NCBI GenBank assembly: GCA_950295325.1 | Contig: OX485809.1 | Coordinates: 36,895,081-36,959,080, forward strand | Direction: 5' to 3' | Length of the DNA stretch: 64,000 nt | From: Polytrichum commune | Lineage: Eukaryota > Streptophyta > Polytrichopsida > Polytrichales > Polytrichaceae | In this document: positions 1 through 64,000 of the stretch, one piece after another | Position numbering within the stretch: position 1 is the stretch's first letter | Layout of the letters: every line of letters begins with the position of its first letter | Position numbers and translations under genes: made by a program | Notes under the pieces: model-generated | What the model was told of the DNA's origin: nothing | Seen by the model: only the letters and a program-made list of their open reading frames with translations | Database searches by the model: none

Positions 1-2
1 AA

Positions 3-1812
3 ATATGCGGACTCCATCTGGATTTGGGTCACTCTTGCACAATGCCTTCAACACAAAAGAACGATTATCTAGTATGTCGATATTTAATGTATACATTTGT
101 TGTCTATCAACCATTGTTGTTCATAGGACCAGTGATTGTTGGATTTTGTGCCCACATTGATAATAATCCCCACAAAGTTCAGAATGTTTTTACAATTGGT
201 TCATTTTTTATAGGTTTGAGTTATATTAACATTATGTTCCTGCAGGTCTGAAATCCCACGATTTTTATAATATTTTGCAATTTCAATTACCACTTGCAAT
301 CCGTGGCAAACTGTCACCTGGAGTATGTGAGGCTATATACAGGCTTTCTCGGTTGGCACGATGGATATCATTGAAGGATGTGGATGCAAGACAAATTGAG
401 AAAATGAAACAAGAAAGCTATCTTGTTTTGTGTTTGTTGCAAATGCAATTTCCGACTTCTTTTTTCGATAGCCAACAACATTTGATTGTACACTTGGTGG
501 AGGAGATTGCTCTTGCGGGACCGCCGTTCTATAGGTGGATGTTTTTTGTGGAAAGATATTTAAAAGTTTTGAAAAACTTTGTGAGACAAAAAGCTCGACC
601 TGAAGGTAGTATTATAGAGGGGTATCTATTGCAAGAAACGATGGAAAACTGTCAAGATTTTATTCAAGATGCATGCATGTATGCACCACCGGCTTGGAAA
701 GGAGATTATAGTACACTTCAAAAAGGTATGGGATAAACATTTTGTTCTAACCCACATTTACACAATGTGTCATATATGTTGTGAGGTGAATTTACGTATG
801 CATAATAACTATATATTGTGTTGTTTGTTGATGTCGTACATGTTTTAGATACAATTCTTGAGGGCAAAGGACAAATGAAGGTGTTCAGAGGATGCGAGAA
901 CATAACACAACGACAAATAAATATATTTTTCATCAAAAGTTTACTATACATGGAACACTATGTTGACGATTATGATGCATATAAGCGTGGTCAGGATGAT
1001 GCGATTGAGCAGTGGAGTATCGCCAGGCGACCCAAGGGACCACGACCCCGAAGAGCAGAGCCCATTGATGTTTGGGTTCGCAATGTTGTGCAAGCTCTCA
1101 AAGACAATGGTGAGGTTGTGCCGGACGAGGTGTTCGATGTCAGCGTGGGTTGTGATTTTCAGTATCAGACATTTTCCAAAGCCACATTGCACAATCGTCA
1201 TTTTCGAACACATGAAAAAGACATAAGACGTCGAACCTTTGACTCAGGTGTCGGTTGCAGATACCATGTTCGTGGCTCTTCATATGAAGATTTTGTTGGC
1301 ATCCTCCAAGAAATTCTTGAAGTGAATTTTAGGTCACTTGGAAAACAAATAATTTTCAAAGTGAAATGGTACCACAACACCACCCTCACACAAAATGATT
1401 GTTTGTTCCCATCCATCGACCACACACAAACATATGGATGTGACTCTATTGAGGACCAACCATTTGTATTGCCCAAAGACGTGGAACAAGTTTTTTTCGC
1501 TCCCGATAATCTCAACCACAATAGATCATTTATATTGCAAAGCAATCCAAGAGTGAACTTGTTGTTTGATTACCTTGAACCCAAAGACTTCGACAATGGA
1601 AGCCATGTTACTGGCTTACTTGCTGGGCGTAATTTTCCTAGCAACATGCCAAGAGAGCTTGAAGATGTTTCTCAAGGCAACGAGAGTATGACAACCGATA
1701 CAAGTGATGATGAACCACATGAAGTCAATTGCACATTGGATGACGAATGCACGTACAGGGCATCCAACAATGATATAGATGATGACACAGATGAAGACAA
1801 TAATCGGATGAG
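3..1812 (+). CDS. CACTA (En/Spm) transposase, C-terminal part (DUF4218 then DUF4216), partial
   Basis: The gene enters from the left window edge. A first exon piece (about 3-88, containing RTPSGFGSLLHNAF) ends at a GT. The next exon, about 246-726, begins KSHDFYNILQ and carries the DUF4218 signature (IRGKLSPGVCEA, RWISLKDVDA, FFDSQQHLIVHLVEE, RYLKVLKNFVRQKARPEG). The third exon, about 849-1812, carries the DUF4216-like part (RRTFDSGVGCRYHV, DFVGILQEILEV). This order is characteristic of plant CACTA transposases, the nuclear proteins that cut and join element ends. Acceptors at 245 and 848 and donors after 726 and 1812 are canonical. The piece I read has no internal stop, so the copy may be fairly young. 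Downstream exons and a clear 3' terminal repeat were not found; TAGTAGTG near 2066 is only a weak candidate for the 3' end. The family is certain; exon ends are approximate. Confidence 0.85.
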
Positions 1813-1849
1813 GTACATTTATTTCTGTTGTAGTTTCCCGTAAGAGTTT

Positions 1850-4256
1850 GTGCTAATATGTTTGTGCACTGTTCTTTTGGATGGAACACATCTATATATA
1901 CAAATTGAATTGTTTGCAATTTCATCTTTGAACAAATGGAATGTATGAATTGGCTCATTTTCCATAAAAATATGTTGGTCTAAGCCAATTATTCTTGTGT
2001 CATGTGCAGGGAAGTGATCTCGTTGTATTGATGATACAAACAAATTGGTTACCATACCGTACCTAGTAGTGGCCCAATAGGTTGGATTTGGATATGTGAG
2101 CAATAACAACCAGAGTGATGGGTGTTGCAATTGAATACACATGGAGTTTCAAGTTGTGCTGTTCAATTCTAATTTGGAATTTTGTTTGTTTATTGATTCC
2201 AAAAAAACAACATGTCAATACATGTTAAAGGTCATAGTTGAGGACCTTGGTCCTTGGTCAACCTTTGCAGTACCAAATGGGCTAACTACCCGAGCATTGC
2301 ACTGCAACATGGGTTGATGGGTCCCCCAACATTTGAACAGCGTGTCCTTGTGCGATGGGTAGGTGGAAATGGAAACATGCAACTTTGTCAAATCCTAGTG
2401 TCATGCAAATTTACGTTTCGTAAGGGCGAATGCCGACATTACCAATTGAAGGGGTTGCATGCACATACCAACCTCTTGTGCTCATGTTGTGGGGCATTTG
2501 TGTGAAGGCCACACATTCCTATTATACCTCAAATGAATGGGTTGTGCGATTTTTCCTATCGATTTTTGGTGGGCATGAAAATTCCAATCGGCAAGCACAA
2601 ACTTCCCATTGCAAAATAGATTATGGCTTGGGCCAATTTTCTATAAAGATTTGTGAGATACAAACTTGAATGATTTGTTGCCATACTCAAATAACTTAAG
2701 GGCTTCTAATGTTTTCAAGGACCACAGTCTATGTCGCTAGTAAATGAACTTGGTTGGTTGTTCACATGCCAGCCGACCTTGTACTTGAAACTAAATGGAA
2801 GAATGTCAAAGTCACACAAAACCCAAAACTCATGACAATATGCCAATATAGACGCGTATAGATGCGTATTTAACAATCAACTTTTACCACTGCATGCAAA
2901 TCATCTAAACACAACCTCTTTAAACATAAACTAAGGTTTTATATCAAACATTAGGGTTATCCTAAAAATGAAACTCAAACACGAGGTGGTGGGATTTGGT
3001 TAGGGATATTGGTGCAAGTGGATTGTGATCTTTGTGGGCACATCCGGAAGGGTCAAAAAGGAGTATGACAACTCATGACATTCTTCTGACATTGTCACTT
3101 TAAAAAAAACATGAAGAAAAAATTGGAGAGAAGATGAAACTCCCAAGAACTACATTCTTGGGTGACAAGGGGCATCTTGTATTCCATAACTTATTATTAT
3201 TATTGTTTAGATTGAGAACGTCGGAAGAATGCTATGAGTTGCCATGCTTGGTCCATGCCCTTATGGGTTGCAATGCCCTCGAAGATTGCAATCCACTTGT
3301 GCCTATATCCTTCAACAAATCTTGTTAAGTTGTGCATGAGAATAATTATGTTATTGTATTTCATTAATTTACTATTCATTTCCAGTATTTTAAATATTTT
3401 CCCTGGGTTTATAAAATGTTAGACATCTTAGTTATTTATGTAAGTTTAAATAAATAAAATATTTTTATTATGTTATGTTATGTTATAATATAATATAATA
3501 TAAATTTATTTCGTGTGATATATTTTAAATTCAGATATAATAAATTAATTACAAGCATTTTCAAATCTTAACCCCAAGTGTCTTTCTAGACTTTGACAAT
3601 CCATTCATGTTCAAAATTAGTATCTATAAATTTATATTTTACTTTAGGGTAAAGTTTAAATTTTAAGATTTAAAAATACTAATCTATTATAATTCTTATA
3701 ATTCTTATGATATAATGTACATGCATACTGCTTAGGTTTAGGATTTAGGGTTAGGACAATGAATATTATGTTTTCACATCTAATCTACCGATCATTATTT
3801 CATTCATCCAATGTGTCAATTATATAAACTTCATTTTAGGGTTGGTAAGGTTTTTTTTTGTAGTATTTCCAAGGTATGTTTTATCTATGTACTTTACTTT
3901 TAAGATGTGATGTGATGTCATTTGATAAGGTATATTTATAATGTAAATTTGTACTTATACAAATATTGGTTTAAAGATTTATTTATGATTTTTCAACAAT
4001 AAATTATATATCAATAATATAGTTAATTAATATTCTAGTAAATCAGTATGTTTTTATTATTTTATTACATAGGATTATATATTAATAATATAGTTAATTA
4101 ATAATATAGTAAATAAATATATTTTTATTATTGTATTACATAAGATTATGTTTGTTAAATTTTAATTTGGATAAGTCGTTCGAAAAGGTATCATAGCTTA
4201 TGAAATTCATGGATGACATGTGTGATTTGTTGAAGGTAGGATATCGTTTAAATTAT
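1850..4256. other. Intergenic, no gene recognised
   Basis: No coding signal I trust. 1850-3100 may be the 3' flank or tail of the CACTA element. 3340-4170 is very AT-rich, with repeated TAATATAAT/TTAATTAATA tracts and a TTTAGGG-like stretch near 3733. Confidence 0.5.
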
Positions 4257-6610
4257 GGCTAATTCTATGGTCATCCAATCGCCTTATGCGGGAACTTTCA
4301 ACCATCGTCACTTGCAATGGGCAAAATACACTCGCGGAATGCGACCTATTCTATACCACTACATCGTTTGGATGACTTCCAAAATGGAGAAAAAATTGGT
4401 GAGGGAGGCATGAAAATTTTCCGGACTATTCATAAAATTCGGAAGGTTCTTGTATTACCACAAAATGCAATGCTCCAAAAGCAAATTTGATCCACATAAA
4501 GTCTTGGACACATCACGTACGCTTTCTACCTTGCATATGTATTTTGAATAAGATATAGTTAATTTATTATTTTGCGGTATTATGATATACTAACATTTGT
4601 ACTTATTGGATCAGATATCGTTATCCTTATGGACCATAAGATCATAGAGACAAGAAGAAGATGAGACAAAATCATAAACGATGATGTCTTGCACGATATT
4701 TTATCAAAATTTTGGCTAAGCCCGAATTACGGTGGAGATAGCTTATTTTGATAAAGAACACATCAAAAGCGATAGAGCACCGGCACATGACATGAACAGT
4801 CAAAATTCTTTGTCACGCCCTTCCGCTATCGCTACACGATGGTCGGATTCATTGAAGACCTATATTGGCATTAGGTTGAAGAGTGACCTTAATGATCATC
4901 AAGTATATGATGATCATCATCAAGTGTTTGCGGATTGATCACGGATGGACCATCTAATGCGTAAAGATGATACTCTTCTTTTGAATAACATTCGAAACAT
5001 TAAGCGTATATTTTTTCGAAGTATGTGGAAACGACATACCCATGAGGTAAAAAATGTTGATTTTTGGATTATGGAGGATAAAAATGATATGTTTATTTTA
5101 CAAGAGTCAAATTGCATTGATGGGAAAAAATACGACATTTGCGTTGGGTTTATAAGCACTCGAGCAATTCAATGTCATGTTAGAATATGAGAACAAATTT
5201 GGCAGATCTATGGATACTATGTTTGGAACTAGTGCGTGCAATTATATTATCTACACACTTATGATACTCGATGCTTGTAAGAATGGGTTTCCCGGTGCGT
5301 GAACTATAACGAATAAGCAAAATTTTGAGAGATTCATTATTTTTTTGAAGCATGTGATGGGTAAATTACGAGCGGTCCATTCACAATGGCGTCTCAATGC
5401 TTTCGTTGTTGATAATGATGAAGCCGAACACAACGCTTTGAGGTGGGTAAATTATGTTTTTTATTTCCATATCACTATATTCTATCTTATTAACTATTTG
5501 TTTTCTTTTATAAATATGTTATATCCAAATATATTATCTAATGATGTATTTTTATATATAGTTTATTCTATTTTTTATTTTTTATTTTATGTATTTGGTT
5601 TTTATTTTTTATTTTACATATACACGCGTATTTGAAGAAAAAGTTCCAATATATTTGTAACAATGACATGTTTTAGAGTGTTCGAAAACAAATGTTTTGG
5701 CAAATATGAGATTGGACGAAGAATCTCGAGATTATATTTATTATGGCTTGCGGAAGGTGATGTACATAGACAACATAAATAAAAAAACAAAAAATGAATT
5801 TATTGAGCAAGAAAAATTAAATGCAAATTTTATATTGAATATGACAAAGGACTATCGGAAAGTACGGATTGTATCATCATTGGATATTTGTGGCGCACAA
5901 CGTATAGTTTACGAATTAGAAAGAAACATGTACAATGTTGATGTATTTCAAATATATTTTGAGGGATGGTTTGAAAATTTTGGTAAATATCAACAGTTTA
6001 TAATGAGATAATTATGTATGATAAGGTATTATAATTTGATGATGTGATGGGTATTTATATTAGATAAAGTATTGTATGGGTTATAACTATAAGCATGCGG
6101 GTTTAGGGTATGTGGAAAAAAAAAGTATGAAGGATTTCTCATGCAGGATAGAACACAAATTCATCTACAGAATCTTACCATGGAGCAATGAAAAGATGGT
6201 TAGGTTTCAAAACCATGGGGGGGTATGCAACTCAATTGGCTTATCATAGTGTTGATAACTACAATTCACAATTATAACACACACCGTTTGACAATGAAGA
6301 AAGCGGGATTCATTAAGATTGAAATTATGACGCTTAAAGTTCGAGAAAATGTCAATTTATTTTATTGTATCTACGAGGAATGGATTCTTGGACCGATAAA
6401 TGGACGAGCATATTAGATGTGTCGAAGCGCAATGTATCTGGAAAATAAGTATTGACTTACCAATCCATATCGTGATAATGCATGTTGTGATTGTGAGTAT
6501 GCAATCCAAAGAAATTTTGACAAGCATGAAGTCCAATAATATTGAAAATTACGGATGTAGATCAAGATGCTATCATTAAATATTGTAGCACGTATTATGA
6601 AACGACTTGA
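4257..6610 (+). pseudogene. Decayed MULE transposase with SWIM zinc-finger remnant
   Basis: A Mutator-like (MULE) transposase can be followed through frameshifts and stops. 4945-5190 reads WKRHTHEVKNVDFWIMEDK and related residues. 5200-5290 resembles the MULE block around the first catalytic Asp (SMDTMFGTSACNY, then ILDACKNGFP). 5345-5445 reads WRLNAFVVDNDEAEHNALR, corresponding to the 'VDDA.AE..AlR' block with the second acidic residues. 5697-6011 continues the helical part. Near 6480-6535 the reading CEYAIQRNFDKHEV is a SWIM-type motif in which one zinc-binding Cys appears to have become Phe or Asp. In-frame stops occur in at least four places, so the copy is dead. It is distinct from the MULE gene at 48.7-52.5 kb, which has a different N-terminal zinc region. 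No terminal repeats or TSD were found. Confidence 0.75.
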
Positions 6611-6619
6611 GGCAGAGTA

Positions 6620-8180
6620 TTTGAAATGTTAGGGTGGAGAGAAAATTTTGTGACGAAGATGGTTTGGATGAAAATGTCATTATTCATTCGATCGATAGGA
6701 GTCAGGATGCGGCACCTAATATAGATGATTTGGAGATTGGGTTGGAACCCTCATAAAAAAATGACGCGATTGAAGTAGACAAAAACGTCGTTCATGTGAG
6801 AGTGATAAAATAACACGTAAAAAATTACAAGAAATTTAAAAGATTGACGGAAATACACGGATTATGTATGACGGAGCATGTTTCTTGCGAGTTTTGTGTG
6901 TTCTGCAATCGTATATCGATGTTCAATATCACGGACTACCAAGACATACTTCATCCGAATCCCAATTTCGCAAGTATAGATAAGGGTGTGGGTAATTCAA
7001 TGCGCAGAAAACAAGGGTGATATGAAATAATACTATAAAAAGACCTCGTTAATGTAACTTGCCGTGAAAATGACTTTTGATATAATTATTAATTATGAAA
7101 AATGTGAACATTTTTACAGTCATATATAATAAAAATTTATATTATTAGTTTAGAGACGTTTTGTATTGTTTTTGTATATTCATAGGCGTATATTTGAAAA
7201 TGTAAAATGATGACTATTATGAATAAGGTATATTTGTTTTGAATTAGAAAGATAATATGAAAATAAAAACGATAAGATATACTCCAAGAAATGAATAGTA
7301 CTGACTACAAAGCGATTGATGTGAGACAGAATATGACAAATGTGAGAGTAGAAGTGAAATAATGAAAAAGGGAGAGAAGAACCCGACATGTTGGAGAAGA
7401 ACCGTCCATACAAAGATGAGAGGGTGGGGGGGGGGGGCAAAAAGCCTCAAATGGCTCAATAAAATGACATGCCAATTTTTTCCAAATAACCACACGAGTA
7501 GGCATGGGTTGGCAACCCATGATACACCCACTTGTTCTTAGAAATATCCCGACTACTAGTGATGGGTTGCCAAGAAATGGTGCATCTACTTGCTCTACAC
7601 TAGACACTCATTTTTAGATGAACTAAACTTTGTATTTACTAACACCCTTTGAATTAGGTTGGGATGGTTTTAGACATTCTTTAAGTATTTTCGGTCACCA
7701 CGAGAGAAGGAGCTGACACCACAAGGGTCATTGTAAAGGGGTTGATCTCATCCAATGATATGAATGAGCTAATCCGGATGATTATACTTGAGTGCCACGA
7801 ATCCTTAGCCGACCTTGTGCCAAATTACCTTCTAATAAGGTTATGTAGACTTAATTACATTTAAGTACATTTCATTGGTTCAAGTGTGTACAAAAACCTT
7901 GTGAAAGTAGAAGGTACCAACTATAACATTAGAAAATAAACACACTAAATATTTAAAATTAATTATGGTTCCATTTGAGAATGGCAAAGACCCTTTCAAT
8001 GTTAAGTCACAAAATTTATAACCTCAGTGCTAACGAGGATTTTGAAATATTTCCTGCTCCCAAGTTAACAACATGCTTTATTGACGATTTCACTTCAAAA
8101 ATGAGATTGCAGTCAATTGCTTATGTACTCAATGGAAATGAACACATATATTGGATTTCGGACCTTGAAGGTTTCGTGCA
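6620..8180. other. Intergenic, no gene recognised
   Basis: AT-rich sequence with a G homopolymer near 7425. The short open frames on both strands look like chance. A small imperfect duplication around GATGGGTTG (7505 and 7560) is the only structure I noticed. Confidence 0.45.
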
Positions 8181-8184
8181 CTCA

Positions 8185-8455
8185 ATATGGGATTTGTGGT
8201 GAAGTGGCCGTCAACAATGCAAGGGCAATGGTTTTTTCGAAGTTGGCCGGGGCGGCCACAAGTTTTCGGTCGGGTCCAGAAAATCCTGATTTCTCTGTGG
8301 GGCAGCTGCCCCTAAAAGGATCCACCTTCCTGGAAAGGCTCCGAGGGGGAGGAACAGTGAAAGGGGAGTATCGAGCTTCACTCACGAACTGGCCGCCTCC
8401 GCATAGGATCCTCTGCTTCCTTCCTCTCATTTCAAGGGTTTCAGCTTTGCACATT
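8185..8455 (+). other. Short GC-rich, coding-like remnant of unknown origin
   Basis: This stretch is richer in GC than its surroundings and stays open on the plus strand, with blocks such as ARAMVFSKLAG, PLKGSTFLERLRGGG and EYRASLTNWPPP. That composition resembles a plant exon, and the stretch stops abruptly on both sides. I do not recognise a family. It could be a gene fragment carried by a transposon or part of a degenerate host gene. Confidence 0.25.
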
Positions 8456-8639
8456 ACATCACATCTATCTGTTCCAACCGCATGTGCGACCCGATTCTTT
8501 TTCCTGGTATTGCCGAATCTCGCATGCTCTTGGTGCCATCATGATTCCAGTTTTTTTCCTCATTCTTTTGCTCTCTGTTTCGTGTATTGCATGGCCAAAT
8601 GGGGGAGGTGGGTTTCACCTTCATCTTCAAATTTGAACT

Positions 8640-9400
8640 CATCATCACGAATTACAGGTCGTTCTAGCTTCTGGCCCCGAACAGAACACACAGACAGATG
8701 TCACAATCTGGGGTCATATGGTTACTTAGTTTTTTGCTTGTCACGATGAGTACTGCGCACCAGGAGTTATAGAGTCGCTGGGGAAATTGGAGAAATTTTG
8801 TATGAGCACCTGCTCAAGTCGCGTTAGCAGCTCCACGCACATCCAACTCTGCATCTGGAGAATGAACTTGTCCACGGAATGTGCCTTCGTTTGTGAATGC
8901 CGAGGCAAGGAGGAGCGCAACTAAAATATCCGGTATTCAAATGTGCACACAGCATTACGAGCCTCCCTTTCATCTTGAAATTTGTACTCATCATCACGAA
9001 TTAGAGGTCGTTCTAGCTTCTGGCCCCGAACAGAAAACACAGGCACATGTCACAATTCGAGGTCGTTCCAGCTTCCGGCCCCAAACAGAGCACACAGGCA
9101 GATGTCAGAATTCGAGGTCGTTCTAGCTTCCGGCCCCGAACAGAACACACAGGCAGATGTCACAATCTGGGGTCATATGGTTACTTAGTTTTTTGCCTGT
9201 CATGATGAGCACTGCACACCAACAGTTATAGAGTCGCGGGGGAAATTGGGGAAATTTTGTACGACCACCTGCTGAAGTCGCGTTAGCAGCTTTACGCACA
9301 TCCAACTCTGCATGTGGAGAATGAACTTGTCCACGGAATCTGGCTTCGTCTGTGAATGCCGCGGCAAGGAGTAGCGCAACTCAAAGATCCGGTATCTGCA
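8640..9400. repeat. Tandem duplication (about 461-bp period) with an internal ~54-bp repeat
   Basis: The block starting GGTCGTTCTAGCTTC near 8657, which runs through GGGGTCATATGG and CGCACATCCAACTC to about 8940, recurs at 9115-9395 with few differences. Between 8995 and 9165 a roughly 54-bp unit (AGGTCGTTC..GCTTC.GGCCC..AACAGA) is repeated three times. No TSD or coding content. Origin unknown. Confidence 0.8.
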
Positions 9401-10055
9401 GTACTTGGGGCCGTAATATTTTGAGGTATGATACGATACTGACCACCACCAACCACCTTTGTTTAGTCGTTTGTGAAGATGTAGATTCAGTTGAACAATG
9501 AAAGATGAGGTGGTGTACGCAAAATTTGTACGATTTCGTGACCTCGAAATTGCGACTGATCCTTAAATGTGGTTGGAGAAGCCAGGTTTGATGGTTTAGA
9601 AGTTTTGTTCAGGTAAGAAGTGTAACACGGTTTAGGCTACTCATGAGTGAAATATTCAGAAGCAATGTCAAGTAGAAGACACCTTCTAACTGTGAAGTCA
9701 TTGGCTTTATGACAATATAAGGTACACAACCCTCATTCGATTACTCTTCTTATTGGGACACCTGAATTTGAGTTGTATGTGGTTTGATGTGGTTCCAAAA
9801 ATGGATACTAGAGAATCATATGGTCAAAAGAGAAGTAAACAAATTTTGTAAATTTTGAAATATTGAAACAAGATTATTTGAACCATAATCAAGATTATGT
9901 GTACATAATCTAAGCCTGTGTGCAATTTTTGGACGAGTCCCTTATAATTATTTGTAGTAGTTGCCAACTCGGGGTTCATGATTTATGTTGATTTGGGAGC
10001 TTCTTGGAGTTCAAGCAAGAAATGAAATGAGATGTACAGAAAGTGTTAATGAAGG
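9400..10055. other. Intergenic, no gene recognised
   Basis: No repeats, RNA or convincing coding sequence seen between the duplication and the LTR element. Confidence 0.4.
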
Positions 10056-10060
10056 ACTAA

Positions 10061-12899
10061 TGTGGTACTTTTGGGCCACCCCCTTTCGAGGGAGCCTAAA
10101 AGTATCACACAAGCCCTTCGGTGAAGGTGGCCTGCATTTGCAGGCGCCCAAGCCGAACCCGGATGATAGGTGTATAACGTGAGTAGTTAGATTTTTAAGG
10201 GAGATTAAATATGTGTCGTAGTACCTCCGGAGGTTAGGCCTTAGTTTTTTACTAGTGTGGCTTTAAACTCCACTAACCAATTTCATATCTAGTTCTAACC
10301 TTAACCTACAACCTATTCTACGCGCAGACGCACCAGCCTTGAAACCAAGGCAATCCTAATTTGTGAATTGGGATGGTTCTGATACACCCAACCGGGTGTG
10401 ACTCATACCACCCTAACTCAACGAACGGAATAACGACAATTTGATGGACCATTCAATTCTTCCTATTTCTTTATTTAGTTCTATTTAGTTTTCTAAGCGG
10501 GAGAACTTGGCCTAAGTCCCACCCTTCACACAAATTCCTTCTTAATTACTTACTTTTGTTTGCACGTCCTAACTTACTACATTAATATATTAGGCATCAC
10601 CCCTTACCTCGGGTCTTTTGCCAACAAGGGTTTACGATTTATTTTGTATGTTTTGATTGTTAAATGTGTTTACACTGGATAGACCACGAAATGCAACTCA
10701 ATGGGACCAGGGTGACGGGCGACCTGTAGGTTCAACCTGTTGCGCAATCTTCATAAATTGGGGCCATTACTCCCAATCTATGGGGCCAACAACATAATAG
10801 TGGATTCGCGGGTCATTAACCCCACCTTTCCACCAACAACATTCAGAGTGGTCGTGTCGGTGATTAATCCGACTTACCACACACGAAACTTGCTAATAAA
10901 TGAAGCTACTACCACAAAACATACCAAGGGCCCCGAAAACAATGGAATTGGGTACTCCCTTGGCGGTCAAGTGGTCAAGCCACTTGACCTTACGAGATAG
11001 GTGAGTGGGTTTAGAAATGCGTACCTTAGCCGTGCTCCCTCCAATCCTAAATGGAAGGCTTAAGGTTAGTTAATTTACCTCAATTTTCCTCGGTTGATTT
11101 GGGCTTGATGTAGGCCGAGCCGCTACCTCCTTCCTTGCTCCACTTTCCGAGCGTCGACCTTACCTCCTTCTTTGTAACTAGTTTGGTAGTAAGCGTACCT
11201 TAGTTAACAATTAAAATATAAAGTGTTATTCTGCCCTGTAATTTAATCCTAAGCATAATATTTATACTTAGTGCACCAAATTATCTTTCCAATGATCTAA
11301 AAATCACTCTAATCGGATAAGAAATGCAAAAGTTATGAGGGTTGGAAGTGTGAGGTCGATTCAACCGACCCTTCCAACCCACCTATCTACCTTCTAACTT
11401 CAAAAATTCATAGCACATTCCTTACTACTTGGATCTAGGCTTTCCTTATACCATTGGAAAGCTATGAACAAGCTCTAACTAGAAAAATTATGACATCAGC
11501 AGGTTAAGCTAATAGAAATTCAGCGGACTCCTTGTAACACAGCAGTCAATCAAGAAGGCTTAAACTATGTATCTCGCCTTCAACAATTCATATCTAATTC
11601 AAATCTTAGTCAAATCAAACGTTCTATATGACCCTGGAGAGATATTAAAAAGATGTATTTGATAAAAATATGTGATTAGAAAGGTAAGCCGAAGTGAACC
11701 CAGCAGGTCCTCTGTAATGCAGCAGTCAACCAAAAGTTCTCAAACTATGTGTCCCATCTTGCACAATTCATATCTAATTCAAATCATGCTCAAATCAAAT
11801 GTTCTAAGCCATTTTGGAAAGCTACACAAAAGTTCTACTTGGGAAAAATATAATTTCTTGGAATTAAAATTCCTATTGGGCTCGCAGGTCTGATCCAGCA
11901 GCCGCTACCCACAAGACCACCCAGTTTTTCTACTCCATCTTTGAAAATCCATAACTAATTGTCATCTCAACCAAATCACAAATGGGAAACGGCTATGGAT
12001 AGCTATATGAAATCTCTCTAAGAGAAAAATGATAAGTATCTTGTTCTAGCTTTTGAACTAAGCCTTCAGGGCATTGGCAGATGAGGTCTATAATGCCTCT
12101 ACTCAAAACTCTACCATCCAACCTACCTCTACAAAAGAAGGAATAATTTTGTTGGTGTGTTAATAAACACACAACCTAACTAGGAGAGAGAAAGTAGAGG
12201 AGGTTCTCAAGCCTTTCTTTTAGACCATTGAGAATACATGCTAAAGGATTTTTTCCTAACTACATTGAAGCAGGGCTTCGCCCAAAAACTAGAGAAAGAG
12301 AGAGAGCTACAAGGTGGAAGGAGGGGTTTTTAAACCCTCTCACAAAAGGGTTGGACCCCTCCTCCACCGGATCCATTTTTCAAACCCTTTCCCGAAATTT
12401 TGGCTCGGGGGTTTTCCCGGTTGAGGTTGCCACCCTCTCGCCGAGGTGGCTCCGACAAAAAACCTTTAGAAATCTTTCTAATTTTTCCGCCATCGAGTTG
12501 GCAAGGGGGCAAGTGGGCAAGTATCCCCCTTGCTTTTTTTTTTTTTTGTCTTCAAAATTCTTCACGCCGATTTTATCTTCTTACGTAAAACACCTCCAAT
12601 AGTCTTGTGTGCCTCACACTAACTAATAAACTAACACTTGCTTAGCTAGCATCTACTAACAATTGCTTAATAACTAGCATCTACTAATATTTGCTTAGCT
12701 AGTTGTTTTTACTAGCTAGCACATTTTTTCTACTTTGCTATCTTCTAGCACTACTTAGTTTCATTTTGACCTTCCTTCTTCTAGGCTAAATGCTAAATGA
12801 ACTAATTTTCCCTAAATTCCCTATCAATTCTAACTTTTAATCCTAACATTTTAACTAAAAGTGATCCCGCAGAGTGGTGGACCACTCAAAGGGTTCACA
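10061..12899 (+). mobile_element. Solo-LTR-like element, copy 1 (2,839 bp)
   Basis: The element begins TGTGGTACTTTTGGG and ends GGGTTCACA, so it has TG...CA ends. It is flanked by a 5-bp direct repeat ACTAA (10056-10060 and 12900-12904). No long ORF, no primer-binding site and no internal retroviral-type genes are visible. Together these fit a solo LTR left by LTR-LTR recombination of a retrotransposon. The interior has at least three diverged copies of a module reading about CAATTCATATCTAATTC (11585, 11765, 11945). An almost identical copy of exactly the same length lies inverted at 39103-41941, so both insertions are recent. Short open frames inside are identical in the two copies only because the element is shared. 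Confidence 0.88.
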
Positions 12900-12991
12900 A
12901 CTAAGTTATGGGACTTTTTGCATGATTTGGGAATGCAATTACATGATTCGCTGTACAAAAAAAAGTGTTTCGAGTCCGAAGGAGGTCAACG

Positions 12992-14247
12992 ATGGCTACA
13001 CCCCGGCAAAAGAAAGGTAAGGGCAATCGTAATGTGCCAGTTCGAACTACATTGACAACAGACACCACCACACCTCCACCTCGAACAAGGATTTCCAAGC
13101 CTTTGTGTGATCTTGATGTCAACGTGCCAACACCAAGTCAGAGAGCACATGGAACAGGAAGGCTTTCTCCTGGGAATTCGGAGACCCAGAATCTTGCAAG
13201 TCCAAGTAGTACATGTCCATCGGGATACCAGGCCCCCCCCCAATACATGCATTTTCGAGTTTCAGTTTAAAAGTGTGCCAATTCGCAACGCACATGGAAC
13301 TTTGCAGCAAGAGGAAGTAGGTGATGAACACAGAAGGGAGGCTTTAAACGCGATGGATGGTAGAAGAATGAACCCAGAAAGACCAACACCAAGAATCCCA
13401 AAAAATTCTGGGTTCACACAGTCACTCCCAAAAAAAAAATCTCCCTACAAAAAACCGAAAATGTTGGTGGATGAATGGGGTTTGCTTGTGGGAGAGCTGC
13501 AAAAGGCTTTTGAGAGCCGGATCAGGGGATTGACAAAATTATATTTGAGCGATGTGCACATCTCGTGGCCCACTTTAAAAAAATCCAACGGATTGGCAGA
13601 GGTTATGAAGGCCTTAATGCGAGATTTTCCTGGTCCGTGGGATTACGGTGAGGTAGTCAAGAAAATTGGGGACATGACGCGCAGGAAAAGATTTGAGTTT
13701 CGGAAGGCTGCTATGGCAGGAGGTAAAAAACCAACATTGATTGTTTGAGGTGAAGTTAATAATATAATTATTTTATTTTGTATGCAAATGTGTGTGTCGG
13801 AATGGAACTCAACAAATTGTTTTCATGCAGATGAACGCCCCATTGATTGTAGTACCAAATCATGGGTTTTTTTTATGAAGGAGGCTCGAGATCACCGAAT
13901 AAATCCGAATTGGAATGCCCAACAGGTGAATGCTGCAAGGAGGAGAAAGTTTCCACGGACGAAACTGGGGAGTGGGGGCAAACGCTCATTTGCCAAAATA
14001 TTTGTAAGTATTATGTTTGCGAACTAAATAGTTAGATTAATTTTATAGTGTAGATTGGTTCAGTACATTTTTCATGTTCCTATTTTGTGTTGTTGTACAG
14101 GTGGAAAAGTTTGGGGTTGTTCCTTCTGCTGACCAGATTGCCCGAGCAAAATATGTAGGAGTGAAGAAATTTTTTGAAGAGTTCGGTGAGGAGGACTGCA
14201 TGAGAAAAGAAACGGATACGGAATCATCCGATGACGACATTCCATAG
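12992..14247 (+). CDS. Multi-exon gene of unknown function
   Basis: Probable coding exons are about 12992-13722 (upstream part uncertain), 13831-14003 and 14101-14247. The last introns have clean GT-AG borders and matching phases: donor after 13722 in phase 1, acceptor at 13830, donor GTAAGT after 14003 in phase 0. The protein starts MATPRQKKGKG and has a Pro/Thr-rich N-terminus, then a conserved-looking block (LVDEWGLLVGELQKAF, LYLSDVHISWPTLKKSNGL, GDMTRRKRFEFRKA). It ends in an acidic tail (TESSDDDIP). Within the first exon a frame change is needed near the C homopolymer at 13232-13240, so either a short intron there or a length error is likely. I do not recognise the family; basic blocks and the acidic tail suggest a nuclear protein. 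It begins only 90 bp after the LTR element, whose 3' end may act as its promoter. Confidence 0.55.
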
Positions 14248-14249
14248 GC

Positions 14250-15070
14250 CCCAAGATACCGTAACGTCTTTGTTTATAATACATAAATTTGTAAATGTGT
14301 ACAGGTTGTAGATAGAGCATACCACATCGATGGAGTCCAATGTAGACTAGTTCCTTTGTTTTGTATATGGGATTGGTTAGCACTGTATTAAAAGTTTCAA
14401 CTGGTTGTCTAGAAGCGATGTGATAAATTAAATGGGTTTTAGTACTTTTGTAGCTACTGCACAGTCATTGTGTTGTTTGGAGTTTGTTTAAAACTGTGGA
14501 AGACAATCCGAAGAATTCATCAACGAATAAGCACATCAATACTAGGGCATGCATTATAATTTCAGCAACTCTATCATTTCAACGTTTTTATACTGTCACT
14601 CTCATCCTTTTAGGAACCTTTTAAAATAGGGGGCTCTACACCAGATTGCCGAAAGTTGGGTCATTCAGAAACTGTTTGTATGTCCAAGAAGGGTTGCAAT
14701 TGCAACATACTGCATTATTTTGAGCAAAGAGCGTACTAAAATTGAGTGGTTTTAGGTTCAAAGAGCTTGTTGATGGGGTGGATGTTCCGAAATTGTTTCT
14801 GGTGTTTGGGATGAAGTTGCAAGATGTGATGGAATCTGCCATGGACTGGGTAACAGAACATGTCCTCAAACAGTTGCAATGAAAGTTGTGATGAAAGTTA
14901 AAGTAGAGCTCCTTTGCAATCCCTATAAGATCTGTGGATTGAATTTTTTTTACTTTTTTTTCACTCTTTTTCCAGAGAGTGAAGTGAGCTGGGTTGGAGG
15001 AAGCATTGGGTTTCTGACAACTTTTGTTAAAATTCTGTGCAGATGCCTAAATAGCTTTTGATAAGTTTGT
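14250..15070. other. Intergenic, no confident feature
   Basis: 14755-14880 stays open (FKELVDGVDVPKLF and following) but I cannot tie it to the acyl-CoA oxidase remnant downstream. Otherwise nothing recognised. Confidence 0.35.
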
Positions 15071-15071
15071 G

Positions 15072-17090
15072 CTGCAATTTATGTTGGATAGACATAACCT
15101 GGAAGTCGGAGATGCCATGTTTGCATTGATGGCTGGCACTGATCGTTTTGTGTCAAAAAGGGTACGCGACCAAGTTTTTGTGTCTTTTGATTTCTACCAA
15201 CCTATGGAGAACCAGAGAGAGAAAACTACGCAGTGAATTCTATTTTTACTCGGCAAAAGGATCATCAAGGGTTGGTGCACGAAGCAATCGTCTGAGGATC
15301 CTCTACAGTGGGTTGCAATTTTTGAGACGTCGGGCACATTCGATCTTTCTCTTGCTATAAAGCTTGGAGTCCATGCCACCTTGGGTGAGCATTCATCTCT
15401 CAAAACAAAGTTGTCCTTGGCACAGATTTCTGAAAATGTATTCCAAGTTTTATTGATTGCGCTACATGCACTACCATCTTGATATCTGCTGAAAATAAAA
15501 TACGAGCGAAAGAGTTGGAGTTTTATTAGAGCAATACTAGGGTTTGGGAATGGTTGCGGTACAGGGGAGGCTCCATTCAGTTTTTGGGGACAAAAAGACA
15601 CCACGACAAATGGTTGCAGCTGACTGAAGACTATGCAGTCAACATGATTTGCAATGAGTGAAATCGGCCATGGCAGTAATGTGTGTTTTTAGAGCCCCAA
15701 ACTGCATCTATGTTATGCCATTGGTCGTGCGTCCACAGAATATTCGGTTATGTTGATTTTTGGCTTCCAATCTTGAGCATATACCAAGAATGATTGAATG
15801 CGAACATCCAATCATGTAGATTGGTTTTTGCAGGTGCGGAGAACTGATACACTGACAACATATGAATTGTCAATAGAAGAGTTTACAATTGGCCCTAATT
15901 GTGAGTTTTCTCAGAAGTACTGGGTCGGAGGTGCAGCATTGGTAATTGTTTTGGGAAGTTTTTTTTCCTTTGAATTTGTGATGAGTATTCACTTTTTTCA
16001 TGAAGCATCACATGCCTATCATTTCTCAACCTTGGATGATGCAGTGCAATGTACGAGTTTGGTGCTATGACGCGCTTAATTCAATGTTGTACATGCAGCA
16101 TGCCACGCATACAATTGTCTTCCCCCAGCTTTTCATCGATGGAAGACATGATCCTTTTTTTTTTGTCAAACATGGATTGAAAATGGATGCGCTCAGGTTG
16201 ATGATTGTTTTTTTTATGCACTTTTCCCTACTTAGCTTTGAGCAATGCCAATGTAATTTATGCTAAGGGCCGCTTTACACTTAGAGGCCGGGCCAATTCG
16301 TTGTGTAAGAGGCTTGAAATCCTCATTTGTGATTGGTCAAAAGGCTCAAATCGGTCCCAACCCCTTTACATCTAGAGGCCGGGCCGATTTGGTGGTATGA
16401 TTTTTTAGATTAAAAAATGTATGTTATGACACGGCCCGAGCTCGTTGAATTGGGTGCACCCAAAATGGAAGGCCAATTCTTGGCCTAGAGGCCAATGTCA
16501 TATTCCACTAAAAAAATCTTCTTAAATAAAGTATAATTTTTTAAAGTGAACTAGATCCATTGGATTATGTGGAATCTAAAGGCTCTATCTTAGATTATGC
16601 TACATCCGTTGGATTAGGCTAATTTTTTTGAATCAGCTTGGCTTCTTGGCCCGAGGGCCTTTACATATGGGAAAATTGGCCCCCGGTATAATCATATTAT
16701 AATGTGTAGTAGAGGCCGGCCTCCAACCCAAAAAAGGCTAAAATTTTGTGCAATCGGTCTCAAGGGAAATTGGCCCGGCCTCTAGGTGTAAAGTGGCCCT
16801 AATTAGGAATGATACCGACGGGGTGCATGGTTTGAACATTCCGTGCTTATTGCAAATGCAATATTTTTTTAGAACAAAGTGCAGAAGTCGTGGTGCTTGT
16901 AAATCTGAAGGGTGAAGCAAACAGTAATGTCCAGCTTCTTCTGATACAATACTGATATGTGGGGACATGATTCCGTTCCAAAGTACAGGGCCCTCAAAGT
17001 GACAATTCCTTGGAAGGATTTGCTTTATGCAGTCGTTGTTGTTACTCCAGATGGGCGCTACGAATATGCCATCAAGGACCCAGAACCTTA
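15072..17090 (+). pseudogene. Peroxisomal acyl-CoA oxidase (ACX-like) pseudogene fragment
   Basis: The pieces occur in the family's order. 15075-15225 reads LDRHNLEVGDAMFALMAGTD then RVRDQVFVSFDFYQPMENQ. 15300-15375 reads FETSGTFDLSLAIKLGVH. 15605-15680 reads KWLQLTEDYAV and, after a frame change, FAMSEIGHGSNV, the acyl-CoA oxidase FAD/substrate-loop motif. 15835-15950 reads YELSIEEFTIGPNCEFSQKYWVGGAA. 16105-16150 reads QLFIDGRHDP. 16955-17085 reads CGDMIPF, then IPWKDLLYAV and TPDGRYEYAIKDPEP. A functional enzyme does the first step of peroxisomal beta-oxidation. This copy has many stops and frameshifts and no C-terminal oxidase domain. Intron remnants persist (for example an acceptor before 15834), so it is a genomic duplicate or relic rather than a processed copy. 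A MITE interrupts it. Confidence 0.85.
16267..16799. mobile_element. MITE with ~33-bp terminal inverted repeats and TAA target duplication (Tourist/Harbinger-like)
   Basis: The left end GGGCCGCTTTACACTTAGAG pairs with the right end (CTCTAGGTGTAAAGTGGCCC) over about 33 bp. TAA lies directly outside both ends (16264-16266 and 16800-16802). It is 533 bp long with no ORF. A 3-bp TAA duplication and GG(G)CC ends fit PIF/Harbinger-type MITEs. It sits inside the acyl-CoA oxidase pseudogene and contains a further internal copy of the arm near 16365. Confidence 0.8.
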
Positions 17091-20000
17091 TTGTATTTTA
17101 TTGGATTTTATTTATTGCAGTTTATTATTGTGGTTTATTTAATTTATTTATTTAATTTATTTATTGTAGTTCATTATTGGATCTTATTATTGCAGTTTAT
17201 TTATTATATTTTAATATTATATCATATTTGTTGGATTCTTTTGTATTCACTACATTTTATTGTATCTTATTGTACTTTAAAAATTCAAAAAAGTTAGAAG
17301 ATGTAAATAATTATAAGATATTGCAAAATGTTCTACATATAATATACTCCAATATACTCTCGATGCAATATATTTTTATATATCATATAATTGAATTGCA
17401 AATAATTGAACTGAATCATTGAACCTTCCAAAACACTTATAGGTCACCTTCGAATGATTAAAATATAATCTTTATTAAACGCAAATGTGGAACGAACACA
17501 TGTGTCATATATACATGACATGCAAAAGACAAAAGAACAATATTGTGCGACCCGATTTAGATACAAGAACAATTGTATACTTAATTGCAGTGGTATTGTG
17601 CAAAATTGTTCCCACCTAAATCGGGACATAATAAAAATTACCCAGGGTTGTGCACGCAAAGTTTGTATTCTCCAATCAAAAGGTTACATAGGAATGAATG
17701 TAGTTTGGCAAGTCTTAGAAGTCAAGACCACCAATACGTTTAAACTTGGTGGATTATAAGAAATATAAAAAAACTAAAATCTAACATGTATAATTAGTGT
17801 TGATTTAAGTGAAAATTTTACCTAGAAGAAATGCAAAAATATTTTTTGCATTTTTAATATTTGTGGAAGTTTTTGGAAATAATTGTAATTTACAAAAACA
17901 AACCCCGAATGTACGTCCACCCAGTGCAAATGCGATTCTCTCGATCCATTGGCAATTTTATTCAACTAAGTCCAAATGCCATGAGCTTGTATTCCAGTTT
18001 TCATGGAAGATGTGTCATGAAAATATTGCCCTGGAATCAGTTGGATGGGTGTGTAGTGTGTGCAAGCGCACCAAACAATGTGTGGAAAAATGCTCCGAAT
18101 GAAAGCAACTTTCATGAATGTGTACAAAACTTTGGTTATATGTAGAATTAATTATTTTAATATTTTTGGGTGAGAAATGAATAGCTTTAATCTAGCATTT
18201 GAGAAGAAGGTGCACGAAATCCAAGAAAGGTTCGGTTATAGGTACAACAAATAGCCACGGACAAGCACAAGTAAAGTGGATAGCCATGGTTGCAATCTTT
18301 CATAAGAAGGGACAGAGGCCCATGGTTCTACCGTTTTCTTGTTTCAAAAAAAATTCATTGTTCAGTGGGCTTGGAGGTTTTGGTGGATCAATTCTGAAAT
18401 GGAGAGCAGGGGTAACATAGATTAACATAGCCCAATGAACATAGAAACCACACATGAATTAAATTGTTATTCCTGCACATACTTCCGCAATGTCACGCAC
18501 AATTGGGCTTGCTTGTTGTGTGAAATAATTGTTGTATTTACGGGCCACATATGCCGAAGAAAACACAATTACAAATTATTCATGCTAAAATGAAACCATA
18601 GAAACCTCCAATATTTACATGCTCATATTCTTAATTTGGAAGTCCACTCATTGCGGCGGAATAAGCCATGGCCAAAGAAACGTGCGACAAAGTCTATGGT
18701 AGATGCAGAATAGTACGAACAATAGTAGGTGTGACCTCCCTTACATTAACACATACAATTCCCTGCAATCGTTTTGTCAAAACATGGAAGCCTCCTAAAG
18801 CAGTGGAGTTCATCCAGATTTTTCGAACCCCACTGTTTGTAATGTTTTGGGGCACTCAAAGTAGAGAAATCTTGATATTTCTTATTTGGATTATATGGAC
18901 CCTGCTGTACTGAAGTTCCACACAAGTAAACCTCACAGTACCATGGTCAAGGCACAATCACTTGTTTGTTCATTTTAGTTAACTATATTTATTTTTATCG
19001 TCACTTGTTGGACAAACTTGTCTTTGTTAATGTAAGTTTCTTATATTATTATAGGATAACAAGAAACATAGACCCACTTTACTTTCATTTTTCAAATCGA
19101 GTATAATGCACAAATATTCTGGAGATGATTTCGTGTTTGTGAGGTTCACCTTCCACTCCCAACTCTTCCCCATGATTCCCAACATGTAAATTTCCCATTC
19201 ATTTCAACTCATCCATGTTGTTGAAAGAAATGAAACAGTTTCATGATGAACATCAGAAGTTTTTATGCTTGCCCATTTGATGGGAAATTTGTATTCATTG
19301 CAGCACCAAGACAACGTCATTTTCCAGTGACACGTTCTGGAAATGCATTCGGGATTGAAAATCTTGAAACCCCATGGTTTGTGTTGTACTTCTAATTAAT
19401 AAATTCACTTTGAAATTTTCCATGGATGCTCCATGGCTATTGTAGGCATATGAACACCATGATTGGTCCCTATGCATATCCGGGGAGTACACTTATGAGG
19501 GACTGTACGTATACTTTTGCCGACCTTGGAAGTAGACATATGAATGTTTGTAATAGTATCATTTGCCAATTTTGCAAATAAAGAGGTTGGCATAAAATCA
19601 CGCACGCATTTATAATTGGGCCCTAAAGAATGCTTCCCTAAACACACGTTTGCACATTGATGTGAACTTAAAATGAATGCATGTGCACTTGGCACGCCAC
19701 ATAGTATGTAATTATAAATGGATTTTCTATCAATGCTCCATAATGCATTGTGGTGTTCAACACGACAACCTAAAATCACTCTTAATGTCAATTAATCACA
19801 ACAGAAAGGAATTGTGATTTTGCCATATATCTGCACACAATCCATCAGCATAACGATACGAAAATATTTGTATATCAGCATACTTGCATCTCTTTCAAGA
19901 TTGTGATATATATGAAAATAAAATAAAAAATATTACAAGATTGCAACAAAAACCAATGGAAAATGAGGTGATTGTATTGAAATTATGTCAGACAACCATA

Positions 20001-20190
20001 TGAGAACCGTTGGAAATTTGAACGGAAAAAAATATCGCCAAAACGTTACAAAAATGTTGCTAAAATGAAAGTATTCTACACATTTTACGATGTAGTGGTG
20101 TGTTCTAGAGTTGTTACAAATGTATGCCAACAGATTTCGTTGGAAATGAGGACGTTCCAGAAACGTTCTAAATTGCCCCCATTGTAGTGG
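17091..20190. other. Intergenic, no gene recognised
   Basis: AT-rich microsatellite-like sequence (17095-17300) is followed by unassigned sequence. An imperfect hairpin with arms around CCCGATTTAG and CTAAATCGGG lies at about 17552-17626. The short open frames between 17.4 and 19.8 kb carry no motif I know. Confidence 0.4.
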
Positions 20191-20276
20191 TGTCTTGAAC
20201 TTCAAACGGTTGTTCCTCAAACTCAACCGGTTCGAACCGGTTGAGTTTGAGGAACAACCGTTTGAAGTTCAAGACA
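20191..20276. repeat. Perfect 86-bp palindrome (43-bp arms, no spacer)
   Basis: The left arm, from TGTCTTGAAC to CAACCGGTT, is followed at once by its exact reverse complement ending GTTCAAGACA. The centre is TTC|GAA between 20233 and 20234. The symmetry breaks at 20190/20277. It can form a 43-bp hairpin or cruciform. Nothing similar is present elsewhere in the window. Confidence 0.95.
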
Positions 20277-22869
20277 TCAGGAAAATTACCTATCATTTTA
20301 GAGGAATCTATAGAATATACCCCGATTTAATGAAGAAAACCGAAAGCTGTCAATATGTATCTGGTTGGACTTGGAAACACTAGGATCTCAACCGTTTATG
20401 CCCAAAAATCCCCCCGGACACTGCTCGGTGGACATCATATACTTACCCACAAGCTCATTATATTCAGTCTGCTGCGAGGACTTCTTCATCGATCGACATG
20501 GCGCGCTCCTCACAGTCACTTAATGTCTATGCTTATGCAGCAGCACTCACATCGTGCACAATTGCACTGCTCCCAACTCATGCTCAAGCAGATGGACGTG
20601 ACTCGCCTGCCAGCTTCATTCAATCAATATCCTTTACAGAGTTTAAATCCAGGCTTTCTTTGAATGCAGATCATTAGCTGATGCACGACTTGCAGTTGTT
20701 GAGATATTGTGGAAACGCGCAATATGGTTTTGAAAGCTCACAACTCAACTGTTGGCTGTCTGGATTCAATCTCACCCTTGAATCACAAGGGCCAGGTGAA
20801 GTTCATTCACCTCTATCCTGTGTCTAGGGCTACTAAAGTAGGTTTAGTGTTACAGCTTTGGTCGTAACATTATTTAGCTGCTATTAGCCGTTCCATTCTA
20901 ATGATATCATTTTCAAGCATGGTTAAGTATAGAAGTCCATTACCTTGCATAAGTTTAAGTGAAAGTGATTCAAAATTATATAATAACTTTGAATTTTGTG
21001 AAGGAAAAAATCATAAACATTGATAAAAACACATTGATCTACAAAGCCAAGCAATTTATGTTGACGAATGTTTTTCAAGAAAGTCGACATATTTTAGAAG
21101 ATAGTGCAAGTAGTTTGCAAGTAGGTATATTGAACACATAATTGTCTCCAAATCTGGTTAAAACATGATAAAATTACATTAAATTGATGTTTTTCTACAA
21201 AGTTCTGTAATGTTACCCTCAAGCTCACAATGAATACAAGGAATATGAAGGGGAAAAATCCCAACGTCAAATTTTTTTAAGGTCATGAAATGTACGTCCA
21301 AAACCATATTTAGCCCTTTTTTTAAGCAATACTTTTTAATAATAAGTTTTAAAGATCTCGTCTTGATATTCTATATTTGAGTATCTAACATAACAATAGA
21401 GGGCGCCGTGGAAAAAAATCCAATTTAAACAACACTTTGCTACTAGTTCTAGGCGTTTGATCGTGCCTACTCCTTGTGTTTATGGGAGCTATTTCCAAAA
21501 TATTTAATTTGAGCCTCATTGAAAGGAAATCAATTTGTGTTGTGTCCTACATAAGAACATTTGGACTTAAGTTGGACATTGGTATGTGCAATGAGATTGA
21601 CCGTCCCTAGCTTATTGACAATCCTCGATCTTTCAAATATGTTTTACCACGGTAACAAAAAAGCATGAAGCATGAAGCATTTGGGTGTTCACCATCAAGC
21701 GACTCATGGTTTTTTTTCCATGTGGTAAGGAGTGGTAAGGACCTCCAACCACCAAGTGAAGATCCTAAATTTATAATTTTCTTAATTCCAAAGATTGTAC
21801 AAACATGTGAATCGTATATATGAATGACTAACATTCCTTTGTGTAATGTAGGGGGAAGGCCATGTCTGAACATCATAGATTGGTTCATCTTAGCAAGATA
21901 AAGTGATCCGAAAAGGAGGTCATAAAGAATCTTAGTAAAATTAAGCATTTCAAGATTATGAACTTGGGGGAGGTTGAGCAGGTTGGTGACATTGATGATG
22001 GTCTTGATGATATGGATGACATTATCTCTACCTTCTAGAGATTGGGAATTGCTTTAGACAATTTATGGAGAAACATAGTTGTGAATTTTAGACAATCAAA
22101 AGCTTACATTGTGGATGCATTTTGATATTATATAAAGTTGTATACTAGTTGATTTCATTTGGAAGACCTTGCATGTATTAGGACTGTACACTTAGTGGTT
22201 AACTCTATGGTAATTGGTATTTGTAGAATTTAACTTTGTTAACTTTGATGACCTTCTAAAATTATAACTTCAGTGGCCAATTATGAACATTGTGAATGGA
22301 ATGTGCTAATCACGCACAAATGCTAGCAAGGAAACACACTGTAAGGACATATGATGGGTAAAGGTCAACATGAATTTGATAGTGTAATCCATTTGCATCA
22401 CTATTATATGGTATTTATGTATGTTGGATTTATTGCTAGTGCAACAATGGCTAGTCTTTTACAATGTTTATTTTAAGTAATTCTTGTGATTAAATAAATG
22501 ACATCATAAATTTGCAGGCTTCACAATTTGTCAGTTTCTATGTTCAAAAAGCCTATGGATAAGAATTTTTGAGATCACATTTAGACAAGAATTTGGGTAG
22601 TGTGGTTCAGATCATAAATTTCCAAAGGTTTTGCAATTAAGCAATAACTACAGTGAAATTATCCTTTGTGGTGTATAAAAAAGTATTACTACTAATAATA
22701 ATAATAGCTTCGTTTGATCTACATAAGGAATTATTGCTACAAAATTATAGTAAATGTTGCTCTTGAGTACATGTGATGAATTTGAGAAATTCACAACATG
22801 AAAGTCAATTGAGAATATGCATTTTCACTCTCTTTCAAATATGCAGGATAATTGGACTAGATAGACCAA
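20277..22869. other. Intergenic, no gene recognised
   Basis: No coding region, RNA gene or repeat family that I can support. The short open frames have no recognisable motif. Confidence 0.4.
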
Positions 22870-23243
22870 AACACTATATTCGTTAATTAGAGACTTTTAG
22901 ATGATTTTGAGACTATTTAAGGACGCACATTTCAAATAAGAACTAGTAATTACGAACTAAAACTCGGAAATGTATAGGTTTGGAAACAATAATAAGACAT
23001 AAAAACATGGAATTGAACGAAAATGTGAAGCATACATGAAAATATTGGCCTATGAAATGAGAAATGGGCATGAATGGAAGGGAAGATACGGATGATGAAT
23101 GGAAATTGAATTAATTCAATTGGAATGAAATACAAGGATAATGGAAAAACCATCAATGTCTTGGAGAACACGAAATCAAATATAAAGTCATAGATAATAT
23201 CTAATAGCCTTGAACCTATTTTATGTTTAGGGAGTCCGTCCCA

Positions 23244-24172
23244 CTATTTTTTTGTCGCGGCCATTTCTTTTTTTTTGGCAGCCTCCATGGCCCTAAAAAT
23301 CTCCGGCCCGCGGCTATAACCATTACTGTTGACGGACCCGGAATATGTGCCGTTCTTCCGTATAATATTATCCAGACGCGCTCCCGAATTGTACGAAGTG
23401 GTATGGTGAGTGGAATACGATTGCGTTTGGGAGACGGATTGTCTCGTGCTTCGCCGGACGGCCAAACAACGATCGGACTCAGAAGACGTGGCCTTTGGTG
23501 CCAGCCTATCCAAGGACGACGTCGAGGAGGGATGGGCACCCATCGAGCGAGTAGCCACCTGCGAAAGAAGGCAAATTTAGTGGGATTAAATCAAAGGCTT
23601 GAACGGAGTGGGGGAAACGACGGCGGTTTGGGATGTACGTTCGTAAACATCGCGGCCACAAGGGAATGTAAACATGGGAGACAAGTAAACCAACGGCGGG
23701 AAATGTGGTAGGGGAGTAAAAGAAATTGCACCTTGGCTTTCGGGCCGTTGACGGGGGGATCAATGCAAGGGGGACGAGTGACTTGGGAGGAGTTGGCAGG
23801 GGGAGGAGCGGAGGCGGAGGGGAGGGCTTCCTGCGGGGGGGCTTCCATGCGGAGACGCCGGCTTGGACCGCGACGAGGGACGCCGTCCTCCCTTGACGTC
23901 GTAGCCAAACGAACGAGCGTTCGTTTCTCTTTGGAGAGGGGAGAGGGCGAGGGTGCGCGTGTGCGCGAGTGGAGTTTGGGGGGAGGACTATTGACGACGC
24001 CGTCTTCGATCCCGACGTCACGGGAGTAATCCACGGCCGATGCCGCGTCCACCGCCGAGAATTGGTAGAGGGATGGCATTCGGAAGTTCGACGCGTCGCG
24101 CGAGGGGGAGGGAGGGGCCGAGCGGGGAATGAAAGGGCCATCGAGGAGGGGGGCGTCGCAAGGCGGGGCAAA
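23244..24172 (-). pseudogene. Element B copy of the small Pro/Ser- and Lys-rich protein gene
   Basis: Two exons are recognisable by comparison with the A copy at 26.6-27.5 kb: 24172-23732 (acceptor CACAG, donor AAG|GTGCAA) and 23558-23244 (acceptor CGCAG), joined in phase 0. The shared features are an acidic/Tyr block (ASAVDYSRDV against ASTIDYSKEP), V(V/N)xSPPPK, a basic Ser/Pro block (PSPLSKEKR) and, in the last exon, YNSGAR and NGYSRGPEIFRAMEA. The B copy lacks the long AKEKE repeat of A. No known domain. The first exon has an acceptor and so needs an upstream exon, which I could not place. It is called a pseudogene because element B is broken, although these two exons are themselves open. 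Confidence 0.5.
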
Positions 24173-25740
24173 CTGTGAACAACAACAACAACAACAACAA
24201 ACACAACCAAAAGGCATCCAAAAAAGGAATTAGAAATGTGATCCACATGGAAACAAACAAATACACGGTGGCAATTCAAATCAATTTATTGATTTTTGCA
24301 AGCCGCACGATGCTCTTATATACATTGTCGCGGGGACTAAGCGCGGCGTTGCCGATGGGGTTGGACCTAACAAAATCGGGGATGCTCCCGGGGTGGAGCA
24401 CTAGCATTCTAAGATAAGGTGCTAGCCTATCGACCAAAAAGGTATCTTTCCTATCGCCGGTCCAAGTGTCTGGGAAGACGACAGTGCCCGGGGGATTGAG
24501 GACACTCTTCGTTGGGCTGTCGTCGACGAGGAGGGTGTTCTCCGGCGTCGGCCAGTGTCCGTGGGGGACCCCCTCGAGAATGGGGATGCCTCGCCACAAC
24601 CTGGACCGGAGGACCTTGAGGAACTGTTGTCCCCCTCCTCGACCGCCGAACTTGGGCACGGGAAACCCCTTCTCGTCGACTAGATCGTCGCACGCATCTT
24701 GGCCGAGGACGAGGCATGGTCTTGGGAGGCCACGAAAGAGGAAGTCGACGATGGCCTCCGTGTTCTCCATGATCATGGAGCTCCAGACGATCACGTGAAA
24801 GAGGTCGAGCACCTCTCGAAGGAAGTCCCGCGCGCACGCCGGGACGGGCGCGGACGGCCTTGCGGTTTATGAGAGTGTCGAGGTGGCCGTCGTAGTCCAT
24901 CTCGTCGGGTTGGCGAAAGGAACGGGTAGGGACCTTGGGGATGTGTTGGGTGTGACACAACACCCCGTTAAGGTCAAGAACCAGGAAGGGTTTCTGACGG
25001 GTCTGAGGCCCACTTGCCGACGGGTTGCGATTTAACTTCGTGGGGTCCTGTGATTAACAATTTAACTAATTCAATGATATGATCCAATAAATAAATAAAG
25101 ATTGCATTAAGGTAAAAGACGAGGGAGCGAGGGTTTAGAGTGCAATGCGAATGCGCTCAGAGGCACACTTCCAAACGCGCGTTCGTGAATGAGGGTTGCG
25201 GGTGGCGGCGCGCGTCATTTACGAACGTTCGTGAATGAGTGAGATTACAGGCACAATATACGAACGCTCGTTCGTGAAGGAGGTGGACACGGGGTCGCAC
25301 ACATTTACGAACGAGCATTCGTGATTGAGGAAGGGGCATGCAAGAGTTTATAGAAACGCCAGACCATTCACAACACAGGGATTGAATAGACGATGCACAA
25401 AATTGGGAAAATCCGATGCAGAGATAAATTGCTCATATATTAAATCCGTTGCATATTTACAAATGTCTCACGTGATCATCTATCACAATTTCCGTGTTCT
25501 ACAAAATTGTCCTACAAAACTGGCAGGCCTAGGGTGTCACGCAGAAAAGGCTCGCGCGGCCCTCGTGATGCCGCCGGACATGAAGCGCCAATAACAAACG
25601 AAGGGGGGTTAGTTGGTTACGAACGCGCGTTCGTAAAATGAGAGGTATTCTCAGAGATGAGTTACCTCGTCATCGGGGGGAGGGGCAGCGGCGCTGGACC
25701 GAGCAGTTCCCTCCTCTTCGATTAACGAACGCGCGTTCGT
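23909..25740. repeat. Palindrome family 2: arms ACGAACG / CGTTCGT with two variable central bases
   Basis: Copies at 23909-23924 (centre AG), 25260-25275 (CT), 25307-25322 (AG, one arm mismatch), 25619-25634 (CG) and 25725-25740 (CG), a shortened form at 25221-25232 and a half-decayed one near 25173-25187. Most lie in the intron between the linker exon and the FCP1-like exon of element B; those at 23909 and 25725 lie in exons. One more copy is at 46141-46156, on the far side of the nested element. I saw none inside element A or unit C. Confidence 0.85.
24276..25047 (-). pseudogene. Element B FCP1/NIF-type HAD phosphatase-like exon, frameshifted
   Basis: The exon begins at acceptor CACAG|GACCCC (25047, phase 0) and ends with a TGA after KINKLI. 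Visible HAD motifs are the nucleophile block LVLDLNGVL (about 24980), VIVWSSM (about 24780), LVLGQDAC (about 24710) and LLVDDSPTKSVLNP (about 24520). This matches FCP1/NLI-interacting-factor-like phosphatases, in which the motif I aspartate attacks phosphoserine. The second Asp of DxDx is Asn here, as in the A copy. A +1 frameshift near 24838-24845 separates RARPG from ARDFLREVL, so the domain cannot be made in one piece. The upstream exon (25666-26044) donates in the same phase, which suggests it was the C-terminal domain of the large ParB/methyltransferase gene. Confidence 0.75.
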
Positions 25741-26044
25741 AACCTCCATCGGAGCAGCTGCCTCTGCCTCCATGGCCTCTAGTGCATGGCCCGCCTGGGA
25801 CGCCTGGGTCTGTTCGATGAGATCCGCTTCGTCTTCGTCCCCACCCAGGTCGAGAGTCTCCATACGGACATCCTCCATCCGCGCGGAAGGATGCTGACCA
25901 TGCTCAGGGCTCTCAACATCCATGCATGCGATACATGCCGCGTCATTGGGGCTCCCCTGCGTGTCCTCCACAATGAGCATGTCAGTGTGTTCCGCAGTGT
26001 CATCGCCCCTCCTAGCAACTACCATATCTGCAATTGAGGGCAGT
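25666..26044 (-). pseudogene. Element B linker exon, downstream half of an exon split by element A
   Basis: Open minus-strand coding stretch, acidic and Ala-rich (MLIVEDTQGSPND, ADLIEQTQAS, PPPDDE), ending at a GAG|GTAACT donor at 25666. It parallels the end of element A's linker exon (AMLDVEGLQGPGD, ending GE|GTAATA). Its upstream half lies 20 kb away at 46098 onward. Removing element A and one CCTA copy joins them in the same frame (codon start positions agree). Palindrome family 2 at 25725 is translated within it (TNARS). Confidence 0.7.
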
Positions 26045-26048
26045 CCTA

Positions 26049-26475
26049 AACACTATATTCGTTAAATTGAGACTTTTTGGGCATTTTGAGACATTCACAG
26101 AAATAAGAACAAGGATAAATGGAACACATATTGGAGAAAGTTGTAAGATGCGAACACTTTGAAGCGGGTGTTTAGAACAAGAACCCCGTTAATAACTCAA
26201 TATTTGGGATTGTTTAGGGTGGGCAATCCAAAACCTTAGGCCAAGTTCAAGGGGAAATCTTAAAACATTCATATTATCGCACAAAAACTTGTATGAATAT
26301 GGTTTAGGTAGGGCAATCCAAACCATAGATCATATTGAAGGGGAAATATGTGAACCAATATAATATAACATACAAAATATTCCAAACTCATATTTGTGAT
26401 GGTTTAGGTAGGGCAATCCAAACCTTAGACCATATGGAAGGGGAAATCATGTGACACTTATATTATTGCAAAAAA
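26049..26475. repeat. Element A left terminus: TIR plus three ~95-bp subterminal repeats
   Basis: After the TIR, a module reading about GGTTTAGGTAGGGCAATCC, then a variable TTAG or ATAG stretch, then GAAGGGGAAAT, occurs three times (from about 26212, 26300 and 26398). Repeated subterminal motifs are typical transposase-binding regions of plant DNA transposons. 26049-26190 is also shared with the small derivative at 35644-35901. Confidence 0.75.
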
Positions 26476-26590
26476 AAAACATACAAAGAGTGGCATGTAA
26501 AATGCATAGCATGCTAACACAACACATCCATTGGATAGTGCGACCCAAAATGTTCTTGCCTATGGCCCAAAACCCTACGCCTACTATGGC

Positions 26591-27499
26591 CTATCTAGCC
26601 TCGGAGACTACCTCTTTTTCTTTTGCTTCATTTTCTTTTGCTTCTTTTTCTTTTGCCTCTTTTTCTTTTGCCTCTTTTTCTTTTGCCTCTTTTTCTTTTG
26701 CCTCTTTTTCTTTTGCCTCTTTTTCTTTTGCCTCTTTTTCTTTTGCCTCTTTTTCTTTTGCCTCTTTTTCTTTTGCTGCGGCTTCTTTTGCTCGCATTGC
26801 TTCAACATTCCTGAAAATCTCCGCCCCGCGACTATAGCCATTCTTGGGGTGACCGCCATCAATAACACATTTTGGATTCCGTCGGCCGCCCGAATTATAC
26901 GACGAAGAATTCGAATACGATGAAGTGGACTGTCTTGCATTTCTGGTCATGGAGTAGAAACGCTCCAACTCGACGGACGCACTAGCCCGCATAGGTCTAT
27001 GGGTGGGAGCAACCTGCAACGCGTGAATGCAAGAACACACGTGTTAGTTTAGGGAGGAAGACCCAAACGTGTCACACGTTCATTTTTTAAGTGCCGGATG
27101 ATTGTAATGCGCGGTTAACCATGTTTTGGGGGGGGGGGGGTTCACCTTGTCACCGGGGGCGTTCCCGTCGGAGTCGGCGAGGAGGGGCAATGCGTCCCGC
27201 AAAGGAATAGGAAGGGTGCCACTCTTCGTAGGCCAAGCGTCCATCCACAGCCGCCGTTGAGGTGTACTACTGCCGCCGGGCCGAGAGGGGGACGTCCAGA
27301 CGCATTTGCGATTTATGCCCTTGAGCGGCGACGGGGACAGAGATCGCCGGAAGATTTGCTTGGGTGGGGGGCTATCGACGACGCCGGCGTCAAGAGGCTC
27401 CTTGGAGTAGTCGATGGTGGACGCGGCATCGTAGACGGTCTCGTAGAAGAAGCTCCCCAAGTTTGATTCGCTGACGATCTCAATCGAGGGCTCCAAACG
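26591..27499 (-). CDS. Small Ser/Pro- and Lys/Glu-rich protein of element A (AKEKE repeat)
   Basis: Exons 27499-27146 and 27013-26591, joined in phase 0 (donor AAG|GTGAAC, acceptor TTGCAG). The first exon has an acidic start (IEIVSESNLGSFF), the block AGVVDSPPPK and a basic SPSPLKG stretch. The second has ELERFYSM, SSYNSGGRRNP and NGYSRGAEIFRNVEA, then about eleven copies of a 15-bp repeat encoding (K)EKEA, ending VSEAR and a TAG. The charged repeat predicts a long single helix or a disordered tail, likely nuclear. The B element has a paralogue without the repeat. The first exon starts at an acceptor; the exon before it is not identified and might be a 5' leader, or the transcript may be linked to the upstream gene. 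No known family. Confidence 0.55.
26627..26780. repeat. 15-bp minisatellite (about 11 units) inside the coding sequence
   Basis: TTTTTCTTTTGCCTC is repeated with very few changes. The reverse strand reads (E)AKEK/KEKEA in frame with the gene. Confidence 0.95.
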
Positions 27500-27618
27500 C
27501 TGATGGCAAAATTAAAACAAACAAAACCCAAGGGGAGGGGGGCAGGGGGGGAGCATGAGAAAATCGATATACAATTGAGGCATACTATATCACACACAAT
27601 GGCACACCATGTAGTATC

Positions 27619-28431
27619 TCAAATGAGTTTATTATATTTCGCGTGAGCGTACAACTCTCTGTACATATAGTCCTTCGGATCCATGTATCTTTCGCCTATC
27701 GGATTACAACTAAGGAACTGGGGCACGGGTAGTCCGCTCCCCACGAGCGTTTGAATGTACTTAAGTAGGTCTAACAAAAAGCGGTCTCGGACCTTCTCGA
27801 CCGTCCACGTGGGGCAAACGATGAAGTTGGAGGTCGGGTTCAAAATGTTTTTGGAAGCGCTGTCGTCCACCATCAACGTGTTGTCACGGGTGGGGCGAAC
27901 GTCGTAGGGACAGCCGACCATGGTCGGACGCTGGTCCCATACGACTGGCTTCAAGACCTTAAGAAATTGGTTTACGGCGGGGTTGTTGGGCTTCTTCACA
28001 ACCCTGCCCTCAGGGGTGTACAATGTTTTACAAGAATCCTGTCCTAGGACCAAGCACGGGGGTTGGAGTCCCTTGAAGATGAACTCCACGACGGCCTGGG
28101 TATTCTCGGACTTCATGGAGCTCCAAATGATCACCCACCATTTGGATAGGGCGACCTGTAGGAAGCGCCGAAGCCACGGGCGGAGGTACACTAGCTTGCT
28201 TTTGATGTACGCGGGGGGTCCATCGTAGTTGGCGTCCTCGGGCTTGCAGAAAGGCACCGTTGGGACCCTCGGACAATGCACGCACTGGACAAGGACCCCG
28301 TTGAGGTCTAGCACCAGGAACCGGGTCTTGGGAGGCGAAGGTGGCGAGGGCAAAATCGGGGGGACCACCGCGCTGTCCTCCACACTCCTCAGAGAGGATC
28401 GGTGGGGAGCTGCGACGCTATGCTCCGAACC
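27619..28431 (-). CDS. FCP1/NIF-type HAD phosphatase-like exon of element A
   Basis: Acceptor at CCGCAG|GGTTCG, with a pyrimidine-rich tract before it. Stop TGA after YNKLI. Motifs: RFLVLDLNGVLV (about 28310-28290; the nucleophile Asp is kept, the second Asp is Asn), RPWLRRFLQVAL, VIIWSSMKSENTQAVVEF (the FCP1-type 'W(S/T)S' block), LVLGQDSC and NTLMVDDSASKNILNP (motif III/IV Asp pair). FCP1/SCP-type enzymes remove phosphate from RNA polymerase II C-terminal-domain serines, so a carried copy could influence transcription. The Asn change may reduce catalysis. The exon is fully open, unlike its frameshifted partner in element B. It could also be read as a separate gene if the upstream join is wrong. 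Confidence 0.78.
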   Translation of the reverse strand, partial: GSEHSVAAPHRSSLRSVEDSAVVPPILPSPPSPPKTRFLVLDLNGVLVQCVHCPRVPTVPFCKPEDANYDGPPAYIKSKLVYLRPWLRRFLQVALSKWWVIIWSSMKSENTQAVVEFIFKGLQPPCLVLGQDSCKTLYTPEGRVVKKPNNPAVNQFLKVLKPVVWDQRPTMVGCPYDVRPTRDNTLMVDDSASKNILNPTSNFIVCPTWTVEKVRDRFLLDLLKYIQTLVGSGLPVPQFLSCNPIGERYMDPKDYMYRELYAHAKYNKLI

Positions 28432-31400
28432 CTGCGGCGACGAGCGAGAAAAGGCGGCGAGGACTATGTTATGCTATGTCCATCTCAAGCAGAACGGGAA
28501 TTTTGTGCAAACACAAGAAGAATTGGACCATTGGTGGCAACAAAAACATACAAGGGAACAACATACATTGGGACACGGATGCAAACATATGGGCGCCAAA
28601 AATAATAATTTTATTTTTACAAATCTCTATATACAATTTGATTTGGGGGGGGGGGGCGTGGTGAACGAGGGCATTCACACTATCCTAATTCTACATCTAC
28701 AAAATTGGTTGCGCGCCGCCAAGGTCGAGCGTAGTCGAATGCAGGTGAGACGAAGGGGATCGCGGGGGGGCACGTTGGGGGGAGGGGGAGCAAGTGTAGA
28801 CCAGGGGGGCAGGGGGTGTGCATTTCCTCCTAGCAAGGGGGACACGACCACGCCAACAAGACAGTGACCCAGGAAGTTTGGGTCGGTCGACCCAAACTGG
28901 GAGGGCTCAATGTATTACCTCGCCCTGGTCATGTCTCGATGATGTGGAAGCCTCCACCGTCCCCGCTGCCCCGCCTCTCTCGCCACCGCCTTCTCCGACG
29001 ACGTCAGGAACCTTCTCCTGCAAACGATCGGCATCAGGCCCTTGTCCTAAACCAATCTCCGCATGTGCATCATGCATGGGTTCATCGATTTGGTTAGGAG
29101 TAGAGGTATCACCAGGCCCTTGCAGGCCTTCAACATCTAGCATGGCCGTGTCTAATTGACACCCATGTTGGTCAAGGGAGGACTGCGCTGCAACGGGGTT
29201 TGGGTCGCCCGACCCAAACTATCCTGCATCTGGAGAGGGCCCTTCGGACACTACAGTGGATGGTGGGTTTGGGTCGGTCGACCCAAACATCCTGGGGTCG
29301 TCCGATTGGTGGGGTGGCGCCATGACTATGGGGGGCCGAAGTGGTGGAGGGCCCAAAGGGGAGGAGGCTCCAGAGACGCGCCAGATGTTGGGGTCATCCA
29401 CTTGCTGGACCGGCGCGTATGGAACTTGGTGGGGCCGCATCAAGTGCTGAAAGAAGCTGAAAGACGATTGCGGCACAGGCTGCTGAGGGATGCTCTGCGG
29501 AGGGAAGCCGGGGGGCAAGTGCGGGAAGGAGCTGGAGGGAGCCACCACCAAACCTTGCGCCCACATTCCTTGTATCACTTGTGATATCAAGTCGGCGTGG
29601 GACGGAGGTTGGGCCATCGCCCTTTGACGCTCCTGCTCCAACAGGAGAGCCCTCAGCTCTGCGACCTCGTTCCGCATTGAGGGTTCTTCCGCGGCAGCCT
29701 TCTGCAGGCGGACTCGCTGCTCCTCGTCCCTCCTCATCTTCTCGTTCGCCTCCTCCACAGTCAGGACCTCGGGCTTCACCCTAACCATGCCAGCGAACGC
29801 TGTCGGGGACGGGGGATCTGATCTTAGCCGTTTGGCGAGCTCAATGTCATCGTCGTCCTCGCTACTTATGGCAATGGTCTCCTCCACGGAGTAGTCGCCA
29901 TACAGCTTCTTCCCCTTTAACTTCCTCCTCTCCCTGAACGTCGCGGTGGCGTCCCTGGAGTACATGTCCCGTGCATCGTCCACAGTCAGGACGGGCACGA
30001 GCTTACTCTGCGGGGTTGCCGCCCGCATCGCCTTCTTCCGTTGAGGGGCTTCGGATTGTTGCGTGAAGCCCGTTGCCCCTTTCTCGACGTCGCCTTCCTT
30101 CTCCGCCTCCTCGTGTTCCTCTTCTTCCTTCTCCTCCTCCTCAACCTCGCCACCTTCTGTGCGGGACGGATTGCCCGGATGCAACCCGACCAGAGGTTCG
30201 GAAACTTGGGTCGTGGCCCTCATGGCCATTTCCTCCGGGTTGATGCGCCTCACCCTATCAAGAGGGTTTTCGCCACCCTGAACAACCTCGTCGATGTAGC
30301 TACCCGGGATCCAATCGAGGATGTCCATCTTCTTCGCCAACGATTTCTGCACCCTGTAAAATGGCAGATCGCCATCCTCTATGTAGGAGTATATATTCAG
30401 CCCCGACATCTACACAATCCAAGTTATAGGGAAATTAGAATTTGTCGAGGCAATCACATAAACAAGACTAAGTGAAATGTGTAGTTTGGGTCGGTCGACC
30501 CAAACCTGCAAAGAGCCTAGTTTGGGTCGATCGACCCAAACTGCTTACGAGCTATAGAAAGTCACTTACCATGGCAGCATAGACAGGTTTTGAGCCTCCG
30601 AAGACGTTGAAGATGCAGTCCCCTCTCCTCATCAGCGTCCTCATCATTCTCATGTAAAATTCCATCCGCAGCTCATCTGCAGGATAGTTCGCGTATTTAG
30701 CCTCGTCGTAGAGGCACTTGTTCGCACCCAACCCTTCTGGAACTTGGAAGAGTTTGTCCATCCGGGATATAGGGTGGTTTGGCACCTTCAGCAACTCCGT
30801 TTTGTACACGAAGTACAAACACAAGACGTTGACGAACTTGGTCTTCTTGTCCCTCAACGTCGTGTAAGCTCCCTCCGCCGGTGCGGCGATGTAATGAGAC
30901 TTGGAGACTGCATACTCCGGCTGCAGTTTCCGGACAAGCTCGTACACCTGCTCCGCCCTTCTATCCTCGACTATCCAAAGCCAGATATCTACCTCCCTGA
31001 ACTTAGGGCTTGTATAATCGACGAACTTAGTTAAGAAGGGGTCATAGAAGAGGGTGCTCATCGTGCCCTCAAATGAGCTTCCAGGAATATTTCTAAAATC
31101 AATCATCCCAAAAGGAAAGCGGTCCCTTGCTTTCGTCCTTATCGCCATTCTGGCGTCTTGACCTGGCCAGCCCTGAATTTTCAAAGGCTCGAAGGTGACA
31201 AGGTTGAAGTAAGCGTCCCCTTCAAACTGGACAATCTTCTTCTCCTTGATGAAGTTCGAGAACGCACGCGCTGTGTGATCCGGAAGCGCCCGGTTCTTCC
31301 CACCCTTCACCATCTTGGCCCGCAAGAAGTCGTCCCCCGCTTCCCTTATTAGAGCCGCCATGGAGGCACTAGTGAATTTATATTCATCTTTGAATGCTCT

Positions 31401-33495
31401 CCAGTTAGCCCCATGAACCTCGCCGTCCACGACAATATTCCTCTCTGGCACCAATTTATGCAGCTCTTGCACGATAGTCGTCTTCTTTTTCCTGTTCTCC
31501 GTCCATTCCTTCATGGTGTAGCATGAAGGAACGAAGGATTTGGGCTTTACGAAGACAATCTTCGGGTGCACCCAGCACCTCTTGGCCGTGGGTGCCACGT
31601 GCAGGATGTGCGATGCCGCCTTCTCCACCTCCGTCTCTGACAGCCCTTGAAGAGTTCTAAAGAACTCTCTCACGAGAGGCTTCATCTGCTTGAAGCGCGA
31701 GGCCAGGCTGAAGAAAGCGCCAGTATCAGGATCGATCAAATCCCCCGTCTCGTGCTTTTCAAACACGGTTTTCCACTTCCTCCAAACTGAGTCCGATGCT
31801 GTAATCAAGTAAATCTCCCCCTTCAGGTCGCTGTATTTCTTCTGCTTGTGGCTCGAATTATCAATGGAGGAGAATTTGTTGATCATTTGGTATTTGAAAT
31901 CCTGCACGTGAACAAAACAGAACATTTGAATGCGTGTTAGTTAAGTACATGTGATTTCCAAACCATATCATGACCAACATCTACAACAAGAGTTTGGGTC
32001 GGTCGACCCAAACTGAAAAAAAACACAAGACTGCAACAGTTGTTTGGGTCGATCGACCCAAACTAAAAAAACACAAGACTGCAACAGTTGTTTGGGTCGA
32101 TCGACCCAAACTTAAAAAAAACACAAGACTGCACCAGGAGTTTGGGTCGGTCGACCCAAACAATACTCACCTCCCACTTGGGATTCTTGTCCTTCGCATT
32201 CTCCCTCTCCTTGGGAGGCCTACCATAGAACTCCCACACCTCCCGCGAGGCCATGATATTCCTTATCCAGGAAGCTTGGTAGGCCCTCTTCTTGTTTCCC
32301 ATATTGAAGTACCGGGAGATGTCGCTGAGCTTGGTCTCGTCGTCAGACCACACCACCAGTGCCTTCCAAACCTTCAGCTTTTCCTTCTGATTGTTGGGAT
32401 CGTCCCACTCATTCATGAGTTGGATTTTCTTGGATGCCTCCACGCTGTGTTGGCCGTCTATCAGCCAAAAATCGCCCTTCTGAATTGTTGGCCACATTTC
32501 AGGTGTAGGCATTTTCTTGAGACCCTGTGGCATCACTACAATCGTTTGCCTGTCGTCTTTAAACTGCTCGCAAATGATCTGCGCGATTATCCAGTCAACG
32601 TAGGCGTCCTCCTTTGCCCGGACACACTTCTCCGGTGGCGCTAGATGGCACTGGCTGATGTTCACGTCGAACTTGAAATCCCTGCCCATGAAAAAACAGT
32701 GGGAGCATTTCGTCGTGAAATTGTTCACGATTTTCTGCAGCTCCCCTGCATCCACCTCTTCGCCGGGCTTCAGCATGCGCAACTCCGGTGAGACTGGCTC
32801 GTCAGTCATCACAGATGACTCTCTCGCCCTCTTGGATGGAGTTGTTTGACGGCTCCCAGAAGGTGTAGGGGTCTCACTATTCGTAGGTGTTTGGGAGGGA
32901 GTGGTCCTACGCGAGTCAGCCAGTACTGGTAGCGGCATCCTCACCGATTGAGGTCTTGACGACCCTGCTCCTTCCTCTGTGGGAGCTTTCCGCCTCACAG
33001 GTTGCTGTGATTTGGTTTTGCTTTGCAGGCCCCTGTTCAGCACGGTTATTGCATGTTTTAGTTTTGTGAACCGGCTTGAGACCTTGGTATTCGATGTACT
33101 CCCATCGATAAATATTGTCTCCGGCTTGATAACTTCCGGTTCGACACAGGACTCTCTTGCATAGAGTGCGTCGAAAGGCTCGGAGAACTGGTGCATGAAC
33201 ATATGCGCGTTCTGCACAGCCGAGTTCTCGAGGATGACGTCGGTATAGTCTCCAAGAGACTGTACCGATGCGACCTCCCATCCCGTAAGAGTCGCCCAGG
33301 TGTGTTTCTCCACGGTTCCCACCTTGACAACAAAAATCATTTTGTATGTTGAGGCTTTGACTACTTGAATAGACCAAGCGAGGACAAGCCCGTCCTTAGG
33401 GGAATAGGAGTCATCCTGCGGGGTTTCGTGCTCCTGCCACAACATGTCCGGCGCAGGCATGAACCACCTTTCGCCGGGTCTTTCTTTGGAGCCAT
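27619..33495 (-). CDS. Large ParB-like / amino-methyltransferase-like / FCP1-like gene of element A (one in-frame stop)
   Basis: Four exons with matching phases: 33495-32171, 31901-30570, 30409-28919 and 28431-27619. Introns are GT-AG (GTGAGT, GTAAGT and GTAATA donors), and all joins I could place are phase 0. The product would be about 1,650 residues plus unknown upstream exons. Order: a novel N-terminal region, a ParB-like domain with an IDGQHS motif, a methyltransferase-like domain whose motif I is split by an intron, a long acidic/Pro-rich linker, and an FCP1/NIF-type HAD domain. A single TAG at 29219-29221 interrupts the linker exon; the frame continues beyond it to the proper donor, so the copy is a recent pseudogene or makes a product without the HAD domain. 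The last join (28919 to 28431) is inferred from phase and from the equivalent exon pair in element B. Each intron contains family 1 palindromes. Confidence 0.62.
28919..30409 (-). CDS. Linker exon of the large gene, with palindromes translated in frame and one TAG
   Basis: The first ~50 residues complete the methyltransferase-like domain (SYIEDGDLPFYRVQKSL). The rest is disordered: an EEEEKEEEEHEE run, an acidic SSEDDDDIELAKRL block with basic flanks, a coiled-coil-like stretch (AELRALLLEQERQRAM) and Gln/Pro-rich sequence. Two family 1 palindromes are translated as FGSTDPN (29267-29288) and FGSGDPN (29198-29219). The TAG at 29219-29221 uses the first base of the second palindrome. Beyond it the same frame runs on to the donor GAG|GTAATA at 28919, so it is almost certainly one exon with a nonsense mutation. 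Confidence 0.6.
30570..31901 (-). CDS. Exon with divergent beta-class amino-methyltransferase-like domain (large gene of element A)
   Basis: Begins DFKYQMINKF after acceptor GTGCAG and ends at YAAM|GTAAGT. Near the 3' end GDCIFNVFGGSKPVYAAM continues in the next exon as MSGLNIYSYIED. This corresponds to motif I of beta-class N6-adenine/N4-cytosine methyltransferases (FxGxG..AA, then an acidic residue after the next strand) in the expected C-terminal place. Upstream, FGMIDFRNIPG (about 31081-31113) sits where the catalytic D/N-PP-Y motif IV should be, but the PP-Y is not conserved. In motif I the last Gly is Lys. It may therefore bind DNA or cofactor without methylating. Unit C's gene shows the same order of blocks. 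Family membership is inferred from motif order and intron placement. Confidence 0.52.
32171..33495 (-). CDS. Exon with ParB-like domain (large gene of element A)
   Basis: The exon opens after acceptor TTACAG and ends KNPKWE|GTGAGT. The first ~130 residues (LVLAWSIQVVKAS, HTWATLTGWEVASV) are unassigned. A disordered Ser/Thr/Pro/Lys segment follows (about 32,950-32,800). The last ~200 residues contain KGDFWLIDGQHSVEASKKI (motif at about 32444-32458), which matches the 'DGxHR..A' signature of the ParB/sulfiredoxin fold that binds nucleotide and clamps DNA in plasmid partition and related proteins. The usual Arg after His is Ser here. The following block (LSDISRYFNMGNKKRAYQ) resembles the helical DNA-binding part after ParB domains. 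Assignment rests on motif shape; a profile search would decide it. Confidence 0.6.
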
Positions 33496-33781
33496 CTGTA
33501 AGAAAATAATGTGCAAGGTTAGTTTCGGTCGTTCGACCCAAACATCTACGACATGAATAGGTTTAGGTGGATTGTGTATTTATATATTTCAGCATCATTT
33601 GTAATGATAATAAGAATGTTGTGATTATTGGGTGGATTTGCATTTTATATTGTTTGTGACATGCAGGATTCCTTGATACTTTTCCTTGATGCATTCATTG
33701 ATTATTATTTTGGGTTGATGTGAATTTTATATTGATGCAAAAATCATGGATTTCTTTATGAGTTTATAATTAGAAGACTTA

Positions 33782-33976
33782 GTTTGGGTCGTTCGACCCA
33801 AACATGATGCTTTGTGTTATATTTTGGTCGTTCGGCCCAAACATGATGCTTTGTTTTGTGTTTGGGTCGAGCGACCCAAACAAGGGGCTGTGTTTGGGTC
33901 GGTTGACCCAAACAAGAGGCTATGTTTGGGTCGGTCGACCCATACAAGAGGTTGTGTTTGGGTCGTCTCCCCAAAC
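33782..33976. repeat. Palindrome family 1 cluster upstream of the ParB-like exon
   Basis: Six copies in 195 bp, starting about 33782, 33823, 33858, 33890, 33922 and 33956. Centres are TT, TT, AG, GT, GT and one decayed. Several have one or two arm mismatches. One more degenerate copy lies near 33520-33542. The cluster is probably in the 5' region or an upstream intron of the large gene. Confidence 0.9.
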
Positions 33977-33979
33977 AGT

Positions 33980-35640
33980 ATTATTTTAATATATTTTTTA
34001 AACTTGGCATCTAGCATATACAATGCTTATGCATTGTGTATGCTACAAAACCGTGAATATACAAACACATATTGGTTAAAATAAAACACAATACCTTTCA
34101 AAGATGTTGTGCAGACAATTTGGAGTAGAGCAGGTTGTTCTTCCAATAATTCTCAATATCAACAAACTGTGAGAAAGTTCAATGAGAAACTTTCAAACAA
34201 GTATCAACTCTCTCAAATAGCTCTTGGATCTCTCAACCAACTCCTGAATCTCACACAGAACTACTGAATCTCTCAAAAGACTTCGAAATGTCTAAACCAA
34301 CTCCTGAATCTCACACACAACTACTAAACCTCTCAAAAGCCTTCGAAATGTCCAAACCAACTCCTGAATCTCACACACAACTACTAAACCTCTCAAAAGA
34401 CTTCGAAATGTCTAAACCCACTCCTGAATCCCTCACAAAACTACTGAATCTCTCAAACGACTTCGAAAACTCTCAAACAACTCTTGATACTCTTAAAGAA
34501 CTCTTGAATTTCACAAGCACTCCTAAAACTTCTAGTACAAACACCTGGACCTCCCAAACCGAAGCTTTATCTACTACCGAATGTTCTACTAACTTCCTTC
34601 AGCACTTTCCAATACTCTTCAACACTCTTTTGCTAACTTCCTTCACTCTCACGCTCTAAAACCTTCCTCCGTATGTTTCTGTTTCTTTCAAAACTCTTCC
34701 TAACTTCTAAGATTGCACAAGGGCTATTCTATTGAAGAGCAAAAGAAAGGAGGGAAAAGAAGATGCAGAAGAAAGCAATGAACGCGGGAGAATGAAGGGT
34801 TAACCTACACCAAGCCTGATTCGCCGCGGCGCTTCAGGAGAGGCGGCGCTTCCAAGCGAGGCGCGGAGAGAGAGAGAGAGAGAAAGAAATGAGAAATGTG
34901 ACGGTTGGGGTTTTGTTTACCTCGGGCATTGGCCCCCAACCGCATGAATAGGGTGCCCATAGGATTAGGGCACCCACGGAAACAGGGTTACAGGGAACCC
35001 TAAAACCTAAATCATAACGCTTGACTCTAAACCCTTAGCGGGCCTACCTCTTTAAGAGTACATAGGCTATTTGCCTCATAGCATAGGTTGCATTCTACAA
35101 TATCAACTTTTTGTAAGTTGAAAACCTTTTGAATTTGTAAGTTCCTCGCCAATTGCCTCAAAACTAAATTTTAGTAGGTTAAAATCCTTCATATCTTTTA
35201 ATGTTGTAGGTTTTAAAATCAAAATTTGAGTACTAAGTGGGATCCTTCAAGTTGGCAGGAATTGAACCTGGCTAAGCCTTTCACCACGTTTGAAGGCCAA
35301 GGATTAACCAAGTCTTTTTTAAAGAGTTGATTATAAGTTTTGAAAGGTTGCTAAAATTCAAATGAGTTTAAGGGTGAAAGTTCTCACCATGTTCTCATTC
35401 AACCTCTACTCTTCCTGCAAGATATAGCCTAAAGATATGTACTTAGGCCAACTAATTTCCCAATTTGAAGAAGGATGAATGGCTAAAATCCTTTCTTTTA
35501 AAAAAAATTTAGGCAAAATTTCCTAAATGTTTTTATCACATAGGTTGATATCCTATGTTTTTAAATTGTCCATAGGCTCTTTGTCCTACACTTTCAAAAT
35601 TTTATAGGCTAAGTCACTAATTTTGTAGGCTGCATTTGTT
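33980..35640. other. Probable 5' region of the large gene; minisatellite and unassigned sequence
   Basis: 34250-34440 holds a ~60-bp repeat (CTTCGAAATGTCTAAACC, then ACTCCTGAATCTC) in about three good copies with decayed flanks. 34860-34885 is a (GA)n run in a GC-rich island (34795-34880) that could be a promoter of the minus-strand gene. 35225-35330 contains, on the minus strand, GGTTCAATTCC, which fits a Pol III B box, but I could not fit a full tRNA. The rest shows nothing recognisable. Confidence 0.45.
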
Positions 35641-35643
35641 TTA

Positions 35644-35901
35644 ATCGGTATATTCGTTAATTTGGGATTTTTTTTGGCATTTTGAGAAAGTTACAAATAT
35701 AAGAACATGGATAAAATCGCACGTACATTGGAGAATGTTGTAAGATGCAAATACTTTGAAGCGGGTGTTCATATCAAGAACGCAATTAAGATCTCATATG
35801 AAGATGGTTTAGGTACGACGACCCAAACATTACACTATGTTGTTGTGGTCCATATATTAATTTGAGAGAAGAGAAAATCTCAAATTAGCGAATTTTAGGG
35901 T
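35644..35901. mobile_element. ~258-bp non-autonomous derivative of the element A/B family
   Basis: The left end resembles A's left end (TATATTCGTTAATTTGG, then GGCATTTTGAGA, then GATGCAAATACTTTGAAGCG). The right end resembles A's right end (CCATATATTAATTTGAGA, then TCTCAAATTAGCGAATT). The middle of the element is missing. It lies inside element A. The terminal bases have diverged and I could not see a TSD. Confidence 0.7.
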
Positions 35902-36394
35902 TTAGGTTCTTTTGGACCCTGCTCTAAACCCTTATTAGTTTTTTCAAAAGAACTATGGAGTACCCTAAGGTGCTACATAAAATGTGTTATTCTACAAAAC
36001 TAACCATTTATATAGCCAGCGCATTCTTACAACAAAACTTTATGCTAAACTAATACTTATCCCCTACTTACATGACACCATACCCTAAATTTTCCAAAAT
36101 CATTGAAGGCATTGGTTTCTCTTTTATTTGAGCATATTAGAAAATTTAAACCATATAATTGCGTTATATTTAACGATGTAACCATTCACATTTAGTCCTT
36201 ACCAATGATGCCAACAATTCACACGATATTGAATGAAAAAAAAAAGATTACCCACACCCCCCAACATGTGGAACAATTTAGAATAATTGAGTGTGGAGCC
36301 TAATAAATGAATACCTTCCCCAACTGCATTTTGCAAGGGTTTTGAAATGCACGATCCTTATTTGAAAATGCGAACATGCTCAAGTTTTAAGTAC

Positions 36395-37260
36395 ATCCCT
36401 TAGATCGTGACTTTCACGAATCACATAGTCGCCAATAAATCATGGTTCATGATTTATTTAATATATAGATTGTGATATAAGAGTAAATGGGATAAGCACA
36501 ACATCAAATGAAGCCATTCAAGCAATCATGTTGTTATTCCCTGTTCCTTCCATGTATATTAGATGATGGCGCAAGATAAAATAGATGTTGTTTGTATATG
36601 GGGGCATCAGTGAACCACAACTACATTTGGTGTTTAGGGTTTAGGAGATAGGAGATAGGAGATAGGAGATAGGGTTATAACATATTAATCTATCCAATGT
36701 CAATGTATAACATTGTCTTACTCGTGAGAAGAGTCTTATAGGAAGGTTATAGTGAAGACGATGTTGATTATGTTAATTTGTTATTCGAGACGTTTAAACG
36801 CGATATATTGATTGGTCGTGTGTTTATTCAAATAACATGAAATATTGTGGATGTTAATAGGGGCTAGGGGTCCAACTTTGGATGTTTCGCTCACTTTAGG
36901 GAATCACATATTAGTCGCTAATAAACCATCATTCATGATGTATTTAATATATGGAATGTCATGTAAAAGTAAATCGGAGAAGCACAACATCATGTTGTTA
37001 TTCATTGTTCTCTCCACGTGTATTAGATAATGGAGGAAGATATAACAGATATTGTTTGCATAATATGAAGAAGAGTCTAATCGGAAGGTCATAGTAAATA
37101 CAATCTTGATCATGTTAATATGTTATATGGGACGTTTAAACATGATATCCTAATTGGTTTTGTATTTAGTCAATGCGTATTTCATGTTGTGGATGTTATA
37201 AGGGTTTAGGGTCCAATCTTGGATGTTTTGCTCTCACACATTAGTAAACTTGAAGTGAAC
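36395..37260. repeat. Imperfect tandem duplication in element A
   Basis: 36415-36570 and 36771-36900 recur, diverged, at 36900-37030 and 37112-37235 (for example GACGTTTAAACGCGATAT against GACGTTTAAACATGATAT, and GGGTCCAACTTTGGATGTTT against GGGTCCAATCTTGGATGTTT). A (GGAGATA)n microsatellite lies near 36645-36672. No coding content. Confidence 0.7.
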
Positions 37261-38146
37261 TTGAGGATGGATTCAAGTAACATTAAAAGATTGAACTAGA
37301 AAGGGACATTGGTAGTTAGTATCCCCTTAACAACGTCCACATACGTTCGTCATTGCCACTCTTGCATGCGAGATAATAGAGCAAGGTTCTAGGGTTTAGG
37401 GTTTAGGGGGGACAAATAAATAATTCTATTCATCATGACAATGGCCTCAAGCCTTGGAAACTCTCTCATAATTGCAGCCTCCAAATGGCCCAAACCCCAC
37501 CTAAATAGGTTTACACTTGAAAGCATTGAATGGAGTTGTGTTTGGGTCTACATATTGGTTAAAATATACCTTGATGATACTTGAAAAAATTAATGTGGCC
37601 GCCACCCTTCCTCCCAATGGCGTATGTCATATCCACACAAAACAAAACAAATAGATTAAATAACATAGACTAAGTCATATGACGGCTGGGGTATCAGAGG
37701 GGCATTGATAGATGCGCATTTTTCTACTATAAACAGAAAACGGGGAATTCTGTCAGGAGGTTTGAAATAACCTCTGCAAGAGAAGAAGGCGGGGAAGGCA
37801 TCCAATGACTAAGTCTGGGAAGCGGAGGTGGATAGTATAAAGGGGCGCACCCCCCAAAAGTCGGTCTTTTTTTTCTCTTCTCCCGCTGTCGAATTCGTAG
37901 AGAGAACTCTTAGTAGGAGCTGTACTTCAAGGTTCGTGCATGCTACCGTTCATGAGCACTTATCCATAGCATGCAAGTTCATGAGCACCTATCCACACCA
38001 TGCAAGCCCACCTTGAACTTTGCAATGAGCTCAAATTCAACACACCACGCAATATCCGCCGCATTATACGCCGGATTTTGTGGTGTACTTGGGCGAACCT
38101 TCACCTTTACACTAGTGTTGGCGGGTTTTGAGTCTGACCCTATGAG
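37261..38146. other. No gene recognised
   Basis: Unassigned sequence of element A leading into the palindrome array, with a TTTAGGG tract near 37391. Confidence 0.4.
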
Positions 38147-41100
38147 GTTTGGGTCGACCGACCCAAACCTGTCCACTAGTGTGTTAGGGTTTATGTCTGA
38201 CCCTTAACATGTTTGGGTCGGTCGACCCAAACCCCAACCCCAGTGTGTTAGGATTTTTATCTGACCCTTATCAGGTTTGGGTCGACCGACCCAAACCTGT
38301 CCACTAGTGTGTTAGGGTTTATGTCTGACCCTTGTGAGGTTTGGGTCGGTCGACCCAAACCCCTACCCCAGTGTCTTAGGGTTTTTTTCCTGACCCTTAT
38401 CAGGTTTGGGTCGACCGACCCAAACCACTACATGGTGTGGGTGGATGTACTCTTGTGAGGTTTGGGTCGGTCGACCCAAACCCCTACCCCCAGTGTGTTA
38501 GGGTTTTTTCCTGACCCTTATCAGGTTTGGGTCGACCGACCCAAACCCCTACGTGGTGTGGGTGGATGTACCCTTGTGAGGTTTGCAAATCCCTACTCCA
38601 GTGTGTTAGGGTTTTTTTCTGACCCTTGTCAGGTTTGGGTCGACCAACCCAAACCACTACCTGGTGTGGGTGGATGCACCTTTGTGAGGTTTGGGTCGGT
38701 CGACCCAAACCCCTACCCCCAGTGTCTTAGGGTTTTTTCCTGACCCTTATCAGGTTTGGGTCGACCGACCCAAACCCCTACGTGGTGTGGGTGGATGTAC
38801 CCTTGTGAGGTTTGCAAACCCCTACTCCAGTGTATTAGGGTTTTTTTCTGACCCTTGTCAGGTTTGGGTCGACTGACCCAAACCACTACCTGGTGTGGGT
38901 GGATGCACCCTTGTGAGGTTTGGGTCGGTCGACCCAAACCCCTACCCCCAGTGTCTTAGGGTTTTTTCCTGACCCTTATCAGGTTTGGGTCGACCGACCC
39001 AAACCCCTACGTGGTGTGGGTGGATGTACCCTTGTGAGGTTTGCAAACCCCTACTCCAATGTGTTAGGGTTTTTTTCTGACCCTTGTCAGGTTTGGGTCG
39101 GCTGTGAACCCTTTGAGTGGTCCACCACTCTGCGGGATCACTTTTAGTTAGAATGTTAGCATTAAAAGTTAGAATTGATAGGGAATTTAGGGAAAATTAG
39201 TTCATTTAGCATTTAGCCTAGAAGAAGGAAGGTCAAAATGAAACTAAGTAGTGCTAGAAGATAGCAAAGTAGAAAACATATGCTAGCTAGTAAAAACAAC
39301 TAGCTAAGCAAATATTAGTAGATGCTAGTTATTAAGCAATTGTTAGTAGATGCTAGCTAAGCAAGTGTTAGTTTATTAGTTAGTGTGAGGCACACAAGAC
39401 TATTGGAGGTGTTTTACGTAAGAAGATAAAATCGGCGTGAAGAATTTTGAAGACAAAAAAGAAAGAGAGCAAGGGGGATACTTGCCCACTTGCCCCCTTG
39501 CCAACTCGATGGCGGAAAAATTAGAAAGATTTCTAAAGGTTTTTTGTCGGAGCCACCTCGGCGAGAGGGTGGCAACCTCAACCGGGAAAACCCCCGAGCC
39601 AAAATTTCGGGAAAGGGTTTGAAAAATGGATCCGGTGGAGGAGGGGTCCAACCCTTTTGTGAGAGGGTTTAAAAACCCCTCCTTCCACCTTGTAGCTCTC
39701 TCTCTTTCTCTAGTTTTTGGGCGAAGCCCTGCTTCAATGTAGTTAGGAAAAAATCCTTTAGCATGTATTCTCAATGGTCTAAAAGAAAGGCTTGAGAACC
39801 TCCTCTACTTTCTCTCTCCTAGTTAGGTTGTGTGTTTATTAACACACCAACAAAATTATTCCTTCTTTTGTAGAGGTAGGTTGGATGGTAGAGTTTTGAG
39901 TAGAGGCATTATAGACCTCATCTGCCAATGCCCTGAAGGCTTAGTTCAAAAGCTAGAACAAGATACTTATCATTTTTCTCTTAGAGAGATTTCATATAGC
40001 TATCCATAGCCGTTTCCCATTTGTGATTTGGTTGAGATGACAATTAGTTATGGATTTTCAAAGATGGAGTAGAAAAACTGGGTGGTCTTGTGGGTAGCGG
40101 CTGCTGGATCAGACCTGCGAGCCCAATAGGAATTTTAATTCCAAGAAATTATATTTTTCCCAAGTAGAACTTTTGTGTAGCTTTCCAAAATGGCTTAGAA
40201 CATTTGATTTGAGCATGATTTGAATTAGATATGAATTGTGCAAGATGGGACACATAGTTTGAGAACTTTTGGTTGACTGCTGCATTACAGAGGACCTGCT
40301 GGGTTCACTTCGGCTTACCTTTCTAATCAAATATTTTTATCAAATACATCTTTTTAATATCTCTCCAGGGTCGTATAGAACGTTTGATTTGACTAAGATT
40401 TGAATTAGATATGAATTGTTGAAGGCGAGATACATAGTTTAAGCCTTCTTGATTGACTGCTGTGTTACAAGGAGTCCGCTGAATTTCTATTAGCTTAACC
40501 TGCTGATGTCATAATTTTTCTAGTTAGAGCTTGTTCATAGCTTTCCAATGGTATAAGGAAAGCCTAGATCCAAGTAGTAAGGAATGTGCTATGAATTTTT
40601 GAAGTTAGAAGGTAGATAGGTGGGTTGGAAGGGCCGGTTGAATCGACCTCACACTTCCAACCCTCATAACTTTTGCATTTCTTATCCGATTAGAGTGATT
40701 TTTAGATCATTGGAAAGATAATTTGGTGCACTAAGTATAAATATTATGCTTAGGATTAAATTACAGGGCAGAATAACACTTTATATTTTAATTGTTAACT
40801 AAGGTACGCTTACTACCAAACTAGTTACAAAGAAGGAGGCAAGGTCGACGCTCGGAAAGTGGAGCAAGGAAGGAGGTAGCGGCTCGGCCTACATCAAGCC
40901 CAAATCAACCGAGGAAAATTGAGGTAAATTAACTAACCTTAAGCCTTCCATTTAGGATTGGAGGGAGCACGGCTAAGGTACGCATTTCTAAACCCACTCA
41001 CCTATCTCGTAAGGTCAAGTGGCTTGACCACTTGACCGCCAAGGGAGTATCCAATTCCATTGTTTTCGGGGCCCTTGGTATGTTTTGTGGTAGTAGCTTC

Positions 41101-42318
41101 ATTTATTAGCAAGTTTCGTGTGTGGTAAGTCGGATTAATCACCGACACGACCACTCTGAATGTTGTTGGTGGAAAGGTGGGGTTAATGACCCGCGAATCC
41201 ACTATTATGTTGTTGGCCCCATAGATTGGGAGTAATGGCCCCAATTTATGAAGATTGCGCAACAGGTTGAACCTACAGGTCGCCCGTCACCCTGGTCCCA
41301 TTGAGTTGCATTTCGTGGTCTATCCAGTGTAAACACATTTAACAATCAAAACATACAAAATAAATCGTAAACCCTTGTTGGCAAGAGACCCGAGGTAAGG
41401 GGTGATGCCTAATATGTTAATGTAGTGAGTTAGGACGTGCAAACAAAAGTAAGTAATTAAGAAGGAATTTGTGTGAAGGGTGGGACTTAGGCCAAGTTCC
41501 CCCGCTTAGAAAACTAAATAGAACTAAATAAATAAATAGGAAGAATTGAATGGTCCATCAAATTGTCGTTATTCCGTTCGTTGAGTTAGGGTGGTATGAG
41601 TCACACCCGGTTGGGTGTATCAGAACCATCCCAATTCACAAATTAGGATTGCCTTGGTTTCAAGGCTGGTGCGTCTGCGCGTAGAATAGGTTGTAGGTTA
41701 AGGTTAGAACTAGATATGAAATTGGTTAGTGGAGTTTAAAGCCACACTAGTAAAAAACTAAGGCCTAACCTCCGGAGGTACTACGACGCATATTTAATCT
41801 CCCTTAAAAATCTAACTACTCACGTTATACACCTATCATCCGGGTTCGGCTTGGGCGCCTGCAAATGCAGGCCACCTTCACCGAAGGGCTTGTGTGATAC
41901 TTTTAGGCTCCCTCGAAAGGGGGTGGCCCAAAAGTACCACATCGGCCGACCCAAACCACTACCTGGTGTGGGTGAATGCACCGTTGTGAGGTTTGGGTCG
42001 GTCGACCCAAACCCCTACCCCAGTGTGTTAGGGTTTTTTTGTCTGACCCTTGTCAGGTTTGGGTCGACCGACCCAAACCCCTACCTGGTGTAGGTGGATG
42101 CACCCTTGTGAGGTTTGGGTCGGTCGATCCAAACCCCTACCCCAGTGTCTTAGGGTTTTTTCCTGACCCTTATGAGGTTTGGGTCGACCGACCCAAACCC
42201 CTACCTGGTGTGGGTGGATGCACTCTTGTAAGGTTTGGGTCGGTCGACCCAAACCCCTACCCCAGTGTGTTAGGGGTTCAGTCCGACCCTTATGAGGATT
42301 GGGCCGGTCGACCCAAAC
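38147..42318. repeat. Large palindrome family 1 array, interrupted by the LTR element
   Basis: About twenty copies of the GTTTGGGTCG-N2-CGACCCAAAC palindrome at 38147-39102 and 41942-42318. They are embedded in a higher-order repeat of about 230 bp (CCCAGTGTGTTAGGG, TTTTTCCTGACCCTTATCAG, GGTGTGGGTGGATG). Copies alternate in centre (mostly AC then GT). The LTR element at 39103-41941 split one palindrome exactly between its arms (TCGGC target). The array ends shortly before the DUF7869 gene and may be its upstream region. Confidence 0.95.
39103..41941 (-). mobile_element. Solo-LTR-like element, copy 2 (2,839 bp, inverted)
   Basis: Reads TGTGAACCC at 39103 and ends GTACCACA at 41941. It is the reverse complement of copy 1 at 10061-12899 and has the same length. 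TSD TCGGC at 39098-39102 and 41942-41946. Differences from copy 1 are few (for example the long T run of copy 1 near 12535 is broken here). Inserted in a family 1 palindrome of element A, so it is younger than element A's array. Confidence 0.9.
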
Positions 42319-42494
42319 CCGCACCAAAATAATTTCTGGAACTTGTTTTGGACTTGCACACAGTGTTGGGAGTTCACATTGTAGTTGTGTTGGAAATGTC
42401 TTCATCCTCGGTGTCCCCATTGATCATGGTGTCTTGCATTTTCCGATATTTGATTCTTTTGGACCCTTACATTCTTTCCATGTGTGTAGGTGCA

Positions 42495-45400
42495 ATGGAG
42501 GGAGTTGGTGGAAGAGGGGATTCCTTCTCTGACGACATGGGCAACACCCAATCTACGTCTGGGGATGAGCTAGACATTGTTGGGGAGGATAGTTTTGATG
42601 ACAGTGCAGATGAAGGTGACTTAGGGAGTCCTTCGCCATCTGCCCCTTCTTGCCCCACTATGGAATGTGCTGGGCTTTCACGAGCTTTATGGGTGAATTT
42701 GGATGTAGTACTTGTTAATGACAGTGGAGTTGCTGTGGCGGAGGGTATTTGTCGTAACACACATCCATAAGATTGCATTGATGAAAACCCCCTTGGCACC
42801 GAGGACGTTGGAGTTGTTATATTGGAATCACTCGTACATTCTGAAGTGAATCCAACTCATAGGTTCTCGTTGCGAAGGTGGCCGTTGAAGAATGTGACAA
42901 TTGATGGGGTTAATTTGCATGAGCATGAGCGACGACACATCCAAATCCAAGAAGAGCTCCAAGCAAACATTCGGCCACGCAAAGGCCTACGGAAGTACGA
43001 TACATTGGCACGTCCTACTCCGTCTGCAAATGAGTGTAAACGTCAAAGGTTGCTTTGTGAGGAGTCCATTAGAGAAGTTGCCACAAAGGATTGTTGTGTA
43101 CATCGTTGTTGCCAATTGTTCCCAAGGGATAAATTGAAGGCCATCCGCGAGGAAATGTGGCTTGGAGATTTCCGTCTAAGATCCACCAAAAAGCTTGATG
43201 TCCATAGGGCGGTACATGTGAACGGAGCGGGTCGCAAGGTCATCACCCTTGAGAGCATAGACGTGTGTTGTACCGCATGGTACATCATTCACGGTGTGTC
43301 GAAAGCGGAATTTTATAGACAAACCGCGTATGCCAAGGAAGGCCGCCGGTCCCGTCACCATGGGAATACGGGCTTAAAGAAACCAAGGGAAGCAACGAGA
43401 CAAGCAACCGCCACTCTGGCAACCATCATTGTCCCCCTTGCCAATGCAATGCCGCACAAAACACGCACACTCGCAACCGGTGAAAAGGTTGTGGAGAAGG
43501 TTCTTCCTACAGGCACGAAATGGAAAGACATATTGTTGGACGTAAACGCAGTTGGCGAGAAGGCTGGGTTGGACCCTATTTCGTTGTCGAAACTGAGTGC
43601 AATAAAAAAATCTCACTTTAGCGAATACATCACAAAAAGACGAGGCGACAAATTTGCCCGTTGTTCCAAATGCGAGAAGTTGAAACGCCTTCGAGATGCA
43701 CACACGATGGGGACAGAATCCTATGCCGCACATCAAATGAACTATTTCAAGCATGTGAACATGCAAGAGGCACACCGTAATGATTACTACACAAATAGAG
43801 CTTTGTCCATCTCTAGGCCTTCGGAGGTCCTTACAATCATCCATGACAAAATGGACCATGCCAAAATAGCCTCACCATGTTTTGCAAATCGAATCAAAGC
43901 CACGGATGGCCTTTTTAAGCTTCCTGTATCGGTTACAGGTGATTTTGATAACAATTGCATTGCATTACCTAAACACAAATTTGTGCTTTAGGTTTGTACT
44001 TGGGGCCATAGATGTACACCATGTGAATTTTTTGGTGTTATAGTTGAATATTAAACCATTGGGTTGGCTTTACAGGGATGATTGCACATGGATATGGTGA
44101 TGTCAAGTATGCTCATTATGCTCTTGATTTGTATCCGGCGGATTCAAACCACACGATAGGGTCATTTGCAAAGCTTTTACGTGATTTGGAGAAACCGCCG
44201 TCCTATTCATCAAGATTGTTATTTGAAAACTCGGGATCAACACCTCTATATGAAGCGGTCTTGGATGGAAGAGATGTATGCGTGCACTCCTTGCCGGAGC
44301 CACGAAGTGAAGATGTGATTGCCAAGAATTTGCCCCCAACTCTGCGTGTCCAATTGGACAATTGTGCGAAGGACAATAAAAGTAGATATGTTTTTGCATA
44401 TTGGTCGTTGTTGGTTGCGAAAGGCATTTTCAAGGAGGTTTTTGTGTCCTTTCTATTGGTAGGCCACACGCACGACGATATCGATGCATCTTTTGGGCGG
44501 TGGAGCATGAAGTTGCGCGAGGAGGATTTTCCGACAATCCCATTGTTGATGAAGTCGTACATGGATTTGGAGAACATTCCCGTCATCCCCCATATGATCG
44601 AGGAGGTTCCAGACTTCAAGGCATTTATAGAACCGTATATTCGAAGCGGAGCTCACCGATTGATCGGACATACGAAGGCACAACAATTTCGGTTCTACGT
44701 GCGTGACGATGGTGTCCCCGCCATGCAATACAAGTTGTTGTGCACGTCACAAGACTGGAGCCCGCCGGAGGGTCTCCTTGTATGGCGTGTTGATGGGGAG
44801 GGAAGGACGATGTTGCCTGACGGAGAGCCTAAGCCTTGCAAACCAATAGTAATGAAGAATTTGGAGGACATTTATAAAGGCATATCAGGCTTCATACAAT
44901 ATTGGGAGAGTTTGAGGGTAGCGGATGTTGGTGGATCGTGTTGGCTTCGTTACGGAAGTTGGATACAATATTGGACACGTGTTCGTGGTGCTTTGGCAAA
45001 CCTTCATCAAGATACACCCCTTACTTTAAGGCATGGGTTTTGGCCACAAACTCGTGTCAATGTACAAGCTTCGGAGGCTAGTCTTTTGGGAAATGGAGAG
45101 GTTCGAGAGGAATTTGATGTGGACGACCATTACGTGGGGCCTGCTAGTAGTCGTCCGCCACCATCTTTCCGCATTGCAGTGGATTGTCATGAAGGTTATA
45201 TGCTCATTTTGCGTCCTGGAGATGAGACATATGCAAAGCCAGTGTGGGTGGCAAGAGCTTTGTCCAAACCAAATTTTGTAACTTCCAGCCCTCATTTTCG
45301 ACAAATACAAGTAGAGTACTACCGACCGACAGCACAGAATGAAGATGTTGTTCGGCATTATACAGGCTGGGATACAAACCAACACTTTCGGTGGAAGGTG

Positions 45401-45562
45401 GATTCTGAGCACGGTCCATCTTGGGTAGATACAGATTCCATATTCATAGCATGGAAACCACGGAAAAATCATAGTGGATCAGTGTCCATCCCTCAAAAGT
45501 ACATAACTTTTGCAAAAGACAACCTTGCTCGGATCGCAGAAGAAGCAACCCACGTTGAATGA
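42495..45562 (+). CDS. DUF7869-type protein, putative transposase of element A (one in-frame TAA near the N-terminus)
   Basis: Exons 42495-43938 and 44076-45562, joined in phase 1 (donor ACAG|GTGATT, acceptor TTTACAG). The join recreates VTGMIAHGYG. The N-terminus is acidic; a Cys/His-containing region follows (KDCCVHRCCQLF), and a further Cys pair (RCSKCEKL) is at about 43660. The C-terminal half carries the DUF7869 blocks: HDKMDHAK (about 43845), LDLYPADSNHTIGS, LDNCAKDNKSRYV (about 44355) and VGHTHDDIDASFGRW (about 44455). The spaced Asp/His residues look like an RNase H-like DDE/D centre, so transposase activity is inferred; DUF7869 is uncharacterised as far as I know. A lone TAA at 42768-42770 interrupts the frame before the conserved region and continues in the same frame after it. 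Stop TGA after THVE. Confidence 0.68.
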
Positions 45563-46093
45563 GAAGTTGGTAGGATTGTGTTAGCATGATTATAGTGTAA
45601 TATGTAATTCGACGAATATATATTACTCATATGTGTTCTCCTCAAACTTGGGGCAAAGTTTGGGTAGAACTTGCGAATGCTATATTGTTTGGGGTTGGAT
45701 GAATATCCATTTACTATATTTCAATACAGTTGTGAAGTTCATTTTTTTATTAAGTTTGGGACTAAATTGTCCATTGAAGAAAAATGCATTTATTGCATGC
45801 ACTTTGTATGTTGCAATGTCTATATTTTATTGACCATGCTAATAATAGAAATCATTTTATATGTTTTTTGGGTGAAACTAGTTTGGAGTGCTCTACCCAA
45901 AGTGTTTTTGTTGATGAAGTTGGTGTTGAGTGCTCTACCATATGTGCTTATGTCCACACATAATAGATTTGGGATATTAGAACATATAATATATTTGAGA
46001 TTGTTCGCAATATAGTTTCGGAACACGGAATGTTGTTTGATCCATATATTAATTTGAGACTAGAGAAAGTCTCAATTTAACGAATATAGTGTT
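45563..46093. other. Element A right terminus
   Basis: AT-rich 3' flank of the DUF7869 gene, ending in the right TIR. An inner fold-back (TTTGAGACT...AGTCTCAATT) lies just inside the TIR, as in the small derivative at 35.6-35.9 kb. Confidence 0.7.
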
Positions 46094-46097
46094 CCTA

Positions 46098-48056
46098 CCC
46101 TTGATGGGTGAGGGGTGAGGACTACCGCACCTGAAGATTCACGAACGCGCGTTCGTAAATCTTCGTCCTCTCTTATCGCCGCAGAGACCGCATCGTACGA
46201 AGGCGCTGACGTTGTTGCCAGTTCAGGTGGCAAAGGACTTCCAGCCGGTGTGGGATGCGCTCGGGGGTGGGATGGCCCTGCTTGGTACATTCCTGGCGAA
46301 GAGGACTGTGAGGGGTATCCTACAGGGGGATAGGGGTAGGGCTGTTGCACCGGAGCAGACTGGCTCTGCATGTCGCGCACCTCTCCATGAGGAGTGCCCG
46401 AAACACCATGGGCACAAGGGGGACCCCGGAGTGACACCCGGGACTTGTGGCGCCATTGGTGAGAGGGCCCAAGTGATCCTAGTGTGGGTGAGGGCCCCGG
46501 GCGTTGGGAACGCCTCCCACCCACAAAGACTAGGAGGCATGAGGGTGAGGCCATGAGCTATGTGTAGCTCATGGCGTGGTGATTCTAGAATGCTCAAGAT
46601 CACCTCAATCGGAGGTGTGAGCTAGGAGTTATGGCCATTTGAGTGGGGTGCTGTCCCGGGACAGCGCCCTGATACAGTGCCTGGGAGTGATTCCCAGGAC
46701 TGCCAAGGTTCAAACAGGCATAACTTCCTCAAGACTTGCCCGAATGGGGCAAGTGAGGAATCCATCGGCATCTACGTGAAGCGTAGATGAGGATGGAGTG
46801 GTTGGTTGTTATGATCAGACATCATACAAGGAAGTTATGATGGTCTGAAGCTGCTGGGGGGGTTCTAGGCCCAGCAGCTAAGGGAAAATGTCCACTTGGC
46901 CCCAACTCTTGGTAGAGAGACAAGAGGTTGGTTGGCGGTGGGGTAGGGGCTCCGTGTAGAGTCCTAGAGGCTTATATGGGTGAGGTGGTGTGGCCTCACC
47001 CACCCGAGGCCGAACGGCAAGGCCTCCATGGGCTTTGGCCTATTGTGAGGCCATAGTTGCCTAGTATGGTGCGGGTTGTTGTAGTGTTGCTCCGGCAACG
47101 CGATGATCAACATAGGATTGGACTTCCATGGATGGAAGTCCACATTGGGGAAATGGGTTACCGATTAAGGGGTGAGTCCCGAAAGCAAAGTATGAGGGTT
47201 GGTTCCCTCCTATGAACTATTGGTCTGAGGTAAGAGGAGCTATCCATTAGCATGGCGGAATGCAAAGGGTTAGCACTCGTAACCTTAGCTAGAAACGAAA
47301 ATTGGCAAGATTGTTAAGGGACCTAGCAAGGGTTGCGACACTGCATGCTTCTCAGCATCTTGAAGATGGTGTCTGTCTTTGCGGCGGAATCCCTGAGCTC
47401 CTTCTCCAGCCTCGCCATTTGTCTGGCGCTCCTCCTGCGCTGCCGCCATTTCCTCCTTCATCTTCTACTCCAGCTTGGAGTTGAGCTCGGCAACTGTGAG
47501 GGATTCCTCCTTCACCCGCTTGTTCCTGTCGTACTCCACCCCCAGTTCGGACATGATGTCCATGTCCCCCTCGTCCTCGTCGGAGACATCGATAATTGCC
47601 CCCGGCGGCAGCTCCACGTAGGGCGTCTTTTTCATCCTCCTCCTCATGTTCCCGAAGAGGTCCAAGGATGGACGCGACCGTTGGTCGAGGAGGTCGAGTG
47701 TCTCCATCTTTGGCACCGAGGAGGTCCTGGGAGACCCCGACGTCGAGCATCCCCCAGGTGTGCCGAAGGGATCCAGTCCAGATACTCTTGCGGGGGCGAC
47801 ATCTTGGGTTGCCCCAGCAGACGACCCGGTGTAGCCCCCAGGAGTCCCATGGGGGTCTGAAGGCTGTCTTGATGGCGGCAATAGCAGCAGAGGAGTGACA
47901 TCCAACGACTGGATGATCGCTTCGAGGTTAGCTGAGGGGGTGGGCTCGTCATCATCCGTGTCAATTACCGGCGTTCCCCCCTCGGATGGCAAGCTGAAGT
48001 CTGTCCTGGGGCCACTCATGTCACCCAGGTCCATCATTGACGCCTGGACGAGGCTT
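46098..48056 (-). pseudogene. Element B linker exon of the large gene, upstream half, multiply broken
   Basis: Minus-strand open stretches carry the same kind of sequence as A's linker exon: VIDTDDDEPTPSANLE, an acidic IDVSDEDEGDMDIM block, RVKEESLTVAELNSKLE, a coiled-coil-like segment (MARLEKELRDSAAK, read after a frameshift) and a Gln/Pro/Tyr-rich part (QSQSAPVQQPYPYPP). Breaks: a TAG after NSKLE (about 47465), a 1-base frameshift just downstream, a 970-bp solo LTR, and the 20-kb element A at 46093. The upstream end is cut at about 48056, where unit C's inverted repeat starts. A family 2 palindrome (46141-46156) is translated within it. Confidence 0.65.
46371..47340. mobile_element. 970-bp solo-LTR-like insertion in element B
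   Basis: Begins TGTCGCGCACC and ends GGTTGCGACA (TG...CA with TGTCGC/GCGACA short inverted ends). A 5-bp TSD CTGCA is at 46366-46370 and 47341-47345. No ORF. It interrupts the coiled-coil coding part of element B's large gene, and removing it plus one TSD copy (975 bp) does not change frame. Confidence 0.85.
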
Positions 48057-48109
48057 GTATGCGAGCGGTGAGCGGAGAGCGGAGAGCGGCAATTTGGAGA
48101 GTGGAGAGC

Positions 48110-48690
48110 AGAAATGTGGTAAAAATAGGATAGATTCTGCATTAAATTTAGAATTCCCTTAAAATAGTAAAAGAATTTACTTAGAATATTCCAGATTCTG
48201 CCAAAAATAGAAAATTGTTGGGACCTATTTCCGTGGAATGTGTGGGCACTAAATAAAATAAATGCCCTGAATTTGAAATGGTCTGATTTAGTTTGAGAAC
48301 CGTGAAGTGCCAAAATGATCGTAAAATTGTGATATAATAATTAAGTAGATGATGAAAACCAATGATGATCCCAATATGTATAGAGACACATGATACGGTT
48401 GAGTATTGTAATCCAACTTTGTGAGCTGAATAAAAATAATCCATGGAATTATATTTATTATATTTTTGAGCTGACAATATTTAATTATTCAATGAAAATC
48501 TTATATCACTTAGTATATGGTGTACTCTATTAGAAACATGGATGAATAGGCACTACTTCATCTATCATGTTGATGGGAGAAAGAGACACTTAGAGTAAAT
48601 CCTAGGCCCGATCTAAAGGGTGAGTTAAAATTCCACTCTCGAGAATACCTTTGACCTCGTTGAAGCTGAAGGTTGGCGCGTGGATGAAAA
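48110..48690. other. Unit C left subterminal region, no gene
   Basis: AT-rich sequence between the inverted repeat and the 3' end of the MULE gene. Nothing recognised. Confidence 0.45.
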
Positions 48691-48698
48691 GCTCTACA

Positions 48699-51600
48699 TC
48701 AGGATTGTGATGGCAGACCTTTAAAAAAAATATAGTAAACATGCTTGCAATACGAGAATTGACTCCGCCCTCGAAAGTTGGTCATTGTCTTCTTGAATGC
48801 AGGGTAGGTGCAACCCGGGAGGGAACTGATGGTGATGTGGTATTGTGTCACGTCGGGTGGCGTCATTGAGTCTAGCGCAATGATGCAGCCATGGCCAGGG
48901 TGAGGAATCATCGTCACCGAGCGGAGTTGAACTTTGAGAGAGTCCGCAGAGCCCATGGATAACCGCTGCTGAGGGTTTGGACGGGTTGCGGTGCGCTTAA
49001 CGAGCTTCCCTTCTCTCTTCCCAGGATACCTGTCCGCATCTGCTGGCACCGGCACGGAGTCTAAATTTGCCGGAGACGGTGCAGTGGAAAAGAGCCTTCT
49101 GGGTGAGACTGGCACTTTCTGCGGCAGTTGGAATCCGGCCGCCTCGAGGGCCAGGATCTCACATTGCTTGAGGTTAGTCCCAAGTTTCACTGGTCAAACA
49201 TCCGGAATGCTTGACCTCTCCTGTTCCGCAGAGTATTGAACAACCCATTTGCGCCTGCTACCCTTAACGCACCTATGGATATCATCTGAGCAGAAGAAAA
49301 ACTCTGTGGTCTCTTTCACATTTCTCCTAGTGCTGTGTCATAGACCGGTGTACGTAGGGGCAGGGGTTGATTTTGCACCCCTTACGATTCTCTCAGTACA
49401 CTTCTTTTTGGTGACGGCTCTCTGTGCCCAACAACATTTGTCAGAAGTCTTTGGCAACCGAGCGATGTGCCACTCCTTCACGTTCACCCTAGTCTCCTCG
49501 ACGGCAGTGACGTGGCTGATCCGTCCCACGGGGATGGGGGACGGGACGATATCGTCCGCATGTGGCGCCGGGGGTGTAACTTCCGGGACATTGGAATCTT
49601 CCTCTTCAACAATTATGGGCATGTCAGTGGAATGAGTCCGGACAGCCCTACTAGAGGCACGGGGATGTGAGAAGTTGACCTTATCAGGTCTGTGCGACTC
49701 CTCTTCTGCTCCAAGAGGTAGATTTGCTTTGCGCTTCGTGGACCCGAACACCTCTTCCCCAGCCATACAAGGCACCCGGGTACAGAACTCTTATGCTCCA
49801 GGCATGTCCATCATGGGGTCTTCGAGGACTAAAGGATTACCCGTTTGCTTCGCCCTACGCTCTGCCAACCTTAGCTTGAGCTCTTTCTTTGTAGGGCCTG
49901 TACCGCCAACATCACCTTTCAGGAATTGGTAGTAATTGACAACCTGAAGGAAGCCTCGAACAAAGTCGTCCACTGTAGCAACATAGAGGTCGCCGCCGCT
50001 GTTTCCAGACGATTGAAGCCACTTGTTGTGTATTGATTCGGCGAGATTACATGAAGGCATTTCTGCTAGTTCTTCTACTGTAAATTTCTGCGTGTACATA
50101 GTGTAAGCAATTAGAAATTGGAGAAGAGTTGTTTCATATTAGAGTGAAAAGAAAAAAAGAAAAAAACAACAAGTTTAGGGTGAACATACCCCGGTCATGA
50201 AGCCTCCCCATTGGCGATAACGGAAGTGCCAGAATGCAAGCCAGAGCTCGAGTTTGTCAAGTGCCTTCTCTGTCACTGCCCGGGCGGATACCCACCATGC
50301 ACGTAGCCCGTGGTACAGGTTCTCCACTTCGTCCATGGTCCTGGCGGTCCTATATTGGTGGCACATCTTCTTGTGTTGCTCCCAGAGTTCTTCGGGGATG
50401 TATTTCTCGGTATACTTAACCATAGATTGGGTCCAGTGAAACTGACAGGTTCTTTCCCGGTCATCCATACGGTCCTCCTTCTTCCCGTTGCCATATATGA
50501 CCCGAACTGCATTCCAATTGGCCTGGGCGTTGTCGGCCATGAAACCCTTGAAGTTGGTATCGACAACGCCATTCCTCTCCATCACAGCATTGAGATTCTT
50601 CCAGAAAACGATCTGGGCATCACAGTCCTCCGATTGCATGTCACAGCTTGCAATGGTCATGACACGACAATACGTGGAGTCATACACGTGGCATGCCATT
50701 GTGGTCCACTGTCTCACCCGTTTCACATGGTCGAACATAATCCAAGCATTCTTCAGATCTTCGTCGGGCTGCATACGCTTCACCAAATCTACCCCACTAC
50801 CAGGCCCGACTTCCGACATCTTAAAGACAAAAACCTTGTCAAGATCTGCCCCTTGACCTGGGAATTTGTTCTCCTGCACAAATGCCCATAAACTAATTCC
50901 ATGGAGTTTGGTGATAGAGTCCATGACACCATACCTTCTGAGGAAACGGAAGCTCATGACCTTGTTGCGGATGTTTGGGGAAGCCATGTCCTTGCACCGG
51001 TCGAATACTGGAACAAGTTCCTCAAGAGAAAGCTTCTTTGTTGGCGCGTCATCGGGTTGAAGGAGATAACTGCCAATTAGAACTTTGCTAGCCTCCAACA
51101 CAACCGCACTCCTGGTAGCCTGGGGAGTCTTCTCGATCTGTTCTTCAATTAGGCCACTGATCTCAGCCTTAGTGTCTCTGTAGTCGCCCACCTTGACTGG
51201 GTGATCGTGAATTCCAAGGTGGATACACGCTCTTGTATGGTTGATTTTGCCAGCAACATAATAAATCTTAGCCCCACATGTAGCAATACATGTCGGGGGT
51301 TCTTTACACACCTTACAAACAAGCGTAAAGTCAGTTGGGGGTGCTTGATCCACTACAAAGGCTTGGAGGGTACAACCTTCAAACTCTGTCTCGTTGACTT
51401 CGAAAATACGAGGTCGGCGGATCAGATATTCGCACTCCTTGTTCTTGCAACGCAGGTGTCCAACGCAGGAGGAAGAACGGAAGGACAAACCAAAGTCGTT
51501 TGTGATGTTGGTGGTGATGGTCTTGGTCCACACATGGCCGTCGTAACGCTTGTCCATTCCATGCATAGACTTGGCCTGTGACCGTGCGGCCGTGTGACCA

Positions 51601-52532
51601 ACGGGAGGCAACTCGAAGATGACAACACCATCGAACAGAGCAGGAAGGTACTCTACCCTCTCGTGTCTAATCACCGAGTAGTCTATTTTTTTAAGAATGT
51701 TTTTTTTTCCCGGCATTGCTGCAAGTTGTTTTAATAATGGTACTATGCTAACAGTATCTTGCGACAAAGGATATACTTTAGGAGTGTCCCCACCAACTAT
51801 AACCTGAGGCGGGGGCTTGGTGGGACTGACCTCGTCATCTGAAGAAAGTGTAATTACAGATTCTACTCTAGAGTTGTCTACAATAGGCGTCTCGAGACCG
51901 GGTTCGAGCTTGACCTTCACATCACGTGGCAGAGGAGTTTGAATGGTGCATGTAGAGGAAGAGCGAGGAGTGAGGATCTCAGTAGAAGCAGCCATCTGAG
52001 ATTCAGTGAGGCCATAGACTCGGTAACTACCTGGATGAAGAGTCCAAAACATGTTATTGTTCTCATCACGATGCGAAATGCGACCTAGGGTATGTGTAAG
52101 CTCAGACGTGACAACATCAAAAATATCCTCGTCAACAACAATAGTGTCCTCTCTGAAACCGAACCGAATACTTAGACGTTGGGATGTCATGTAAGCTAGT
52201 CCGCTGTCATCCATGCGAAAGGTAAGTGGGACTCTCTCTCCATCGGCTCTGAGGATTGCCATACCGACTTCTCCGTTAGCAGGCACATGAGCCATGATGA
52301 GGGGAATGAGGCCTTGCGCGGTGATGGAAATATGGAAGAGGTTTCTCAACATTTTGGGAAACCTATTTATTGGAAATGAATGGCCAAAGACAACAATGAT
52401 GGACAGATCCAAATGACGGATGAACAATGAAGGAAAGCATGAATAAATACTTCTAAAAATGACCCACCCTAAACCAAGGAGTCTGAAAGGGAGCAGAAAG
52501 GCTGTCAAGATATACCAAATTATATCAGTCAA
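48699..52532 (-). pseudogene. MULE-type transposase gene of unit C, N-terminal part open, C-terminal part with nonsense codons
   Basis: Exon 1 is about 52295 (MAHVPANGE; 52532 if an earlier start is used) to a GTATGT donor at about 50190. Exon 2 starts with KFTVEELAE after acceptor CACGCAG. Order: a disordered acidic N-terminus, then a zinc-binding WRKY/GCM- or FLYWCH-like module (CKVCKEPPTCIATC ... CIHLGIHDHPV, about 51330-51210). The RNase H-like core of Mutator transposases follows, with FMADNAQANWNAV (about 50540-50500) and CQFHWTQSMVKY (about 50450). Then NLAESIHNKWLQ and a C-terminal SWIM-like motif (PGCTYPAFKK...YCKHVYYIF) in which one Cys is Tyr. Exon 2 contains in-frame TAA after MMDMPGA and TGA after TYTGL and after SSIPDV; the frame is otherwise continuous. 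The long first exon looks intact, so a truncated product is possible. Confidence 0.78.
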
Positions 52533-52664
52533 GTCATGGTAGACATTCTACTTGACAAGATAGTATTTATTTTTAAATAGTAGAATCCAATAACATGCAT
52601 ATATACTAAACATGATAGTACCTCATGAATAAGAAATTCCAAACATTAGAATGCAACATTGTTA

Positions 52665-53084
52665 TTAACGACGAATACACTTATGGGGCCCTTTGCCATA
52701 TTTGTCACCGTCATGTTTATGACAATGGTCAATCCCCAAACTATGAACTGCAGTGCATGCTGCGCAATCGAGTTTCTGACCTTTGGCATTCTTAAACAGG
52801 GATCTAGAGTAAGTGCCCGGTTTAATAACCCCTGCTCTAGAATAGGCATGAGTTTGTAAAGTAGACTTGTCCTCTTTCAGCGTTGCAACATCTGCCTGCA
52901 AAGATGGAGTATGTGGTTGAGGAGTGTGAACGACGACAGCCGGAGAAACTGAGCAGTCATGTGGGTTGGGAATCTTAATGATGTTGACGTCTGAAGAACC
53001 ATCGATGGTCAACTTGGTGTGAATTCCAGAGGAACTAGGAGCACCTGACGGAGGAAGGTTGGGGGGACTTGCGTCAGTACCCAT
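52665..53084 (-). CDS. Small protein with C-terminal Cys/His cluster (unit C)
   Basis: 139 residues from MGTDASPP (53084) to a TAA. The first ~90 residues are Pro/Ser-rich and probably disordered. The end is Cys/His-rich (CAACTAVHSLGIDHCHKHDG, then PHKCIRR), which could bind one zinc. No known family. It lies upstream of the MULE gene on the same strand and divergent from the ParB/methyltransferase gene. It could be an upstream exon or partner of the MULE gene. Confidence 0.5.
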   Translation of the reverse strand: MGTDASPPNLPPSGAPSSSGIHTKLTIDGSSDVNIIKIPNPHDCSVSPAVVVHTPQPHTPSLQADVATLKEDKSTLQTHAYSRAGVIKPGTYSRSLFKNAKGQKLDCAACTAVHSLGIDHCHKHDGDKYGKGPHKCIRR

Positions 53085-53730
53085 TTGAGAAGAATATGAG
53101 TAGATTACATGAAGGAATGGGTACAAGTAATCGGGTATTATATACACTTAGGGTAGACACCAATGCACTTAGAATATTTGATAACCTGTTAGATCAATAT
53201 AGAGTCAATATGTATTTATGTAAATTGTGACAAACTGTAGCATGAAGGATTAGAATGTATTACAATGGAAATATGAAAGAGGAATCTCAACATCGTGGGC
53301 TACCTATTTATTAGGAATGTGCTGCCAAAAGAGAATTGCGATGCACAAGCTCTACATGACGGAGGTACTCTAAACGAGAGTAACATTAATATTTTTAAAA
53401 TTTGTAACGCTGTCACGATATACAAAATAAGAGAGTACAAGTCATGGTAGACATACTACTTGACAGGCAATTACATATTATTAGTTGGCGCCGATATAAA
53501 GCCTGAAATCATAATTAGGCATGACGTTTCAGGACAAGAATAGGAAGTATAATGAAATCCGAATTAGGCATTAAATAAAGGAATGTCACACCTAGAAAGT
53601 CTTGTCTTAGATTTCGTGAAACTCATATCCTTTCACTTAGTGTCAAAAGTTATGAATTTCATGAGAGGCGTAAGACGTGTTTGATTGACGGGAGGGTTTG
53701 CGAGTGTTGGAGTAGACATGCACAGGAAGG
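53085..53730. promoter_or_regulatory. Divergent intergenic region, possible bidirectional promoter (inference)
   Basis: Lies between the minus-strand small protein gene and the first plus-strand exon of the unit C ParB/methyltransferase gene. No palindrome family or clear TATA arrangement stands out. Confidence 0.3.
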
Positions 53731-54082
53731 GTGACACGTGACATGCAGGCCCCTATCAAGAGGAGAAAGAAGAGAGGGAAGTTATATTTCAGTAGCACTA
53801 AGAAATTGAAGTCGAGCAGGATGGGGAGGAAGAAGGTGGCGCCTGAAACATATGACACTAGTGGAATTAACAAAGTTTTAGATTTTGACGACACTGAGGA
53901 GAACGGAACATTATCGACGATAGACGAATCTCTGGGTCCCTCAAAATCCAAGAGCCCAGGATCACAGTGTCGAGAAGCATCAAAGGATGTGGGGACAGAG
54001 TCCAATCCCGCATCCAATCCAGCATCGCAAGAGGAGAGTGGCGAGGAAGTAGTTGAAGAGACGAGCTTGATGGAACCAGAAG
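53731..54082 (+). CDS. Candidate first exon of the unit C ParB/methyltransferase gene
   Basis: Opens MTRDMQAPIKRRKKRGK, a strong nuclear-localisation-like stretch, followed by a second basic patch (RMGRKKV) and an acidic Ser-rich part ending LMEPE. A GT follows at 54083 (donor AG|GTTGGT, weak). Its phase (one base over) matches the exon starting at 57867, and the join would give LMEPED then EVRLTDG. If correct, the intervening 3.8-kb intron consists almost wholly of satellite units. The exon reads on to a stop at about 54102 if not spliced. Confidence 0.45.
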
Positions 54083-54579
54083 GTTGGTTCCTCGGACCCT
54101 AAAGTTGACAATTTTGAAAGAATTTAGACGCGGAATAGAAGTTAGCCCAAAAAGTGGTGGGCTTAGAATAGCCAAAGAATAGGACCCGTCAAGGACACCC
54201 CTCCGGAAGTGATTGTATGGCTTAGTAGTGCAGTCAAATTTCGATATTGAGGGAATCTTTCTAGAGCCCTAGGGTACACCCGAGTGGGTCCAAAGGTTTA
54301 CGGGTTTAGAGTTTGAAGATAAAGCCAAGGAGTGAAGTCAACTTTGAAAATTGAGGGAATCTTTTGGAGCTCTAGGGTGCCCCCGAGGGTGTGGAAGGGT
54401 TTTGTTGTTGAGGGTTTGATTGTAACGTGAGGTAGGATTTGGAGGCCGAGGATGGAACCCGAAGTGTCCAGCGGAGACTCAGGTTCATATATTCGGACCC
54501 CCTAAGTCCATTTTGGTCTTGGTTGAAGGACAGAACAGGGTGCTTGATATGAGAGTGAAGTTCAGATTGTGAGGATATA

Positions 54580-57500
54580 AAGTGGTGCCCCCGAGGGGTG
54601 CCGTTAACGGCACCCCCTTCGGGGGTCATTTTTTTATTTTTTTGGTGCTTGAAAATGGCCTGTCTACACACTGTAAGGTTGAGGATGAGTCAATATGGCT
54701 AGAAATTTTAGGTGGGTCATATACTCGGACCCCCTTAAGGATCATATAAGGATCTATAATATACTCATAAATATCAGATTATGAGGATATAAAGTGCTGC
54801 CGTTAACGGCACCCCCTTTGGGGGTTTTATTTTTATTTTTTTGGTGCTTGAAAATGGCTTGTTTATGCACTCTAAGGTTGAAGGTAAGTCAATATGGCTA
54901 GAAATTGCAGGTGGGTCATATACTCGGACCCCATTAAGTTGATTTTGGTCTTGGTTGAAGGTCATATAAGGATGCACAATATACTCATAAATATCAGATT
55001 TTGAGGTTGTAATGTGGTGCCCCCGAGAGGTGCCGTTAACGGCACCCCCTTTGGGGGTCTTTATTTTTATTTTTTTGGTGCTTGAAAATGGCCTGTCTAC
55101 ACACTGTAAGGTTGAGGATGAATCAATATGGCTAGAAATTTTAGGTGGGTCATATACTCGGACCCCCTTAAGGATCATATAAGGATCTATAATATACTCA
55201 TAAATATCAGATTGTGAGGATATAAAGTGGTGCCCCCGAGGGGTGCCGTTAACGGCACCCCCTTTAGGGGTCTTTTTTTTAATTTTTTTGGTGCTTGAAA
55301 ATGGCCTGTTTATGCACTCTAAGGTTGAGGGTAAGTCAATATGGCTAGAAATTGCAGGTGGGTCATATACTCGGACCCCCTTAAGTTGATTTTGGTCTTG
55401 GTTGAAGGTCATGTAAGGATGCACAATATACTCATAAATATCAGATTTTGAGGTTGTAATGTGGTGCCCCCGAGAGGTGCCGTTAACGGCACCCCCTTAG
55501 GGGGTCTTTTTTTTAATTTGTTTGGTGCTTGAAAATGGCATGTTTATGCACTCTAAGGTTGAGGGTAAGTCAATATGGCTAGAAATTGCAGGTGGGTCAT
55601 ATACTCGGACCCCCTTAAGTTGATTTTGGTCTTGGTTGAAGGTCATGTAAGGATGCACAATATACTCATAAATATCAGATTTTGAGGTTGTAATGTGGTG
55701 CCCCCGAGAGGTGCCGTTAACGGCACCCCCTTAGGGGGTCTTTTTTTAAATTTGTTTGGTGCTTGAAAATGACATGTTTATGCACTCTAAGGTTGAGGGT
55801 AAGTCAATATGGCTTGAAATTTTAGGTGGGTCATATACTCGGACCCCTTTAAGTTTATTTTAGTCTTGGTTGAAGGTCATATAAGGATGCATAATATACT
55901 CATAAATATCAGATTTTGAGGTTGTAATGTGGTGCCCCCGAGAGGTGCGGTTAAAGGCACCCCCTTCGGGGGTTTTTTTTTTTGATTTTTTTGGTGCTTG
56001 AAAATGGCCTGTCTACACACTGTAAGGGTGAGGATGAATCAATATGGCTAGAAATTTTAGGTGGGTCATATACTCGGACCCCCTTAAGGATCATATAAGG
56101 ATCTATAATATACTCATAAATATCAGATTGTGAGGATATAAAGTGGTGCCCCCGAGGGGTGCCGTTAACGGCACCCCCTTTGGGGGTCTTTTTTTAAATT
56201 TTTTTGGTGCTTGAAAATGGCTTGTTTATGCACTCTAAGGTTGAGGGTAAGTCAATATGGCTAGAAATTGCTCGTTGGTCATATATTCGGACCCCCTTAA
56301 GTTGATTTTGGTCTTGGTTGAAGGTCATATAAGGATGCATAATATACTCATAAATATCAGATTTTGAGGTTGTAATGTGGTGCCCCAGAGGGGTGCCGTT
56401 GACGGCACCCCCCTTGGGGGTTTTTATTTATTTTTTTGGTGCTTCAAAATGGTCTGTTTATGCACTCCAAGGTTGAAGCTAAGTCAATATGGCCAGAAAT
56501 TGCAGGTGGGTCATATACTCGGACCCCCTTAAGTTGATTTTGGTCTTGGTTGAAGGTCATATAAGGATGCATAATATACTCATAAATATCAGATTGTGAG
56601 GATAAAATGTGGTGCCCCCGAGGGGTGCCGTTAACGGCACCCCCATTGGGTGTCTTTATTTTTATTTTTGTGGTGCTTGAAAATGGCATGTTTATGCACT
56701 CTAAGGTTGAGGATGAGTCAATATGGCTAGAAATTTTAGGTGGGTTATATACTCGGACCCCCTTAAGTTGATTTTGGTCTTGGTTGAAGGTCATCTAAGG
56801 ATGCATAATATACTCATAAATATGAGATTTTGAGGTTATAAAGTGGTACCCCCGAGTGGTGCCGTTAACGGCATCCCCTTTGGGGTTTTTTTTTTTTTTT
56901 TGGTGCTTGAAAATGGCATGTTTATGCACGCTAAGGTTGAAGGTAAGTCAATATGGCTAGAAATTGCTCGTTGGTCATATATTCGGACCCCCTTAAGTTG
57001 ATTTTGGTCTTGGTTGAAGGTCATATAGGGATGCATAATATACTCATAAATATCAGATTTTGAGGTTGTAATGTGGTGCCCCCGAGAGGTGCCGTTAACG
57101 GCACCCCCCTCGGGGGTCTTTTTTTAATTTGTTTGGTGCTTGAAAATGGCATGTTTATGCACTCTAGGGTTGAGGGTAAGTCAATATGGCCAGAAATTGC
57201 AGGTGGGTCATATATTCGGACCCCCTTAAGTTGATTTTAGTCTTGGTTGAAGGTCATATAAGGATGCATAATATATTCATAAATATCAGATTGTGAGGAT
57301 AAAATGTGGTGCCCCGGAGGGGTGCCGTTAACAGCACCCCCCTCGGGGGCTTTTTTTTTGGATTTTTTTGGTGCTTGAATATGGGCTGTCTACACAGTGT
57401 AAGGTTGAGGATGAGTCAATATGGCTAGACTTTTCAGGTGGGTTATATATTCGGACCCCCTTAAGTTGATTTTGGTCTTGGTTGAAGGTCATATAAGGAT

Positions 57501-57610
57501 GCATAATATGCTCATAAATATCAGATTGTAAGGATAAACTGTGGTGCCCTCGAGAGGTGCTGTTAACGGCACCCCCTCAGGGGTATTTTTTTTGATTTTT
57601 TTGTTTCTTG
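54580..57610. repeat. ~233-bp satellite array 1 with nested palindromes
   Basis: About fourteen units. Each holds GGTGCCGTTAACGGCACC (perfect palindrome), followed by a CCCCC-TTNG-GGGGG hairpin and a T run. Then come TGGTGCTTGAAAATGGC, AGTCAATATGGCTAG, CATATACTCGGACCCCCTTAA, TTTGGTCTTGGTTGAAGG and AATATACTCATAAATATCAG. Some units are short (about 190-210 bp) through a deletion. The flanking half GGTGCCCCCGAGAGG is a second imperfect arm. The GTTAAC core is kept in most units while surrounding bases vary. It lies directly upstream of, or inside the first intron of, the ParB/methyltransferase gene. Confidence 0.95.
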
Positions 57611-57866
57611 TATATGGCCTGTATATGTACTCTATACATTAGGATAACTGAGTATGCCTTAGTATGACTGAAGATGGTTTGAGGTTTCTCGTTGCGCTTA
57701 CAGGTGGCCCTCTATGGGTTTTTTTTCTTTGTTTGATTATGAAGCTTCAGGTTTTGGTTATTGATCTGATTTTAAGGTTTAGGAGTGCGCTTTAGTTCAA
57801 TTGTTTGGAGTTAAAGACAAGTTCTTATCACTTCTAATGTATTTTGATGCTGAGACTTTTGTTCAG

Positions 57867-60800
57867 ATGAAGTCCGCCTTACAGATGGACAGTTGAAAGT
57901 CAAGCTTCACGACCTTGTTATTAAGGAGAGCGTTCCAACCGCATCTAGGCTTGAGAAACTTAAATGGGAACCAAAACAAAAGGGTCGTCTCTTTATCCCT
58001 GTTTGTCGCATGATGTCTCTTCCTGTTGTGAGACCGTTTCTTAAAAATGATGTATCTCAACTTGCTATTCATTTTATGATTGATGGCTACATGGAGGGGT
58101 GTGGTTTCTTTTATGTAGCATTGGAGGACCACCATGGACACACCAATGACGTGACACCCAATGTGGTTGCCAAGTGGTCTTCGGAGTGGAAAGAGGTCAA
58201 TGACGAATTTGAGAAGAAGCTTCTTGCAGATGACGATTTGAAGATATTTTCTAATAAGATGTTCATGATATGGGATGGAAACCATCGGCTTCAAGCATGG
58301 ATGCCTATTATTGAGCAATTTCACACTCATGATATTAATTGGCATTTATGTGTTGAGGGTGTAATCCTTGAACCTAGAGGAGACGTTCCATCCGTGATAG
58401 CCGCTCTGCACGAAGTTAATTGGTAAGATCCGAATCCCTGCTTTTGAATTTTGCTTTTAGTCATGCATCATTCTAATATATATTTTGTTTTTCCAGGAAG
58501 AATCAAAAATCACACGTCACCACAAACCTAGTTCACAAGCTATTTCGCATACAGAATCTAGCACCCCAGCCATTGTCCTACTTTGAGGGTTTAGTATCTC
58601 CGACTATGTTGGAGGCTGCAAGGAAGAAGCAGGCTGGGAAACATCGCACATGGTTCACCCTCACCGTTAAAGGTCTCAATGCGTTCCTTTACCATGTAAT
58701 ATCAACATCTAATATTATCCTGTCATTTGAATTATGCATATGTAATTCATGTAACTGATTGTATTGTTTGTTTAACCTATAACAAGAGATTGCAGAAGCT
58801 GCCCATGCCCCTGAGGACAAGTACAAGATGAAGAACCCAGATTCTAGCAATTGGACGGAGCGTAATGCAGAGGAATGGATTAGGAAAGCTGTGAAGAAGG
58901 TGGAGGATAAGCTTGTCGCGGAGCTCAGGAAGCATTTGCCTGTCGCGGATCCCAAATTAACTCCTGCTTTTCTAGAGGAAATGAAGGCTCATTATGAGAA
59001 GTTTGATGAACCTGAGATGCTTCAAGAGAAATTGTATATGCTAGTTACTTCAGCGATGCCTTCAAGAATGATGGTTAAGTGGCTCCAGAGGTGGAACTCC
59101 TCTGCGGCAATCCGGGATGCGCATCGCTTTCCCAAGACTGCCTTTGCCGACTCCAAGTTCTCGGAATGGCTTAATCGTGCAACATGCTGGGCGCAGGTGA
59201 GCATTCATCTCAAAGTTCATGTTGTCATTTGCATGTCCAGTAATGAGCTATGGAAATCAACCTTAACCTTTCATACTATATCTAATTGCGCATGGCATCA
59301 AATTGCGGTAGAGGCTGAGGAGCTCTTCTCGAGTGTTCTCACAGATCTTGGAGAAGTTGTTGACTACAATCCCCATGGCGAAGATCCGATCCTAACTATT
59401 TTCGATTACGTGGAGGCTATGAGGTGTCAACTTTGGGAGATTGCATTCTTTGTTGAATTAGGTGGAGATAACGGCGCTCACAAGAACAACCCCCCGGACA
59501 AGCAACCTTTCTTCGTTCAAATTGTCCGCAGGGTCCTTTACATGTACTTTCGGTACGTTCTCCTGCCGAGGAATGCCATATCTAAGGTACCCGTTTTCTT
59601 CTCTAACTACCTGGATATCGAAAGCCCTGATTCCATGTTCACTACTGCAATTATAAGGACATGGGATCCAATCCATTTTCAACAGTGCGGATGGTATTTG
59701 GACTGTCCGTTCAAGAAGCCTCCTCCATTTGACATCGCACTCAGGGACTCCATCCAACCTCTCTTACCTTCTCCCGCCGCATCAGTTCCTGTCTCACAGT
59801 CTCCTACATCTCCTATGGGTGGCTCCTCCAAAAGCAAGACAACTACTACAGGGAGTAGGCCTCGGGTATCTAAGTGGAAGGCTGCTGAGGTGGTTGAGGA
59901 GCCAATGGACGAAGATATTCAAGTAACAGAGGATATCGGTGATCAACCTGATTCACTTGCGGACCCTCTTATCTCACATACTCCGCGGGAACCTGCTCTA
60001 AAGCGTATTCGCCTAGGAGTTGCTGGTGAATCCAATCCCATCATATTCATCCCTCCTGCTGTCAAGACAATGTCTTCATCCCAGGCATACAACTCCTCCT
60101 CTGCTTCTCCTCGGGTTCTTTTACTTAATGACTCCTTCCACATGATGTTAGATTATAAGACAAAGCACAACAAATTCCCTTCAACTTACGATGACATGAT
60201 TGCTTTTCTCAATGAGGTAAATATTCTGCTTAATTCCCATTCAATTCAGCTCACCTTCCTCTATTCACCAAATGCATCTTCCCTTAACGCCATGGTCTGC
60301 TTAGGATGTTTAATATGCAAATGAAAATCTCATTTTAAGGTTATAATGTGGTGCCCCAAAGAGGTGCCGTTAAAGGCACCCCCCTCGGATGACTTTTTTT
60401 TAATTTATCTGGTGCTTGTAAATGGCCTGGTTATGCACTATATGGTTAAGGATGACTCAATATAGTTAGAAATTTCAGGTTATAATGTCTTGCCCCCGAG
60501 AGGTGCCGTTAACGGCACCCCCTTGGGGGGTCTTTTTTTTAATTTTTTTGGTGCTTCAAAATGGCCTGTTTATGCACTCTAAGGTTGAGGCTAAGTCAAT
60601 ATGGCCAGAAATTTTAGGTGGGTTATATACTCGGACCCCCTTAAGTTGATGTTGGTCTTGGTTGAAGGTCATATAAGGATGCATAATATACTCATAAATA
60701 TCAGATTTTGAGGTTATAATGTGCTACCCCCGATAGGTGCCGTTAACGGCACCCCCCTCGGGGGTCTTTTTTTTGAATTTTTTGGTGCTTGAAAATGGCA

Positions 60801-62760
60801 TGTCTACACACTGTAAGGTTGAGGATGAGTCAATATGGCCATAAATTTCAGGTGCGTCATATATTCGGACTCCCTTAAGTTGATTTTGGTCTTGGTTGAA
60901 GGTCATATAAGGATGCATAATATACTCATAAATATCAGATTTTGAGGTTATAATGTGGTGCCCCCGAGAAGTGCCGTTAACGGCACCCCCCTCGGGGGTT
61001 TTTTTTTTTGATTTTTTTGGTGCTTGAATATGGCCTATTTATGTACTCTAAGGTTGAGGGTAAGTCAATATGGCTAGAAATTTCAAGTTGGTCATATATT
61101 CGGACCCGTTACGGTCATTTAAAGCTTGGTTAATGGTCATATTAGGATGCATAATACACTCAGAAATATAAGATTTTGAGGTTAATATGTGGTGCCCCCG
61201 AGAGTTGCCGTTTACGGCACCCCCCTCGGGGGACTTTTTTTGGTGCTCATATATGGCCTGGATATGCACTAATAGATTTAGGATGACCGAATATGGTTAG
61301 AAATTTCAGGTTGGTCATATAGGTGGACCCGCTACGTTCATTTAATTCTTGGTTAATGGTCATATTACGATGCTTGATATGGTAATAAAAATCAAATTTT
61401 TTGTTAACGGCACCCTCTCGAGATATGCCGTTCACGGGTTTTTTCTTTTTAGGTTGGAGCATCCAGGGAATTCTTCTTCTCCGGCAAGGTGTTGCATAAG
61501 GCTGCGGGGGACCTCGTCATTGCAGAGTATCCTGATGGTTTGCCTGTCCCAGGAGTTTCTGAATTCCCGGGGCAAGTTCCAAATTGGAATAAGCAGGTTC
61601 AAAACTTTATCAAGTTCACCATTGGTTTTTGTCAGGGCTATCTTCACGACGATGGCGCACTCCTCTTATTTTATCCTGACAGTGTGCAAATCAAGAAGGA
61701 GGTCTTGAGCTTTCTCTACAACAACAACTTGGAAGTCAAGGAGGAATGGACCATCGTTAATTCTCTACACCTCACTCACCCTATGCATAACTCTAAGCGG
61801 GTGAGTAATTGTAGCCATTTCCCACTCTTCAAGTTCGAAGTCATTCATACTTTCAATCACATTGCTAACAATTCGAGGCCTATGTTCGATGTCCAGACTC
61901 TGAAATTCAAAGCAATCGTGTTGGTTCGATCTTTCTCCACACCTTTGCTTAGGCCACCCAAGGAGTTTGTTATTTCTTCCAGTGACAAATTTGAAGATGT
62001 TGACCTTGCAAATGATGACGTTCTTTTCAACATTGTCACCTATGATACTGCACTCAAGCGCAACGACGGTGACACATTCTGGAGGGGCCCTAAAGAGAAG
62101 GCAGTGTCCCTGCTCCAGCTTCTAATCAGTGGCCTTAGCCCTCCAGGCGGGATTATATGTGACCTCACTGCTGGAACTGGTATGAGTAATTTCTGTAACA
62201 TTCCCATGCCTCTAGACTTAGGCAATTCAATCACCTTCTACTAATTCATTTGTTTTGCTCTTTGTAGGTGCCTCGGTTCTTGCAGCACAATCTACTAACA
62301 GGGCAATAGTGGCACTTGAGGGAGACAAGGAATTGTACGAAGAAATTTTGCACCCAATACAGGTCGCAGCCTCGGAGTCTCTAGGGGTCGATCCAACTCA
62401 CGTTGTAGACCTTGACGAGGACGACGACGATGCCCTCCCTCAACAGGGTGCAGTTAATCTATGTGAGTAAGTTTGTTGTCATCTTAAACTTAATGTTGAG
62501 TATGTTGCATTTGATTGGAAGTATTCTAACAATCGTAATTTCTCCTCTGTTGGTGCAATCTGATGGATCAATACTTCGGCTCGCCGACTAGTCCTACCAT
62601 GCGACTTCCTTCTTATGCCGAGGATATGGCAGTAGCTTATGCCAAATACTCCTCCCATAGCTCTAGTGCCTCTTCTAGTCCACGTGAGAGATACGATCCA
62701 AGAGTACTTAGATACATAGATCAAAGTGCTTCGGAGAGTGAGGATGAGTTTATTCCTTGA
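57867..62760 (+). CDS. ParB-like / amino-methyltransferase-like gene of unit C
   Basis: Exons: 57867-58422, 58497-58695, 58789-60216 (with a probable ~110-bp intron from 59197), 61453-62179 and 62268-62460; a Ser-rich acidic tail (62563-62757) may be the last exon. Most junctions are GT-AG and in phase; 58422/58497 rebuilds a split Trp codon. The N-terminal domain contains KMFMIWDGNHRLQAW (about 58258-58300), a clear ParB-type DGNHR motif. After a helical middle region and a basic/Ser-rich linker comes the methyltransferase-like part: DLVIAEYPDG (about 61512) in the place of DPPY, then GDTFWRGPKEKAVSLLQLLI. Motif I, IICDLTAGTGASVLAAQ, is rebuilt across the 62179/62268 intron and followed by VALEGD. 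It keeps the Gly-x-Gly of SAM binding but lacks the canonical DPPY, so methylation activity is uncertain. No stop interrupts the main exons, so it may be functional. Confidence 0.68.
60217..61452. repeat. Satellite array 2, filling an intron of the unit C gene
   Basis: GT at 60217 (donor GAG|GTAAAT) and AG at 61452. Between them are about six or seven more satellite units with the GTGCCGTTAACGGCAC core (some changed, for example GTTAAAGG and GTTTACGG). The intron falls just before the methyltransferase-like domain, and both flanking exons are in phase 0. Confidence 0.92.
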
Positions 62761-63987
62761 ACTCCATTTTGTATTGGATTGTATTATTTTTGGCTTTTAG
62801 ATTTCCGGCGCAAGTCTCATACTTGCTCTTCTTTATTTCATTCCCATAATGTCAACCCGCATTGCATTTTTCAATTATTATTGTAAATATTTTTAGTTTG
62901 TGGATTAGCCCTTAAGTATAGTTCAAGTATCCCTAAACGGTATGCCTCTCACAATCTTAACCGCTAATGTAGCATCCACCCATTCAAATATAAAGTTGGT
63001 GCCTCACACACCTCCTCCTTGTTTCACTAAATCATAAATACTCAATAATACTTAAGTTGCACACCATACAACACTTTCTATAATGTTCACCCTCAAATGT
63101 TAACCCTCGGGAAACGATCATAGTTAACATTTATTAAGGTGTTAACAGTTCCCAATTATAAAATTGTTTTATCGACCAATATACAAATCTTAACATTTAT
63201 AAATATAAGCATTTTTGAAGAGTCCTTGTGAGAGAATACCATTCATAAAATTGCAAACCCAATCAAAACTTTATTCAATATGAAGTTTAGAAATCATGGG
63301 TGAAGTATGAATCATGGGCATGCACAACTTGCAAATATTTCTCAATTTGCACCAACAAACCCACATACTTGGACACCCACATGAACGTGTTTCCATGTAC
63401 CTTCTAATGGAAGTTCTCATGTGCCTCCATTCTTACACTTCCGTCACTAGAACTAAACGTAGCCAAACGTAGTCTTTCCAAAGAGTAGTTATGGTTGCAT
63501 TTCATTCGTTAACATATATAGAGTCAAATTTAAAAGTGTGCAATATGTGGGGAGTAGAATAAAGTTAACAATTAGAAAGGGTTAACATTTATAGGTGTAA
63601 CATTAATAGAGTGGACTATATGTGGGGAATTCTTTTCACATACCTCCTTCGTGTTTCCTTCATATAGTAATTTTTATTTGATTTACAGTGATATGTACTA
63701 TAGTACACAAGTTTGGTAATTGTATTTATGACGTAATAGTGATGTAAGCCCTAATTTTGTATTTTATTATAATATATATATGTTTCAAAAATATGTAAAC
63801 GTTTCAAATGGGGAAATGTTGTTCTATTTCCACGGTAATAGAGACCCTAACTCATAAAATTTTCTAAAAATAGATCTACCCTAAACCCATAATCTTACGG
63901 TTATAGGTGCATTTCCCCTCTCAATTCATGTCTCAAATGGAGTTCTCCGCTCTCCAAATCGCCGCTCTCCGCTCTCCGCTCGCATAC
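62761..63987. other. Unit C right subterminal region and right inverted repeat
   Basis: AT-rich, no gene seen. The right inverted repeat occupies about 63938-63987 (TCTCCAAATCGCCGCTCTCC, then CGCTCGCATAC). Confidence 0.6.
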
Positions 63988-64000
63988 TAACTTTCCCCAT

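Follow-up and report, generated by a model that had tools for sequence, protein, structure and literature searches.

The locus examined here raises the question of whether a transposon-borne gene joins ParB-like, methyltransferase-like and FCP1-like phosphatase domains in one spliced protein, as a first-pass annotation had proposed, and what such a protein could do for its element. The gene, called here the accessory gene, lies on the minus strand of a window of 64,000 nucleotides of Polytrichum commune DNA. It is carried by element A (26049-46093), which has perfect 28-bp terminal inverted repeats, the left one (AACACTATATTCGTTAAATTGAGACTTT) at 26049-26076 on the plus strand and the right one (28/28 identical) at 46066-46093 on the minus strand, flanked by CCTA at 26045-26048 and 46094-46097. 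Element A is 20,045 bp long, including a 2.84-kb insertion (39103-41942) that is missing from a second, near-complete copy on another contig (C1); when the insertion is left out, the length is about 17.2 kb. Target duplications were read from these two copies, as the left end of a third lay outside coverage. Sola-type DNA transposons produce 4-bp target-site duplications, and both duplications of element A, CCTA in the window and ATAA in the second copy, are of this length. Divergent to the accessory gene, a gene at 42771-45559 on the plus strand matched DUF7869 (PF25273, 6.4e-42 in a profile search, within 44048-45559) and probably encodes the transposase. This giant DNA transposon thus has the DUF7869 gene and the accessory gene as a divergent pair, and its terminal repeats, target duplication and many copies confirm that the accessory gene is transposon-borne.

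The annotation had described four exons with canonical splice sites and matching phases, and this structure was recovered: a first exon ending at 32171 is followed by 31901-30570, 30409-28919 and 28431-27619, all on the minus strand, with GT..AG introns and phase 0 at every junction. It had also read the gene from 33495, where the ATG is out of frame with exon 1; the first in-frame ATG, at 33460, is the candidate start. From this ATG, exon 1 (32171-33460) comprises an N-terminal part and a ParB-like segment with IDGQHSVEASKK. Exon 2 (30570-31901) has an N-terminal region and a methyltransferase-like core ending in the motif I-like FNVFGGSKP, exon 3 (28919-30409) the methyltransferase-like end and then a low-complexity linker, and the HAD exon (27619-28431) a NIF/FCP1-like domain with the nucleophile motif DLNGV and a TGA stop. 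The splice sites were kept in most copies: counting the window copy, the exon 1 donor GGAGGTGAGT in 26 of 30, the exon 2 acceptor TGCAGGATTT in 24 of 30, and the exon 2 donor TATGGTAAGT and exon 3 acceptor TGTAGATGTC in 27 of 30 each. Among the other copies, the linker donor CGAG/GT, whose phase matches the HAD exon, was kept in 25 of 29 and the HAD acceptor CGCAG/G in 28 of 29. Exon 3 contains in the window copy an in-frame TAG (29221-29219) that had gone unmentioned. A sense codon stands there in 26 of the 29 other copies and the remaining three align poorly around it; the TAG was seen in no other copy examined, and a database relative reads through exon 3 and the linker without a stop. In the copy-by-copy list, 230 open codons were recorded in 24 of the 29 other copies.

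The HAD exon gave the strongest domain assignment. Its match to PF03031 (9.1e-14, 51.9 bits) exceeded the curated cut-off of 21.8, its match to TIGR02251 (3.4e-8) was far under the curated cut-off, and UBLCP1 (3e-4) was the sole match when PDB sequences were searched with the HAD alignment. The WSSM and VDDS motifs are present. The catalytic motif of NIF/FCP1-like HAD proteins is DxDx(T/V), and here the second Asp is replaced by Asn: the window copy reads DLNGV, all 30 of 30 copies have DLNG, and DLNGV or DLNGI was read in those aligned relatives that extend over the motif (several are truncated). By profile, the HAD exon is clearly a NIF/FCP1-family domain, with an altered catalytic motif, and the "full set" of FCP1/NIF motifs in the annotation has to be reduced accordingly. 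The domain was conserved, with dN/dS of 0.11-0.12 among copies. Exon 2, at 0.22, was shown together with the HAD exon to be under purifying selection. The linker gave 0.77. Exon 1 was only weakly constrained: its in-frame part (33397-32171) gave 0.65 with a stop in 13 of 30 copies, and its ParB-like part 0.53 with a stop in 10 of 30.

Whether the HAD domain belongs to the same protein was judged from spacing as well as structure. The genome held 142 scored HAD matches (of 1283 candidates) and 95 scored exon-2 matches (of 1232 candidates). For 75 of these 95, a HAD match lay at the expected 2.87-3.2 kb on the same strand, and for 86 within 20 kb on the same strand; none lay within 20 kb on the opposite strand. 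Gene structure, spacing and the selective constraint on the HAD exon as well as on exon 2 together support a predicted fusion of the HAD domain to the ParB-methyltransferase part through splicing. The annotation had seen a second instance in element B, into which element A is inserted; removal of element A rejoins one open frame of 285 codons spanning exon 3 and linker. The 3' part of element B (22870-26048, minus strand; left terminal repeat 22870-22897) has a HAD exon from 25047, in two frames, and possible further exons at 24172-23732 and from 23558, and its exon-3 part (46094-48057, minus strand) extends roughly to where element C ends. The window does not contain the ParB and methyltransferase exons of element B, which therefore supports the linker-to-HAD arrangement only.

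The alternative that the HAD exon gives mostly a separate or alternative product, as an alternative last exon with a second ending supplied by two exons further on, is unlikely in our judgement, though several observations fit it. Past the HAD stop codon lie two open, phase-0 stretches with splice-site-like ends: a possible exon 5 (27146-27499, minus strand), in which an ATG occurs only late and which resembles 24172-23732 of element B by eye, and a possible exon 6 (26594-27013, minus strand), which ends in KEKEA repeats and is similar to element B (1.9e-9). The window copy has its TAG ahead of the linker, for 20 of the 95 scored exon-2 matches no HAD match lay at that expected spacing, and constraint is far lower on exon 1 than on the HAD exon. 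However, an ATG ahead of the catalytic motif, looked for within the HAD exon, was absent from 30 of 30 copies, the nearest phase-matched donor is the well-kept one of the linker, and possible exon 6 appeared unconstrained (dN/dS 1.06 among copies, first 60 codons only; possible exon 5 gave 0.59). Moreover, an alternative last exon would still yield the fusion in one isoform.

Element A also carries a 20-bp palindrome, TTTGGGTCGNNCGACCCAAA, found 34 times in the element, nowhere else in the window and in none of 20 shuffles; genome-wide it occurred 9,731 times, against 0 for the reversed control. The largest array, in tandem, spans 38148-42318, is split by the 2.84-kb insertion and is situated upstream of the gene that probably encodes the transposase. 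Four further palindromes lie in intron 1 (31993-32161), two of which show no change in 27 of 30 aligned copies while one is missing from 13; others were found upstream of exon 1, in intron 2 and in the intron that precedes the HAD exon. The link between palindrome and protein is drawn from this layout: the element A protein may bind TTTGGGTCGNNCGACCCAAA. The palindromes could instead be bound by the transposase, or be selfish tandem repeats, in either case unrelated to the ParB-like protein. The position of the largest array and the ease with which tandem repeats arise agree with this second explanation, but it does not account readily for the palindromes within and upstream of the accessory gene, for the conservation of the intron 1 and intron 2 palindromes across many copies, or for the presence of a distinct palindrome in each of the elements A, B and C, and we consider it, too, to be unlikely.

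The ParB-like and methyltransferase-like parts were the hardest to assign. The IDGQHS motif named in the annotation is present in exon 1, and its FxGG...AA...E motif indeed spans an intron, with FGG...AA in the last part of exon 2 and the E early in exon 3. Pfam searches with exon 1 and the ParB segment gave no match, PF02195 included, nor did the methyltransferase part, PF01555 included, and no significant match for either segment was found in Pfam, PHROG or NCBIfam; the best PHROG match of the ParB segment was PHROG 1033 (E 0.048). Probabilities from hhalign were at most about 5% for both segments; at motif I the methyltransferase alignment was in register and scored 24.4, with a probability of only 4%, whereas 20 shuffles scored no higher than 17.3. 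AlphaFold2 models reached a pLDDT of 32.7 for exon 1 (3 sequences) and 34.3 for exon 2 (5 sequences). A tblastn search of phages with the ParB segments of elements A and C (up to E 10) gave no match, and a viral-contig scan yielded no relative of exon 2. The ParB segments of A and C matched each other no better than shuffled sequences did, as 6 of 30 shuffles reached the same score.

The two parts were also considered jointly against phage ParB-methyltransferase fusions, six of which were used (GxxR in 6/6, DPPY in 5/6). With all six, the top two profile matches were motif I (23.2) and Box II (22.3), in the expected order; 23.2 was reached in 10 of 200 shuffles and a second match of 22.3 in none of 200. 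With the five proteins that contain DPPY the scores were 23.4 and 23.3, reached in 10 and 1 of 200 shuffles. Taken singly, a shuffled profile could score as high as 33.0. The ParB-like and methyltransferase-like assignments of the annotation, individually not significant, are therefore weakly supported when taken jointly. Element C (57854-62470) offers a clearer case: by profile it has a methyltransferase domain (phrog_3008, 2.8e-10) beside a DGNHR motif, in the same ParB-then-methyltransferase order and with an intron at motif I near the position of that of element A. Its match to PF01555 (6.7e-6, 26.6 bits) fell just below the cut-off of 26.7. When the spliced protein of element C was used as query, none of the 8000 candidates scored reached E 0.001, and a target duplication of this element, sought by eye, was not found.

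It is improbable that the resemblance to ParB and methyltransferase reflects chance motif matches in a protein of other origin. The profile searches of the element A segments, the poor structure models (pLDDT about 33) and the weak constraint on the ParB-like part all leave room for this idea, but both motifs were the top two profile matches and in order (0/200 and 1/200 shuffles), element C repeats that order, its methyltransferase match being significant and its motif I intron lying close to that of element A, and a similar arrangement is reported for algal transposons in the available text of PMC12477816.

Judged from their residues, both putative catalytic signatures of the element A protein are degenerate. 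Box II GxxR reads GQHS in the window copy and in the relatives P0004 and P0005, and its arginine is thus missing; in the part of PMC12704722 at hand, the binders tested no longer bound nucleotide once this arginine was replaced by Ala. Motif I (NVFGGSKP) is without the usual Asp and second Gly, and none of five A-family proteins has (D/N/S)PP(Y/F/W) in the segment, IDFRN being placed there by eye. Least probable, therefore, is an active adenine or cytosine-N4 methyltransferase marking the element's own DNA, a role suggested for the algal protein of Ectocarpus Sola1-1_Ec32 (PMC12477816, as far as its available text goes) and compatible with the motif I (DLTAGTG) and GNHR kept in element C, but at odds with the altered motif I and lack of a visible (D/N/S)PP(Y/F/W) in element A and with the EYPD at motif IV of element C. 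The annotation had inferred that the protein marks or clamps its own DNA; marking is not favoured for the element A gene because the catalytic motif is lost, and clamping is possible.

Our preferred reading, to which we give slightly less than an even chance, is that the accessory gene produces one spliced ParB/methyltransferase/linker/HAD protein whose binding to the element's own palindromes keeps element A transcribed. Splicing would join the ParB-derived part, the methyltransferase-derived part, the low-complexity linker and the NIF/FCP1-type HAD domain; the ParB/methyltransferase-derived part would bind TTTGGGTCGNNCGACCCAAA, probably without active methylation, and would carry to chromatin or RNA polymerase II a HAD domain acting either as a phosphatase with a changed mechanism or as a phospho-binding domain. 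Element A would thereby stay transcribed, with sequence-specific self-binding countering silencing. A more far-reaching version appears distinctly doubtful to us: that in a plant transposon a phage-type ParB-methyltransferase became a catalytically dead, sequence-specific loader, which would recognise parS-like palindromes of its own element and anchor an FCP1-type HAD domain on them as a self-directed switch of both transcription and chromatin, the palindrome-protein pairs of A, B and C having co-evolved, convergently with VANC. If the preferred reading is true, sequence-specific anti-silencing reaches beyond VANDAL elements and a prokaryotic DNA-partition fold has been re-used by eukaryotic transposons. 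The high copy number, the strongly selected HAD domain and the roughly ten thousand palindromes make the role testable.

The annotation knew of no described plant protein with these three parts. ParB-methyltransferase transposon proteins are in fact reported in brown, green and red algae, with a role, possibly methyl-marking of the element's own DNA in Sola1-1_Ec32, that is so far only suggested in the available text (PMC12477816). Element A shares with these transposons a ParB-methyltransferase gene and adds the linker and NIF/FCP1 HAD exon, the palindrome arrays and the degenerate catalytic motifs; the available account of Sola1-1_Ec32 mentions no HAD domain and contains "palindrom" 0 times (PMC12477816). 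The HAD exon and the palindromes look new in a literature search aimed little at the HAD part and not at palindromes. Phage ParB-N6/N4 methyltransferase fusions likewise place a ParB-CTPase fold before a methyltransferase on mobile elements, but are single frames of 369-416 aa for which the text at hand notes no HAD (PMC12704722). The NIF/FCP1/SCP phosphatases (PF03031) share with element A the profile match, WSSM and VDDS, whereas its HAD domain has DLNGV in place of DxDx(T/V) and is transposon-borne. Retrotransposons with captured cytosine methyltransferases, as described in the part of PMC5890265 available, also carry a DNA-methylation-related gene, but theirs are C5 DNMTs in another class of element.

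A further parallel is the VANC anti-silencing system of VANDAL transposons. VANC itself is presumably a different protein from that of element A, which is not filed under VANC, exons 1-3 having no Pfam match of any kind. In the accessible text of PMC5735166, VANC motifs are tandemly repeated upstream of VANA and within the introns of VANC and VANB, and VANC21 and VANC6 have different motifs; element A likewise has element-specific arrays in accessory-gene introns and upstream of its transposase gene. The VANC motifs are 8-9 bases long, in an account whose available text is without the word palindrome (PMC5735166), whereas the repeat of element A is a 20-bp palindrome; unlike VANDAL as reported, element A has a 4-bp duplication. 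On the preferred reading, the element A system would be analogous to the VANC anti-silencing of VANDAL elements but unrelated to it.

The accessory gene lies on the minus strand of element A (26049-46093), which is nested in element B (22870-26048 and 46094-48057). Element A is bounded by a 28-bp perfect inverted repeat (26049-26076 and 46066-46093) with CCTA flanking both ends, and excision of 26049-46093 plus one CCTA yields a 285-codon open frame across the join in element B. A copy on contig C1 of the same genome, aligned nearly end to end at 96-97%, lacked a 2.84-kb insertion and carried the 4-bp duplication ATAA. These results indicate that element A is a terminal inverted repeat (TIR) transposon with a 4-bp duplication, a target duplication length that fits Sola transposons. 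A third copy aligned over most of element A, apart from the left end, at 87-98%. The second gene of element A (42771-45559, plus strand) matched DUF7869 (6.4e-42) and presumably encodes its transposase. The 2,840-bp insertion absent from the C1 copy occupies 39103-41942, within the palindrome array, and has a 99% identical inverted copy at 10060-12899. A short MITE-like piece at 35649-35893 has ends resembling the terminal repeats of element A. Elsewhere, 230-1840 (plus strand) showed a DUF4218 match (1.8e-31) and weak DUF4216 matches, as in CACTA transposons.

The accessory gene comprises exon 1 (33460, the first in-frame ATG, to 32171), exon 2 (31901-30570), exon 3 (30409-28919) and the HAD exon (28431-27619), all GT..AG and phase 0. 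The exons, splice ends and phases of the first-pass annotation were thus retained, but its ATG at 33495 does not share the reading frame of exon 1, and exon 3 contains an in-frame TAG (29221-29219). Since this site is a sense codon in 26 of the 29 other copies (L029, L031 and L040 align poorly there), and exon 2, intron, exon 3 and linker form a single frame free of the TAG in the database relative P0006, the stop was seen solely in the window copy. The last 230 codons before the linker donor were open in 24 of these 29 copies, the exceptions being L029, L031, L039, L040 and L046. Two open phase-0 stretches 3' of the HAD stop codon (27499-26594, minus strand), possible exons 5 and 6, have counterparts in element B; the second ends in KEKEA repeats derived from a 15-bp tandem array.

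When the HAD exon was scanned, none of 30 distinct copies (the window and L025 rows being one copy) had an ATG before the HAD motif, and the acceptor was intact in 28 of the 29 others, indicating that the HAD exon requires an upstream exon. The linker exon, whose donor was intact in 25/29, is the nearest upstream candidate of matching phase. In the 407.8-Mb genome (64 contigs), the HAD query gave, from 1283 candidates, at least 142 scored matches with 90-100% identity; 122 of these 142 had no internal stop. The exon 2 query gave at least 95 from 1232 candidates, 71 without stop; both lists are lower bounds and include the window copy. A same-strand HAD match lay 2.87-3.2 kb downstream of 75 of the 95 exon 2 matches and within 20 kb of 86; opposite-strand HAD matches within 20 kb numbered zero.

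Selection was estimated as Nei-Gojobori dN/dS pooled over 435 pairs from the best-scoring 30 copies (of 142 HAD and 95 exon 2 matches, window included), a set biased toward window-like copies. The HAD exon (0.11-0.12) and exon 2 (0.22-0.23; stop in 7/30 copies) are clearly under constraint. Exon 3 upstream of the TAG gave 0.38-0.39 (exon 3 stop in 8/30), and the linker 0.77 (351 pairs from 27 copies, three poorly aligned rows removed). Values for the possible exons were 0.59 (exon 5) and 1.06 (exon 6, first 60 codons). The ParB-bearing exon 1 is constrained much less than the HAD exon and exon 2 (0.65 in frame over 33397-32171, stop in 13/30 aligned copies; 0.53 and 10/30 for the ParB-like part), which counts against the interpretation proposed below or for rapid change there.

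The NIF/FCP1-like domain recognized earlier was borne out by profile search (PF03031, 9.1e-14). The motif set described as full is altered: the +2 Asp, the general acid of HAD phosphatases, is Asn, and the resulting DLNG was kept in 30/30 copies. Aligned relatives reaching the motif have DLNGV (DLNGI in P0037); several are cut short and P0021 lacks it. The ParB and methyltransferase assignments of the first-pass annotation found no profile match in the A gene, either to Pfam ParB (PF02195) or to methyltransferases (PF01555); the ParB-like segment matched PHROG 1033 at IDGQHS with E 0.048. ParB (PF02195) matches over cut-off occur at L018, L019 and L020, on contigs C12 and C23 of the same genome, distinct from the contig of the window.

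An A-family profile (window and P0004-P0007) was judged jointly against six phage proteins that have a ParB domain and carry a methylase annotation, using 200 block shuffles. The top two matches were motif I (23.2) and Box II (22.3), in phage order; 10/200 shuffles reached 23.2 (maximum 33.0) and none gave a second match of at least 22.3 (maximum 21.5). One of the six, the phage locus L011, lacks DPPY; the remaining five gave 23.4 and 23.3, reached by 10/200 and 1/200 shuffles. Taken singly, neither match is significant. In a separate comparison with phage methyltransferases plus element C, A aligned in register at motif I with a score of 24.4 (probability 4%); none of 20 shuffles exceeded 17.3. 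The Box II arginine, which matters according to PMC12704722, is Ser in A, and the catalytic tetrapeptide is absent, so that both NTP binding and methyl transfer by the A protein appear doubtful.

With up to 4 mismatches allowed, element A contains 34 sites of the palindrome TTTGGGTCGNNCGACCCAAA(C), two of them in exon 3, and neither the rest of the window nor 20 shuffles had any; the exact pattern occurred 9,731 times genome-wide (reversed control, 0). Of four sites in intron 1, two were unchanged in 27/30 copies and a third was absent from 13. Judged from protein letters only, read-through introns of the relatives P0004-P0006 look to encode the palindrome of A itself, those of P0007 another palindrome (FGPxGPN). 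Element B has its own palindrome, TACGAACGCGCGTTCGTA, in 7 places (up to 4 mismatches), and is perhaps also cut by element C. A second transposon-like element, C, has a plus-strand gene (57854-62470; several exons set by eye) whose product combines a ParB-like DGNHR motif with an N6/N4 methyltransferase domain (phrog_3008, 2.8e-10; PF01555, 6.7e-6, just below cut-off). An intron of this gene sits inside motif I, that of A a few residues after it. GGTGCCGTTAACGGCACC occurs 19 times in element C (up to 4 mismatches), between this gene and the minus-strand open frames and in one intron, suggesting that the pairing of a ParB-methyltransferase gene with a palindrome array is not limited to A. Long minus-strand open frames of element C (52547-50178 and beyond, to 48.5 kb) gave nothing telling in Pfam. 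Its TIRs lie near 48070-48107 and 63944-63981, and 234-bp tandem repeats contain GGTGCCGTTAACGGCACC.

The ParB-methyltransferase part of the A gene is of a known kind, such proteins being reported for transposons of brown, green and red algae (PMC12477816). A limited literature search found no paper with all three terms for a HAD domain joined to ParB and methyltransferase. Every step beyond the gene structure is one that we infer. Binding of the ParB/methyltransferase-derived part to the element's own palindromes would keep the HAD domain at the element's genes, where, given its altered motif, it may act as a phosphatase on RNA polymerase II or on chromatin proteins, or may simply bind phosphates. 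Palindrome binding is suggested by the layout of the A palindromes, which matches the motif arrays of VANC, the anti-silencing proteins of VANDAL transposons, as described in PMC5735166.
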